Source: Acholoe squamosa
Taxonomy: Eukaryota; Annelida; Polychaeta; Phyllodocida; Polynoidae
Length of the DNA: 64,000 nt
NCBI GenBank assembly: GCA_949317995.1
Contig: OX439038.1
Location: 68,644,659 to 68,708,658, forward strand
Direction of reading: 5' to 3'
Position numbers and translations under genes: made by a program. Every line of letters starts with the position of its first letter. Position 1 is the first letter of the stretch. This document shows, in pieces, positions 1 to 64,000 of this stretch. Below the pieces are notes generated by a model that was not told the DNA's origin, ran no database searches, and saw only the letters and a list, made by a program, of their open reading frames with translations.

Positions 1-2275
1 AGAACCTGGGAATGACAGAGCAAAGGTACTGACCAAAAAACTTATCATTGCAAAAAACAAGGCCTTAATAACGATACAGGTAATTATGACAAATTCATTC
101 CCCTTAGAGGGTTCATGAAACCAACCCTGAGAGAAAACCTACAGTTTCTACCACATGCAAAGAAAACCTACACAGAAAAGTGCCCACAGATAACCCTATA
201 CTAAGAAATCCTAGCAGTCCACAGGGCACTCCTACACTTTAAAAAGCCCCTAACGGGGCAACACATACATATGTTCATAGACAACACCACTGCCACCAGC
301 TGGCTCAATAAAGGGGGTTCTCGCCAATCCATTCCGTGCAACAAAGCCACTGAAAGTGAATTCAGGTTGGCCTGGGAAATGAACATAACATTTAAAACCA
401 CATACATTCAATCAGAAGAATGTCGAGGCAGAGAGGGCCTCAAGAGCCTTCTCCACAGTGGGAGAATGGACACTGAGCCCTGAAAGCCAAGAGAAAATAT
501 TCAAAAAGTTCCCAAAACCTGACATTGACCTATTTGCCTCACCTTCCAATATGCAAACACTTTGTATGCCTATACCATTACCCCAATGCATATGCAACAG
601 ATGCAAAGGAAGACAGACCCAGAGGGTTACTACTTGTACCGGAGTGGAAGACGCAGCCCTGGTACCCCAACCTCAGGAGACTGCCCACCTTCAAGGTCAG
701 ATAGGTCAGTACATCAACGCTGCAATGGCCAGGGGACCAGAAGAAAATCTTCCCCGTGGCCAACAGAATGAGGCTCCTATGCCTGCCCCTATGAATGACA
801 AATACCCCCTAGAAATCATCTGGTGTGATCACATAGGAATATCCAAGGCATCCTGGGAACTCCTCATGGCCTCATGGTCTAAATCTACCATAGCCAGCTA
901 TGCAACAGCAGCAAGGAAGTGGCTAAAACACACCAGCAAAAGCAACGTCAGCGTCACCCACCCAACCATACACCAATGTGTAGATTTCCTAACAGAGATC
1001 GTTAACAGTGGGGTGGATCACTCATCAGTAGCCACCACCAGGTCCCTAATGTCATGCTTCATTTATATAGAAGACAGACTGTTAGGGGAACACACAATGA
1101 CCCAAAAACTCGTAAAAGGGGCAAAAGCCCTAAACCCACCACAGGAACCTTATAAATACATTTGGGGCCCAGCACCAGTAATACAAACTGGCACAGTGGG
1201 GCGACATAGAAGAGCTAGATCTGGATAAACCAGAAGAAAATCTTCCCCGTGGCCAACAGGATGAGGCTCCTATGCCCGCCCCTATGAATGACAAATACCC
1301 CCTGGAAATCATCTGGTGTGATCACATAGGAATATCCAAGGCATCCTGGGAACTCCTCATGGCCTCATGGTCTAAATCTACCATAGCCAGCTATGCAACA
1401 GCAGCAAGGAAGTGGCTAAAACACACCAGCAAAAGCAACGTCAGCGTCACCCACCCAACCATACACCAATGTATAGATTTCCTAACAGAGATCGTTAACA
1501 GTGGGGTGGATCACTCATCAGTAGCCACCACCAGGTCCCTAATGTCATGCTTCATTTACATAGAAGGCAGACTGTTAGGGGTACACGCAATGACCCAAAA
1601 ACTCATAAAAAGGGCAAAAGCCCTAAACCCACCACAGGAACCTTATGAATACATTTGGGGCCCAGCACCAGTAATACAAACTGGCACAGTGGGGCGACAT
1701 AGGAGAGCTAGATCTGGATAAACTAACAAGGAGAACCCTACTACTCTTCATGCTAGCAACAGGTCAGAGGATACAGAGGGCCTATGCCCTGCTACGAAAT
1801 GACCTCAGACTATGAGAGGATACCATCAGGTTCAAATACTCCAAAAAACTGAAGTCCAACCACCCTAAAAAGAACCAACTACTTCTCAGGTTTGACAAAC
1901 TTGAAGACACATGAATATGTGTCTACTCACACCTGAAGGCCTACCTGGGCAGGGAGGACACAAAAGGAGCACACCCCAGAGTGTTTGGCACCATAAAAAA
2001 CACCTTCCACCCTAGCCAGCCCCGTCACCTTATCAAGATACATTAAGGTGACCCTAAAGGACACAGGCATTGAGGAACACTTTTGGGCATAAAGCTCAAG
2101 ACACGCTGCGGACAGGCTAAATGTGCCAATAAATGACATACTCAGCTCAGCAGGATGGGCGAGAACTAATTCATTTGCCAGGCTCTACAACAGACCTCTA
2201 CTGGAAGATATAGAGGGCACCTCACATGAGACTCACTTCATAATTGCCATTATGAACCATGGAACTGACTCTTAA
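1..2275 (+). pseudogene. Decayed DIRS-type retrotransposon: RNase H and tyrosine recombinase remnant
   Basis: Translation in shifting frames gives, in order: an RNase H piece with ILAVHRALLHF (about 208-240) and FIDNTTATSWLNKGG (about 274-318); the linker EWTLSPESQEKIF...PDIDLFAS typical of DIRS elements (about 461-540); the recombinase core-binding domain (SWELLMASWSKSTIASYATAARKWL, cut here at SWELLMASWSKSTIASY, about 850-950); the first catalytic arginine in LFMLATGQRIQ (about 1747-1780); and the C-terminal block DRLNVPINDILSSAGW...ARLYNRPL (about 2115-2195) with the tyrosine nucleophile. The HxxR histidine appears lost because the frame reads SSRHAA. Stops and frameshifts are frequent, so it is dead. 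The reverse transcriptase would lie left of the window. The order RNase H then recombinase, and the motifs, point to DIRS1-like rather than Ngaro or Crypton. No flanking terminal repeat was recognised downstream. Confidence 0.82.
737..1722 (+). repeat. 493-bp tandem duplication inside the DIRS recombinase remnant
   Basis: Copy 1 runs from about 737 to 1229 and copy 2 from about 1230 to 1722. Both start with CCAGAAGAAAATCTTCCC and end with GATCTGGATAAA. Only about a dozen or so single-base differences are visible. The unit length is not a multiple of three, so the second copy is out of frame with the first. It contains the core-binding domain of the recombinase but not its catalytic block. Confidence 0.93.
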
Positions 2276-2433
2276 ACCACCAACCAGACAGTACACACTA
2301 TAGACACCTAGAGAGTGGTGGTCTTTTCAAATATATTGAGATATAATTATCAAAATATTTATCCCAGAATACATACATGTGAGCCAGCAAGCAGAAAGGA
2401 TAGATACTGCGGGATTTAATACCACATTAATTT

Positions 2434-2960
2434 TAGCCACCTGGGGGCACCACTATTGGCTAGAATAGGGAAAATATGCCTAGAACAGTTATAGGCTACT
2501 TTGTTTATGGTGAATCCAATGGTTTTTGATAAAACGTTCTATTTTGGGTAAAAAGCATGGTTTTGGGCCAAAAAATGCATTTTTGTTGATTTCTGTTGCC
2601 ATGGAAACATAATTTCTATTCTTAATAGGAAAATCAATGATCCTATTTGAGGGAACATTCCACAAGGTTTACTATGGTGAAAACCGAATGAAAATACAAT
2701 TTCTAGATCAAAAGTTATGGGCAAAAGAATGAGAATTTATGCTAATTTAGCTAATTAGCATGAATTATGCTAATTAGCTATATATCTCACGACAAATTAG
2801 ACATAGCGCTTATTGACATTCACAAATTGGTCACACCTACCCATACTCAGCAAGCCATTCCTTCAAAACTAACAGGAGTATCTTCTCATGCAATATATCA
2901 CTGTAAAGCTAGAGATTTGAATTTTAAAGTTGACTTTTAGCATGGAGCACCCTGTCTCCT
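2434..2960 (+). repeat. Diverged copy of a TGGCCACCAGGGGGC-type interspersed repeat
   Basis: It begins TAGCCACCTGGGGGCACC. It contains TGTTGCCATGGAAACA about 160 bases in and an AT-rich tail ending in a TTTAAAGTTGACTTTTAG block. The same order of landmarks is seen in the clearer copies at 30647-31202 and 37431-37927. The right end is not well defined here. Confidence 0.5.
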
Positions 2961-3407
2961 TGTCTCTACACATATATACTTATTCACTCTACTGCTAGAG
3001 ACACACATGTTAAAATAAACATGGACACCTTAACACCCTTCTCAGATACACGACACTTAACATGTACAGAAGAGGAGGGGGTGACCACCATCAAAGGTGG
3101 CCCCAACCACCTCTCTTCTTGAAGAAGGGGAGGAGAGACATCAACAGTGACAACACTGTGTCCCACAAACACAGATTAAGGACTATACATGAGATCTACA
3201 TATATTACATAAAGCATTTATGATCAAAAGCCATACAAACATGTATACCTACTCTGCTTGAGCAGCCGATTTACAAAGTGTAAATAAAACCTGTCTACCT
3301 AAACATGAATCTATGACGTGTGGTCCTTCAATTAGTATATCAGCCCTGAGTTAGATTATTGAACGAGACAAAATAGCTACCCCTGGCTTAAATGCCACTC
3401 TGTGAAA

Positions 3408-3635
3408 TAATTGAATATTAAATCTAAAAATGTGTGGTTTAATATGAATTATTCCTAAGAGTTAGTGCATTAAGCCGTAGGGGTACCCCACCCTTTTGCT
3501 TCGCTCTCTAACTCAAACAGCTAAGACGAATGTATACATGACAATCTGCAAGGGAGGTCCTGCTATATACCATAGCTACCCCTTTTAGGAATAAATCATA
3601 TTAAACTACACATTGTTAGGTTTAATATTCAATTA
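3408..3635. repeat. Foldback element with about 53-bp inverted arms
   Basis: The arm 3408-3460 begins TAATTGAATATTAAATCTAA. It matches the reverse complement of 3583-3635 at roughly 47 of 53 positions, with a loop of about 122 bases. It is probably a short non-autonomous DNA transposon or foldback; no target duplication is obvious. Confidence 0.75.
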
Positions 3636-6157
3636 AAAACAAAGGTATTATGGGTATTTTGTGTACTGTAAGGGGAAGCTAACACCTTATTGACTCACAA
3701 CATGATGTCAAAGGTGTGAAATGCCAAGGATAGTGGTCCCATAATATTATATATCTTTGACGATGTGATGACTGAAATAACAGGATGCTGGGTTTTGGTA
3801 GTGGTGGGGGGGGTTACTCACGCCATATGGGTCATATTTCCTTACCCTAAGCCTGCGCCATTATGGTTCAGCTATGGCAGTCCATGTCCACACCTCCCGG
3901 TAAAAATAATTTGAGTCACCCCCCCCCAGGGGATTGACGCCATTTTATAGGTTATGTCTGTAGTAGAGCTCTCGTTCTCTAGGTATCGTTCCACTATTGA
4001 TGATGACGTCACTTCCGGTAATACACTGAGATGTACGGATTTAGGACTTGGAGGGCTGTGATTGGTCTATATTAGAGTTCAAAATCATTGCAAACTTTTA
4101 AATAAAGCATAGATAAAATGTTTAACCTGTTGTGATTCAGAATATATGGGGTACAAGGGACAGCTCCTTTGTCTAGGATCCCAAAATATTCATTTCAAAA
4201 AAGGTTGGAAATAATCACTAATTGTGTGCAGAATAGGCCAAAATGGGGATGGGTTCAAACATATGCACGTACAGAAAAACTGGGTTGGTGAACGACGTCT
4301 GGATCTGGCACTCAGAGAGGGGGAAAATGTGCCTCTTCATGATTTTGAGTGATTTGGAGTGTTTGAAAGGTGAAATTCCACTTTTACGGGTGCATGAGTT
4401 ACATTAAATTATAGTGCAGAATGTTTTGGTGGTCCGATACCTCTATCCTGTCTCCCCCATGTTGGGTACATTCTTCTGCGGTATAGGAATCGGGAGCAGA
4501 GTGAGGAATCATTTTCTAGGGAGCTAGGGGGGAAGTCTCTATACCACTATTGCACGTTGGCCAGAGTTATTGTAACAAAGGTCTCTGACTAATATCTATC
4601 TTTATTTGAAGCTCGTTTAGATGAAACGTGCACATTTTTGCAACTCGAAAGGTGTTTTTCCATGCATTCTGCTCTACATATTTTGTCAATACTATGAAAA
4701 CGAATTAGGCCATACACGTGTTCCTCGGTACTCTCTGAAACCTGTGAAAGGTTTACGCAGGTTCTTCCTCTTATCTTTTGACAAGACCCTCCTGGTGGCA
4801 TATAAATGTTCAATACATTGGCTGAAGGAACCTAGACAAAATTGGCTTTCCACATATGCAGATCAATGCATACATCTTTCTTTAAGCCTCATTTGTGAAC
4901 AGGTTATCGTGATATGGTGTGAAGAATTGGTGTTTTTTGGAACACAATAATCTAGTGAAGAAATAGTGTGCTAGTCGAGCTGTTATCACGGGATGGTTTC
5001 TCTCATTTGGTCTTATCAATGGTACAGCATATAGATCTGCCAGGGACACTCTGGAGCATTTCTTGTATGACCCCCTTTTAATCCATTAACTTAGTTGCAA
5101 TTAGAGCCAGACAGTGCTAGATGCTGGTCCATTTAATATAACATGAAATATGTTGAACTGCCAATTGTCTAATGCATTTCACATTGTCACTTGGATGATT
5201 CTTGAGTGCCCGTATTTATTGGAAGTATCTGCTGAGTCACATTGGTTGGACAATAGAACTATTTGTGAAAATATTAATATTCTAGACAGTTGGCAAAGTT
5301 AGTTAGCTTACTTTTACAATTGTGAAATGCCCTACTTATACAGTTTCAAGCAAGAGTCATTTGTGAATTATAATTTCTGAGAGTGAAAAACAAAAAAGCT
5401 AAATCCAATTAATAATATTAACAACCCTGATAAATGAGGGAAATTGCCTTATGAAGAAAGTTAAGAAATCGCCAGAACAGATTTTTCTTCTTGTTAATGG
5501 TTTTACTTTCCTGGTGTTAATATTTTTTGCGTGTGTATTCATAAATTCTATTTGGGTCTGAGTGGTTAAGGTAGCATATACTCTGCAAATCCAATGTATA
5601 ATATCCATCTTGTCTGATGGCACCACTCCAAGAAAAATGTCAAAAAGTTGAAGCCAAACGTCTTATAGATATTGCTAGGAGTGATACATTTCTTTCATTT
5701 GAATTTATTTCTTGATAAATAGTGGTGCTTGGTGAATATGAGGGACTCTATTGTGCTTTATGTGTTTGGCAAAAGGGAAAAGAATGCCATGCAGGACAAA
5801 AATAAACATCCAAATATAGTGCAGAGAGTAATTGTGAAACGGTTTGGCACCACTACATCAGCATTTATTTTCAGCTAATCTATTTACACTTCTGCATGGT
5901 GTCCTCTTGTTTAATAGACTTAATATATGTATGTTCTTTACTAAAGAAAGTATCGGTTTTGAGTTTTGATCTAGCTTGGGTACCACATGAGGTTACATCA
6001 AAGGCGTGATCTAGGTTTCTGGTCTGCCAAAACCTTCCAGAGCTGCACAGACATTCTTATCAAGGTTCTGAGATAATGGTTAAGGGAAACATAGATAGGC
6101 AAGAATGATGATGGACCCCTGGTGAACCTTATAACATCAGGGAAAACTTCTGTGTGT

Positions 6158-6159
<2 letters not shown>

Positions 6160-6211
<52 letters not shown>
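6160..6211. repeat. TA microsatellite
   Basis: An uninterrupted run of about 26 TA units. Open frames that read as poly-YI across it are artefacts. Confidence 0.97.
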
Positions 6212-6213
<2 letters not shown>

Positions 6214-7212
6214 ACAGAACAGTACTTAAATGCCCAAAATATGACTCAAGGTGTACTTTAAACGATCAGGCTGAGTCAGGTGGTGAGCCCTACACATGGG
6301 ATGTGACTTATCAAGGGTACTATATGGTACATCATGTATGTGTTAGACGAACAGTCCTTGTATGTGGTTGTATCTCATAGACAGACATGCAGGAAATCAT
6401 GGCTACAGTTGTACTTCATAATGATTATATTATAAGAAACTCTGTAACTGTGTGAAATACAGTGAATATGGAGTGGTTGCTTTCATCTTCTTGTCAATTG
6501 GATGAGAGTGAAAGAGTTGCATTTGCAAATGATACCATTAATTTGGAATTATCCAGCTTTCATTCTTCTTCCTTTTAATCAATGTTTCTAAACAAAATCA
6601 TTGCTCTTGTCACAAAATTCAAAAACTTTCATTAGGCCTTACCCCCACCCACTTGTTTCTGGACCATTTATTTATTTAATCTTTCTTATGCATGATGAGT
6701 AGGTGCACTTTAACTTATTTCAATGGTGTCTCCTTGTTGCTTTTTCCCCCATGTAAAGACAATGTACTTTTTCCTGATACTGAAAGGTTATCCCCAATGC
6801 TAAGGGAAGTCACATGCACCAACTAGAACACATGACATTGGGGTATGATATGACTAAGACTCATTAACAGACCAGTAGTTGTGTTATTTTCTATTTACTT
6901 AGCAACTGTCTGTTTACTCTAATGAAGGTCAAAGGTAGTCTAGGCTCTGAAATCCCTTCTGTTTGTGGTGTAATTATGTGAGTAATGTTGAGCAAGGCAT
7001 ACCTTTTAGACTTTCTAAAAATCAAAAGATTATAGCCTATTATAGTATGGAGGGGACTTTTTGACTATTTGAATATTGTTTCCTGCTTGCATAGAGTTGG
7101 CTCTTTATTTCTTCTTGTAGAGATATAACAAGATTTTGAATGATGCATATTGAGTGTGTTATGGTTTGTGTCAAAACTGACTAACAAAACTAGGAGCAAT
7201 ACTTATTGAGTG

Positions 7213-7215
<3 letters not shown>

Positions 7216-7261
<46 letters not shown>
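7216..7261. repeat. TG microsatellite
   Basis: An uninterrupted run of about 23 GT units followed by TTTTT. Confidence 0.97.
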
Positions 7262-7264
<3 letters not shown>

Positions 7265-7299
7265 TCAACTGATTAACATTTATTTTGTTAAATTTACAA

Positions 7300-7880
7300 T
7301 TCCAAAAATGACTTTGATAATGAGCAGAACTGTCTTGGCCATCTTGTTTTTGAGGATCTTTTTTGCAATTAAATTCAACTATACAGCTTGTGGATGGTCT
7401 AGGCCATCCATTCATTTTGAGGTACACCATGATATGTAATGATGAGAATTGCATAATTTCCAGAGCTAGTTTGATCTTCACCTTCATTTTGAAGTATAAC
7501 AAGGCTAGAAAAGTTGTGAGTTTTATAGCTTGACTCAGAACTGACTTTAATTTTGGAATTTAACTCACCAAATGTCTTCTCACTTAGATGATGGCCAGAA
7601 CTGGTCCATGCTCTTGAATCCCTTCATTTTGGGGTATAGCATGATGGGTAGTGCTGATAATTGTGTGGTTTCTGGATTATCTAAAAGAATCAAGGTAGCC
7701 ATCTTGTCTTTTGGGATTATTGGCAATTGAAATTAACTATACCACTTGGACAGTCCTTGGAATGGTCTAGGCTATCCATTCCCTTCATTTTGAGGTAAAC
7801 ATGGCCAGGAATAGAAGTTATTATTAATTTTCTGGTATTTCTCTAAATCGAATGGCAGCCATTTTGTTTTTAGCATTTTG
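7300..7880. repeat. Diverged local repeats (CCATCTTGT...; CTTCATTTTGAGGTA...)
   Basis: The block GCCATCTTGTTTTTGAGG followed by GGCAATT-type sequence recurs near 7337, 7698 and 7857. The block GGTCTAGGCCATCC...CATTTTGAGGTA recurs near 7398, 7601 and 7763. The units are strongly diverged and unevenly spaced. They look like an old tandem repeat or piled-up copies of one interspersed repeat. Confidence 0.45.
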
Positions 7881-8346
7881 ACCCAAATGCAGCCATTTCT
7901 GAGCTTGGCAACAGTGATTTTCTAGTTCAGCATGCCGAAATTACCCAGAATAGCGCTGTTGCCGACTTGTACTAAAAATGCCACTAGGAGGATTTAGAGC
8001 TATATTTTATTGAATTGTCCCTGGTCTATCTAAGGATGATCTCGGGCACACACCTACATTCTTTTAGGACAACTTGACAGGGCAGAACTATTGTCAAAGT
8101 GTCCAAACGACCCCTAAAATACATGTAAAGTGTTTGCACTACGGTAGTAGCACTCCTCTACCTTCTTATACTCCATGCAGCACTAGTGGCTGATAATGAG
8201 AGTAGTGAAGAGCTATCCTCCTTATGTCATAAGTAATAGGATGTCCTACACCCGGTGATTACTGCTGGTGGAGAGAGCCAAGATAATGCAGCCATTCAGC
8301 GGCAGCTTCTTCTGGTGGCGTCTATCACTCACAATACTGCTTCTAG

Positions 8347-8411
8347 GAGTGGTTGTCTTTTCCAACAGGATGGGGAACAGAAGCAGGGTGGTTGGGCGGA
8401 TTCTATTTGTG
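8347..8411 (+). CDS. RGK-family GTPase gene A, G3-region exon (candidate)
   Basis: This 65-base exon has an acceptor after ACTGCTTCTAG and a donor GTAAGG at 8412. It begins in phase 1 and ends in phase 0, which fits the next exon at 9315 exactly. It encodes VVVFSNRMGNRSRVVGRILF plus V. Joined to the next exon it reads GRILFVDTDES, which occupies the place of the Ras-fold third beta strand and G3 motif (DTAGQ in Ras, a D-x-W-type sequence in vertebrate RGK proteins). The entry phase equals the exit phase of the N-terminal exon of the second RGK gene at 53631. The upstream exon with the N-terminus and G1 loop was not found. The call rests on phase, splice sites and fold position and is less secure than for the next two exons. 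Confidence 0.55.
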
Positions 8412-8631
8412 GTAAGGGTTCTCTAGTTAGCTCAGCAAAGTCCTGAAGATAAATGATTTCATAAACACACACACATAGTGTGTTGGATACTTTGCATGGT
8501 GAATAGCCTTCAAGAAGATTAGGTTAGACCTTGTAAACTTTAGAGCAATCAAATCATCTTTGAATCATAATGTAGAAGGAATATGAAGAATAACTAAAAT
8601 ACACCGCCAAAGTGACCTTAGTTGAATATAT

Positions 8632-8897
8632 CAGGAGGGCATTTCTCAAGATGGTAAGACTACACATATCCATTACGATTGAAACCCTCAAAATTAGAGC
8701 GCCGTTTGTAGGTAATGCATTACAACTGCTCTGTATGATCATCACTAAATGTAGTAATTACATAGGGTTTGGTAGGACAGTCGTACCAGTGCAACCATTA
8801 TTGACCACTAGATGCAGGGCTCTAATGGCATAAGATTTAGGTATTTCAATACTATTTGAAATGGGGTGGTCGTACCATCTTGAGAAATGCCTTCCTG
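8632..8897. mobile_element. Short TIR transposon (CAGGAGGGCATTTCTCAAGA ends)
   Basis: The left end CAGGAGGGCATTTCTCAAGA is mirrored at the right by TCTTGAGAAATGCCTTCCTG, with one mismatch in the outer 20 bases. The interior GGTTTGGTAGGACAGTCGTA recurs inverted near 14880 and again at 41415. The element is about 266 bp with no coding capacity. Confidence 0.8.
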
Positions 8898-9314
8898 GTC
8901 TAATCGTTCTAGAGGTTTTTATGATCATCTATCTATATGCATCCCTTTGTTTCTGACATTTATTTCTGTGCAACAAGTTGCAATGGGAGCTTATAGATAT
9001 AATGGTATTCTTCATTTATCACTTTGATTGATGACCATGAATCTTGATCTGTTCTCCGACTCTATCATACGGTGATGCCTTGAGGAACTCAGGTCATAGT
9101 GGGTTACGGAATGAATTCTAGTACGTGACATGGCACTGTCCATGTGGTGCTAGAATAGTAAGGTTTGAAGGAAAATCGTTGTATCTGATGGGACACCAAT
9201 TGATGCGATGTAATATTACTGATGATACCTATTTGAAGCACAATTAACCTTCTTTTGACTTAAATATGTAACTGTACAATACTTAACCTTCTCTCCAATC
9301 CTCATATCTTACAG

Positions 9315-9501
9315 GACACAGATGAGAGTGCCATTGACGCCCACCTCATCACATTTTCTGTTGAAGACAGAACCTCGTTCCGATTTGCTGAGGCACGGCT
9401 GAGGGAAGTACGGTGCAGAGAAGATCCACCAGGTGGCAGCATTGTCATCCTGGTGGCCAATAAGGAGGACCTTGTAAGAAGCAGAGATATCTGTGAGGAA
9501 G
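9315..9501 (+). CDS. RGK-family GTPase gene A, G4 exon
   Basis: This is an internal exon of 187 bases, with acceptor TCTTACAG and donor GTGAGA at 9502. It starts in phase 0 and ends in phase 1. The product contains DAHLITFSVEDRTSF, which matches the DAYVIVYSVTDKGSF segment of Rad/Gem/Rem. It also contains IVILVANKEDLVRSRDI, the G4 NKxD guanine-specificity motif (NKED here) followed by the RSRD/E stretch typical of the family. RGK proteins are membrane-associated Ras-like proteins that restrain voltage-gated calcium channels; that role is family knowledge and not shown here. The following intron (9502-18402) carries an antisense Ngaro element. The closest alternative is another Ras-like branch, but the C-terminal exon argues for RGK. 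Confidence 0.87.
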
Positions 9502-9730
9502 GTGAGAGAAGGGTCATGTACATTTATTCACTTTTATATTCATTTCCAGTTTGAATTTAGCCTATGTGTAGGCAAGGGAAAATACAGCCCATGGGAGACT
9601 GCATGGGCTATCCTTTCTGGCTGTCCTACACACATAATTAATACATGGGTGGTTGCTCCACCCTTGTATCACTGGCTTTGTGTGGGCAATATTTTAGGTG
9701 GCAGTAGTATTTCAGTATCACTGATTGAGA

Positions 9731-9734
9731 ACTG

Positions 9735-9773
<39 letters not shown>
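9731..9773. repeat. TA microsatellite at the left edge of the Ngaro element
   Basis: A TA run directly abuts the 3' end of the retrotransposon. The other flank (14498 onward) also begins TATATA, so the element appears to have inserted into a TA-rich site. Confidence 0.9.
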
Positions 9774-9777
<4 letters not shown>

Positions 9778-9912
9778 TTAATTATGTTCGTTGGGAATAA
9801 TATAATAATAATAATAATGTAATAAATATTATATTAATATCACGAGTGGAATAAGAAGGAGACAGTGGGTTTGGTGAGAATTGACCTAGTCAATATCAAT
9901 TCTGTACATGCC
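9774..9912 (-). repeat. Ngaro B2 terminal repeat
   Basis: It starts TAAGTTAATTATGTTCGTTG and ends TCTGTACATGCC. It matches B1 at 10231-10375 except for one substitution (CGTTG against CATTG) and a shorter ATA run. Confidence 0.93.
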
Positions 9913-10027
9913 TTTATTAATAAGACAATATTTTGAATACAATACAATAATACAATATAACAATAAAAATACAATATATACAATAAAGATACAATATCAC
10001 AATATAAATACAGTAACAATCATAAAA

Positions 10028-10230
10028 GTTAAAATTTCTGGCACCACCCAGCGTGGTGTGTGCCGCTCGGAGGATATACGCCAACTGACGGTTAATTTGG
10101 ATCCCGCAGCTTATATAGGCGCTGAATGTTTACGGTGACGTCACACATACCAATGCGCGCCCTGGAGGAAAGTAGATCCAACCACTGCACATATTAATTA
10201 TATATATATACACGGGTGTATATAGTCCCA
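10028..10230 (-). repeat. Ngaro A2 repeat
   Basis: Matches 14295-14497 over 203 bases; the one difference noticed is CGCTCGGAGG here against CGCTCTGAGG. It directly joins B1, giving the B1-A2 junction diagnostic of this class. Confidence 0.95.
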
Positions 10231-10375
10231 TAAGTTAATTATGTTCATTGGGAATAATATAATAATAATAATAATAATAATGTAATAAATATTATATTAA
10301 TATCACGAGTGGAATAAGAAGGAGACAGTGGGTTTGGTGAGAATTGACCTAGTCAATATCAATTCTGTACATGCC
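10231..10375 (-). repeat. Ngaro B1 repeat
   Basis: Second copy of the B repeat, internal, directly downstream of the recombinase frame in element orientation. It contains a TAA/ATA trinucleotide run. Confidence 0.93.
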
Positions 10376-10409
10376 AAAAACCGCCAAACACAATGGATAC
10401 ACCATTCCA

Positions 10410-11319
10410 CTATAACATCACATCTAGAGCTAGTAGGTCTTGCTTAGAATCATGCAAGTAATTATATACCACATTGGACTTCCAATTTGCTCTCTTTTTA
10501 ATATCATCAACCTTTAACCCAGAGTTCTTTAGAAGTGTTGCTCCACCATGTCGGAGTGAATGAGTTGAAACTCTGTGGGGAATATTACATTTTATAGACA
10601 CAGCCTTCAACCTGGTATTAATATAATTATAAGTTAAAGGTTTGTTACATATATTGAACAATAATCCACTTCTAGACTCCTTACAAATTTCCAAGTATCT
10701 AGCTGGACAAAGACCAGAATTATCATTACTTTTTTAAATATACCACATAAGGTTTCCTACCATACTGGTCAGTTTTAGAAGACCTAACATCAATGCGAAC
10801 GCAGTCAGACGACAAAGACACATCTTTAGATTTAAAGTTATGAGGGGAATCTACCACATGACCCACTCTAAACACACCTCGGTAACACAATAGGATAGCT
10901 GACCAGAAGACTACATCCTCATACACAGACAAATTCAGTTTAGATTTGATCTTCAGCATATCACTTGGAGTCAAAGGATTAGTTCTAATAGAAGAACATT
11001 TATAATTACGTTCAATACCATCCAAAGTCTTTTTTACAATAAAATTACTACTATAATCAGAATAACCTTTTAATTTCTGATAATACCATAACGCGGACAA
11101 ATAGTTCCTAACAGAAATAGGTTTCATTTTATCCGATAAATATACACTATACAACGAGGCTTGAGAAGGAGAACAAGGTAGGGGATTAAAGTTAAAATCT
11201 TTACAAAATTTTTTGTACCTGCCAAACTGCTGTTTGCGAACCTTACGTGTGGACTCAGCCACGCCCCTGTACAAAAACCTTCTCCTTCTCCGCTCTAGAT
11301 CCCTCAGATCTGGAAGCAT
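10410..11319 (-). pseudogene. Ngaro tyrosine recombinase, one frameshift
   Basis: The first part (11319-10726, 197 residues, ATG at 11319) holds the SAM-like core-binding domain and the first catalytic residues: Arg in LLCYRGVFRVGHV (about 151) and Lys in RSSKTDQYGRK (about 182). It hits a stop just after a six-base A tract (T run at 10730-10735 on the + strand). The second part, in another frame to 10410, holds HSLRHGG (the HxxR), RANWKS (Trp in the second H/W position) and VVYNYLHDSK with the nucleophilic tyrosine. A one-base length change in the A tract would account for the break. That could be a true mutation, a sequencing error or a +1 shift. All catalytic residues survive across the two pieces. 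Confidence 0.88.
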
Positions 11320-13174
11320 AGCAACACATGTTATAACTAGTTAAAACATTTTTACATTTCAGAGGAACACCTTTGTAATCTAGTCTAGACAAATGGTCCG
11401 CTAAAACATTCTCCTCAGATTTAATATATGTTGCATATATTTCAATATTATGTATAAAACATAGCCAAAAAATTTCCCTCAACCAGGACATACACAACTT
11501 ATTCTTGGATCTACCAGTGTTCAACATGGCCAAGACTTGCATGTTGTCCGTAATGCAATGAACTCTAGTGTTGGAGAAATTCTTCACCCAGCGTTTAAGA
11601 CCTACCATTACGGGATAGAGCTCGTACATATTAATATTTCTATGGTGAATTTTCAGATTATCAAGTTTAGGGGCATGAACAAAATGACCCACACAGTCCA
11701 ACATAGGGTTAGAATCGCCCCAGGTACCATACAAATAATCCTTATCAAACCAGGCTCCAAAGCCCCGTATGGACGAATCAGAATACATAGGGGTACATTC
11801 ATTATCATTTAAAATGATATTTTTACAATTGAAAATTCTACAGAAATCCCTCCACCACAGCAGGTCATTTTGGGTTTCCTCATTAAGTTTAATAACACCC
11901 CTATTCCTGGCCTTTGCACAAAGATCAAACAATCTCCTGCTGAAGGTTCTACCACCACGTACTACCTGGGAACAAAAAGACATCAAACCACCAATCTTCT
12001 GCAATGTCTTCTTAGATACGAATTTTTTACCCAAACACTCGTCTATAGCTGAAGTCATTTTATCTAGCTTACTCTGCGGGAGCGACAACTCCATAGCAGT
12101 AGAATCAATGGTTATACCTAGAAAAGTACACACCTGGCTGGGCTCAGTCACCTTCTCTTTAGATACCACAAACCCTAGATATTCCATACATTCAATCAGG
12201 GTGTTCCTTTTGCGTAAACAATCCTCCTCAGTCTGAGCTATGATAATAAAATCATCCAGGTAATTTACTATCCTATCTACACCGTAAAATTTTGCAATTA
12301 TAGTCAAAAAGTCAGATATTCTACTAAATATATATGGAGCACACTTTAGACCAAATGTCAAACGGTTACTTTCAAAAAACTCATCTCCATTACCAAAATT
12401 CCACCTGAAGCCTTGATAGCCTACATGTGGGCCATAAACGCTAATGTTTCTATATGCAGACTTCAAATCCACCACACACATAAAGTCATTTCTATCAAGT
12501 TGGCAGGTAACAGTGTTAATAGAGTTATACGAGAAACTTTTGGACGTTATACTCATAAAGTTATTAATAGAGATATCTGCTGGCATACTGCAATCAGTGA
12601 TGGGACGAAGCTTACCATTAGATTTTTCCACACCCCCTAGGGAGTGAATACATTTGGGTTTACATTCAGTTTTAGTAACCAGGCCTTGGTTCAACTCCTC
12701 CACAATAATACTACACATCTCGTTATAAAATCTATCCTCTAAAATAGACTTATAATTTTTACAATCATACGTTGTATCACACCCTGGGTCAATAATTTTG
12801 AAACCCTCGGTAAAACCACACCATAGAAAATCAGACTCAATCTGATTGATATTAATAAGGTCTGACTGCCTGAGAAAACTAGCCAGCCGACACGGGAGTA
12901 TCTGAGCCTTCCTACCATAAATGAAATGCTCACACATACATACCCCATTTACACAACTGTCATAGACCCTGATGCTGGGTCTATTTAAACATTCCACCGT
13001 AAAAAGTGGTGCAATCTCGCCCTGTACTGGGCAGCTATGAGTAATAAATAAATTCTTTGATAGATCACAAGAATTATAAATATTTACATTATCATTATTA
13101 ACATTATCACCCGGAATGATAGAAACGGGAGGCTTAGGAAGGTCTACCGTACATACTACACTAAAATCAGGCAT
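11255..13174 (-). CDS. Ngaro reverse transcriptase-RNase H
   Basis: About 639 residues. ATG at 13174 is preferred over the TTG one codon upstream. The RT palm is present: LRPITDCSMPA (about 190-200), VVDLKSAYR with the first catalytic Asp (about 237), LTFGLKCAPYIFS (about 273-285), and YLDD (306-309) with the paired catalytic aspartates. RNase H follows with MYSDSS (Asp about 466), MYELYPV (Glu about 519), CITDNMQ (Asp about 544) and VLADHLSRLD (Asp about 594), so all four acidic residues are kept. The 3' end overlaps the recombinase ORF by 65 bases in another frame, which suggests coupled translation or a shift. No stops interrupt it; it looks functional. Confidence 0.95.
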   Translation of the reverse strand: MPDFSVVCTVDLPKPPVSIIPGDNVNNDNVNIYNSCDLSKNLFITHSCPVQGEIAPLFTVECLNRPSIRVYDSCVNGVCMCEHFIYGRKAQILPCRLASFLRQSDLININQIESDFLWCGFTEGFKIIDPGCDTTYDCKNYKSILEDRFYNEMCSIIVEELNQGLVTKTECKPKCIHSLGGVEKSNGKLRPITDCSMPADISINNFMSITSKSFSYNSINTVTCQLDRNDFMCVVDLKSAYRNISVYGPHVGYQGFRWNFGNGDEFFESNRLTFGLKCAPYIFSRISDFLTIIAKFYGVDRIVNYLDDFIIIAQTEEDCLRKRNTLIECMEYLGFVVSKEKVTEPSQVCTFLGITIDSTAMELSLPQSKLDKMTSAIDECLGKKFVSKKTLQKIGGLMSFCSQVVRGGRTFSRRLFDLCAKARNRGVIKLNEETQNDLLWWRDFCRIFNCKNIILNDNECTPMYSDSSIRGFGAWFDKDYLYGTWGDSNPMLDCVGHFVHAPKLDNLKIHHRNINMYELYPVMVGLKRWVKNFSNTRVHCITDNMQVLAMLNTGRSKNKLCMSWLREIFWLCFIHNIEIYATYIKSEENVLADHLSRLDYKGVPLKCKNVLTSYNMCCYASRSEGSRAEKEKVFVQGRG

Positions 13175-13219
13175 CAAAATATCAGAATCTAATGCAGGAC
13201 CTTGCCTAAGTGAACTTTC

Positions 13220-14248
13220 CTAGTCTTTTTTGTTCTTTTGACACTTGTCTTTGCCATGGTTTGACATGCTACAAATCTCACAAATATGACGATACCTGCA
13301 CGGGTCTTCCCTGCAACCCTCAGCCCTGTTGAAAGCATAACAGGTCCGGTTGGATTGTTTTGATTTGAACGACTTAGGTTTAGACCCACCCGCCTTCTGC
13401 GCTTGCACCGTTCCGTCATAAGAAAGGTGCCTCAGAATATCCTCACTTTTAACATCGCCAAACGATCCCACACCTTCAAAATTAGCCCTATTCTTGACTG
13501 CTGAGTCGTATGCTACGAGAGCCTTCAACGTGTATATTTTGGTAGAGGATTTTTCCACCAGAACTTCAATATGCTTAACCACATCGAACACATCTTCACC
13601 CTCCTCCAACAATTGCTTCACCATTCTGACGTTAACGATCAATAGTTTCTCGATACTATCCATTTTTTCACCCTTTTTCAAGAAATTTTTCTGGTCAAAC
13701 GTACCTCTAGACTTTGTAGCATGTCGGCGGTTACTCCTTGAAGTATTAGACCCAATAGAGACCGATGAATCCTTCGAAACACTACGGTATGAAGACGATC
13801 TACTCGAAGATCCAAGATGGCGACGACCTGCCCTGTCGCCGTGGAGACCCCGGTAGTCAGGCGAGCGCTGTCGGCCACGCCCCCGTTGCTTGGTTACCAT
13901 GTTGACTGTGGAATGTTTATCAACACCACCACGTGTACGACCCGTCTCAGTCTTGCATGCCGCCGCTGAAGTACATGCTCGTTTAACCGCCTGGTTCTCC
14001 AATAAGGACCGGATGTCTTCAAGCTGCTGCTCCATACGAGTAGTACGTTCCTCCAGCTCCCCGATATACGTCTGGTCAACAGGCAAATCCAATGAACCCC
14101 CAGTAGCAGCTGGGGAAGATGATCCATGACCACCCCCATTGGAATCTACACTGCTCGAAATCCTAGAGTTGGCAATCTTCCTTGGTTTTTTAGGCGACTT
14201 CTTGGTCTTAGACCTTTGTGTGCCGCTAGTTGTTCCTTTCCTACCCAT
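13220..14248 (-). CDS. Ngaro gag-like ORF1 protein
   Basis: 342 residues from an ATG at 14248. The N-terminal third is Lys/Ser-rich (KKSPKKPRK), followed by a likely coiled-coil stretch (ELEERTTRMEQQLEDIRSLL, residues about 65-85) and an Arg/Ser-rich middle (SSSRSSSYRSVSKDSS). The C-terminus has two zinc-binding clusters: CYAFNRAEGCREDPCRYRH (CX8CX4CX3H, from residue 303) and CEICSMSNHGKDKC (CX2CX4HX4C knuckle). This composition fits a nucleocapsid that packages the element RNA. It is followed 42 bases later by the RT ORF. The frame is intact. Confidence 0.88.
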   Translation of the reverse strand: MGRKGTTSGTQRSKTKKSPKKPRKIANSRISSSVDSNGGGHGSSSPAATGGSLDLPVDQTYIGELEERTTRMEQQLEDIRSLLENQAVKRACTSAAACKTETGRTRGGVDKHSTVNMVTKQRGRGRQRSPDYRGLHGDRAGRRHLGSSSRSSSYRSVSKDSSVSIGSNTSRSNRRHATKSRGTFDQKNFLKKGEKMDSIEKLLIVNVRMVKQLLEEGEDVFDVVKHIEVLVEKSSTKIYTLKALVAYDSAVKNRANFEGVGSFGDVKSEDILRHLSYDGTVQAQKAGGSKPKSFKSKQSNRTCYAFNRAEGCREDPCRYRHICEICSMSNHGKDKCQKNKKD

Positions 14249-14294
14249 AATGATAGGTTAAACACCGTATTAACTTGGAAAAACGGATAAAACC

Positions 14295-14497
14295 GTTAAA
14301 ATTTCTGGCACCACCCAGCGTGGTGTGTGCCGCTCTGAGGATATACGCCAACTGACGGTTAATTTGGATCCCGCAGCTTATATAGGCGCTGAATGTTTAC
14401 GGTGACGTCACACATACCAATGCGCGCCCTGGAGGAAAGTAGATCCAACCACTGCACATATTAATTATATATATATACACGGGTGTATATAGTCCCA
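14295..14497 (-). repeat. Ngaro A1 terminal repeat (5' end of element)
   Basis: Left terminal repeat in element orientation, ending 47 bases before the gag-like ATG. It should carry the element's promoter. It contains GCTTATATAGGCGC, a TATA-like stretch, and a TGACGTCA palindrome. Confidence 0.95.
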
Positions 14498-14777
14498 TAT
14501 ATACCTAAAATGAGTTTTAACAAGTTTTATTTGGCAAAATCATACATGTACGCTTTTCAGGTCAGCCAAATTGACAACGCACGAAAATATTTGGTACTGA
14601 ACACTCAAACATTGATGTACATAGCTGCATCAGTAAGCAGAGTGCTATGTTAAGAGTAAAGATTGTAAATATTATTACTTTATTGGCCATTTTTAGTCAG
14701 AATGTATTTGTAGGAGCACTACGCACAGTGTTACCAGTCCATGTGTAAACGGGCACCTTTGGTAGGGTAAAAGAGAC

Positions 14778-15012
14778 CAAGAAGGCATTTCTCAAGATGA
14801 CATGACCCCTTCAAATGTAGTAGTGCGATCACTCACTCTAATGTCATTATGCATTCATCTAGTAGTCACTAATAATTGCACTGGTACGACTGCCCTACCA
14901 AACCTTTTGTAATTACTACATTTTAATAATTGCTGGCTGTACAGAGCAGTTGTAGTGCATTACCTATGATCAACCACTCTAATTGAGGGTGTCAAATAGT
15001 AGTGGATATGAG
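14778..15012 (-). mobile_element. Truncated inverted copy of the CAGGAGGGCATTTCTCAAG transposon
   Basis: Starts CAAGAAGGCATTTCTCAAGA. It carries, inverted, the GGTTTGGTAGGGCAGTCGTA block and the AATGCACTACAACTGCTCTG block of the copy at 8632-8897. The far TIR is missing and replaced by GAGTGAGTGAG. Confidence 0.75.
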
Positions 15013-15434
15013 TGAGTGAGTAATAGATGTTTAATGCCATTTCGACAGCTAAGGTCATATTCATGGCGAGAACTACATTTCACAATTTCACAGAGGAATG
15101 TGTCAGTGCCTGTGCATATGTGCACCACACACATCCTGAGGGGATAGTAAAAAGGAGATATAGACCCTTTTAAGTGGATTAGGGAAGCCCGAGTAGTGGA
15201 TGTAGTCATAGTCATGATACCATGTTGTCAAATGCATTCCTGGACTTTGCTTGTCAATGAAATGAATAAGAAACATAGCGGACATCATCTACAATGCCCA
15301 TTCTGAGATCAGATATATTGCTTTTGTCATCAAAATGCATCTGGAATGCAATTGAAAAGGCATCCTTAGGCAGGCTAAAGAGGCAAAGAAGATACACTAG
15401 GAAGACTCAGCTCCTAGTTACATGAAACATAAAT

Positions 15435-17503
15435 ACACTGTAAATTATGTGTGTTGAGTCTACATACTTTGTAACACACTTATTTGCAGCAGAATTTTAC
15501 ACGCTTATTTTTTTAAACACACAACACGCTTCTCTCAAAAGTGTGTTAATGTCAGAGGTGTGCTGCATAAAAGTGTGTAAATGTAAAGTGTGTTGAATAT
15601 AGAATGTGCAGTGCTGCAAAATGGGTAGACTGGAAGTGTGTTGGATAATTAAGTGTGTTGATTCTTTAAGAGAGTGTGGAGAGGTATTTTGGGTAGCTGT
15701 GAATAGCCTTTATTTCCATAATTTTTTCTGCCATTCTCCATCATTTTGTTGCCATTCTTAGGCATTATCCACCAGTAATGTGATAAAGGTACAGATTGAT
15801 TGATCAATATAGGTGCAGATGGCAGGATACAGGTACAGATCACATGATACAGGTACAGATGCACTGGAAGGCACACACTTAATCTGGAAAGGTCCCTGAC
15901 TAACATAAATAAAGGGTCTCTATCATCATAATTAAATTAATATCAAAAGGCAGAACCTCCCACTTGCTTGTCCCTGATGGCCTACTCTCCACAAATCCAT
16001 ATTGGTCCCTGACAGCGGCTGGAGCAAACTATTTGTATTTTTCTGAAATAACTGTTATGTGTATGATAAATCATTTTCTACAGTAGGGACGTCATTGACA
16101 TCCAATTATTGTCGATTCCGATTATAACGATTTTTGGTCTCGATATTCCGATTTTTTTCCGATTTTATGATTGAGTATAACCTTTGTTCAATTGGCCTCA
16201 AAATGTCTAGAAACATACAAGTGGGTCTACGTGTGTAGACGGAGTCGGAGGGGAGGGGTGAGGTGCATCAGCCCCCAAAACAATTAGTCTTTTAATGCAG
16301 GAATCATAACAGTGTTTATACTTGAGATTATGAGAAAATCGGAACCATTCAATCCTACATTAGGATGAATTCATTATAATTAGTTATTGAACATTTTCTG
16401 TTGTTATTCATGCACATGTACAAATAGGGTACCTACTGGTTTCATTTCTTCGACACTCTGAGCCCGGATTGTAAATAGGCATTAGATTGCCGTGTACTAG
16501 GTACAGGGCAATCCAGTGTAGGGTCGTTAAATTTGTATTAACAGCAACTCCTCCTGTAGACTCGAATAATAGCCAATCCACTGTAAAACTGGGTCGCTGG
16601 GATCACAGTGTAGGTCGTTATTACCAACGTAAGTACGTCTTATACAGCCACCAACCCTACCTCCCCCAGCCTTGCAACATTACATGATACATAATGTGGC
16701 CCTTATGGGTTTGGGGGTTCTCTAAGGGAAAAAAAAACTCCATTTCAGTGGTTACTTAAGAGTTGACCGTGCCAAAACTACGATGATAATGCAAATTATC
16801 TACATATCATTGAATTAGTGAAATTGTAAGCTTTAATTTGATACCAAACATGTATATACGTGTATCAAGATGTGAGAAGTGTCAGTGCAGATTTTCCATA
16901 TTTTTTCAAATGAAACACTCCCATGTATCGAAATAACTGTAATGTCAATACAATATTCACTATTCTATCAATGGCGATACTGCAATATTGTCGATATCTA
17001 TGACATCCCTACTTTACAGATTGAAAGATAGTATATAATATATTCATAGAGCCTTTTACAAAAATTCTTTATGTGAATTTAACTTACTACAATGTACTAC
17101 AGCTAGTGGGTTTGCACGCGGATGCACGAAAAAAAAAGTTCGACCCCCCCTCAGGAGGCGAAAAACCGTGTGCGAACCCGCCCTTTTAACCTATAGTAAC
17201 ATGTGGGCTTTTTGGCTGAAACAGGTAAAATTATTTTGACCCCCCCTAGTCAAGGGGGCAAAAAATTCTGAGCCCCACAGGTCAAGGGCTTGAAAAAATT
17301 CTGACCCCCACTCAAACCCACCAGCCCCCCTCCGGGTTGTTAATAAATGATCACTCCCTAAACATATTTCAGGAAAAAAGGGTGTAAGTGTGTTAGAAAA
17401 AATGTGTTAATATCCATAAAGTGAGTAAAATATTAACGGTGGGTTGAATATCCATGTGTGTTACGATTTAGTGTGTTGCTGGAACACAGATTATTTACAG
17501 TGT
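15435..17503. mobile_element. 2.07-kb TIR element with TGTGTT subterminal repeats
   Basis: The left end reads ACACTGTAAATTATGTGTGT and the right end, read in reverse, ACACTGTAAATAATCTGTGT, with 18 of 20 matching. TA on both sides fits a TA target duplication with CACTGTAAA ends. Within about 230 bases of the left end and about 130 bases of the right end, GTGTGTT/GTGTGTTRA motifs recur many times, which are typical subterminal transposase-binding arrays. No transposase frame is present, so it is non-autonomous. Confidence 0.72.
16084..17011. mobile_element. hAT-like TIR element nested in the 15435-17503 element
   Basis: The left end TAGGGACGTCATTGACATC is mirrored by GATATCTATGACATCCCTA at the right (16 of 19). 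Flanking 8-mers TTCTACAG (16076-16083) and CTTTACAG (17012-17019) match at 6 of 8, consistent with an aged 8-bp hAT target duplication. Subterminal ATTGTCGAT is also mirrored. No coding capacity seen. Confidence 0.75.
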
Positions 17504-18402
17504 AGAAATTGAAATGTCAAAAACATTAAATACAGTCCAATTAGGCAACAATTACCTGCCTATTTAAGGCATCTGCCCAGGGAGGGATGGCCACCTCAAA
17601 GACATGGAGATCTAAATGTTTTAGATGCTGCACGAAGGAGAGATTTAGTGACGTCTTGCTGTTTTGTTTTTCATTTCAATTGAAGGATCAGCTTAAAAGT
17701 TATAATGAGGGAGGCATGCCAGGGGCCTCCCTGTAACCCTGACATGTTAATTTTAGCCTCGATAAAAGGTGATACAGCTCAATCGGCTCTATTTATCGAC
17801 TTCAAGAATTAACTGGATTTAGGGTTAATTTGTGTTGCTTAAGTGGGGAAGTACAATGTGTTTTGAGGACAATGACGGTATGTATCTGCCTAACCTTGTT
17901 CTGTGATAAGTAGAGAACTCGACCTTTATATGACTGCACTACAATATAATTGCCATTAAGGTTTTGATGGGTCTCCCTCCTTTCAGTATGTTGATGCTCC
18001 TCTATCTTCGTTTTTCTCCTTTTTTTTCGCTTTAGACTATATCTTTGACCAATATGCTGATATAATTATACAGCTTAAATCAGTCAGAGGGCCATACAAA
18101 AGTTGCAACGGGTCCATGGATGCTTCTGACTGAGCAGTGTGAAAGAGTTATAGTGGTCCTATGTCGCCCTGATGAATATAGGTGGCCATTTGAACAAAAC
18201 AGTTAATTTATCACTACTATGAAAACCCTACAGAGTATGGGAAGCATTGATAGAGTATAATAGAGTAGCTATATAGTCAATGTGCACGACCATAAAAGGT
18301 ATTTGCATCACAGTGAAATTTCATACCCAAGAAGGCCAATTGATAACAAATGAATTATTTGTTCTCTAATAAAACTTAAAGGCATTTAACATTCCATTTC
18401 AG

Positions 18403-18680
18403 AGGGTATAGTTCTCGCTAAGAAGCATGGATGTAAATATACCGAGATTTCAGCCATCTTGAACCACAAGGTAGACGAGCTTCTTGTCGGGATAATCCGT
18501 CAGATCCGACTCCGACCAGAGCGAGGCCTGGATGCTTCTGGTGGAGTGACGTCATGCGGGGTCCAGATAGATCAGAAACAATATGGCTGCCTCCCAAAGG
18601 CAATCTTTAAACTTTTCCGCCGACTGCTGCCAAGGAGGGATGACGTCAGTAAGTCATGTGAGAACCTTCTCACGTTGTGA
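18403..18680 (+). CDS. RGK-family GTPase gene A, C-terminal exon
   Basis: The acceptor is CATTCCATTTCAG; the exon starts in phase 1 and ends at TGA 18678-18680. It encodes KYTEISAILNHKVDELL, the G5 region (EISA for ETSA) and the HNVxxLF helix of RGK proteins, followed by GIIRQIRLR (GVVRQIRLR in vertebrate Rad). The tail has a basic hydrophobic stretch, AIFKLFRRLLPRR, and ends SKSCENLLTL. This is the conserved RGK C-terminus (SKSCHxLxVL), known in the family for membrane, calmodulin and 14-3-3 contacts. The tail lacks a CAAX box, as is usual for RGK. Length and motif order are normal for the family except for a somewhat short tail. Confidence 0.92.
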
Positions 18681-18924
18681 TTGGCCATTTAAATACCAGG
18701 GAAGAGCATATATAGTATATATTATTATTGAGGAGGTACCAACGTTCCTCTGAGGACGTTATTAAAGATGTATTACATAGGATAGAGATGAGAAAGGATG
18801 AGGTGTAAAGTTTTCCTTCATGCTATAAAGAAAACCTATCAGAAAGTGGAGATTAGGTGTCTACTTCCTGCTTTATCTATCAGAGTGAATTTCTTCAACA
18901 TACTGTGAACCTTAAAAGTTTGTA

Positions 18925-18930
18925 ATTAAA
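18925..18930 (+). terminator. Candidate polyadenylation signal (ATTAAA) for RGK gene A
   Basis: ATTAAA lies about 245 bases after the stop and is followed by the GT-rich GGTTGTTGCGGTCTT. An earlier ATTAAA near 18760 is an alternative. Confidence 0.4.
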
Positions 18931-19559
18931 CTATTTTACTGGTTGTTGCGGTCTTATATCAACATATATTCCACAAAGATGTATACAATGTAGTATTATC
19001 AATCAAATGTAATGGAGGGAAGAGGTTATAACAAATTCATATTTTACAAAGGCAAATACTTGAAACATTATTCATGTACATCCAGGATAACAGATTAATA
19101 GAAAATTGTGTATGTACGTTGTATATAAAAGAGCTGCGAGCCAGAATGTGATAGGTCTAGTAAAACGATACAGATTATTCAAATGTTTCCTTCATATTTA
19201 GGTAAACTTTTGTGCCCTGTCGCTGTGTATGTGCATCGAGCCGTAGTCTTAAATACATAAGTGATGGAGTTAGGTGATGTTAAATGCATCTAAATCTTTA
19301 ACTCCAGACCTTAACTATGCTTGTGTGGGTATGGTAAAATGTTATTGTAATCGTGAGCTTGTATTGAATCTAAATTTGATAAAACTTTTTTGTTTTTATT
19401 TTTGTAATTCCTTAATATATAAGATTAATAGCCACAAGACAGTGGTAGGCTGGAGTACCATGTCTCTAAACCAGTGACTGTAGGACATAGAAGATCATAA
19501 CCCAGCCAGCACACCAACACGGGACCCAAGTGGGATTCCTCTGGGCTTTTTGGGCTGGC

Positions 19560-20003
19560 CTAGATGGGTTAAAGCTGGTAAATGCCTGGGCTGTCAGATG
19601 GGGCCCGTGTGGGCTAGTCCAGATACAGCATTAAATTGTATGATCAGAAGGTTTATGGATCTAGTCCGAATGTGTGATGGCTACTGTTCCCATCCTCTCA
19701 TAGCAATCCCAATATTCCTAAATATGTCTATAAATCCTATTTTACTTGAAAATAAATCACTTTCAGCTGGAGCCCCAAGCCCATAAAGAATTAAACAAAA
19801 TGATTTTTCATGTTTTAATTTCTTTTTTTTTTTCATTTATAAGTATAATGGGATTGGTAGAAACATTAAGGAATACTGGTAATGCTATGAGAGGATGGGA
19901 ACAGTAGCCATCTCATGTTCGGACTAGATCCATCAACCTTCTGATCATACAGTGAAATAAGGTTTCTAGGCTATCCCAGACATTCACCAGCTTTATCCCA
20001 TCT
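19560..20003. repeat. Long foldback (arms of about 170-195 bases)
   Basis: The arm 19560-19756 is the approximate reverse complement of 19831-20003. For example, GGCTACTGTTCCCATCCTCT at about 19679 pairs exactly with AGAGGATGGGAACAGTAGCC at about 19890. Flanking blocks (AAAGCTGGTAAATG, GATCAGAAGGTTTATGGATC) also pair with few mismatches. The loop is about 75 bases. It is likely a foldback transposon; a transcript across it would form a long hairpin. Confidence 0.88.
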
Positions 20004-23000
20004 GGGTGTGAACTTTTTGTTGGTTGCAATTATTCGACGGGATTGGTTTGCAGACCATTGAACCAGGGCCCTTGAAGACGGATTTGGTCATTATGATATA
20101 TATCGCAGGTGTACAGCATTTTAGCTCTCTCCAGACAGCGCATCCCATATCCACCCAAGGTTTTTATTTCATTCTTCCCATGTGTTTAAATTTGCCGAAT
20201 TACTCGAGAAGACAGCAGCAACTAAACATGAGGAGTGAGTGCGTGTCAAGACAATAACACCTTCACAGCCTGTGCTAAGGATTATACAAGACTGGACTTT
20301 CTCTGAAAAGAGAGACAGTTTAGTGGCAAGTCTGCCTCTGGTAAGAGAACTACTGTGTCTTCTCATTTATATTTAAGCCACGTAAAATATGGAGACATAC
20401 AAAACCCGACACAGACCTTTTAACCCGAAAGTTGATAAAACTTTTATTTCTGGTGTTTACAATAGCTGAATTCGGTTTTGATGATTTTTTTTTAGTAAAG
20501 ACAATGTTTCACCTGGAAAAAGATCAAATAGTTCAATTCTCAGTGATAGGTCAATTAATGCATATGATCAGGTCACATCGGGAGAAATGGGAATGACCAT
20601 ACAACCTTGGTAACCCTATCACTTTAATTACTTCTAAACTGTAGACTCTTTGTCTGTTTAATGTCAATCAGTTATTATGGTGAGAACATGTAATTTGTAC
20701 ACAATGTACCGTATATTACATTCTCTAACGATGATTAAAATTAAGCTTCTTACTGGTCTATTGGTAAAAGAGACACACGTAAAATCCTTATTTATTGTTT
20801 ACATAATGTGTCTTGATTAAACACTCTGACTGTGTTCTATTGTGATTTTCCTCCATTTCCCCATCTGTGTCTTATTGTAAGCCTTCAAACGTTGAACAAT
20901 TTCTCTTCCCTTATATAAGAACCAATAATTGTTGAAATACGTTTTGTATTGTGCTGTGTAATGCTAAAAATGCTGAACTTGATTCTAACAGCTGCATTCG
21001 GGCAACTTGTCCACATATGGACAAGCCGCTCTAGCTAGCATTCTTGATTTGGACACAATGAATCAAGGCAATGGCCTTTAAAAGAAACCTAGCCCATTCT
21101 CATGATAGTATATTTTGTGAACCTTCAAGTCAGATAGATAGTCTGACATGGTTATTGGAATGTGTGTCACTATTTAGGAGAGCAATAGGTTTATCTGATG
21201 CATCTGATGACGCCAAGATAGCAAAATGCATCAGCTGCTACATTATCTATACATAGAAGATTTTGCAAAAAGATATCTTTATTTATAATAATGAAAGGTA
21301 TAGGATGATTGCATCAAATACTGGTGTTAGTCTTTTCTATCAATATTTGTCAAGGGAAATAACAAAACACCCTAGAGAAAAAGCTACAATGACCATCTGG
21401 ATGCACCCTTAGGCCTTACAGTGTTGTGCAAGCACACTTGCGATACATTATGGTCACCAGATGCATAAGATAAAAACCTGCTGCTTTCCCATATATGATG
21501 ACACATTTTCCAATATCCATAGCGGAATCTTTCTATTTAAATTGCAATATAAGATTATGAGTAAGATTATGCATATAGTGACACATAGTCCAATATCCAT
21601 GACAGAATCTTTCTATATTCAACTTGAAGGCTAACAAAAATATCCTATCTTGATAACAGGATAGGGACCATACTCTGTTTGAATGTCATTCGGCTTACCC
21701 CTTTCACTCTGATGAGAGGCCCATAGCCGGTCTAGTTAGTCTAATCTTACTCAATGTGTTACATTTGAACATCTATTTCTCAGTCAACAAGGACTGCACC
21801 CCAAGCCTTGACGCCGCCTATATGAAATTGCATGTAAACTCAAACGATTCCATTTGATTTTCTTCTGATTCATCTTTTGATTCCCTCCCCATTTTACATG
21901 TAATTTTGATTTCAGAAAGTTGTATAAAAATTGACGGCGTATTAACATATTCCATCAACGTTGTAGTGTTATGCTAATATGGCTATTGGACCACGGACTA
22001 TTGTAATCCCAGTATTTTATATTGGTATTTTGTCGCAGCGTCCATTCTGCTAACAACAAACATGAAATAAAAGGGCCAATATGATATATGGTGCTATACA
22101 ATTTCCAATTTTTTTCTATTCTTTTATTGAAAGATACTTTTCTGTAGGTCTTTAGCCCCAATCGATAGTAGTGACTTTTTATGCTTGTAATGACTTTCAA
22201 GTTCCGTCGACGATGTATATAACACAAAAAGAACCAATTTCACTCGAATTGCCTGTATCCTGACATTCCAGTCAACTTTAAGCATTGTTTAGCATCTAGT
22301 CGAGGGTGTTCCATTGTGCAGTGTCTTATTCTGGTGTTGAATTAAGTATCGTTCTAGATATTGTCATTTTCTTTGTTAAAGAAGTGTGAGAAAATCAGAG
22401 GAAGGGCATTTTCTTTGCCTGGAATATTTTCCATCCATTCCTTTCGGTTTCCCATATTTATGAATTCTTGTCAGACGTAGCTGCTGTATAGACATCAATC
22501 CTGAGATCCCTTAATTTGACATGGTCACTATATCATATATGTGCGGTCGGCAGTTTAGAAGGTACAACAATAAAAACTAGTTCATATATTTGAATGATCT
22601 GGGTGGTCTTAATTTAATATTAGAGAATAAACATTATGTGTAGCTTGTTATAGTGCAGATCTCGGAATGTAAAAAAAATACTCAAAAATACCAATGGGGT
22701 AATGCTGAAAATTGTGTATGGACATTAATCTGTATGAAATAAAGGAAGTTACACCCATTCATGTTTTACTTGTACTTTACTCTCATAATTCTCAAAGAAT
22801 GATTTTAAAGAAGGATTCCAAGGTCGATTCAAATTATCCAAAATCTGAGATCACTGGAGAGTCTGGCCATACTTTATCACTATGGAGTATGGTCTATCCC
22901 AAGTATAAAACAAGGCGACCCACATGTTATAGTTTGCTTCATCAGTGTTCATAGAGGAAAACAATAATCAAAATGACATACGTTTAGATTCTAATCAATC

Positions 23001-23628
23001 AATTTTTAAATTTAAGTTGGGACTCCCGGCCATCATTTACTGCTGTATGGGTTAAAGGGGGATTGTGATATTCTGTTTCCATTAGTCTAACGTTTAGTTT
23101 CGCCACCCAAGGGATAATAAACAATGTCTCATGTGCTGCCATCAGGTGCCTCTTTCTATAACTAAGATCACTCCTTGAAATAAAGGACCCATAGGAGGTT
23201 AAAACGAAATGCGTACATGTTTGGATTTTAAAGGATTACCCCGCCCCCCCCCGCTTCCATTGAAATAAACAATAAGCAGTGCTAGTCCCACTTAACGGAT
23301 TTTATCAGAAGTTATTTAAAAGGCCCGGCCCATCCGTTCTTCTTCACACCTACACACGTATACCTGTGATGTGACCGGTCAGTATGCTTCCTTTTAACCC
23401 CCCCCCCCCTCACATACACTCCAACAGCATCGCCTTTATGGTGCTCTGACTTCTCCCCGCCCAGGTGGGCAGCCAACATCAAAGGGCAGACCTGGTACGG
23501 TCACCCCTTCCACCTTCCACTGAGCGCCGCGAAGATGCGCGGTTCCTAATAAGGCGCAAAACTCTCCTATCAGGTTCTGTGAACTCACACTTTCAGTACC
23601 GCACCTGTACCAGGAGAGTGCTGCTTAC

Positions 23629-23787
23629 CTCTTAAGTAGCCGCCCTCTACGTCCAGGTGCGACCGGATCAAAGAGAAGCCCTGGAGCTGCCCTCTCTCAC
23701 CCTCCACCAGAGCGGCTCCTACCAGCCTGAGCTGCTCACCTGGGCTCAACACCTGGACAGCTGAGTAACGCAGGTGGTAGCCTGGGC
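23629..23787 (-). CDS. Candidate isolated exon, unknown protein, minus strand
   Basis: On the minus strand, CCCACCTGTAG precedes and GTAAGC follows a 159-base open segment that is phase 1 at both ends. It encodes GPGYHLRYSAVQVLSPGEQL, then RLVGAALVEGERGQLQGFSL and IRSHLDVEGGYLRG. Composition and GC content look coding. I do not recognise the family. No partner exons were confirmed on either side, and the opposite strand also has short open stretches. It lies just upstream of the zinc-finger gene, so it could belong to a divergent gene or be chance. Confidence 0.3.
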
Positions 23788-23800
23788 CTACAGGTGGGGA

Positions 23801-23807
23801 TATAAGG
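23801..23807 (+). promoter_or_regulatory. Possible TATA element of the zinc-finger gene
   Basis: TATAAGG sits 183 bases upstream of the proposed ATG at 23984, in GC-rich sequence. It would give a short leader. The evidence is only the motif and its position. Confidence 0.3.
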
Positions 23808-23983
23808 GTGGTTGTGTGCAGGAATGGGGGTGCATTGCTACCTGACCTACAGCCAAGCTGACCACCTGTTCTACAATAATCCACGTTCAACATACATTTG
23901 TCAACTTGCTGTGTCGTGTCCAAGGTTCACCTCGTCTTCCCCCTCGCTAGTCGCGATCCCTCCACTCCAGTATGCTGGATACC

Positions 23984-26037
23984 ATGGTGGCACCGCGACC
24001 AGGGTAAATTTTCTTTCAGCTGTTTCTTTTTAGACCATTTTTTGCTCGTTTTTTCATCACTATCCTTTAAAAAACATGAATCAGTAAGTCGCTGATTATG
24101 TCTAATCAGTGAAGGCAATGGTATTTTTGTACAATGTGGATATTGTTTATTGTATGTAATTCACGTCGTATGTACACGGTATATGGTGGAAAATATTCTT
24201 GGATAACTTGTCTAATTCCTTGGTTCTTTTTTCTCCCTATAGGTGTCAGCCCCTGCCTAACATCGCTACCTTCCTGGCCGGCATGCCGCAGCGTGTCGCC
24301 ACTGATGGTTTCTATATCCCGTCACCAGCGCCTACCACCAGTACCACGCCCAGTTTCAGCTTCCCCATCACCAGTGCTCTGGAACGTGTCCCCCATGCCT
24401 GCACTACGCCCCCCAACACGCCTAGGGGGCTGGAGGTTGCCGCTACTATCGCCAAGATGGGGCAGCGCGTAGCTGATGACGGCTTCTACATTCGCTCTCC
24501 AGCTGAAGGCAGTACAGGTGTCACCGCCTTCACCTTTGATGACCTGGTGCCGTGCACAGTGGGTCGTGACGTACCCTGTGACGTAGCTGACATAAAGACG
24601 CCGCCGATCACACCCAGAGGCCGACAGGTGGCGCTGATGCTGACCAGTATGCGACGCAAGGGGTGTCGGGACGCTGCCCCCTACGTCATGTCACCGCTGG
24701 TGCGTGACCTTGACGTAACACGACAAGATGACCTCGCAGCCTCCAACGTTTTCTCCTTCTCCGACGCTGATCTTACCTCCCTAATGACGCCTCAACAATC
24801 TCTACCTACTCAGGAGGTTCATGTCACTAATGACGTGACGTCACGAACTGACCTCTTTGACCATCACTACAATCGCCATCCTCTGCCATCGCCACTCTCT
24901 CTTCCGGTGCGACAAGGACAAGCTTTAGTAGCGGATGACCGGAAGCAGGACGACACGTCCTCCCAACACGTCCTCATCATTGAGCCTGTGTCGTCGTTCA
25001 CGTCTGCCCTGTCAATTTCTCCTGACTTCGACATCAGTGCCCCAGAGTATGGCCTGAGTCCAGCAGAGACAGCAAAACATGCCAGGAGGACGTGTCGGCG
25101 ACCACAGCGCTACATGGACGTAGACGTAGTTCAACCTGTCCCGCCAACACCACCGCGCACAGTACGTCCACGACGTGTCCAACCACGCCAGAACATCAGC
25201 AGAGGCAGCGTCCACAAACCTTGTGAGTAAATTCACAAACTTGTATGTACATGTACATCTGAATCACATGCGGTATGCCAAGCCAGGTGACATTTATATA
25301 AAGTCGCACGTAATTTCGTTGACCATTAGCCTATTCCACTAAACCACTGCCATGTGTTTAATCTGATCAATCAATTCCACAGCAAAGAAGAAGAAACCTA
25401 CCAAGCAAGATCCCCCCAGCATTGTGACGACACCTACAACCAGAGATCAAACGGAAGACGCAGACTCCGTCCCATCCGGGTGGTCGCCGCGCCCCAAGCA
25501 GCGTGCTGGGCGAAACCGGAAGTCGTTGCCTTGCCCTATGTGTGATCGGGTGTTCACGACGGCGTTCAGCCTGCGGCAGCATGCCAATACACACACCGGG
25601 GCACGGCCCTATGTGTGTGACATCTGTAACAAGGACTTTGCACAAGTGAGCCCTTTAGGCCTCTTATGAAATGCAGACCTCAAAAATTGCCATCGCATTG
25701 AGGCACCCATCATTTCCCATCAAACATTCTATTTACATGCAGTTGTTGGCTCTGCTGTTGATATCTATGCGTATCTCCATTTAGTATATTGTTGCATATT
25801 GTCTAGTACCATTTTATCATTTTCCAGGTGACGACCCTGCGCACACACCGCCGGCTACATACAGGAGAGCGCCCCTACCCTTGCAGACACTGTGACAGGT
25901 CGTACAGCGACTACTCCTCCTGGACCAAACATGAACGGACCCACACAGGGACACGCCCCTACAGCTGTGATGGGTGTGGCACAGCCTTCACACAGTCTGG
26001 GAACCTCAAGAGGCACCAGAGAAGCTGCAGGGGCTAG
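23984..26037 (+). CDS. C2H2 zinc-finger protein, four exons, 490 residues
   Basis: Exons: 23984-24003, 24243-25222, 25383-25645, 25828-26037. Donors are GTAAAT, GTGAGT and GTGAGC; acceptors are CCCTATAG, TTCCACAG and TTTTCCAG. All phases (2, 1, 0) join without a break. ATG 23984 lies in ACCATGG; ATG 23972 is in frame upstream and possible. Residues 13-158 hold three copies of a motif [TPPxTPRG]-VA-xxM-xRVAxDGFYIxSP (copy 1 lacks the TPRG start), each followed by FSF/FTF. The middle is Ser/Pro-rich. KKKKPTK (335-341) is a likely nuclear signal. Fingers: C384/C387/H400/H404, C412/C415/H428/H432, C440/C443/H456/H460 and C468/C471/H484/C488 (final ligand Cys). The third intron splits finger 2. 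TGE/TGA/TGT-RPY linkers mark a DNA-binding array. It is probably a sequence-specific transcription factor; the orthology group was not recognised. Confidence 0.9.
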
Positions 26038-26394
26038 ATGATGAAGCTACAGTCAACTGATGCTCAGGGAAACCCTAGGTTTTGTTCACCTGTCTGGATG
26101 ATGCACTGCGCTGTGGTTCATAAAGTATATTGCTATTGTTATGTAAATTATACATCCATGCTGTATAAATGTTTCTAGCCAAAATCCATACCATGTATCT
26201 GCTCTGAAGATTGAAATACTAAACCAGGGTCAGGTAGGCCCTTGTAGACTTATCGTTAGTTATTTCAGTAGTTATTTATCGGGCCTATAACAATCGCCGT
26301 TTTATATTATCTGTGGTAATTTGTACATATAATTATGTAAATTACAAATTGTTAAACCTAATTAATTGGGCTGGCCCCAGCCCTTGGTATTTTT

Positions 26395-26400
26395 AATAAA
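26395..26400 (+). terminator. Polyadenylation signal of the zinc-finger gene
   Basis: AATAAA 358 bases after the stop, followed within 12-20 bases by an A run. The 3' UTR is AT-rich and repeat-free. Confidence 0.75.
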
Positions 26401-27821
26401 ACCCGTTTTGAAAAAAAAAATGTTTTTCTGTTTCTTTCTGCCCGATGTTGCCTATGATTATCATAAATGCAGGGATGTAAGTTTTCAGTCTGATTTCAGA
26501 GTTTGAGGTGTCTACTAGATTTTCTTTTCTCAGATCATTTTACAGTGAATTCAAAACAGTATAGGGCCTATTCATAATGTTGCATACACCCTGACTTACA
26601 TCCCTGCAAAGGAAGGTTTGCTTGTCACGGGTGTAACGACCAGGGGCCTATTTCATTATATATGATCAGTCCAAAATATCATAGATAGATTGTAGTGACG
26701 TTAGATTTCTTTGATCGTTCACAGAGGGTGGTATCTCTGACAGTGGTGTCGTCAGGGATAAGCTTGTTGTGGAAGCAGCCTGTCTTACTTGTAAGGACGA
26801 TGTGAACAATATACAGAATTAAAATTATCATTGTTACTATTGCAAGGAAAATATGAGAACCTGGGTCATCATCAATATCAGATGACTTTTACTTAGATTA
26901 GTGCATTGACCTCGCTCTGACCCCTTTACCGCCCAGGTGCTATACTTTAGGATATATTTAGTATGCCTTCTACAAAGGCTATTTTTGACTCTGTCTGATT
27001 CCTACCCGGGTGACTCTCATTTCTAGTTCTATTCATGTACTATAATGGGTACATCCATTGCAAGGTGTGCCATGATGTGTACACACACCGGGAATGTGTG
27101 CACGATATATCGAGGCTATATACACATTCCTCAATGGAAGTTTGAGCTTTCCCCTAAGTGACTCATTCTTCTAAATGATGTATCAGTGATAAGGATGGCA
27201 TTTGAATGCATCCTGCCGTGAGTCATCTAGGATTTAGGAAAGAAGGTATACACCCTCGAATCTCACATGGCGAAAAATGCTCCAAATATCTTCACGATTT
27301 TGAATCTACATTTTGCCATTAAATTTGCAAGGAATATAACTACAGCACTGAGTGTAAAACGTAATCAATCTTGCGATTTTAGGCCAGAGGATTATCATCA
27401 TGCCGAGGATATAGAATGCATAGAGATAAAACAATCAATAAAGGCAAAATATCGGTTCAAGACAACACAAGTGCCTCCGTGTTCTATACACCCTACTGTA
27501 GTTATATCCCTTGCGAATTTGGGGTTGGTCCAAAAATCGAAACATATTTCAGCCCCTTTTTGTCATGTGGGATTGGCCTTTCCCTTGCTCTAGAAAGGGC
27601 ACACCATCCACTTTGGGACTACACCAGACTACAAACACGTTTTTAAAAGCACAGTTTAAAAAATATGGGGTGCCCCCCATTGGAGAACATGTCAAATTTA
27701 TGATTTCTAACATTTTTTTCTGATAAAGTTCCCTTAGCTTCTTCTGGTGCGTCTCTGGCTATCATTATGACTGTATATACATTGTAGTTGACTCCTGGGA
27801 AGTCCGATTTGTTAAGGGCTA

Positions 27822-28116
27822 TTGTGAAAAGATTGGGAAGTGGATCCTCACAAAAGCTAACGTACCTCGCAGTACTGTAATGGAACTGGTTCCGTGATTG
27901 GTTCCACCTTCCCATTGTAGATAGACCAGGGAATTGAAGGAACTAGCCAGGAATTGTGTCTCAATGGGGAAGTATTCACCAATTCCCAACCACTCCTAAA
28001 CCACTTCTATGACCAATTATCGTTTGTCAACCCAAAAGAGAATTGATTCCTTCAGGTTAGTGAGTTCTGTTTTGGGAAATCACCTCCAGCATAATTAGTT
28101 CCCAATCTTTTCACAA
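27822..28116. mobile_element. Short TIR element (TTGTGAAAAGATTGGGAA ends)
   Basis: Perfect 18-base inverted ends: TTGTGAAAAGATTGGGAA at 27822-27839 and TTCCCAATCTTTTCACAA at 28099-28116. Weaker matching continues outward (AGGGCTA against AGGGGTCCG). Internal landmarks AATTGATTCCTT and GGGAACTGGTTCC-like blocks recur, inverted, in the copy at 61177-61540. No coding capacity. Confidence 0.85.
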
Positions 28117-28344
28117 CGGACCCCTGGTAGCCTCCTAGTTACAGGTAGACAAGATACATACATGGTCATAAAAATAACACTGACACTACATCTCTTTGCA
28201 AGTCAACGTTACTATCGAGGAAATGGTCACTCGGTGTATTTAAAAGACGTGGCCTTGAAACCCTGAAAAAATAAACAATTTAGCTAAGTACATTTATGAC
28301 CCTAGCATGAAAGATGACACAGGCTCATGTTTTACAAGAGAAAG

Positions 28345-28520
28345 GCTTATGCAACCAGGTCCTCAGGTGGTTTAAAAGCTACTTAGAAGACAGACAACAA
28401 ACTTCACACTTGTACATCAGAAGGCATCCAGTACTGAGGCTCCCACCTGGCAATCCACAGATCTAGTGTTGTACCATGTTATCAATGATGACTGCAACCA
28501 GGCTAATTCAAAATGACCTC
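28345..28520 (+). pseudogene. LINE-type reverse transcriptase fragment
   Basis: The + strand frame reads NQVLRWFKSYLEDRQQT, the LxWFxSYLxxRxQ signature of non-LTR (Jockey/CR1-like) reverse transcriptases. In another frame, LVLYHVINDDC follows, reminiscent of LGPLLFxIYINDL. No longer frame survives and the YxDD block was not found, so this is a short dead piece. Confidence 0.6.
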
Positions 28521-28861
28521 TATACTGGATATGTGCTTGGCGATGTAACTATCAACTATCAAAAAGGATTGTGCTGACCCATATAAAATGCTGGATAAAT
28601 CGTAGTCAATATGAATGGGAAACTCTGAAGTGTAATGGCTGAATTTTACTACATATACCTATACAGTCTAACTGGGTAGAAAATTCTGTTGATAAAAGGC
28701 GTGTCTGCAGCAGAGACAGAGTCAGCTGAAAATTAGGAAAGACCTAGATTAATGTGTCACTAATGATTTATGGGTAAATGAGTGAACACACGTACTACAT
28801 CGTATTTAATGTGTCTTCTCAGTGCCCCACAATGAACTCCTATATGGTGCTTTTGTACTGA

Positions 28862-28922
<61 letters not shown>

Positions 28923-28942
28923 TAGCATGAAAGATGACTACC

Positions 28943-29011
<69 letters not shown>

Positions 29012-29020
29012 TCATATATA

Positions 29021-29088
<68 letters not shown>
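28862..29088. repeat. Three long TA microsatellite blocks
   Basis: TA runs at about 28862-28920, 28950-29007 and 29023-29088, separated by ACTAGCATGAAAGATGACTA and GCATCATATATGCA. The spacer ACTAGCATGAAAGATGAC resembles CCTAGCATGAAAGATGACAC at 28302, so a short segment was copied. Confidence 0.95.
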
Positions 29089-29090
<2 letters not shown>

Positions 29091-29950
29091 CCTATTTCTC
29101 GGCATAATAATGAAAAGCTCCCTACAGTCGTGAAAATACAGAATTATTGTTTGCATATAATATGCGAGTGTTTAACAAGACCACTGAAATGTCACATCAA
29201 GAATTGCATAGAATCTATAAAAGATGGTTTCTTGGTGGAATGAAGAAAGGGGAATCTATTTGGTATCATTAATGATTTGTCAAAAGAAGTTAGCAAACGT
29301 AATTGACCATGCACGGGGGCAATGGAAAAAAAAAAGAAGCTAGGAGTAGCTGTATATTAGTGCAGCCCAATGTATACCGAAGGGTCATTTTATGGAATCA
29401 ACTAGAAAAGCACCCAACAACACTGAAAAGATGAGAAATTCACGACGTCAAATGCTGGTTATCGGACCAGCGGTCTGTCTCATGCAAGTGAAACTAATGT
29501 AATATTGCCTTAATGTAGGTCGTCCTCCGATTTTCGACCTAGGGCTTAAACGTTTCTAGGATAAGCTATACATTTGTATTGGATATCGGATGTCTTTATG
29601 GCTTGGTATTTATGTGTTTTTTTTTCTATCTTCTTGGTTTTGGCATCTTATGAAAAGCACACTTGTTCGATTAATTTGAGCCAAAATAACGCCTTTCAAC
29701 AACGAGAACTTTATTATATATGGTGATGAAAAATACATGGCAAGTATTAAATTTAGGATTGCATCTATGAATTAAAATTTTACGAATTACAGTTATGTCA
29801 TTCCTGTTCTCCACGGTGATGCATGCACCTTATAACTACTCACATAACTTGTACACATGTCAATAAAATGCTGCTATTTTAAGGTATATGCCACATATAG
29901 CAATGACCTATGTAAACCTATTCTATACTGCACTCTTGCTAGTACCATGC

Positions 29951-29951
<1 letters not shown>

Positions 29952-30004
<53 letters not shown>
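29952..30004. repeat. CT microsatellite
   Basis: About 26 uninterrupted CT units. Confidence 0.96.
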
Positions 30005-30006
<2 letters not shown>

Positions 30007-30646
30007 AGATTTTTGCCATTTAAAAATGAAATAACCATAGGGCTAAGTATTGTTTCCAGTTACCCGACCGACCCCAGAAAAAACAGGGCCAAAAGGTTGT
30101 TTTTTTTTTGTCGATTTTCAAGAATTTTGTCTAATTTTTTCATATTTTAAAGAAATTTTTCATTACATTTTGTCATGCATTTCCTTATCCTTTTCGTGTT
30201 CTTCTGCTCTCTTACATTTATGATTTTCCCGTCATTATTCTACAATGAAATCAAAGAATTGGATACATTTTTTATATGTGCCCTAACATTTCCTATATGT
30301 GGCCCAACAGGGGAGAACGAGCCTCCGAGGGGGGGGGGGGGGTTAGTACTTGATAGACTACGCAATTATTTTTGAAAGATGTAATATACATGCTGCCTGC
30401 GGATAATCGACTTGTGCAAATCATGGTGATACATACAGCCCCTAAGAGGCTTTAGTTATGTCTTTAGTAATATCGTAATGATCTACACCCAAAATGATGC
30501 CTGCCTGATGTAATTTTGTACAACTGATTGAGCGCTACACTATTTCTTTCCTGTTGCCGTGTTTTGGCCGATCTGAAAAACGTACATGTATGATTTCTGC
30601 CAATAAACTTGTTAAAACTCAAACTCAAAACTCAAAGTACTTGTTT

Positions 30647-31202
30647 TGGCCACCAGGGGGCAGTGTATGTATAAAACACTGACAAATATGCTAAAAAAAG
30701 CTTTAGTCCAATTTTTGATAAGGAATCATGTGGTATGCTTAAAATAAGTCCATCTCCACTGAAAATGTTCCATTTTTGGAATGTTGGTTGCCATGGAAAC
30801 ATAGAAAATTGGTAGATAAGGCAATTTCTGGTTGCCATGGAAACCACTCCCTATTCCAATTGTGAATTATTGCCACAAACTTTTTTGAAATTCTTTCAAG
30901 AACCCAGAATCGAAAACAGAGCTCAAAAATTCCCTCTAGAACCAATTTTATGACAAAAACATCACATTTCTTTGGTTATTTTTCCACAAAAATGTAATTT
31001 TTGCATTATTGGTGTTTATGATAGGATATAATGCATTTGGAGCTTATTTCCCATTTTCAGATGTACAAAGCAACCTAACTTTGAGAAGCAATATCAGCGA
31101 AACTAACGGGGATATTTTAGATCAATACTAAACTTTAAAGCCCATGACTTAAACTTTAAATGCCATTTCCCCCCAGGAGGCACGTTTTGCCTCGCCTGGC
31201 CA
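30647..31202 (+). mobile_element. TGGCCACCAGGGGGC repeat, copy 2 (556 bp)
   Basis: Begins TGGCCACCAGGGGGCAGTG and ends CCCCAGGAGGCACG...GCCTCGCCTGGCCA. The outer TGGCCA is inverted at the ends. GGTTGCCATGGAAAC occurs twice near the middle. The same layout is present at 37431-37927 and, more diverged, from 2434. Probably a non-autonomous DNA transposon; no coding capacity. Confidence 0.72.
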
Positions 31203-32608
31203 CATATAAATGTAAAAAATAAATTAAAAAGACAAGAAAAAATCCGACCTACCGACCCTCCATTTTCAAGTCCAGTAACTGGAAACACAGCTTTATTTTT
31301 TTGGCCTAACAATAATAATGAATCTACATAATTTGGTGGGGCAGTGTAATATAATATCAAGTGAAGGCCTGACCATGCGATATAAGCCGTGTCTTGTAAT
31401 AATCTTTCCTGGTACCATTCAAAAGAGACCATGCATGGTCTGGGTCATCCTTGGGCTTTGTGATAACGTATTCCCTTTTAGGGACATAATATGCATATAT
31501 GGGCATTGCATTTATTTTACAGGGTTTGATTCAATACAATTATATCTACATGGTTTTGAGGAGAATCTGCACAATGTTTCTCATAGTACAATTACCTTGA
31601 CCACGTGTACGTAATGATTGCCCGCAGCTGTGAGATTGCTAGAAACCTCCAGACGGGTAGGAGGGGCATTCTCCAAAATTAGTTCTTAGACCAGTGGGTG
31701 AACATACCAGGCAGGTGGACACGTAGAATACTTGATATGGTAGAGTGAGTTGGAATAAGATTAGAAACAGGGGTCAAGGGGCGGGGGCTGCAGGGGGGGG
31801 CATACCTTTTAAGCGGCTGAAGGACGCCCATATCTCACATCTCCACAGGACCTCACACCGACCACACCTGTACTATACCTGCTACCACAGGCAGACCTCT
31901 AAGGTGGGATTATCACTGTTTCTATGCTATAATTTTATGTAAGCAAATGATAAGCTTTATGGCACTTAATTTCATGGCACCCCGGTTCAATGCAATGCAT
32001 CTGTAACAACTTAGAATGTACCGGGAAGTTGTTTCTATTATGCAGGGTGTTCTTTCAGGCTAGCAAAGATAATACCGGTAAACAGAAAACTAGTGGTATT
32101 GAAAACCTACGTCCTAGTCTCCACATTCTATAATTATTGTCCAAAAGACATGGAAGAATGGTGGCAATGATAGCCACCCTGCATGGTCTGTCTGCAGGAT
32201 GCCTCAATTCGTAGGGGCACGAAAATCTAAGCTCACATGTACACACAGAGCAGTGGATCGATTCTGAGATATTCAAATTCGATGGCCTTAAAAGGGTATT
32301 GAATGTCTGATCCAATGAAATTTATATATTGAGCTTTGCATGAAATTGTTTGACTTTGAAACTCTGGCAAAGTTCAGTCAAAACAGGTACTACTACAGTT
32401 TCCTACAGTCATAATCAACTAGTGCCTCGAGGGATAAGCATGGATACCAAAAAGTAACCATAGGAAAAAAGTGAAATTTGTTTAAGGGGTAGCCAAATGA
32501 ACCCACCAAGTGACTAAAACCATAAACTGTCTGTTCACAGGTCTGCTGAGGCCAGGCGGGGAGATGGTTTTAAACTCTTGATGATTTTGTTAATTTCAGA
32601 CAGTAATC

Positions 32609-34443
32609 ATGAACAAATTGGTGATTTTGTTCGCTGTGGTGGCTGCGGCAGCTGCCATGCCTGTCGATAGCAGCCTCATGAAACGCATTATGCAGATCCT
32701 TGGTAAGTCTATATTAGCCCACACCATTCCTACCAAGCCTGAATGATATTTGTATTTCCTCTGGTGATGAGAAATAAGTTTCCATTGTTGGAGGACTATA
32801 ATAAGACGAGTTATCCATATTTATAGAACAAGGGTCACTTGTCGGGCCCGGTAGCGGATTTAGAGAGGGGTGGGGGCGCGCGCCCCCTCCTTTTTGTCAG
32901 TACTTAAGAATTTTTAACTGCATATTTTGCACCCCAAACTTTGCTCAAAAATAAGGGGTGTGCCCCCTCCTTTAGGGCCGCGCCCCCTCCTTTTTCAAAT
33001 CCTGGGTGGAAAAGCAGATAATTATAGGCTTATTGCTAATGGATGAAAGTGTAGGCAAATGCCCTTGTATGGAAGCCATCTGTGTAACTTGACACATTTT
33101 GTTATAAGGTAAATCATCTCAAAACTATTTCCACACAGAGGAGAAACGGAACTTGAATTGGTTGAAGTACGACGGCAGCACCAAGGGGCTTGAGATCATC
33201 TTCGGCCAGTGTCCACCAGGTTCTTTGTGTGACCAACACACTGATGGAAACGTTCTGGACCTGTACGACTTAAAAGGAAACAAGGTAAGCCCGCGACCCA
33301 TGGAGGAAGATGGGGGTGGATATGAGGGAGCAATCTCACATTAAGTTTTACTGGTTTAAGATAACATCGTCTCTTACATCTGACAAGTGAACTATTGGAA
33401 GTGTATATTCTGATCATTATATGCAATTGGTAGGTGCGCGATAGGGTAGATTCACCATTTCTGAACATTAACTTTTACAATTAGTGTGACATCTTTTGAT
33501 TTAATGATGAAACCCCTTCACCATTCTTTACCATTCAAATAAAGGTTAATATGGGAAGAGGACCACCGTCCACTTTGTTGATCAGTATCAACCATCTTTG
33601 GGATGTATTTACAGGCAAAGTTTGGGATTCAGAAGGTTGAAAGTTCACCTGATTCAAACACTTTCCTGTCTCTGTGTTTTGAGTCCTAAGACCCTGGATT
33701 GGATGAATATTAAAAGTGATCCCTATACCGAGTTTATTTCTAATTTTGTATAGGGCCTTTGTATGGTGGTTACCAGTTCAACACTCTTCATACTCATTGT
33801 CATTCAACTCATCAGTTTCTGATTAAAATTTCCATTTTCCATTTTGATATGCACATTAGGAACTGTTTACATTATAAAATTAACGGTTTAATGTGTCAGA
33901 ATCAAGGGGAATCTACCCTATTCAAAAGCTCTTATCACACAACTTGATGAGCAGTAATTATACTTACCTAGCTCAGTGTTGCTCTCTGCTGCTGGCTTTA
34001 GTCAAAATGTAGCTGCCATGTGTTTTATCTCCCCCACTATAGAAATGGTACCAGCCACTTCCCTATATCAATCTTCTATGTAATATGAAAGGAATGAAGA
34101 GTAATTATAAATATTACTTTCTGGTGTAAAATATGGGGGTGTTAGAATTACCGGTGGTGTTAGAATTACCGGGTAGGCATAAATGTTGGCTCAGATAACT
34201 AAATGATAATTGTATACTTTTATATCAATAACTTTTCTTTGTTTGTTCATACAGTTGATGGAGATGAGTGAGGTGTACATTGGTGGTGATGGTTCAGGCA
34301 TCCATAAGTACAGCTTGGCCAGCCTGAAGGACGGAGAAAAATACAAAATTGAGGCATGTGTCTTGTCTGCAACTAGGAACAAGAGCAACTGTAACAGTGC
34401 TTTTATTACTGCTGGACAGTCAGCCGAGTTTGGACAACAATGA
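32609..34443 (+). CDS. Secreted four-cysteine protein, three exons, 142 residues
   Basis: Exons: 32609-32702, 33139-33284, 34255-34443. Donors GTAAGT and GTAAGC; acceptors TTTCCACACAG and GTTCATACAG; phases 1 and 0 join cleanly. A splice acceptor at 32598-32599, ten bases before the ATG, implies a 5' UTR intron. Residues 1-16 (MNKLVILFAVVAAAAA) are a clear signal peptide. A KR pair at 34-35 may be a processing site. The mature part has four cysteines (56, 62, 115, 126), which could form two disulfides. YSLASLKDGEKYKIEACVLS (99-118) resembles the F-G region of a fibronectin type III fold, and LNWLKYDGS...LEIIFG could be an earlier strand pair. I do not recognise the family and assign no function. 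Confidence 0.85.
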
Positions 34444-34474
34444 AAAGAGGAGGTGTTCACGAACAGAAAATCCA

Positions 34475-34480
34475 AATAAA
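34475..34480 (+). terminator. Polyadenylation signal of the secreted-protein gene
   Basis: AATAAA 32 bases after the stop; a second AATAAA follows at about 34516. Confidence 0.65.
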
Positions 34481-37430
34481 AAAAACCTGAGTATTATATC
34501 AGTCTCTGTTTCGAAATAAAACAAACATAATCTACAAGCTTTTCTTCGTATAGTTTTTCAGCATCATGCTGTCAGGTCTACAAAATCAAATACTACCACT
34601 TACAAAGACGCCACCTGGTTTCGAAGAAAGTAAGAAAAATAATCTTACCTGGCAGACAAAGCTACCAGTTTTAAGAAACTAAAACATCTTAAAAATAGTC
34701 GTTTTGTTCATCATGCAAGATTATTTAAGACTGTAAGAAAATTATTTTAGCGGTGATATTTTAAACACAAATTTACACCGTTTGCCCTTTAACAGCTAGG
34801 ACACTATTGCGTCTAGATCTACATCTGTTACAGTGCTCAAGACCTCAACATCACACATGCCCTGCACTGTTTTAATAGATGTATGGTACATTATATACTA
34901 TCAGTAGTACAAGGGGGGTCTAAATCTTGATGAACATGCAAAATTGCAAATGTTTCATTTACATAAAAGGGTCACTTTAGAAAGTGAAAAGATTGTTAAC
35001 ACTCACATTTCTCTGTGACCTGGGACACTTTTTCTGGTAGGATTAAGGTGTAACTAGCTAGCTATTATAGGCCATCACCTCTTTTCTGTCCTTGCAAAAA
35101 AGCAGTCAACCCAAATAAGACTTTCATTTCCTTTTTTCACCCAAATGGCTTGAGTAGCCCTTTTCTTTGTATGTATATGATTGTATGTTAATGTGTCTAT
35201 TTCCACTGTTCTTTACTTTTTCTGTGTATTCGGGTATAATACTATAACTCCTTCTCCTGACTTGGGGATGGAATCTGAGTCAATTTTCTCACCATTGATC
35301 CAAAAGTAAACTCACTGATCATTGTAAATATCATTTCTGCTTTCCGGACACCTTAAGCGTGTGATCTGGAGAGTGGTATATCATCTTATTTATATTTAAT
35401 TTTCTTTTTCATTTGTATATGAATCAAGGTTAAATACCACAGGCCACACATTTGACTGACTTATATTATCACTACGGCATTTAGTGGATCGGTCAATAAA
35501 GATCTTTAAAAAACAAAACAAAACATTGAACCCCCATCAATAGATAGGCCAACCACTCTTTATTAGCATTATGATCTGATACATAGCTATATATATGGGC
35601 GAATTTGTGGGCAAGGGATGTATTTGTAGTGGCATTTGCCAAAATATATTTTATGTTAATGAATCTAAAGTATTGTTAGCAATCTGGCCCCAGCTCGACC
35701 ACTAGCGTGAGTCGTCTCTGGCACCTAGCATTTGTGGGTAAAAGAGGTTTTTTCCGCTGGTTGCTGTAGTGCTTATTTGTAGGCAGGTCCCTCGCATAGT
35801 AATCTTCCCCAGAAAATGGGGACCATCATCCCCATACACGAGAGAGGTATTTCCTAGAATCCTGACTGGGCGAGACTGGTATTGTTAGATGATCTGGGAC
35901 ATTAATGGCATATGTATGCAGTAGGGGTCAGCACCTCCTTGCCCCTGACCAAAAGGAGACAGCTCATAGCCTATATTTGACTTCAGGATTTTCGAGAGGG
36001 ATGGATAGTTCAGAATTTTCTTTTTTTAAATCTAGATAAATCAACCAAAGTAGATAGAAATGAGCAGATTGCATATGTGGATTGTGCTAGATTTAATCTA
36101 TTCCACACAATTCTCGCGATGCATTCAGTGAATCCTTTAGAATTACGTTATCCTACCTACCTTTAATAACTCCCTATGCAGTACTATAGAACTGTATTTG
36201 GGAAACACAGGGATGGAAAGGGATAATGGACTATTTTGGCTTCAAAGATAGTATTACTGGATTATGTATAACCACTACAAAGCTCACTTCTGATCATGAT
36301 AAATGTATCGAAGGCATTTATTGGTTGTTTGACTTCCCATGGGATATGGGGAATAATAAGACATTTTGAAAACGTTCATAATTTTCTCCTTTCAACCGTG
36401 ATCCCTCTTTTCCCTTTAATAAGAGGGTCTTGTAGAAAAATCAGTCGACGGGAGATTACCCTCTGCACAGCATGATCACTGCAAACATCATTTACCCTGC
36501 CCTAATGATGGGCATCAGTACTTCCATATGTACATATATCACTGCGTAACACAATATTTGCTAATAGATGCGGGTACACAATGCCAAAGAAGTCAATGAA
36601 TAATATCTAGGGTACCAGCTTAAGTGATTCGGGTAAAAGCCCCATTCCTCTGTGATGTATGGATGGGTATGAGAATTATCATTTAAGGACTCATTTATAT
36701 AATCAGGATGTTGTATACTTCACTGCTCCATCTCTAATGTTTTGCACCAGACTCCATGCTTAAGAATTCTTACCTTCAGAATTAAAATTCTAACCTTCAG
36801 AATTTGGTCTATTGTGACATTATGAAATGCACTTTTGTCTGACTTCGGCAGTAGAAATTAATGCAAGGCAGTTCAACCCTTAGAGTGTTGATGATGATAT
36901 CAAATGTATGTTTAAAAAAGGTGAGGTGAGGTGAATGCGATGCAAAAATGTTCCATGGGAGTGGACATTTGCATTTATGTCATGGCCTATGGGGTTATCT
37001 TGACTTTAGATAGGCAAATCAACTTGTTTTATCATATATGAGTCACGTGATCATTAGCCATTGAATACAGACACATTGTATTCAATGCCCCCCATTGAAT
37101 ATGGCAGCGCTAGTACTAATCTATAGTGACGTTTGTATCAGCCATGACATAAAGGACAGATGCCTTTCCCAATCTGCTAGAGAGAAAAGATTCATAAAGT
37201 AATGTACCCTCAAGAAGCCATTCAGCGCTAACAATAGGGAACAAATGTAGTTATCGAACATCTCACTAGAGGTCAACACCAACCAAACCTCTCTGATATC
37301 TCACCAGCAATGGTGATCATTCTGTGCACACCAAACAACAGTATACATGTTATGTTTACATGACAAGGATGGAGCACATTTGTGACCCATGGGAGAACAC
37401 CCCTCCGCGGGGGATTTCTAATTCCCCATT

Positions 37431-37927
37431 TGGCCACCAGGGGGCATTGGAGGGCAAAATTACTCTAAAATCATTGTAAAAGTACATTAGGCTAATTTTT
37501 TATGCAGAATTCAATGGTTTCATTTAAAATGCACCATTTTCGGTAGAAATGACCCATATTTAGATGGTAAAATGAACATTTTTCATGAGAAATCAACCTA
37601 TATGCCTGTTGCTGGTTGCCATGGCAACCATCCCAATAATCAAAATTTGCAGATTTTTTTGCCAATTTTTGGGAACACTCCCCAAAAACCCAAAACTGAA
37701 AACAAAAATGGAAAATTCCTTATAGATCAAAATCTATGATAAAAATCCCGATATTATTATGTATTTTTAATGAAAAAGGCCGATTTATTGTGTTTTTAGA
37801 CATTATTATGGGGGTTCTGACATAACTACTAGGAATATTTAACCCAATGATGTCTCATTTCAAAGATCTTGACATGAACTTTGATAATGAATTTCCCTGC
37901 AGGGGGGTGTTTTTGCTTGCCTGGTCA
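37431..37927 (+). mobile_element. TGGCCACCAGGGGGC repeat, copy 3 (497 bp)
   Basis: Begins TGGCCACCAGGGGGCATTGG, has GGTTGCCATGGCAACC in the middle, and ends CTGCAGGGGGGTG...TTGCCTGGTCA. Same layout as 30647-31202 with considerable divergence. Confidence 0.72.
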
Positions 37928-38059
37928 CATTTCTTTGACACCTTGACGTTTTCGGGGGTCCTTTTTTACTCCTATGAGGTACGATTCAGCATAAATGTTA
38001 TTCTCAATTCAATCTTATTTCAACGTCAATTTGCCAAGATTGTATCAATGATATTGATT

Positions 38060-38360
38060 TCAATGATGATTCAAAATTGACATGTCAACGTATCACTTAA
38101 CATCTATCAACATTGTTTTAACATTGAAACAACATTGAATCAATATAGAAATCCAAAAATTGAATCAGTGTTGATGGTTAGATTATAGGGTGTTTAAGAC
38201 CTCTAGTCAACATAGTTAGTTGTTGAATCACCAGTAAATTTCATTATATTGTGTCAACTTTCAAATTCGACCATATTTCAACCCTGAATCAACTGTTGAT
38301 ATTCAAACATTGCAAACGTCACTTTGATGCTGAATCAACGTTGATGTGCCCACTGGGTAA
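38060..38360. repeat. TTGAATCAAC-rich repeat ending CCCACTGGGT
   Basis: Motifs TTGAATCA, GTTGAT and AACATTGA recur about a dozen times in both orientations over 300 bases, ending GTTGATGTGCCCACTGGGT. This composition is typical of decayed non-autonomous DNA transposons. Ends were not resolved. Confidence 0.5.
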
Positions 38361-38710
38361 TAAGGCCATGTTCACTGCTGGATGTTGAACCAGGTATGCC
38401 TCAAGGAATTGCTATTCTGATTTGTAGATGTCCAGTATTATTTTTTTCTGAAATGAAATAACACTTTGACTCTTAACTTTGTTTTTTAACATTTTATGTA
38501 CATTATATTCAGGAAGATCTCCTAAGTTTAAGAGATTAAAAACATCTGATTAAAAATCAGTTTCTAAATTGATGAATGCACCCTTCCTGAAAGTGGAACT
38601 TGAGCTTTAGAAACTATGTCAATGAACAAATCAATATGATAAGTAAGCACCCTTCACTCCTACATGATGATTCACTGAAATGCATTAAGATTACATGTAC
38701 TAAGTGAAAT

Positions 38711-39161
38711 GTGACCCATCCTTACAAAATGAAGGATAAGTCGCATTTTTGAGAACAAAGAAACAGGCCATTAAAGATAAAAAATGCTATTTTGATTAAA
38801 AATGAGTTGTGGACATTTTTTTTTTTTTTTGTAAAATAGATGTCAAATAAGCTGAATCAAACATTTTTAGGCAGATTTTCACTTTGAATAGTGCTAATTT
38901 AGCCATAGAATCAATTATATGTCATCATAGCCTACTGGATGCTAATATCACAATGCTATGGATGGGGATTTTGACTATTGACAACAAATGGAGTGTCTCA
39001 GGTTGCCATGGTAACCAAATTTAAGATTTTCTTTAAATTTGTATTGAATAGGCCACTCCAGTAGCTTTGAAAAATGTAATATGAGCTATATGTCACAATA
39101 GTGTGTTCAGAGATAAAACAAAGTACATTAGTGTGATTACCGTATAGTAAGGATGGGTTAC
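38711..39161. mobile_element. Short TIR element (GTGACCCATCCTTAC ends)
   Basis: Left end GTGACCCATCCTTAC (38711-38725) pairs with GTAAGGATGGGTTAC (39147-39161), with one mismatch in 15. It has an internal GGTTGCCATGGTAACC palindrome. 451 bp, non-coding. Confidence 0.78.
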
Positions 39162-40296
39162 AGATGGTACGTACATCTCAATCTCTCCATTAGGTTTCAA
39201 CCACGAGGAACCTTGAGAGTGTAAGACAGTGACAAAGTAGCTAATAAATAATGACCGAGGTTGCAAATTAAGTAATGCGACTAAAAGCCCCTGATGTATG
39301 GATACGTCGTTATCAATTATTCAAAGGTCAACATGTATTAACCTTCTTGAAGACATATAGTTAAGTACACCGATTAATCATCAATGTAAGAGATCTATTT
39401 CTACACCTTACCCTGTTTGAATTTGTTCATCCATAAGGCTTCAATTTTGGAATCGTATGGGTTAAAAAAGTATAGCGACACACCCTGCTACTCAATATAA
39501 ATTGATGCTTTCAGGATGAACCATGATATTGATAGCCACTAGTGATGTATGTCATCACATTGAACAGTAAAATCAGTGGTTGATACCCACAATTATTACC
39601 CACTTTGTTCATGTAATTTTCATTCTAGAAAATCATCTAATATAGTCCATGTCCCTATGGATTAGTGTGGTCTATCCAGGCAGTGCTATACAATATGGTA
39701 CCCGAACATCTCACTAGAGGCCAGCACAAGCGCTTAGGTCCACCGATTCCAAACACTGGCAACAGAGCTGAAGTATGCGATGTGACCACCCCCCCCCCCC
39801 TCCCATGTGTAATATTTGGTATTATCAATTTTGTCTAATATCCTTGGCCCAACACTCCTCGGTAATCTGGTACATAGCTATTGTTGACCTGTTGACCTGT
39901 GATCAGTATTGATCCCTAAGTTAATTTTTCTATGGTATCTATTTTTGGTTTCTATGTTCTTGTTTTTATATTGCTTCGAGGTCAGTAATTTCCCCCAAGG
40001 TCGGCGTGCCAAAGGCACTATAGCACTCTTTGCCAACATCCCCTCAGTTGTTCGAATCAAACATTGCAGTCCTGCCAACCACACCCTCCCTCTATATATT
40101 AACCCTTCCCATTTCCTACCTTTTCCGCTGTGTGCCTATAACCCACTCACTTTTTCCACTCTCAAGTCTTCACATGCCGAGTCTATCCCATGGACCCCCT
40201 TCCACATCGGTCATCCCAGTGTTCACCCTTCTATTCCATCAGGCCTACCGTATTCCGTTTGCTCCTAACAGTTCTTTCCTCAACCCCCCTCCCTCT

Positions 40297-40690
40297 ATCT
40301 GGTGTGGTATGATGTTGTGGTATGGTGTTGTACTGGTGTGGTATGGTGTTGTATGGTGTGGTACTGGTGTTGTACTGGTGTGGTACTGGTGTGGTACTTG
40401 TGTGGTATGGTGTTGTACTGGTGTTGTATGGTGTGGTATGGTGTTGTATGGTGTGGTACTGGTGTTGTATGGTGTTGTACTGGTGTTGTATGGTGTTGTA
40501 CTGGTGTGGTATGGTGTTGTACTGGTGTTGTATGGTGTGGTACTGGTGTTGTATGGTGTGGAACTGGTGTTGTATGGTGTTGTACTGGTGTGGTATGGTG
40601 TTGTATGGTGTTGTACTGGTGTGGTATGGTGTGGTATGGTGTTGTACGGTGTGGTATGGTGTTGTACGGTATGGTACCGGTTGGTACGAA
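40297..40690. repeat. Minisatellite of TGGTATGGTGT/TGGTACTGGTGT units
   Basis: About 390 bases built from 10- to 12-base units TGGTATGGTGT and TG(G/T)TACTGGTG in irregular order. All six frames across it stay open for more than 130 residues, which makes spurious long open frames (such as runs of CCTGVVWCG). Confidence 0.95.
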
Positions 40691-40799
40691 GGGGCAGGGG
40701 GGCATGGTGTATTTCAGTACGTCTTTTCTTAGGGTAGTGTTGAAAAGGGTTGGTTGAAAATGTTGAAAATGGAGTTTGCATAAAATGATTTTCAAGTAT

Positions 40800-40895
40800 T
40801 TCGGCCATCTCTCATTTCGGCCATGTGTCGTTTCGGCCAAATGACATTTCGGCCATATGGTTTTTAGGCCATAAATTTCTGGCCATGTGTCATGG
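40800..40895. repeat. Short ATTTCGGCCATNTG tandem repeat
   Basis: TTTCGGCCAT/A recurs four to five times with spacing of about 16-20 bases, directly after the minisatellite. Confidence 0.7.
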
Positions 40896-40969
40896 TGCTA
40901 TAAGTCGCAGGGCTACTTGGCTTATAGGCCATAGGACTGGAACCCTATTACCCCACGTAGACAAACATA

Positions 40970-41130
40970 CACTGTAAAAAATACTGTTGAATCTACCAGG
41001 GATCCTTGTAAAACTGAACAGTGAACCATTGTTATTATATAGCAGGGGTCCAGTGAAAATAACAATGGATCTCTGGCAACTTTGGGACAAGGAATCCTTC
41101 GTTATTTCAACGACATTTTTTTTTACAGTT
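40970..41130. mobile_element. Short CACTGTAAAAAA-type element, copy 1
   Basis: Starts TA then CACTGTAAAAAATACTGTTG and ends TTTTTTTTTACAGT. Internal AACTGAACAGTGAACCATTG and TCTCTGGCAACTTTGGGACA are shared with the copies at 45534-45749 and 57193-57404. Confidence 0.75.
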
Positions 41131-41221
41131 TACTGATTTGAGTCCCAGTTTAGCTCATGTCTCACTTTGGTGTTCTGTTGCCTATAGGTAGAGCGCCGAT
41201 GTCCAACCTGGTAAGGCAGTT

Positions 41222-41250
41222 TATTCAACCCCACCCACCCCACCCACCCC
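41222..41250. repeat. CCACC tandem repeat
   Basis: CCCCACCCA units repeated three to four times. Confidence 0.85.
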
Positions 41251-41407
41251 ACCCACTCTTAGAGTATACGCCACATTTTCGGCCATGGACTCAAGATGGT
41301 ACGACTAAACACAACCAGTATGACTTGAAACCCACAATATCTGAGTGGGTGATCGTAGGTATTACCTTAAACACACTACGGCTACTCTGTACACTCAGCA
41401 TGTAAGG

Positions 41408-41470
41408 CAGTAATTACATAGGGTTTGGTAGGGCAGTTGTACCAGTGCGACCACTAGATGCAGGGCTGTA
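41408..41470 (+). repeat. Fragment of the 8632-8897 transposon family
   Basis: Carries TAATTACATAGGGTTTGGTA and ACCACTAGATGCAGGGCT, the inner block of the copy at 8632-8897, without either terminal repeat. Confidence 0.75.
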
Positions 41471-43276
41471 AACAGAAATTATCAACGTTAAATAAGTAAG
41501 TTGTCAATTAGAGCTAGCCGAAGCAATTACTATGTATTGCAAGATTTAGAATAGTTTTAGAATAAAGAATCCTATGTCTTCAAATGTCGTCCATCTAAAT
41601 ATGCATATATAATGTATATATTTATTCAATTTTCTGTACTTTATATACACACAATACAATCATATCACCTAACAATTTCCTACTATAAGGTAATCTAGTG
41701 TATATATAGATTATAATGATGTTGTGTAAGTTACTACAACCCACCCAACTGCATTAAGCCCTTCCCAGGTAGCAAGGATACACTGGGCTAATGTCGGCTT
41801 ATATTGGGCCAATGTCGGCTTATATTGGGCCAAGTATGGACAATTATGGCACCAATGCTCCATTGCTGATTGGGTTATTATTTCAGTACAAGCCCACATC
41901 CGTGCGTACCAGACAAAGCTATCAGGCTAATGCTGTAGGCACACATATACCGCATCCATTAGCTCTACATTATTTGATATAGAAGGTCTGTTATATTATA
42001 GCCTGTACACGATGTTATGTGGGTTCGCTGTCACACACAGAAAGCATTATATGTAAGCCTCCTTCCATTAGCGAGTAGACATTACATATAATATTAGTAT
42101 GACATAGAACCCCACTATCCCTGTCTGTCCCTAAGCAATTCAGTACATTAAGATGGTCCAAAAGCAATGTATTACACAAACATAGGGTACCATTTATACT
42201 ACCTCACAGGCATTGACCTTCCCACTACATTTTAGCTATTACCATATTAAATGTCCCTTCCATGTTTCACGGTGCTCTCTTTTCGGTATACCAAACGGAT
42301 CGCTCAAAGAAGAGCATGTAGTATTGTACATTGATACAGGGAAATTATGAACAGAGATACCTGATAGGTTTTCTACATGCAGGAAACTCAGGATCGTGTT
42401 TCAATAGTTTCCATGACAGGCTCAGCCAGCTACGACTGGAGATGGGTCAAATCTTAGCAGGTGATCTTAGGATTGTGGCCTTGGTGACTAAATAGCTGGC
42501 TACATTACTGGGTGATCTTACTGCCTGCTGGCTAAATAGCCACCACAGCAGTGACTCAATAAGGGATCCTGGTATAACAACCCTCTGTGTGATTAATTAG
42601 TGGGTAGCCTTAGCTGCTGCCCTCTGCACTCCTTTGCTCAAATGTACCCAATCTGGGCTCTTTACACTAACACCTATAACCCTATGGCCAGCGGCTTTGG
42701 CTCTGGGATGGCAGAATAAAATATCATTTGGAAAGTGTGGTGTTTCACCTCAGAATTGAGCATTACGTCCACACATGGGCAACTATGTAGTTACTAGTAT
42801 GCAGTGGTGTAGATAGAGCACTAGGCCTTACAACGCTGTCATGCCTGTCATACCCAACCCTCACCAACCATGGCTTTCTAATAAATTAACAAAGGATATC
42901 ACACCTAGCTGACACCTCAACCCTACTATTAAGAAAGAATAACAGAGCGTACATTGTTTTAGCTACAATTAGGTCATTAGATATAGATCTATCATATGTT
43001 ATTTGAAAGGGAATTATCTAGAACAATTATACATCATTTGGGCTGGGGGTTCTCGGTTGTCTTCTTAAAACCACCTAAAACTGGCCCCACCAGGCCCCTA
43101 TTCAAGGCCTGGTCCCTATTGATTTGACAGCCCTCCTACCCCGGCCCCTGTTCAAGGGAGGCTGCTATTCAAGGCCCGGCTCCTTTATGAGACATTACGG
43201 TAGTTACTACAGCCCTAAGCTCATTTGAACACAGGAGTGCATACTAGACCATGAAGGGGGTATGACTGGTTACTAT

Positions 43277-43935
43277 TGTAGGGGAATGTGATTTCCCTGC
43301 GCACATTGTGCTGACTCTCAGGGGCTGGTCGTCGTGTAATCACATGTCCCCTCTCTGTGTCACCCCAGTCCAGGTGTGGGTGGAAGGTAGAAAACATTGT
43401 ACGGGGGAGTAGCTTAGTGGTAGAGCAATCGTCTGAAGGCTGAGAGGTCCCATGTTCAACTCCCGGTTTCCCTAAACGTTTTCGCCGACCCCTACAATGG
43501 CAGGGAAACCGAGTGGTCCTGACCCGCGTGAGGGGGGGCTACGGCACTCGGTACCTGGGCTAGTGTGACACGGCAGGCGCTTCAACCGCCCTGTACTTGT
43601 ACCGGCAGTTGACCAGGGAATCGAGAATGCCTCGCACTGCTTGATAAAGCCCAATCATCTGGTTGGTAGGAGAGCCGGGTTGCTGGTCAGCAGTGGTCGA
43701 AGCTGGTTGGGGGCTGTGTAGGGGAATGTGATTTCCCCATGCGCAATGTGCTGACTCTGAGGGGCCGGTCGTCGTGTAATCACATGTCCCCTCTCTGTGT
43801 CACCCCAGTCCAGGCGTGGGTGGAAGGTAGAAAACCTTGTACGGGGAAGTAGCTCAGTGGTACAGCAATCATCTGAAGGCTGAGAGGTCTCAGGTTCAAC
43901 TCCCGGTTTCCCTAAACATTTTCGCCGACCCCTAC
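43277..43935 (+). repeat. Duplicated tRNA-derived repeat (two 219-bp copies, 440-bp offset)
   Basis: Copies at 43277-43495 and 43717-43935 are about 93% alike by eye. Each ends in a tRNA-like module with an A box (TAGCTCAGTGGTA in copy 2) and a B box (GGTTCAACTCC). In copy 2 the ends GGGGAAG and TTTCCCT can pair as a seven-base acceptor stem. The anticodon stem does not fold well and the loop CTGAAGG would give GAA, so these are tRNA-derived repeats (SINE-like) and not functional tRNA genes. Confidence 0.75.
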
Positions 43936-45017
43936 TCTATGCATCCAATAGTGGCCCCTACAACTGGGTGCTATGACTTCATAGTGGTGTGTATTGAGCC
44001 AGTAGTTGAATAATAGTAGCTGCTATTTTGAGGCCTCTAATAGAGCTCACTATCTAGCCACTGGTATGGAGTCATTTCTTACACCTCCCACTACGATTTG
44101 AGGGTGTCCAGTCGTGGAAACTATTGAAACATGATCCAGATTTAATGAGAAATGATTGTGAGATATTTAGCAAACCAGAAGCTCATAGATCTATGCACAA
44201 GGCGAAATGAGATGCAATATATATTTTTGGTTCCTGATCCTAACTAGCAAATCAAAAATACTGATTTTTTTTTGTCTTTATAGGGTAACCTGTACATTCA
44301 TATATTGGTATATTCACACATTGGTATACTCATCTTGAGTTTACACCATCATTTAGGAATTGATCCTCAAGTAGTTTTAAGACAGTTTGAAGGAACATGA
44401 GATTAAGGCGATTTGGTTAAATATTCCATGAGTATTCATGTTCTTTAGGCTCACATCAAAGAAAAATATCACGTACATTAACTTAAAGTTTGTACGAAAA
44501 TGTAGTTGGTGTACAAGGGGCCTACCAATGCCCTGAAGAGTGGTATCACAAGTGTGAGGTCTGTGAGTTCAAGTCCCATGTGTGTACTGAGGGCCCCAGT
44601 GGGAGTGGTGACCGCACATGGCCTGCTCATTGAGGCAGTTTGATCACACAAGTCTGAGGCAGAGCTTGTTTGATGTGAGCAATATTTCCTTATCTCTGCC
44701 CAAACCTTGATTTTCATGAAAAACATTTGAAATTTTCTAATCAAGCAGCTTAAATTTAGAAATATGACTTGGTGGGTTTTGATACAGACGCTTGTAGCGG
44801 GTTAGAGTGGGGAAATGTCTGAAGGTATCATGACAGCTAGGTAGATCATTATGTATATCAGAAGTGGAATGGTGACAGTATTCCATGATTCCCTGAGAAT
44901 ACTTTTTTATAACTTATTCATGTAACAATAATCTTTGCTGATAATCTAAAAGCTATAGATATAATAATGGGTGAGAGTAAAAGCTGGTACTCTGACTGGC
45001 CCTCCTATTATGTCCTT

Positions 45018-45361
45018 CAGAGGCGTAGGAAGCAAATCTTCATTGGGGGGCCCGGCGAGGGCACCATCACGACCACCTTTAACTGTCGGCTGATGCGTGA
45101 TGGCGTCTATATATGCGTATTTAGAATTCATATAGAAAAGTGATTTTTGGTACATTTTGGACCTGACTTTAGGCTCAGACCCCCATTCTCCCTGTGACAT
45201 CACCATAATAATCTAATTTGAGATGTAAAATTTTACCTTCTTTTCCATTGTGTTTATGAGTTCTTGGAAAATATTGGGGGGGCCCAGACATACTCAGGCC
45301 CCACCTCCTTCATGATTGGGGGGCCCAGGCCCCCCTGGGCCCCCCTTTTCCTACGCCCCTG
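45018..45361. mobile_element. Short TIR element (CAGAGGCGTAGGAA ends)
   Basis: Left CAGAGGCGTAGGAAG, right CTTTTCCTACGCCCCTG; these are near-perfect inverted ends. TGTCCTT occurs at both outer edges, consistent with a target duplication. The interior has G-rich and C-rich runs (GGGGGGCCCGG, GGGGGGCCCAGG). hAT-like by its CAG start and repeat length. Confidence 0.75.
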
Positions 45362-45533
45362 TCCTTACACATCTTAGTTGTATGGAGAGTGTGTCCTGGT
45401 GAGTCAACGTGAGGGGCTCCCCCTACACTTATATGCAGGGATATGAGGCTAGATGAGGCCTGGATGAAGATGGAGTGAACGCACTTAATGCTCACAGTGG
45501 GAGGCTCATGGACAAGGGGCCTTGGTAGTCTGC

Positions 45534-45749
45534 ATTATAAAATAAATGATGTTGAAATAACTATGGAATGTTTGTCCCAAAGTTTCCAGAGATCCATCGT
45601 TATTTTCAAGGAGACTCCCTGTACCATAGTGGGCATGCTGTACTGCTTCAATGTAGAAACTACACTTTTTCACTGCCATGCAATTACAGTGGGTCATTGT
45701 TCAGTTTTACAAGGACCCCTGGTAGATTCAACAGTTTTTATTTAGAGTG
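45534..45749 (-). mobile_element. CACTGTAAAAAA-type element, copy 2 (inverted)
   Basis: Reverse complement shares CTACCAGGGGTCCTTGTAAA and TCTCTGGAAACTTTGGGACA with copy 1. It ends GATTCAACAG then TTTTTATTTAGAGTG. Confidence 0.72.
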
Positions 45750-47680
45750 TAGTACTAACTGTATGCCAATGCAAAGCAAAAAACATTTAGTGTTTTTAAT
45801 GTAGCCCAAAATCACCACTGTATGATACAATTGGTCTACATTGACCCTAAACTACCAAATAAAATGTCTAAATATTTCGGCAGAATACGGATTGAGAATT
45901 CTGGGTTGACATGTTTGGGTAAGGTAGGCCTGAGCAACCTGGAGCACAATATCCTTTTAGGCATAGACTCCAAAGTGGAGGTGCAGGAAAATATACATGA
46001 GCGTTAGCATAAAAATCACCTTTTGAGTAAAACGTAGACCATCCGTATAATCATTGTTTTACAAACTTTCAACTAGTTCTGAAAAATGTTTTTGTGCTGT
46101 TCTTTTTCTTCTTTCTTTGGGGGGGGGGCTAAATGTTGTATGTGCGATAAGCAGCTCATAGGAGGTGTACCCTCTGGGATCGTCAGTACACCGTCGGGAG
46201 TTGAACCCACTGACCTTGTGCTTATGTGTGTTACATGTTGTGGGGTAGGGTGAACCTGAGGGCAGCTTATTCAAAGGACATGGCTTCATGGCATTTAGTG
46301 GTATGTTGGGCCATCAGGAAAGCCATCTTAAAACACGGCCTCGTACACCACAAGGTATAGAACTATGGATTATCTCTAGTTCACCACAAGGGAGTAGTCT
46401 TGCAGGAAGACAATGTTTCTATTAGATCTACTATTACTATTAAAAAAGCTATAAGTGACCTGGTGCTTACTTCAACATCTCTGATGACAACATAAGCCTC
46501 ATGAAAATCGTCATGAAACTCACTAGATCTAAGTAACCTACGTTAGTGCTTAAACTACTCACCAAACCCTATATGAACAAAACCACCGGCACTAATCTCA
46601 TGGAGGAATCTATGTCGACTACATGCTTCTTCGTGGCCAAATCGTCGCTAAATAATTGGCAGATCCTCTGTTATATTGAATTAACCTCCTGAAGTGTTAG
46701 TTGTGTATTTTCATACCATACTACATTTTAATCTTCCACAACGATCACTGCAAATAGGAAATGAACGACATGGCACTAAACTAAAATTCACACAGGCACA
46801 CACAAACAATAGCCAACTATTACTTTAAGCATTCCATGTCACAGTACATGTCGGTCCCACCAGATGGATCTGCAAGGCCCACTAGAATCTGAACACATGC
46901 AAGTGTATTCCCTGTATGGAGCAGCCTAGAAGCAGAGCAGAGCAGCTCCAGTCACACATACAGTGAGTCAGGGAGTGGGAGCAGCTCAGTGTGTGGCAGC
47001 AACACTCTGTGTATATGTCTGTGAGCAGAAACACGCACATGATATCGTGATCAGCCGGCTTAGTGAAAGAGTGGAGGGCCTTGTGGATGGATTTATCAAC
47101 GGTGACTTGCTTGTCACATGGCATACAGGATTCATCAACAGGTACATGGTTCTACTATAGGGCTACAGAAGGTTTATTGCTACGGACGTTGAGTGTGTAT
47201 AGCTCAATGTGATAAGGGAAGCTATAGGCCTAGTAAACATCTTATGCACAGTCTGGATATACATATAACCTTTGTTTACATGTCATAGACATAAATGAAG
47301 TCTATGATATGTCTACAGTGACAGGTAAGAAGAAACATATTCCATAGGAGGTCGCTAGTATGGTCTGTCATTGATTGATTGTGGAATCCTCACAGTAAGT
47401 CACGTCAAGGGATTGCTTCCTGCCATTAGGGTAAAGGAAATTAACTATCCTCAAGACAAGGTCACCAATCAGGTCAAAATAAGGCTTTCTGTCAGGGTTG
47501 TACAGTGTAGAATTGTTGTAAGTAACCCAAAGCTGTTCGAATATGCATACCATAAAGAGGTTCAGACTATAATGTATGTAAAGAGACTCATAAAATAATG
47601 CTCGTAGGTATCCCACTTACAAAAGAGCGACTCAAAAGAAACATTGTTCATCACCTAATGGCCTGAAATATATCAGTTAG

Positions 47681-47754
47681 GGGTCATCGATAAATGACGT
47701 CACACTTTTTGGACCCCCGTCCCCCTGCCGTGTGACGTCATTTATGGATGGTCC
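47681..47754. repeat. 74-bp hairpin with TGACGTCA palindromes in both arms
   Basis: Arms 47681-47705 and 47730-47754 pair over most of 25 bases, including ATAAATGACGTCACAC perfectly. The loop is C- and T-rich (TTTTTGGACCCCCGTCCCCC). Probably a very short inverted-repeat transposon; it brings two full CRE palindromes. Confidence 0.85.
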
Positions 47755-50442
47755 TTTATGATATAGTATGAAATGAGCCAATATTTGATGGCTATATGTA
47801 TGTATGTGTAGATAGAAGGGGGCAGAAGAACATTTCAGTTAGTACATGTACCAACTCACATTAGACTGGTTCCTGCTGTAGCATGCCAGTCCCAGTCCCT
47901 GGACACATTCAGGCACCATCTGTTCTCACCATGACTAAAACACATAGGAACAAGCTGGCAGGCATTCTGGAGGGCGATTCATAAAGACTAACAATCATTC
48001 TGTGCCCAATTTAAGTTTTAGAAGCAAAAATTCTAGAAATGGATAAAGGCCACGTTTTCCAGAGTTATATATACCTAATTAACATTGAAAATGATGGAAA
48101 AATCATACTTTATGAGATAACCTCTGGACCCTGAGGAAAATTGAAATTCTATATAGTCAGTTTTGATGAACCACACTCCTGGGCTCAATAAGATTAAACT
48201 TTCCCACTAATGCTCAAATTACAATAGACAAAAGACAGCACGCCTCTATTTTTGTATTTATTTTTGTCAAAGAAATAGACTGTTTGAGGAACCTCTAGCT
48301 GATGTACACTGTGGGATTCCTATTGAATGCAGACATAGTCCATGTGGACTGTAGTTTAGCTCAGGACACCATCTGCTCTCACCATGACTAAGCCCCATAG
48401 CAGTTGGGGAATATGAGCATCTGTGAGCAGTTTACGTATGTTCAGGCACACCCAGAGGCTGAACAATTGAACAAAGGGCTTGAGAAATACCAAAAGGAGG
48501 CAATTTCTTAACATTCTACGACTGCTCTCATTACAATCGTGCGTGAGCAATTTAACATGGTGTCATAACAGCTCAAAATTAGTGGCCATTTTCCTTGCTG
48601 TACATTTATACTACGACCAAAGTGAGAAAGCATAAGTGGCAAGCTGTCTTCAGACTTCAGATCATACTGACTGTATGCAGTCATAGCACATTAAGAGATG
48701 ATCACACATTATGCGTCACTAATCCTTTGGAGCAAATAGGAGTTGATTCACATCAGAACCTAATGTATACCAGGCCCCACAACAGGCAGACCCTACTGAA
48801 TAATGTAATGGTTTACTGGGTAAGGTGCCATCACTTCATCACTAACTCAAACCCAATTCACAGTAAACTGCTGCTACTGCTGCCACTAAGCACTGCTGAG
48901 ATGAACGCTTGTCTTGTACTGTATGAGAAAGAAGAACAGGTTCCCGTTCATCATCTTTACATTAAATTTGTTCAAAAACATTTTCATCCATTTAAGGTGA
49001 TTAAGATATTATTATCTGGTAACCTGCTTCGGTAAGTCTGCAATTATTTTCAGAGAGTGCTGAAGAAATTTATACATTATGGCCCAACTCGTACTCACAG
49101 TGTTGACAAAATATAACAGCAGAATGCATGAAAACCCCTTTTGAGATGTAAAAAAAACGTGCACATTTCATCTTAACGATTATCCAAACAATCTTTTAGC
49201 AATACAAAACTATGCACGTTTTCCTTTTTGGTTCACGTTTCTTTTTTGGCAAGGCCCTCCAGCCCTACAATAGAAAATTGCAATCGAAATGGTAACCTAG
49301 CATGTAAAGGTAGCCAAGATCACATGTTATGAAAGTTGATTGAAAACAGCAACAAAGCTCTATTCCCATAAACACACAAGCTGTTGGCAGGGACATGTTA
49401 GAGTAAACATAACACTTAGGTATTCATAGCTGGAGCATTGAATTAGTATATCCAGAGCATCCTGCCATAGGCAACAGGCTGTTAACAGAGAGACAGTGAG
49501 ATATTGTTCTACATGTACTGGGCATTTCGGTCCTTGACCTGCATCAGGAGGACATTTCAGAATAGCTATAAATCATTATGAAACGGTCGTCAGTATCTGT
49601 AGATGCCATATTTGAAAGGAACACAGAATGGCGAATCATAAGTTAAGAATTATAAGATATAAATTTTGTTTGAAAACCACCAAAACTCTTGATCATTTGT
49701 GACGCAACATGGGAAAAGGTAACATTATGAGGATTTGTGGTTATTCCCAGCAACTAGGTGGCACAACCAAATAATAAAAGAGGATGATTTTACTCTGATC
49801 CATCAGAATACTTTCTGTAAGTCTACCTTTATAATTTTGGACAATCACAGTCCCTGAATAATGGGCATAAACTTCTTTTACAGCACAAATAAGCATGTCA
49901 TCATGCCCAAAACTGATACTATCTGTGTAAGTTGACAGATATTGTAATATTCTTGGTTCAGGTATGTCTATCTAATTTGAGTAATCAGCTGACAAAGATA
50001 ATATCCAATAAGCTCATTTAACCAGGTCTGTTTCATTTAAAATGAAGAGGTTTCATGGATCATTTTGGTATATGGATCATCAAAATCTAACAAGGAGTAG
50101 CTGGAGAAAGTCCCGTGATTATGTATGATGTTATTTTATGTGCATCACTAGTGGGGCCATAACTAACACTAATCACCGTAATGGTACGTTTTCCCACGTT
50201 TTGTCATATTTTCTTCTTTTTTTTTGATACAATTCAAAAAATGTTGTACATGTATTCATACCATGAAAAAAAATACACGTTTTGCATGAAAGATTTTCGT
50301 TTCAATGAAAGTATTATTCTCAGCATGAAACTACCATGTCAATCTGATCATTTCAATGAAATAATTTTTTTTTCAAAATTATGAATTAACCCCCAGGCCT
50401 AGCAGAAGTGGAAATGTAGATCTCAACGAGCCTGTAGTAAGA

Positions 50443-50781
50443 CAGGAGGGTGTTGCTCCTATTGTAAAAGGAGCTGTGAGTATGTGCCCTCTTTTCTAAA
50501 CAAGTCATGCACTGTTTCACCTAAGTACTTGCACTCACCACATTAGTCTCAGAAGTTGCCTGCCTTCTTTAGAACAGAGAGAGCTGGACTATCAGGTACC
50601 TACTCATGTCACACTTCTCCCAACTAGGTACATACTCAAATCCCCCTTTTTTAGCACCATACTTGAATGACCATTTGTGAGCAACAAAAGGGACGGGTTA
50701 TAGCTGCATGAAAAGAAAGGACTGGAAATGAGGGCATTTTTAGCCAGCTCTTCCTTTTTCAATAGGAGCAACACCCTCCTG
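50443..50781. mobile_element. Short TIR element (CAGGAGGGTGTTGCTCCTAT ends)
   Basis: Left CAGGAGGGTGTTGCTCCTAT and right ATAGGAGCAACACCCTCCTG are perfect 20-base inverted ends, with pairing continuing into AAAAGGAGCT. 339 bp, non-coding; hAT-like ends. Confidence 0.85.
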
Positions 50782-51480
50782 CCTACATATCTAGAGGTAA
50801 AAGCCAAGCAGGGCAAGCATACAGTACATGTAGTATGGCTAGAATCACTAGCAGATCTATTTACGAGCAGTCGAACATCAATACAAGGGGTAGGGAATCG
50901 TATCAAGATAATATGCAGAAATACCGTGTTTTTTTATGTCAGGAAGTCATAATGTCGACCTGACATTTTCATATTACATGTCCCTGTAACCTAAGCATGA
51001 TTATTCTGCAAGTCTCCATATAATACTTGCCCACACCCCCTTGGTCATATGCGTCTGATTCATGACATTTGCATCTCTTCTTATATGCTGAAAACTATCA
51101 TATACTTGTATAGGGCAAAGCGCTATAAAGTCCACACCAACACCACCAAGCACAAAGTAAGTTAGCCATGATATCATGACATTTGCATTGTGCAGAGAGG
51201 TTATAATTGCACCCTTATTCTAGTCTAGCTTATAATCACTTTAAGTAATCAACTAATCGATTCTATGGTTCACATTTGGCAGGACACAAACCTAGTTTCA
51301 CGTAATTGATGAACACTATAACAAACAATGTGGGCATCATATCATCCCTCATTTAGCATCCTACTCTTTACTGCCTGAAGGTTATTGTCGTTCATCGAAA
51401 TATATAAAACTGTAAAAGAGAATAAAACAATTTTCATTTCCACCAACATCCAGATGCCTAATTAATCTAGATTTTACTAT

Positions 51481-51707
51481 TACCATAAATCCTGACGTAT
51501 AGGACGCACCTCGCATATAGGACTCACCCTGAGTTCTAAGATATGCTATAAGACATATCTGAAGTCACATTTTGATTATTTCAGTATTGTCCGATAGTAG
51601 AAAATCCTCGCTTATAGGACGCACCCTCAACTTCTATGGATGCTATAGGATGCACCTGGGGTTATTTTAGTGCATAAGACACGTCCTATACGTGAGGATT
51701 TATGGTA
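51481..51707. mobile_element. Short TIR element (TACCATAAATCCT ends)
   Basis: Left TACCATAAATCCTGACGTAT and right ATACGTGAGGATTTATGGTA match inverted at 19 of 20. Internal TATAGGACGCACC recurs several times. Related in style to 60184-60497. A TA target duplication is likely. Confidence 0.85.
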
Positions 51708-52921
51708 GGTTTCATCTCTTTGCAGTTTAAGATAGAGTGGTGTCTTGTAATATTACCCGTTAATCATGGCATAAGCATAATATCCCTGTCACATGAGACC
51801 ATTCAACTTATAGAATCAATGAAATATGTTTGGAAATTACTCTTGCAGAGCTGCTCTCACACTTAGGTAAGTCTACTGCATACAAGCCACCAGCCTGCTG
51901 TCCAGCTGTCTTCATAACACCCAGCCAGCCACCCTCTCACAGAGCCAGATGTAACCCTGGAACAACAGCTAACTATAGGCTATACTACAGAACCCCACAT
52001 GTGGCTCAACATTTCTTCTTACAACCTTGTTAACTATCAGGGAAAGGCTAGAAAGTTCTACAGAGGAAATCTATCATTGATGAAAGTAGAGGCAGCACTG
52101 TCACGTCTCAACCCTCCTTGGACCTTCCATGACGACTCTCTCTGATCTCAAATTAATGATAGGCTACAATGGTGAGTCGCTCCTACTTACTGGAAGGCCA
52201 CTATAGGGAGACGTAACATTGCTTTGCTGACTAAAGTCTTCTTTCTTGATTATCTCAGACACCCTGTGTATTGGCACATGCACAGATGACATCGGATCTT
52301 GCAAATGATCCAGAGCTGTGGTAAATCACTATGGCATAGTGTCTGAGAAAATCCAAATCCTTTAGATTTCTATGTCTGTTATATTTTGGCATCTCACGGC
52401 AGGGCTAGAAGAGTCCGGATATAGTCCCTTTGCAGGACTTTAGATCAGTCTACTACAGCCAGGGATAAATCGCCCATCTGCAGATCTAGACACCTAGTAG
52501 ATTTAATGTTGAGGAGTTGTTGGGCCATAGCTAATAACATGCACATGTGATAAATTTGACTCCATACCTGTCTCTTTCCATTGAGGAAGCTAGCTCCCAG
52601 TAGAAGGAGAAATACCTTGTTAACTTGCCTTTAACTTGTGAACAGCCATATCCAGAGGTGGTGCTGAATGATAAACAACCTGCAATTTGCAGATAGCAGA
52701 AATAATAATGACATAAAAGTCAGATGATAAGCCACAGCCCTCACATCATCCTCTTCTTAATACCCCTCCTGGAAGCTGGAACATCTCAACAGAACTAGCA
52801 TTGACTTAAGCCCTACCCAGCCACAGGCAGTGATCAACAACGCCCTCCACATAGCAGATTTAATTGTGAAGGAGTGGGAGGGTGATAGGTCGTGTAATAC
52901 TATTACAGGAAGGATTTATTG

Positions 52922-52945
52922 CACGTGCATGCTCAGGATATAAAA
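52922..52945 (+). promoter_or_regulatory. TATA box with E-box upstream of RGK gene B
   Basis: CACGTG (52922-52927) is followed by TATAAAA (52939-52945). Initiation would then fall near 52970, giving a 5' leader of about 660 bases before the ATG at 53631. The downstream sequence becomes GC-rich, as in other leaders. A start nearer the ATG is also possible because the ETS/CRE motif array lies between. Confidence 0.55.
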
Positions 52946-53294
52946 ACAGGGACTATCTCCCACCAGCAGGCAGACAGCCAGCAGAGCAGGGCCTGTCTGG
53001 GTGGGGTGAGGAGGTGAGAGGGGGCAATACAGAGAACTTTCCTCCCTCTATAGCCCCGTGGGAGGCCAGTCAGTGGTAGGGGGTGCGAGGGCGAAGCAGG
53101 CAGGTACCCATCGGTATTATTGTCCGGAGGAAGGCCGACCGACCACCAGCGCAGTTGCTGGCTGCTGGTTCTCTTATTGATCCCGGTGTTTGCAGCTGAG
53201 GACGGCCAGGTACCAGCCGTAGTCAGTGTCTGCTGGTTGCCGGAGAGGGGCAGATAGAGTAGGAGGTGGGGTCTAAGGAGACGTGTGTTTACGT

Positions 53295-53622
53295 CTACGT
53301 CATACGTTACAGGAAGTAACAGCATGTCACACAGGAAGTGACATTAGATCATCACTGAGTGGAGTAACGTCACTTTGACATACAGGAAGTGATATTACGC
53401 GACATATGGAAAGCCTGATCATGTCAGACAGGAAGTGACATTGCTACGTCATACATGGAATAATTGTACGTCACACAGGGAGTGGTATAACTACTTCTTC
53501 AATAATATTGACATCCTGGTGGACACTGTTATTCCAGTATACAGGAATCAGGAATATTGCGTTATATAGGACGTGACGTCACTGCACAATACATTGCCAT
53601 TGCTACGTCACACAGGAAGTAA
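53295..53622 (+). promoter_or_regulatory. Array of ETS-like and CRE-like motifs before RGK gene B
   Basis: ACAGGAAGT occurs five times (about 53309, 53332, 53382, 53428, 53612), with a variant ACAGGGAGTGG near 53474. TACGTCA or AACGTCA half-sites lie near 53295, 53366, 53455, 53467 and 53604, and a full TGACGTCA at 53574-53581. Several are joined as ACGTCAxACAGGAAGTGACA. This looks like a degenerate tandem repeat that creates composite ETS/CREB-type sites. Factor binding is inferred from motif alone. Confidence 0.6.
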
Positions 53623-53630
53623 CCGTTACC

Positions 53631-54657
53631 ATGGAGAAGGCAGCAGTTTCAGTCACCTTTCAGGTGCCAGAGGACGGTAAACCAGTGGCAGCAGGGGGAG
53701 GTGAGCGGTCATCAGCAGCTCCATTACCTATGTCACCCAGACCACGACCAGCCCTCCGTACACGTGCCTTTACTACAGGGTCCCTGTGGGAGATCCTCAG
53801 TAATGCTCGATCAGCTCCTGCTCATGTAACAAGCTCCAACCCATGGCACACTGGAGGTAGTAGTGTCTCCACAGGGAGGACCTCAGAAGGACAGCGCCAT
53901 GCCACTCATAGCAGACTTATAACTGACTATGTGCATATGGAGAGGCGACATCGGCGCCGACATTGGAGTGAGTTTGATGCAGCAAGTGGTGGGGCTAGTC
54001 CAAGAGGTTCTGGTTTCTCTCCATCCCCTTCAGCATCCATCGCCGACCTTAAATCAACCTCCAGCTCCGACATGCTTCTCAAACCAGGAGGTATCAGGCA
54101 GGGCGTCCCAAGGTCTTCCCGCGAGGTCCAGATGCGCCTGGACCCAAGGATGGGTGGGTCGTCGGCAGGTCGCCGGAGTATTCAGAACCAGAACCGGAAC
54201 TCCCTACTAGCCAGTGCCTACATAAGTTCCTCCCTCACCTGCCTCTCCTCCCAGGGCAAACGTCGCTCTCAGAGCGCCCCAGCTGCCGACAGCGAACTGG
54301 AATTCCCCGATGTAGACGGTGCGGATGGCAACATCCTGTTACCCTACTGGCGCACCCCACAGTTATTCACGGGCGGCGGTGGCGGGATGTCCTTTCTAGC
54401 CGACTCCATGCGCTCTATATCCATTTACCGGAAGTCATCAGTTAACAGCACCGAAAGTGCCGACGACGAACCTGGGGGTGGGAGCCGGGAGGGTTGTTTG
54501 ACGCCGAGTGGTACATTTAACGTTAGCTCTGGGTCGTCGGTGAGTGTTCCGTCCTACAGACTGGCGGTACTGTGCGTAGACGACAGCTTCCGGTCGCGAC
54601 TGATTGAGCACTTTGTTGGACTAGGCGATGTGGACGATGATGATGACGTATTTGCTG
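53631..54657 (+). CDS. RGK-like GTPase gene B, first coding exon (5' part only)
   Basis: ATG at 53631 lies in TTACCATGG. The exon encodes 342 residues and ends in phase 1 at a GTGAGT donor (54658). Residues 1-300 are a Ser/Arg/Gly-rich, probably disordered extension (PMSPRPRPALRTR, RRHRRRHWSEF, GKRRSQSAP). Long N-terminal extensions are usual in RGK proteins. From residue 308, SYRLAVLCVDDSFRSRLIEHF aligns with the beta-1/P-loop/helix-1 of Rad/Gem (YKVLLLGxxGVGKSALxRIF), but the GxxxxGKS residues are replaced by CVDDSFRS. An acidic DVDDDDDVFA follows. Downstream exons were not found and probably lie beyond 64000. The RGK assignment rests on this short match, the architecture and a donor phase equal to the entry phase of gene A's 8347 exon. 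It is moderately sure as coding and less sure as to family. Confidence 0.72.
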
Positions 54658-57192
54658 GTGAGTACATGCTTCTATCCCTCCTATTTATTAAAAAAAAAAA
54701 ATGTCGAGTGTATAATTCTACACTGGAACCGACTTTGGTTCTTTGAACAGGAGATGTTGGCTTCATTCCATTCAGTTGTATACTAAGACTTCAAAACAAT
54801 TGAATACACAACGCGATCATTATTTTAGAGGGCAAATATTAGCTGAAAGTGCAGTAGGTGATTCTGCAAAGTTCTGAACAATACAATGTATTGTCATATT
54901 GATGGCAGTATTGATGGACTGGGCCTTTGCTATTTTTTCTATAGGATCGGGGCGTATATCTCTTTTTGCATAAAACCACTTTGTAGATAAATCACTACAG
55001 TGAAGAAATGAGAGACCCTTATGTGAATAACTTATTCATGAAGACATATTTCACCGTAGAGATGTGGGTTACTAGGTCAACCTACGATGGAGCAACTCAC
55101 CATCCTATGCATGTTTTTCTTCATAATATCCAGTGAAAGATGCAATATGCTTTGCGATGTTTCAACCTTCACATGTTTGAAATGAAATAATCTCTCATGC
55201 ATTACACAAATACAGAGAATCAAAGAGATTGACTTGTCCGTTCCTATTTAGTTATTCATTTCTCACTAATATTGAAAGGCAGATATTCCATTTAACCCTA
55301 AGTAAAACAAATGTGAATTTTATCATTTTACTTTGGAAAACATTGTAAAAAGATAATGCAGAAGATTACACTATTCTTATGTGCTCCTCAACTGTGTGTA
55401 CAACACAGGTGCTCCATCATTGTAGAATGCTAAATAAATCCCTTGTGTACAAGAATTTCCTTAAATAGTGCATGCACCTATATTTTAGATACACTATCTA
55501 CCTGCCGACCCTATAGTGTTATTTAGACAAGCTACGTTACAGAGCTATTCTGTGTAAGATCTTCAAAGTGAACACACAGTAGCTATAGACCTGTGCAACA
55601 GGAACTGGGTACATCTGAATAAATGTGTGAGAGGAGCTTTAATTTTGATCATTCGAAGATTCATGTCTCTGTCAGTTGTATAGAGGCAAAATATTCCATC
55701 AGAAGACTCCTAGCTAACATGAACAACCTGATACTGATTTTGATCCTTCCTTGCCACCAGGATTAGGTTCTCTGGTCTTCATAATACACACTGATGCACT
55801 AGTGAATTTACTGGCGGCCATTACATTAGTGCATCATGCCAACCATCAAGGATCCATGAACCCAAAAGGATAGGCATAATGCATGAAGACATCACTGACA
55901 AGTTACTCGAGAGAGTTACATCCATGCATCAAGACCACCACTGTATATATGAAATGTGTTTAGTGGACAATACCTTAGTGGACATACCACTAACTATCAG
56001 TGAGCAGAGGCTCCAGATCACACCTCATGTACGTAAGATAGTTGGGCCACTGTAATTCAATTATCATCGATAATCAATAACTAATGGCCTTCCCTTAACA
56101 CGTAGGAGGGAGTCAGCTTAACCTCGCCGCTGCCTGCAAGTGTGAATCCTCACACTCAGATAGAGAGGTTTAGTTAAGAATGATAAGAACGAGCCAAACT
56201 ATAGATTTGTATGGCAATATATTATAGCCATTCCTCACAGTGGCGTGAAGAAACTATATCTCATTTTCCATTCCCCCGTTCCCCACTCGAAATCACAGTC
56301 GTAAGGTTGAATGAACGATCCTGACCTTCGCCAATGAATTTCTCGTTGATTTGAACATGTAACATGACATTCTCAAATCGTGCTGATATCCACCACAAAT
56401 CGTGCTGATATCCACCTCAAATCATATTGATATCCACCTCAAAGTGAGCAGTTGATATGCAGTTGATATTTAGGAAAAGACCGTGAGTCACCAGAACTGT
56501 GTAATAACTAGAAGCACCGGTATCATTTATGTATACATTGGCTGGATAAGGACAAGTGCTATGCACAATTTCTTTTTTTTCTGGTCACCGTGTTTTATTA
56601 TAGGGGACTGTATGGGAGTTCAAAATGATATTGCAGAGGGCAAAAACTGCAATGGGGCTGTAATTATAAATGCCTCAAAAGCATCTAAGTGGCGACAAGG
56701 ATAAGGTTATTTCATATGTAAAGTATCTTTCCTCCCTTTCGACCCATCTTTTTGTAATCATTCATCTCTAGAGGGTCCTATATTTCCAACCCTTCTAGCC
56801 ACGTAGGCGACATCTGTTTCTGGATTCTAGAAAAGGATACTTAGAAGAGAGGTAGCTAGAGAAGTTTTACCCATCTCAAGGAAAAGCCCGCAACAAAACC
56901 GAATGTTTTTGTTTTCTTTGATTTGCTGTTGTATTTTTTTTCTTGTTTTTTTTTTGTTTTTTTGGGGGGGGGGGTAATCCTGTCAAGGAGATCAAACAGC
57001 ACCATCCAAATGGGGTAGGATGAATTGTATATCTATATCCGTTGTCGATTCGACCCTTATAGATAGTCTGCTAGACCTCTCTTAGAATAAAGCCATTTTG
57101 GTAGCTGGAGATTATCAGCTTAAGCCTCCTAATATCTGGCTAGTTTGTAAATCTGCACCAGTGCATTGCACCAGCTTCTTTTCTACTGAGCA

Positions 57193-57404
57193 CACTGAAA
57201 AAATTATTGTTGAATCGACAAGGTAACCTCATAAATCTGAACAGTGAACCGTAATTGCTTTGCAGTGAACCACTGTAGTTTTTACACGAAGTCCCAGGTG
57301 GCAGTATGTGGTGCTGCAAGGAACCTCTGTGAAAATAACGGTGGGTCTCTGGCAACTTTGGGACAAAGATTCTGTTGTCATTTTGACAACTTTCTTTTAC
57401 AGTG
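57193..57404 (+). mobile_element. CACTGTAAAAAA-type element, copy 3
   Basis: Starts CACTGAAAAAATTATTGTTG and ends CTTTCTTTTACAGTG. It shares TCTGAACAGTGAACCG and TCTCTGGCAACTTTGGGACA with copy 1 at 40970. Confidence 0.78.
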
Positions 57405-58149
57405 CACGCAGAATCTGATGTGTCATGTAGGTTTCCTGACATCATGTGGATGTATAGTATTTCAAGTTATTTCAAGTTATTGTGGTCGGAAGGAGAAGTC
57501 TTCAAACGACCCAAAAATTATTCTTGCTTTAGATAAAGACAGCGTTTCTTGCCAAAGAGGTTTATACAGGAGCTAAAAATAGAACTGTCCATACAAATGT
57601 AGATTATACGCCCTGCATCTACCTTTCATACTGGGCGATGTTGCAGAGAGAAAGAAATACTTTAAGGTTTAGGCTACATATGGCTGCAAAACATCTCAAG
57701 TGTCGACTGAGATGAAGGCTTTATGCGACGCAGGTGGCACAGGATATATGAAAGGTACATTTATCTATATAAATCTTGTCTCTCCCAGTCTCTAATCTTT
57801 CTATAATATCTACCTCCCTGTCTTCTCTCTACATATGGTCTTATATTTTTATCCTCTTAAGCCCTGTGTGTGACTCCTGCCTGTGCACACACACTGCAGG
57901 AGGGATATTGCAGGGGTGTTTCTATATTGGCTGGATAAGGTGTACACTATGTCAACCGCAATGAGGATTCTGCTGACAATTATGAAGTGTGTGTAAACAC
58001 TGCTATGCCATGCCTCTACGAGACCATATTGAATATCTGAATACAGATACCTATATTGTGAAAAATTCGCATCATGGCAATTCTGTCTCATGTCGATGAC
58101 TTTTGAAAAACTGTGGGAATTTGATATCAAGTAATCCAATGTTAGATAC

Positions 58150-58560
58150 ACTGGTAGTAGTAGCCAGGGTTATTTTACAGCAAAAACCCTTGGCAACGTT
58201 GGTTCCAATACATTTTGCTGTAAATCTACAGGAGATGAGTTGTTGTAATTCTACAACACAATCCACAGTAATCATACAGTAACAACCACTGTAACCATAC
58301 AGCAAGATCATTCAAATCTACAGAAACATATGTTGTAAATTAACAGCAATATATATTGTAGAATTACATAAATATGTCTTGTAAAATAACATCAATATTT
58401 TCTGTAAATGAACTGCAAGTTTTGGTGTAAATGAACTGCAGAATAAACTGTAAATTTACAGAAACTTTTGCTGGCAACTGAGGTTCCAGCAACTATTGCT
58501 GTAAATTTACAGAAACTAGGAGTGTAGAATTACAGCAGGAGGTGCTGTTATTCTACAGGA
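58150..58560. repeat. TACAG/CTGTA-rich quasi-palindromic block
   Basis: CTGTAAAT, TTTACAG, TGTAGAATTACAG and related words recur roughly every 15-25 bases in both orientations over 400 bases, with CTGTAAATTTACAG palindromes near 58448 and 58500. Likely a decayed CACTGTAAA-type transposon with dense subterminal sites. Confidence 0.6.
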
Positions 58561-60183
58561 ACCGTATTGTATATTATGTATAGGCACTGCTCTATACTCT
58601 ACCAGTGAGGTGATTCTATTATACAATCCCCATCATATTTTTACGTGTGCACTCTGTGTATGCATTGATACTATAAAACATGCATGCCTGATGAAGACAA
58701 GAATGTCTCCAATCCCAGTGAAGTGCAATCACTGAGAGCAAGAGAAGTAGACAAGCATCTCTCCCAAACCATTTCATGGTCAGCCAGTTTTAACACTGGA
58801 CTAACCTAAAGGCAGGTAGGTCTATGTTAACTTCAAGTTCAGAGTCCAGGTACTTGTACATACAATTTAGACACAGGTGTGGTGTCTTTGGTGTATATTA
58901 CTTGTTGTTCCTAGTTTCTTCTCAGATAACCTTATACATCATCTATTGTGCACAATGTTAGATTGAACCCATTATTGTATTGCAATTAATTGATAAGCTA
59001 TGGGGACATTGTTGAATTGAGGTGGCACTATATGCATACATTCTTAACAAATGGTGGATACTGCTGCCCCCCCAGTTGCAGACCTACAGGTAAGGCTATT
59101 TTGGTAAGGCCTTTGTGGGTCACTCTGGTGCTGAGTGACTGGCTAGCCTAGGGTATACAAGAGTAATTATACAGGACAACACACTGTACACATGTGCCTA
59201 CAGGTAGAAGCCTGTCACTAAACAGTGACACTCAGTGTATTTGAGAATACTGCTCTTTCCCCTTTTGATTTACATAGAACAATCCTGTTATATAACCCCA
59301 ACTCCTTTCAGTGATAGTGACCCAACAATATCATTAAATCAACATGACAAATTTCTTCACGTTTGATTTCATCCCTTTTTAGATTTTCATCTGTAATTCA
59401 AGTCATTTATTTAGGATGATTTGTCACAATATCAACTAAACATGGATAGGAAGTGAAGAGAATAAAGACAGGGAGGGAGAAGAGAGCAGGGACAGATGGA
59501 AACAGAGACACCACACAACAGAGACAGAAATGATATGCATCTTACAATAATAACTATATATTATTCTCTCACTTTTTCTAGCCTTTCCTGAATAGCAGAC
59601 CCATTGCATCACAGAAATCTCATAATATTATCATAGCCATCAGAATCCACTTAGTTGACATAGTGTAAAGCTTATACAGCCAACATAGGAGAAAGTACCA
59701 CTCCAAAATCTGTCCTGTGTTGTGTATGCAAAGACATATGGCTTGTTTTCTACACCGAAAGATCCAAGGAGGAAATTGGGGCTGTCCGGAAATCATCACA
59801 TCATGCCATCTTTCACATTTCATCTAGCTTTGTTTTTGGAGCTGTTCGCATTCTGGCACAGGGCCAATATCAACCGCAATGTGCCTTATCTCTGGTGCTT
59901 CCAGCCCATATCCAATAAGTCATGTCTGCCACAGTGCCACACATGGAGCTATGGGTGGATGGACAGTGGATGGATGCTCTTGCTACCGCACACGCACCCG
60001 GAGCAGCCTGCCAGGCAGCCCCCAGCAGCCTGGCAGTGAGAGGGCCCTAAAGTAGTCAATTTTAGAGTGATCTGGACTGTATTCTAATACACAGTATACT
60101 ATTTTTTTTCATTTTATCAATCACATTTTGTATGTCTAGCCATGAAATAACCCCAGATTCACCATTTCTAAGATAATTTGATA

Positions 60184-60497
60184 TACCATAATACCTCGCA
60201 TATAAGGCGCGTCTTATACACAAGGATGCACCCCTGGTGCGCCTTATAGAAGCAAAATTATTTAGAAGAGAATTTTCTCTAAAGTTTCCTCAATAATCCC
60301 TTGACCCTGTATTATGGTAAAACAGGATAGGGGAGACCCTTAGATGGCCATAGGTCTTTGAATTTTGAAAATCCGTTGGTTAGAACAAAAGTTCTAACAT
60401 TTTTTATTTTTACATTCACATCTACAAATTCTAGGTGCACCTTATACGCAAGATGCACCTTATATGTGAGATACCTTATATGTGAGGTATTACGGTA
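60184..60497. mobile_element. Short TIR element (TACCATAATACCTC ends)
   Basis: Left TACCATAATACCTCGCATAT and right ATATGTGAGGTATTACGGTA match inverted at 18 of 20. Internal CTTATACGCAAGATGCACC and CGCGTCTTATACACAAGGAT repeat the end motif. Confidence 0.85.
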
Positions 60498-61176
60498 GTT
60501 TAAATCACTAAGAAACTAAAGCATCTTCTAAATAAGTCACATTTCAGACAATTGATCATCGTGGAAAAGTGGCACCATAACTGATATATTTTCTTCTTCT
60601 ACACTGTAAGGAAGTGTATAGACTTTATGTTGGTGAAATATAATCATGATCTGGACACAGGATCTTGATTAATTTTAGGCTCATATGAAGAAAATGTTAC
60701 TATTGCAGATGGTTTCACTTTTTATCTCAGTGCACATACCCCCATCCATAATCAAACCAGTATGATAGGAAAAGCAGCTTTTGAAACCATGGGAAAGGGG
60801 TTGCATTCAATATGGAGTGAATTCAATCATTTGTTCCAAGTTCTGCTATGGACAAACTAAACTGTAAACATTGAATTTTCTTTCACTTTTTAAATGCACA
60901 TGTATAGACAATCTTATATATTCAAAAATGATGTATTTCTGGACATGGGATCTAAAGATGATCATGACCCTTTAACATATATCGACCCTTATCTACCAAC
61001 TGTGACAGTACTGAAGCTCTGTCTATGATAATATTATAAATATATGACTACAGACCCCAAGGTAATATTGTTGTATCCACTTTGTTCTATAGTAACTGGA
61101 ACACTTCTTTTACCTCTTCTGTAAAACTTGAAAATGAAGTTACAACCTTCTTGCAGTAACAAGGTGACGAGATGTT

Positions 61177-61540
61177 CAGGAGGCCATTCAAAAGATTGGG
61201 AATCAATTCTTTTGGAGGTGCTATTCCCAAAACAGAATTGACTGACCTCAAGGAATCAATTCTTGGGTAGGAAAAAGGTAGTTGGTCATAGAGGTGGTTT
61301 ATGAGTGGTTGGGAATTTGTGAATACTTCCCAATTGAGAACCAATTCCTGGCTAGTTCCTTCCTCCAATTCCATGGCTTATCTACTATGGGAACCAATCA
61401 TGGAACCAGTTCCCCCAACGTTTTGTAATGCACTGTAATTCAGAGCCACGGAATTCCATTACAGTATAAGGTCTGAATTCGTCTCTCTTGGTGGAGAATC
61501 AGGAAAACAGATTTCCCAATCTTTTTGCAACAGCCTCCTG
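61177..61540 (-). mobile_element. Second copy of the AAAAGATTGGGAA TIR element, inverted
   Basis: Ends CAGGAGGCCATTCAAAAGAT and ATCTTTTTGCAACAGCCTCC mirror each other with a few mismatches. The interior (GGAATCAATTCTT, TAGTTGGTCATAGAGGTGG, GGAACTGGTTCC-like blocks) is the inverse of 27822-28116. Confidence 0.8.
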
Positions 61541-61949
61541 CAATGTGCCCGCAAGGGCTATCAGCCAATTTTCAAATTGGAATTCACCGTCTTGGTTACT
61601 GAACATGTGGGGTGCAATCATCTGTCGTTATGGGGTTATTGTGTCTGAATATATGTGGGGTCCAATGTCTGTGGTTGTGGGGTTATTGTGTCTGAACATG
61701 TGGGATGCAAAGTGTATTACTCAGTAGGGGGTAGTAGGTGGTGATACTGTCTGTAATATGCGCAGACTAATGGGGTATTTCTGCCACACACAATCATTGC
61801 AAGGTTGTACAACGATCTCTTCACATGCATGCCACAAGGTCATTTTGAACCATTTGAAAGACATTGCTTGTGGGATTAACCCCACAAGCAAACAATGACC
61901 CCACAACGTAGCTTTGTACTTATAAAACCCCCACAGTGTAGCTCTAGTA

Positions 61950-62130
61950 AACACAGACAGACAGAGACAGACAGACAGACAGAGACAAACAGACAGAGAC
62001 AAACAGACAGAGATAGAGAGAGGAGAGACAGAGCCAGACAGCAATAGAGGGGCAAAAAGAAATAAAGACAGAGACAAAGGGAAACAGGAATAGAAGGGAG
62101 GTGAGAGAAAGAGGGAGACATAGAGAGACA
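61950..62130. repeat. GACA/GAGA-rich simple repeat
   Basis: Irregular ACAGACAGAGACAAACAG and AGAGAGA stretches. Open frames on the minus strand (SLSLSVCLCLSVCL) come from this composition. Confidence 0.85.
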
Positions 62131-63793
62131 GAGACATAGGGACAGGGAAGGGCAAAGGACCTGGGGAATTGGGGAAGGATATATTCGACCTAATCCTGAT
62201 CGTAAACAAGAGGGAAATGGTAATAAAGACAAGGTCCTTATTACAGACTTCCTCTTGCTCTAATCCAACCAAGTAAGCTACCTGGCTTTCGGGCTACTGG
62301 GCAATTGTTTCTGATTCTATTATATGATATTTGTGATGGAATGTTACCAGATCATTCCTCATCACAGAGTCAGCCCCTTTTTGTATTCAGGCTTACCTTT
62401 AGTCCATTGTAAGGGAGTGGCTTATGGTATTCATGGCACCTAGGTAGATACAATATTGTGGGTATTCCAGGTCTGTAGCCCTCCTCTCAGAATCCGTTTA
62501 TAGTGACATTTCTTACAATCTAACCAACTTACAATAGTGAACATACTTCTGGGGTAGAAACTAACACTGGTCCAGGGGCAAATGGCCAATAATCTTAGGT
62601 GAGGGCGTATAATTCTCTCAAGAATTGCCTTCCTATGGGCCCGGGATGGCCCACAGAATTTGACAGAGACATTTTTATCTGCATATAGCCATATTATATC
62701 ATTAGAAAGATAAGATTGTTAAGAATCTGGCCAGTCTGACTAAGTTATGTTGTGGATTGATGAGTGTACTTGAAATTTCCTCTATAAAAATGAGTAAATT
62801 AGTTGCTCTGGGCCAACAGTTTTAGCTCTGGGCTCCTTTTCTAAAGCTATATGGGTCCGGTTGGCCAGTGGCTGAAAATGTTAGTGTCTACCCCTGTACT
62901 GTTTCAGGGGCTATGTTGTGGAGATGGAGGACTTGGGCATTGGTTGAAGAAGATGGGGGAAGGGTGGTAGGAGGAGTACATGTATTTGGTGTAGGAGGCA
63001 TGCTGTGGTGTAGGAAAGAAGGGGATAAGAACCCTTTGAGGGAATTGGGGGATTGGATAGAGTAGAATAGGGGCTTAATCTGATTGTTGTGGATGGGCCA
63101 TAGGTTTGGGAGAGGTGGAAAAGAAGAGCATTGTAGGAGAATAGGGTATTTACTGCTCAAGGATATGAGGAAAGCTCAGAGGGTGAATGAGGATAAAGGG
63201 AAGGAGGGAAGACGTTTGGGAGATAAAAGGCGGTCAATGGTGTGATAAGGCAGATAGGTAAAGGAGGGAGAGGAGGTACAGGAGGATGTGTGAGGGAGCA
63301 TAGGTAGCTCTATAGTATACAATTAGGATACGATCTATCTACCCATTGTGCTGCACAAAGAAGTGCTGGGCAAGGTGGTATGATGCAGAGATTCCTTTGT
63401 AGAAAACTGGCTTCGGGGTTGTTCCATAGCAGGGGCACTGCAGAAGTGTGACGTATTTGTTGTATTGAACGTAAACAGTAGCTTTGATGCAGGGTTGGTA
63501 GTGTGGTAGGTCGGCTTTCATGAGTCTCACATGGATCAATCTAGAAGAGAGGTTCTTCAAAGACAGGCTGTAGGGATCTAGTGATAAGTGGGATTAACAG
63601 TGGCTAGGTTCTGTGAGGCAGTACCTAGGGGCAGTGCAAGCTTATCCGTTGGGGTAGAATAGGATGGATAGGTTTATCTGTTTGAGCTTGGACTTAGGGG
63701 CATGTAATTGGTCAGGCACTATAAGGAGTATGTATATAGTGAGTGAGTGAGTCATTTCCTCTCAATTGATGGGGGAGGGGTTCATATGTTAGT

Positions 63794-63830
63794 TTTGTTG
63801 CTGTTGTTGTTGTTGTTGTCGTCGTTGTTT
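63794..63830. repeat. TTG trinucleotide repeat
   Basis: GTTGTTGTTGTTGTTGTCGTCGTTG run of about a dozen units with two TCG interruptions. Confidence 0.85.
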
Positions 63831-64000
63831 TATTACTACAGTATCAAAAGCCCATGAGGGGCCTAATAGTTATATCAATCAGATCTTTAACAACTCTCTT
63901 TTAGAAGGCTGGTAGTAATATCACTTTATTATTTGATGCCCAGTTTCACCCATTGGATTATTGTTGTTTATATGACAAGGAAGGCCTCCATCTAGAAGCA

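Follow-up and report, generated by a model that had tools for sequence, protein, structure and literature searches.

RGK GTPases (Rad, Gem, Rem and Rem2, and Rgk1-3 in Drosophila) are built from an N-terminal extension, the motif order of a Ras-type domain, a basic C-terminus and a terminal C-7 motif. In the available part of PMC4081519, the N-terminal extension of the Drosophila proteins is given as about 250-500 residues, and what the C-7 motif does is said to be unclear. The same part reports that G1, G4 and G5 are strongly conserved, with the N/K of G4 and the E/S of G5 absolute in the species examined, and it describes a weaker conservation of G1 and G5 in non-vertebrate RGKs. By that account, milder changes of G1 in RGK proteins are already on record.

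The dependence of RGK proteins on nucleotide is disputed, as presented in the accessible sections of PMC9074095. According to these sections, mutants with decreased GTP binding show reduced CaV-beta binding and mixed channel effects, and the inhibition by Rem2 seems insensitive to the bound nucleotide. An excerpt of PMC10979978 likewise states that RGK members may not act as classical nucleotide-regulated GTPases.

PseudoGTPases have been divided into three classes, of which class i does not bind nucleotide, class ii binds it without catalysis and class iii is catalytically active; the RGK family was placed in class iii, as diverged but with catalysis retained (PMC5593906, in excerpt). The class (i) members p190RhoGAP pG1/pG2, CENP-M and fungal dynein LIC combine a predicted Ras-like domain with degraded G motifs and consequently lack nucleotide binding, according to the same excerpt. 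No class (i) RGK is named in the excerpt of PMC5593906, RGK proteins are not mentioned in the available part of PMC13236570 on pseudoGTPases, PMC10979978 goes no further on pseudoGTPases than to cite a review of them, and a literature search for RGK proteins as pseudoGTPases returned nothing beyond PMC5593906.

Herein, a stretch of 64,000 nucleotides of Acholoe squamosa (the window; C4:68644659-68708658) was analysed, and the assembly (63 contigs, 1.48 Gb) was used to read past position 64000. A gene that begins in the window, called RGK-X or X, is predicted to share the general build of the RGK GTPases, and its layout is that of the RGK paralogues in the same genome. Unlike the RGK GTPases, it is without the Gly-Lys of G1, the Asn of G4 at the normal place and the Ser-Ala of G5, and its CaV-beta contacts are changed. 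The degraded G motifs are shared with the class (i) proteins above, as would be the predicted Ras-like domain; those proteins differ from X in not being RGK proteins. From its sequence, RGK-X is probably a diverged RGK member that lost the residues that hold the nucleotide, kept the conserved layout and tail, and would serve as a nucleotide-free scaffold or competitor.

RGK gene family on contig C4

The genome was searched with GEM as the query, which gave 70 matches at E values up to 10, and only the best candidates were scored. Among the candidates scored, eight recognisable RGK genes (RGK-A, RGK-B and P1-P6) are located on C4, and with X the contig carries nine RGK-type genes. P1-P6 are at 40.9, 75.4, 65.2, 58.4, 72.3 and 19.8 Mb, respectively, and RGK-B is at 69.03 Mb. 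RGK-A, X, RGK-B, P2, P3 and P6 are on the plus strand; P1, P4 and P5 are on the minus strand. Four loci (L041-L044) that match Ras-type queries were rejected as RGK genes, as the sequence read from them contains no C-7 motif. Vertebrate RGK proteins number four, and the nine RGK-type genes on C4 exceed this number.

RGK-B (C4:69027048-69039162, plus strand) has four exons with junction phases 1/0/1 and canonical motifs. It matched the Pfam Ras family at 1.8e-27 and had GEM as its best PDB match (4.2e-27); GEM, REM1 and RAD made up its PDB list at E values up to 1e-22. Two plus-strand exons of RGK-A lie in the window. Its exon C (9315..9501) carries the G4 motif ANKEDLVR, starts in phase 0 and ends in phase 1, and its last exon D (18403..18680) carries the G5 motif EISA and ends in SKSCENLLTL followed by the stop. 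The first two exons of RGK-A were not found at positions 1-9314 of the window and probably lie to the left of it.

The terminus [KR]SC[ED]NLxxL was found in seven of the eight recognisable genes, the one without it being P4 (C4:58374400-58374900). P4 is itself another degrading RGK copy, and in the opposite way to X: its NKGD and EVSA are intact, and both the C-7 Cys (the protein ends in NDIENLFTP) and the His of the CaV-beta contact are gone.

Exon A of RGK-X

Exon A of RGK-X (53631..54657, plus strand) starts with an ATG at 53631 in good context, GTTACCATGG, and is free of stops to 54656, which gives 342 codons plus one base. The frame measures 389 codons from stop to stop, and 0.002 frames of that length are expected per window by a rough estimate from the base composition of the exon. 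The donor GCTG/GTGAGTAC is strong, and the intron starts at 54658 in phase 1. The initial annotation described an Arg/Ser-rich extension of 300 residues; approximately 308 Arg/Ser/Gly-rich residues were counted ahead of beta1. Within this part, RSQSAP at residues 212-217 (54264..54281, plus strand) is a 14-3-3-type motif match. The mode-1 14-3-3 motif is RSxSxP, and RSQSAP conforms to it.

The 5' flank of the exon (53296..53630, plus strand) is made of diverged repeats and contains CRE-like words (TACGTCA, TGACGTCA) and the ETS-like word CAGGAAGT. Five of the seven CAGGAAGT words and four of the eleven TACGTCA words of the whole window were located in this flank, which is a possible promoter or 5' UTR of RGK-X. 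Gem expression is inducible by cAMP and calcium; together with the CRE and ETS words, this makes it possible that the expression of RGK-X is activity-dependent. No CRE or ETS words were seen in the 111-348 bases upstream of each of P1, P2, P5 and RGK-B.

The 3' part of exon A corresponds to beta1, G1 and helix1, with CVDDSFRS at the site of the P-loop followed by an acidic run. This RGK-like segment spans 54552..54657 (plus strand) and reads SYRLAVLCVDDSFRSRLIEHFVGLGDVDDDDDVFA, with one further base that opens a split codon; the last 34 full codons of the exon read YRLAVLCVDDSFRSRLIEHFVGLGDVDDDDDVFA. The proposal that the segment aligns with the beta1-G1-helix1 of RGK proteins was confirmed over the 34 codons without gaps, with 9/34 residues identical to human GEM (PDB 2cjw) and a score of 27. 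The replacement of GxxxxGK[ST] by CVDDSFRS, with the acidic run after it, was read directly from the DNA. Among 117,694 stop-free six-frame windows taken from the 64 kb and the 260 kb flank, only two, the segment included, reached the GEM score, as did 7 of 200,000 shuffles. The comparison with RAD gave 7/34 identical residues, a score reached by 18 of the 117,694 windows and by 22 of 200,000 shuffles. When five RGK references (RGK-B, P1, P2, GEM and RAD, with P5 left out) were used jointly, none of 50,000 shuffles reached the score of the segment; when RGK-B was used alone with gaps allowed, 299 of 20,000 did. The hhalign comparison of the segment alone with a profile of ten RGK sequences was not significant (7 of 100 shuffles reached the score), and phmmer and Pfam searches with exon A found no family match. 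The alignment of the segment with RGK proteins is a fair lead, and no proof when taken alone.

The exons A of four paralogues (RGK-B, P1, P2 and P5) were read and assigned to their genes by order and strand. They are Ser/Arg-rich and encode 284-360 residues, counted from a start Met chosen by the analyst, compared with 342 in X. In all four, a block resembling FRVLILGDHGVGKTALLHQFMTSEYMGATDTSF closes the exon ahead of a donor in phase 1. Measured from the first aromatic residue, the end block has 33, 33, 33 and 32 residues in the paralogues and 34 in X, and the phase-1 junction of X falls within one or two residues of that of each of the four. At residue 260 of X, MRSISIYRKSSVNSTESA may be a remnant of the RSF..KG..NRGDSF element seen in the paralogues; 13 of 500 shuffled exons reach its score. 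Assignment of the exon A of X to RGK-B was rejected because RGK-B has a canonical exon A of its own.

Predicted exons B, C and D beyond the window

Positions 54657-64000 gave no match in a Pfam scan of three frames, and the following exons of X begin 48 kb beyond the window. A tblastn search of the 260 kb downstream with GEM and RAD gave chance-level matches only, and exon D surfaced only when the tails of the paralogues were used as queries. Exon D (C4:68760132-68760406, plus strand) is 61 kb downstream of exon A on the same strand, has a clean acceptor, and reads ...LFNRFFRRTLSTKSCDNLLAL followed by a stop, so that the C-terminus is STKSCDNLLAL. The C-7 pattern had three matches in the window and its 260 kb flank, namely RGK-A, X and one on the minus strand, and none in 19.4 Mb of shuffled sequence. 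The minus-strand match, KSCERLVNL before a stop, was rejected as a C-7 exon on account of stops close upstream.

Candidates for exons B and C were all open stretches between AG and GT, with the phases of RGK-B, that lie between exons A and D, and both exons were selected by similarity. The 60.8 kb interval holds 227 candidates of compatible phase for exon C, of which the one at C4:68758450-68758612 (plus strand; DVSTLHDVDAWVVVHN...MLLLTGDYKSDIQKT) ranked first. Averaged over ten RGK templates, among them P1-P6, which played no part in its choice, its score was 21.9; the runner-up among distinct candidates averaged 3.4, and none of 3000 shuffles reached 21.9. Its best score of 32 was reached by none of 4178 control candidates from 207 kb on both strands, whose maximum was 26. 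Reversed templates scored 30 in the first exon C test; the source was a tandem repeat, whose score drops to 9.5 on the ten-template mean. Exon B (C4:68756900-68756982, plus strand) has 83 nt, the length of exon B in RGK-B and P3; that of P6 has 89 nt. It scored 22 against exon B of RGK-B, with 14 for the next distinct candidate and up to 20 in the controls. It is not the top candidate once GEM and RAD templates are added, as others then reach 23, and its mean against RGK-B, P3 and P6 was reached by 5 of 3000 shuffles. From these scores, exon C appears to match RGK clearly above the controls, and exon B modestly.

Joining exons A, B, C and D predicts an RGK-X protein of 515 residues, or 517 if a donor of exon C six bases further on is used. 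The layout of four exons with junction phases 1/0/1 is as in RGK-B. The phases of exons B and C of X were imposed by the search, and only exons A and D provide independent evidence of layout. Exon C also ends in phase 1 in P1-P6 and RGK-A, and the exon A donors of P1, P2 and P5 are in phase 1. We infer that the four exons of X are spliced together.

The initial annotation expected exons with NKxD and SKSCxxLxxL to follow in frame. The second was recovered in exon D as the in-frame C-7 tail TKSCDNLLAL; for the first, the position was located, and the motif itself was found degraded to LLTGDYKSDI.

The distance from exon A to exon C is 58 kb in P1 and 310 kb in P2, if the exons are rightly assigned. 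These introns are long, so the 57.6 kb of X is unremarkable. On the same proviso, P2 extends about 310 kb from its G1 exon to its G4 exon (C4:75120061 to 75430032), and genes of this kind would be split by gene finders with intron limits.

Comparison of the joined domain with the RGK family

The domain and tail of X (207 residues) were aligned by hhalign with the ten RGK sequences, which gave a score of 55.4 (P 4.8e-8) over 189 columns at 25% identity; one of the ten rows of the profile, that of P4, is about three residues short at the start of exon D. When residues were shuffled within exons and the last 12 residues were kept, the maximum score was 32.8 in 60 trials. Without the last 12 residues, the domain of X scored 37.4, against at most 22.4 in 60 shuffles. 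The selection of exons B and C was also repeated in six length-matched control stretches, and the six chimeras, in which the best control exons were joined to the real exons A and D, scored 21.3 to 32.1. For exons A and D without the last 12 residues, 11 of 100 shuffles reached the score. The HMM of exons C-D gave X only an E value of 0.015, and RGK-X had no match in Pfam and only unrelated matches, with no Ras-type chain, in the PDB. In the tree, the branch of X is saturated at 10 changes per column, and its position there cannot be used.

Queries with GEM, RAD and X found no 5' exon resembling RGK above chance level between exons A and B. This lack of a competing 5' exon, the agreement of order, strand and all three junction phases, the far lower scores of the chimeras, and the family build of exon A (an Arg/Ser-rich frame, beta1-helix1 and a phase-1 intron near the site in 4/4 paralogues) together make it improbable that exon A comes from an unrelated gene and that the C-7 exon is a separate RGK tail or a stray exon. 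Such a chance assembly would fit the lack of a family match for exon A alone, its failure in the profile shuffle test, the choice of exons B and C by similarity, and the long introns of this genome. The derivation of X from an RGK gene, the reading that we prefer, would draw its support from the combination of exon order, strand, junction phases, the C-7 tail and the exons that were selected.

Motifs lost and kept in RGK-X

The G1 motif is VGKT in all four paralogues read and SFRS in X (CVDDSFRS). G3 is FID in the three paralogues read and FSN in X, with D changed to N. G4 is ANKx[DE] in all eight paralogues and GDYKSD in X, and G5 is [IV]SA in the same eight and LPS in X (ELPS). None of the family motifs GxxxxGK[ST], NKxD and ExSA occurs in RGK-X. 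RGK-B resembles X in its four exons, phases 1/0/1, 83-nt exon B, long Ser-rich exon A and SKSCDNLMVL end; it differs in that GDHGVGKT, FID, ANKSE and EVSA are intact, and all four are degraded in X. Because VGKT is present in the four paralogues read from this genome, the loss of the P-loop is not a trait of the whole family. Judged by these motifs, X would be RGK-derived and not a working RGK GTPase. A feature of class (i), one or more G motifs missing, is found in X at G1, G3, G4 and G5, and X would be an RGK that moved from class iii to class i.

It is very improbable that X is a normal RGK whose P-loop was altered by an assembly or sequencing error. Across the CVDDSFRS block, both remaining frames contain stops and no P-loop, so a single frame slip would not yield GKS, and degradation also affects G3, G4 and G5, which are encoded by three further exons at distances of up to 61 kb.

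The CaV-beta contacts equivalent to R196 and H225 of Gem were mapped from the available text of PMC4081519 and placed by eye on the alignment. Arg is present in 8/8 and His in 7/8 paralogues; X has Lys and no His. X retains the C-7 Cys at position -7, the S/T and the basic residue that precede it, and its place at the very C-terminus. The basic stretch before C-7, the RSQSAP site, the exon layout and the extended N-terminus are also kept, and the C-7 tail of X is closer to the paralogues than its domain is. The idea of a pseudo-GTPase, put forward from the P-loop, therefore gained support beyond the original claim, with four G motifs degraded and C-7 kept.

At 0.037 stops per codon, estimated from the composition of exon A, the chance that 515 codons stay open is about 4e-9. 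The frame is open despite saturated divergence, which suggests that it was probably under selection for most of its history; this is no test of present selection. The open 515 codons, without stop or frameshift, also speak against a decaying gene, that is, a relaxed or dying RGK copy in which the G motifs were lost together and the product is functionless. Changes in G1, G3, G4 and G5 alike, the saturated branch of X and the presence of P4, a second degraded copy of the family in which the C-7 Cys is lost, would all be expected of such a copy; splice sites usable at every junction, and a tail nearer to the paralogues than the domain, would not. We consider decay unlikely, and a diverged RGK member is the reading followed below.

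Proposed role of RGK-X

The Ras-type domain of X would have lost the residues for guanine nucleotide and Mg2+ (CVDDSFRS, the D to N change of G3, DYKSD and LPS), and the protein would fold as a nucleotide-free Ras-like domain. The tail, with its basic C-terminus and C-7 Cys, would hold X at the membrane. Control would be exerted through the N-terminus, with its basophilic and 14-3-3-type sites, and through abundance, not through a GTP cycle. From the sequence, we infer a probable membrane location and a failure of phosphate binding. The doubts on the role of nucleotide in PMC9074095 and PMC10979978 lead us to suggest that X may act as a fixed-state scaffold, or may compete for partners that it shares with the canonical RGK paralogues. 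Both the Arg and the His of the CaV-beta contact are altered in X, which makes the normal block of calcium channels through CaV-beta less likely than a CaV-beta-independent or purely competitive role.

More tentatively, X may be a nucleotide-free RGK that arose from the expansion on C4, a class (i) pseudoGTPase that keeps the tail and the N-terminal control region. In that case, C-7 and its flanks would carry an RGK function independent of GTP and of the canonical CaV-beta contact, as the fixed-state scaffold or antagonist of the family; we regard this wider proposal as possible and somewhat short of probable. A natural RGK without G motifs and with C-7 would mean that evolution, not mutagenesis, had separated the question of the nucleotide from that of C-7.

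Other features of the window

Adjoining reverse-transcriptase-like and recombinase-like open frames at 10729-14257 (minus strand) look by eye like a DIRS-type mobile element. A 493-bp unit is present in two copies (97% matching) at 736-1723, each with a partial frame that by eye is integrase-like. A 356-codon open frame at 24160-25227 (plus strand) has an internal repeat around GLEVAATIAKMGQRVADDGFYIRSP and is located in a GC-richer stretch. Two tRNA genes were identified with Rfam at 43403-43474 and 43843-43914 (35.6 and 41.3 bits, respectively).
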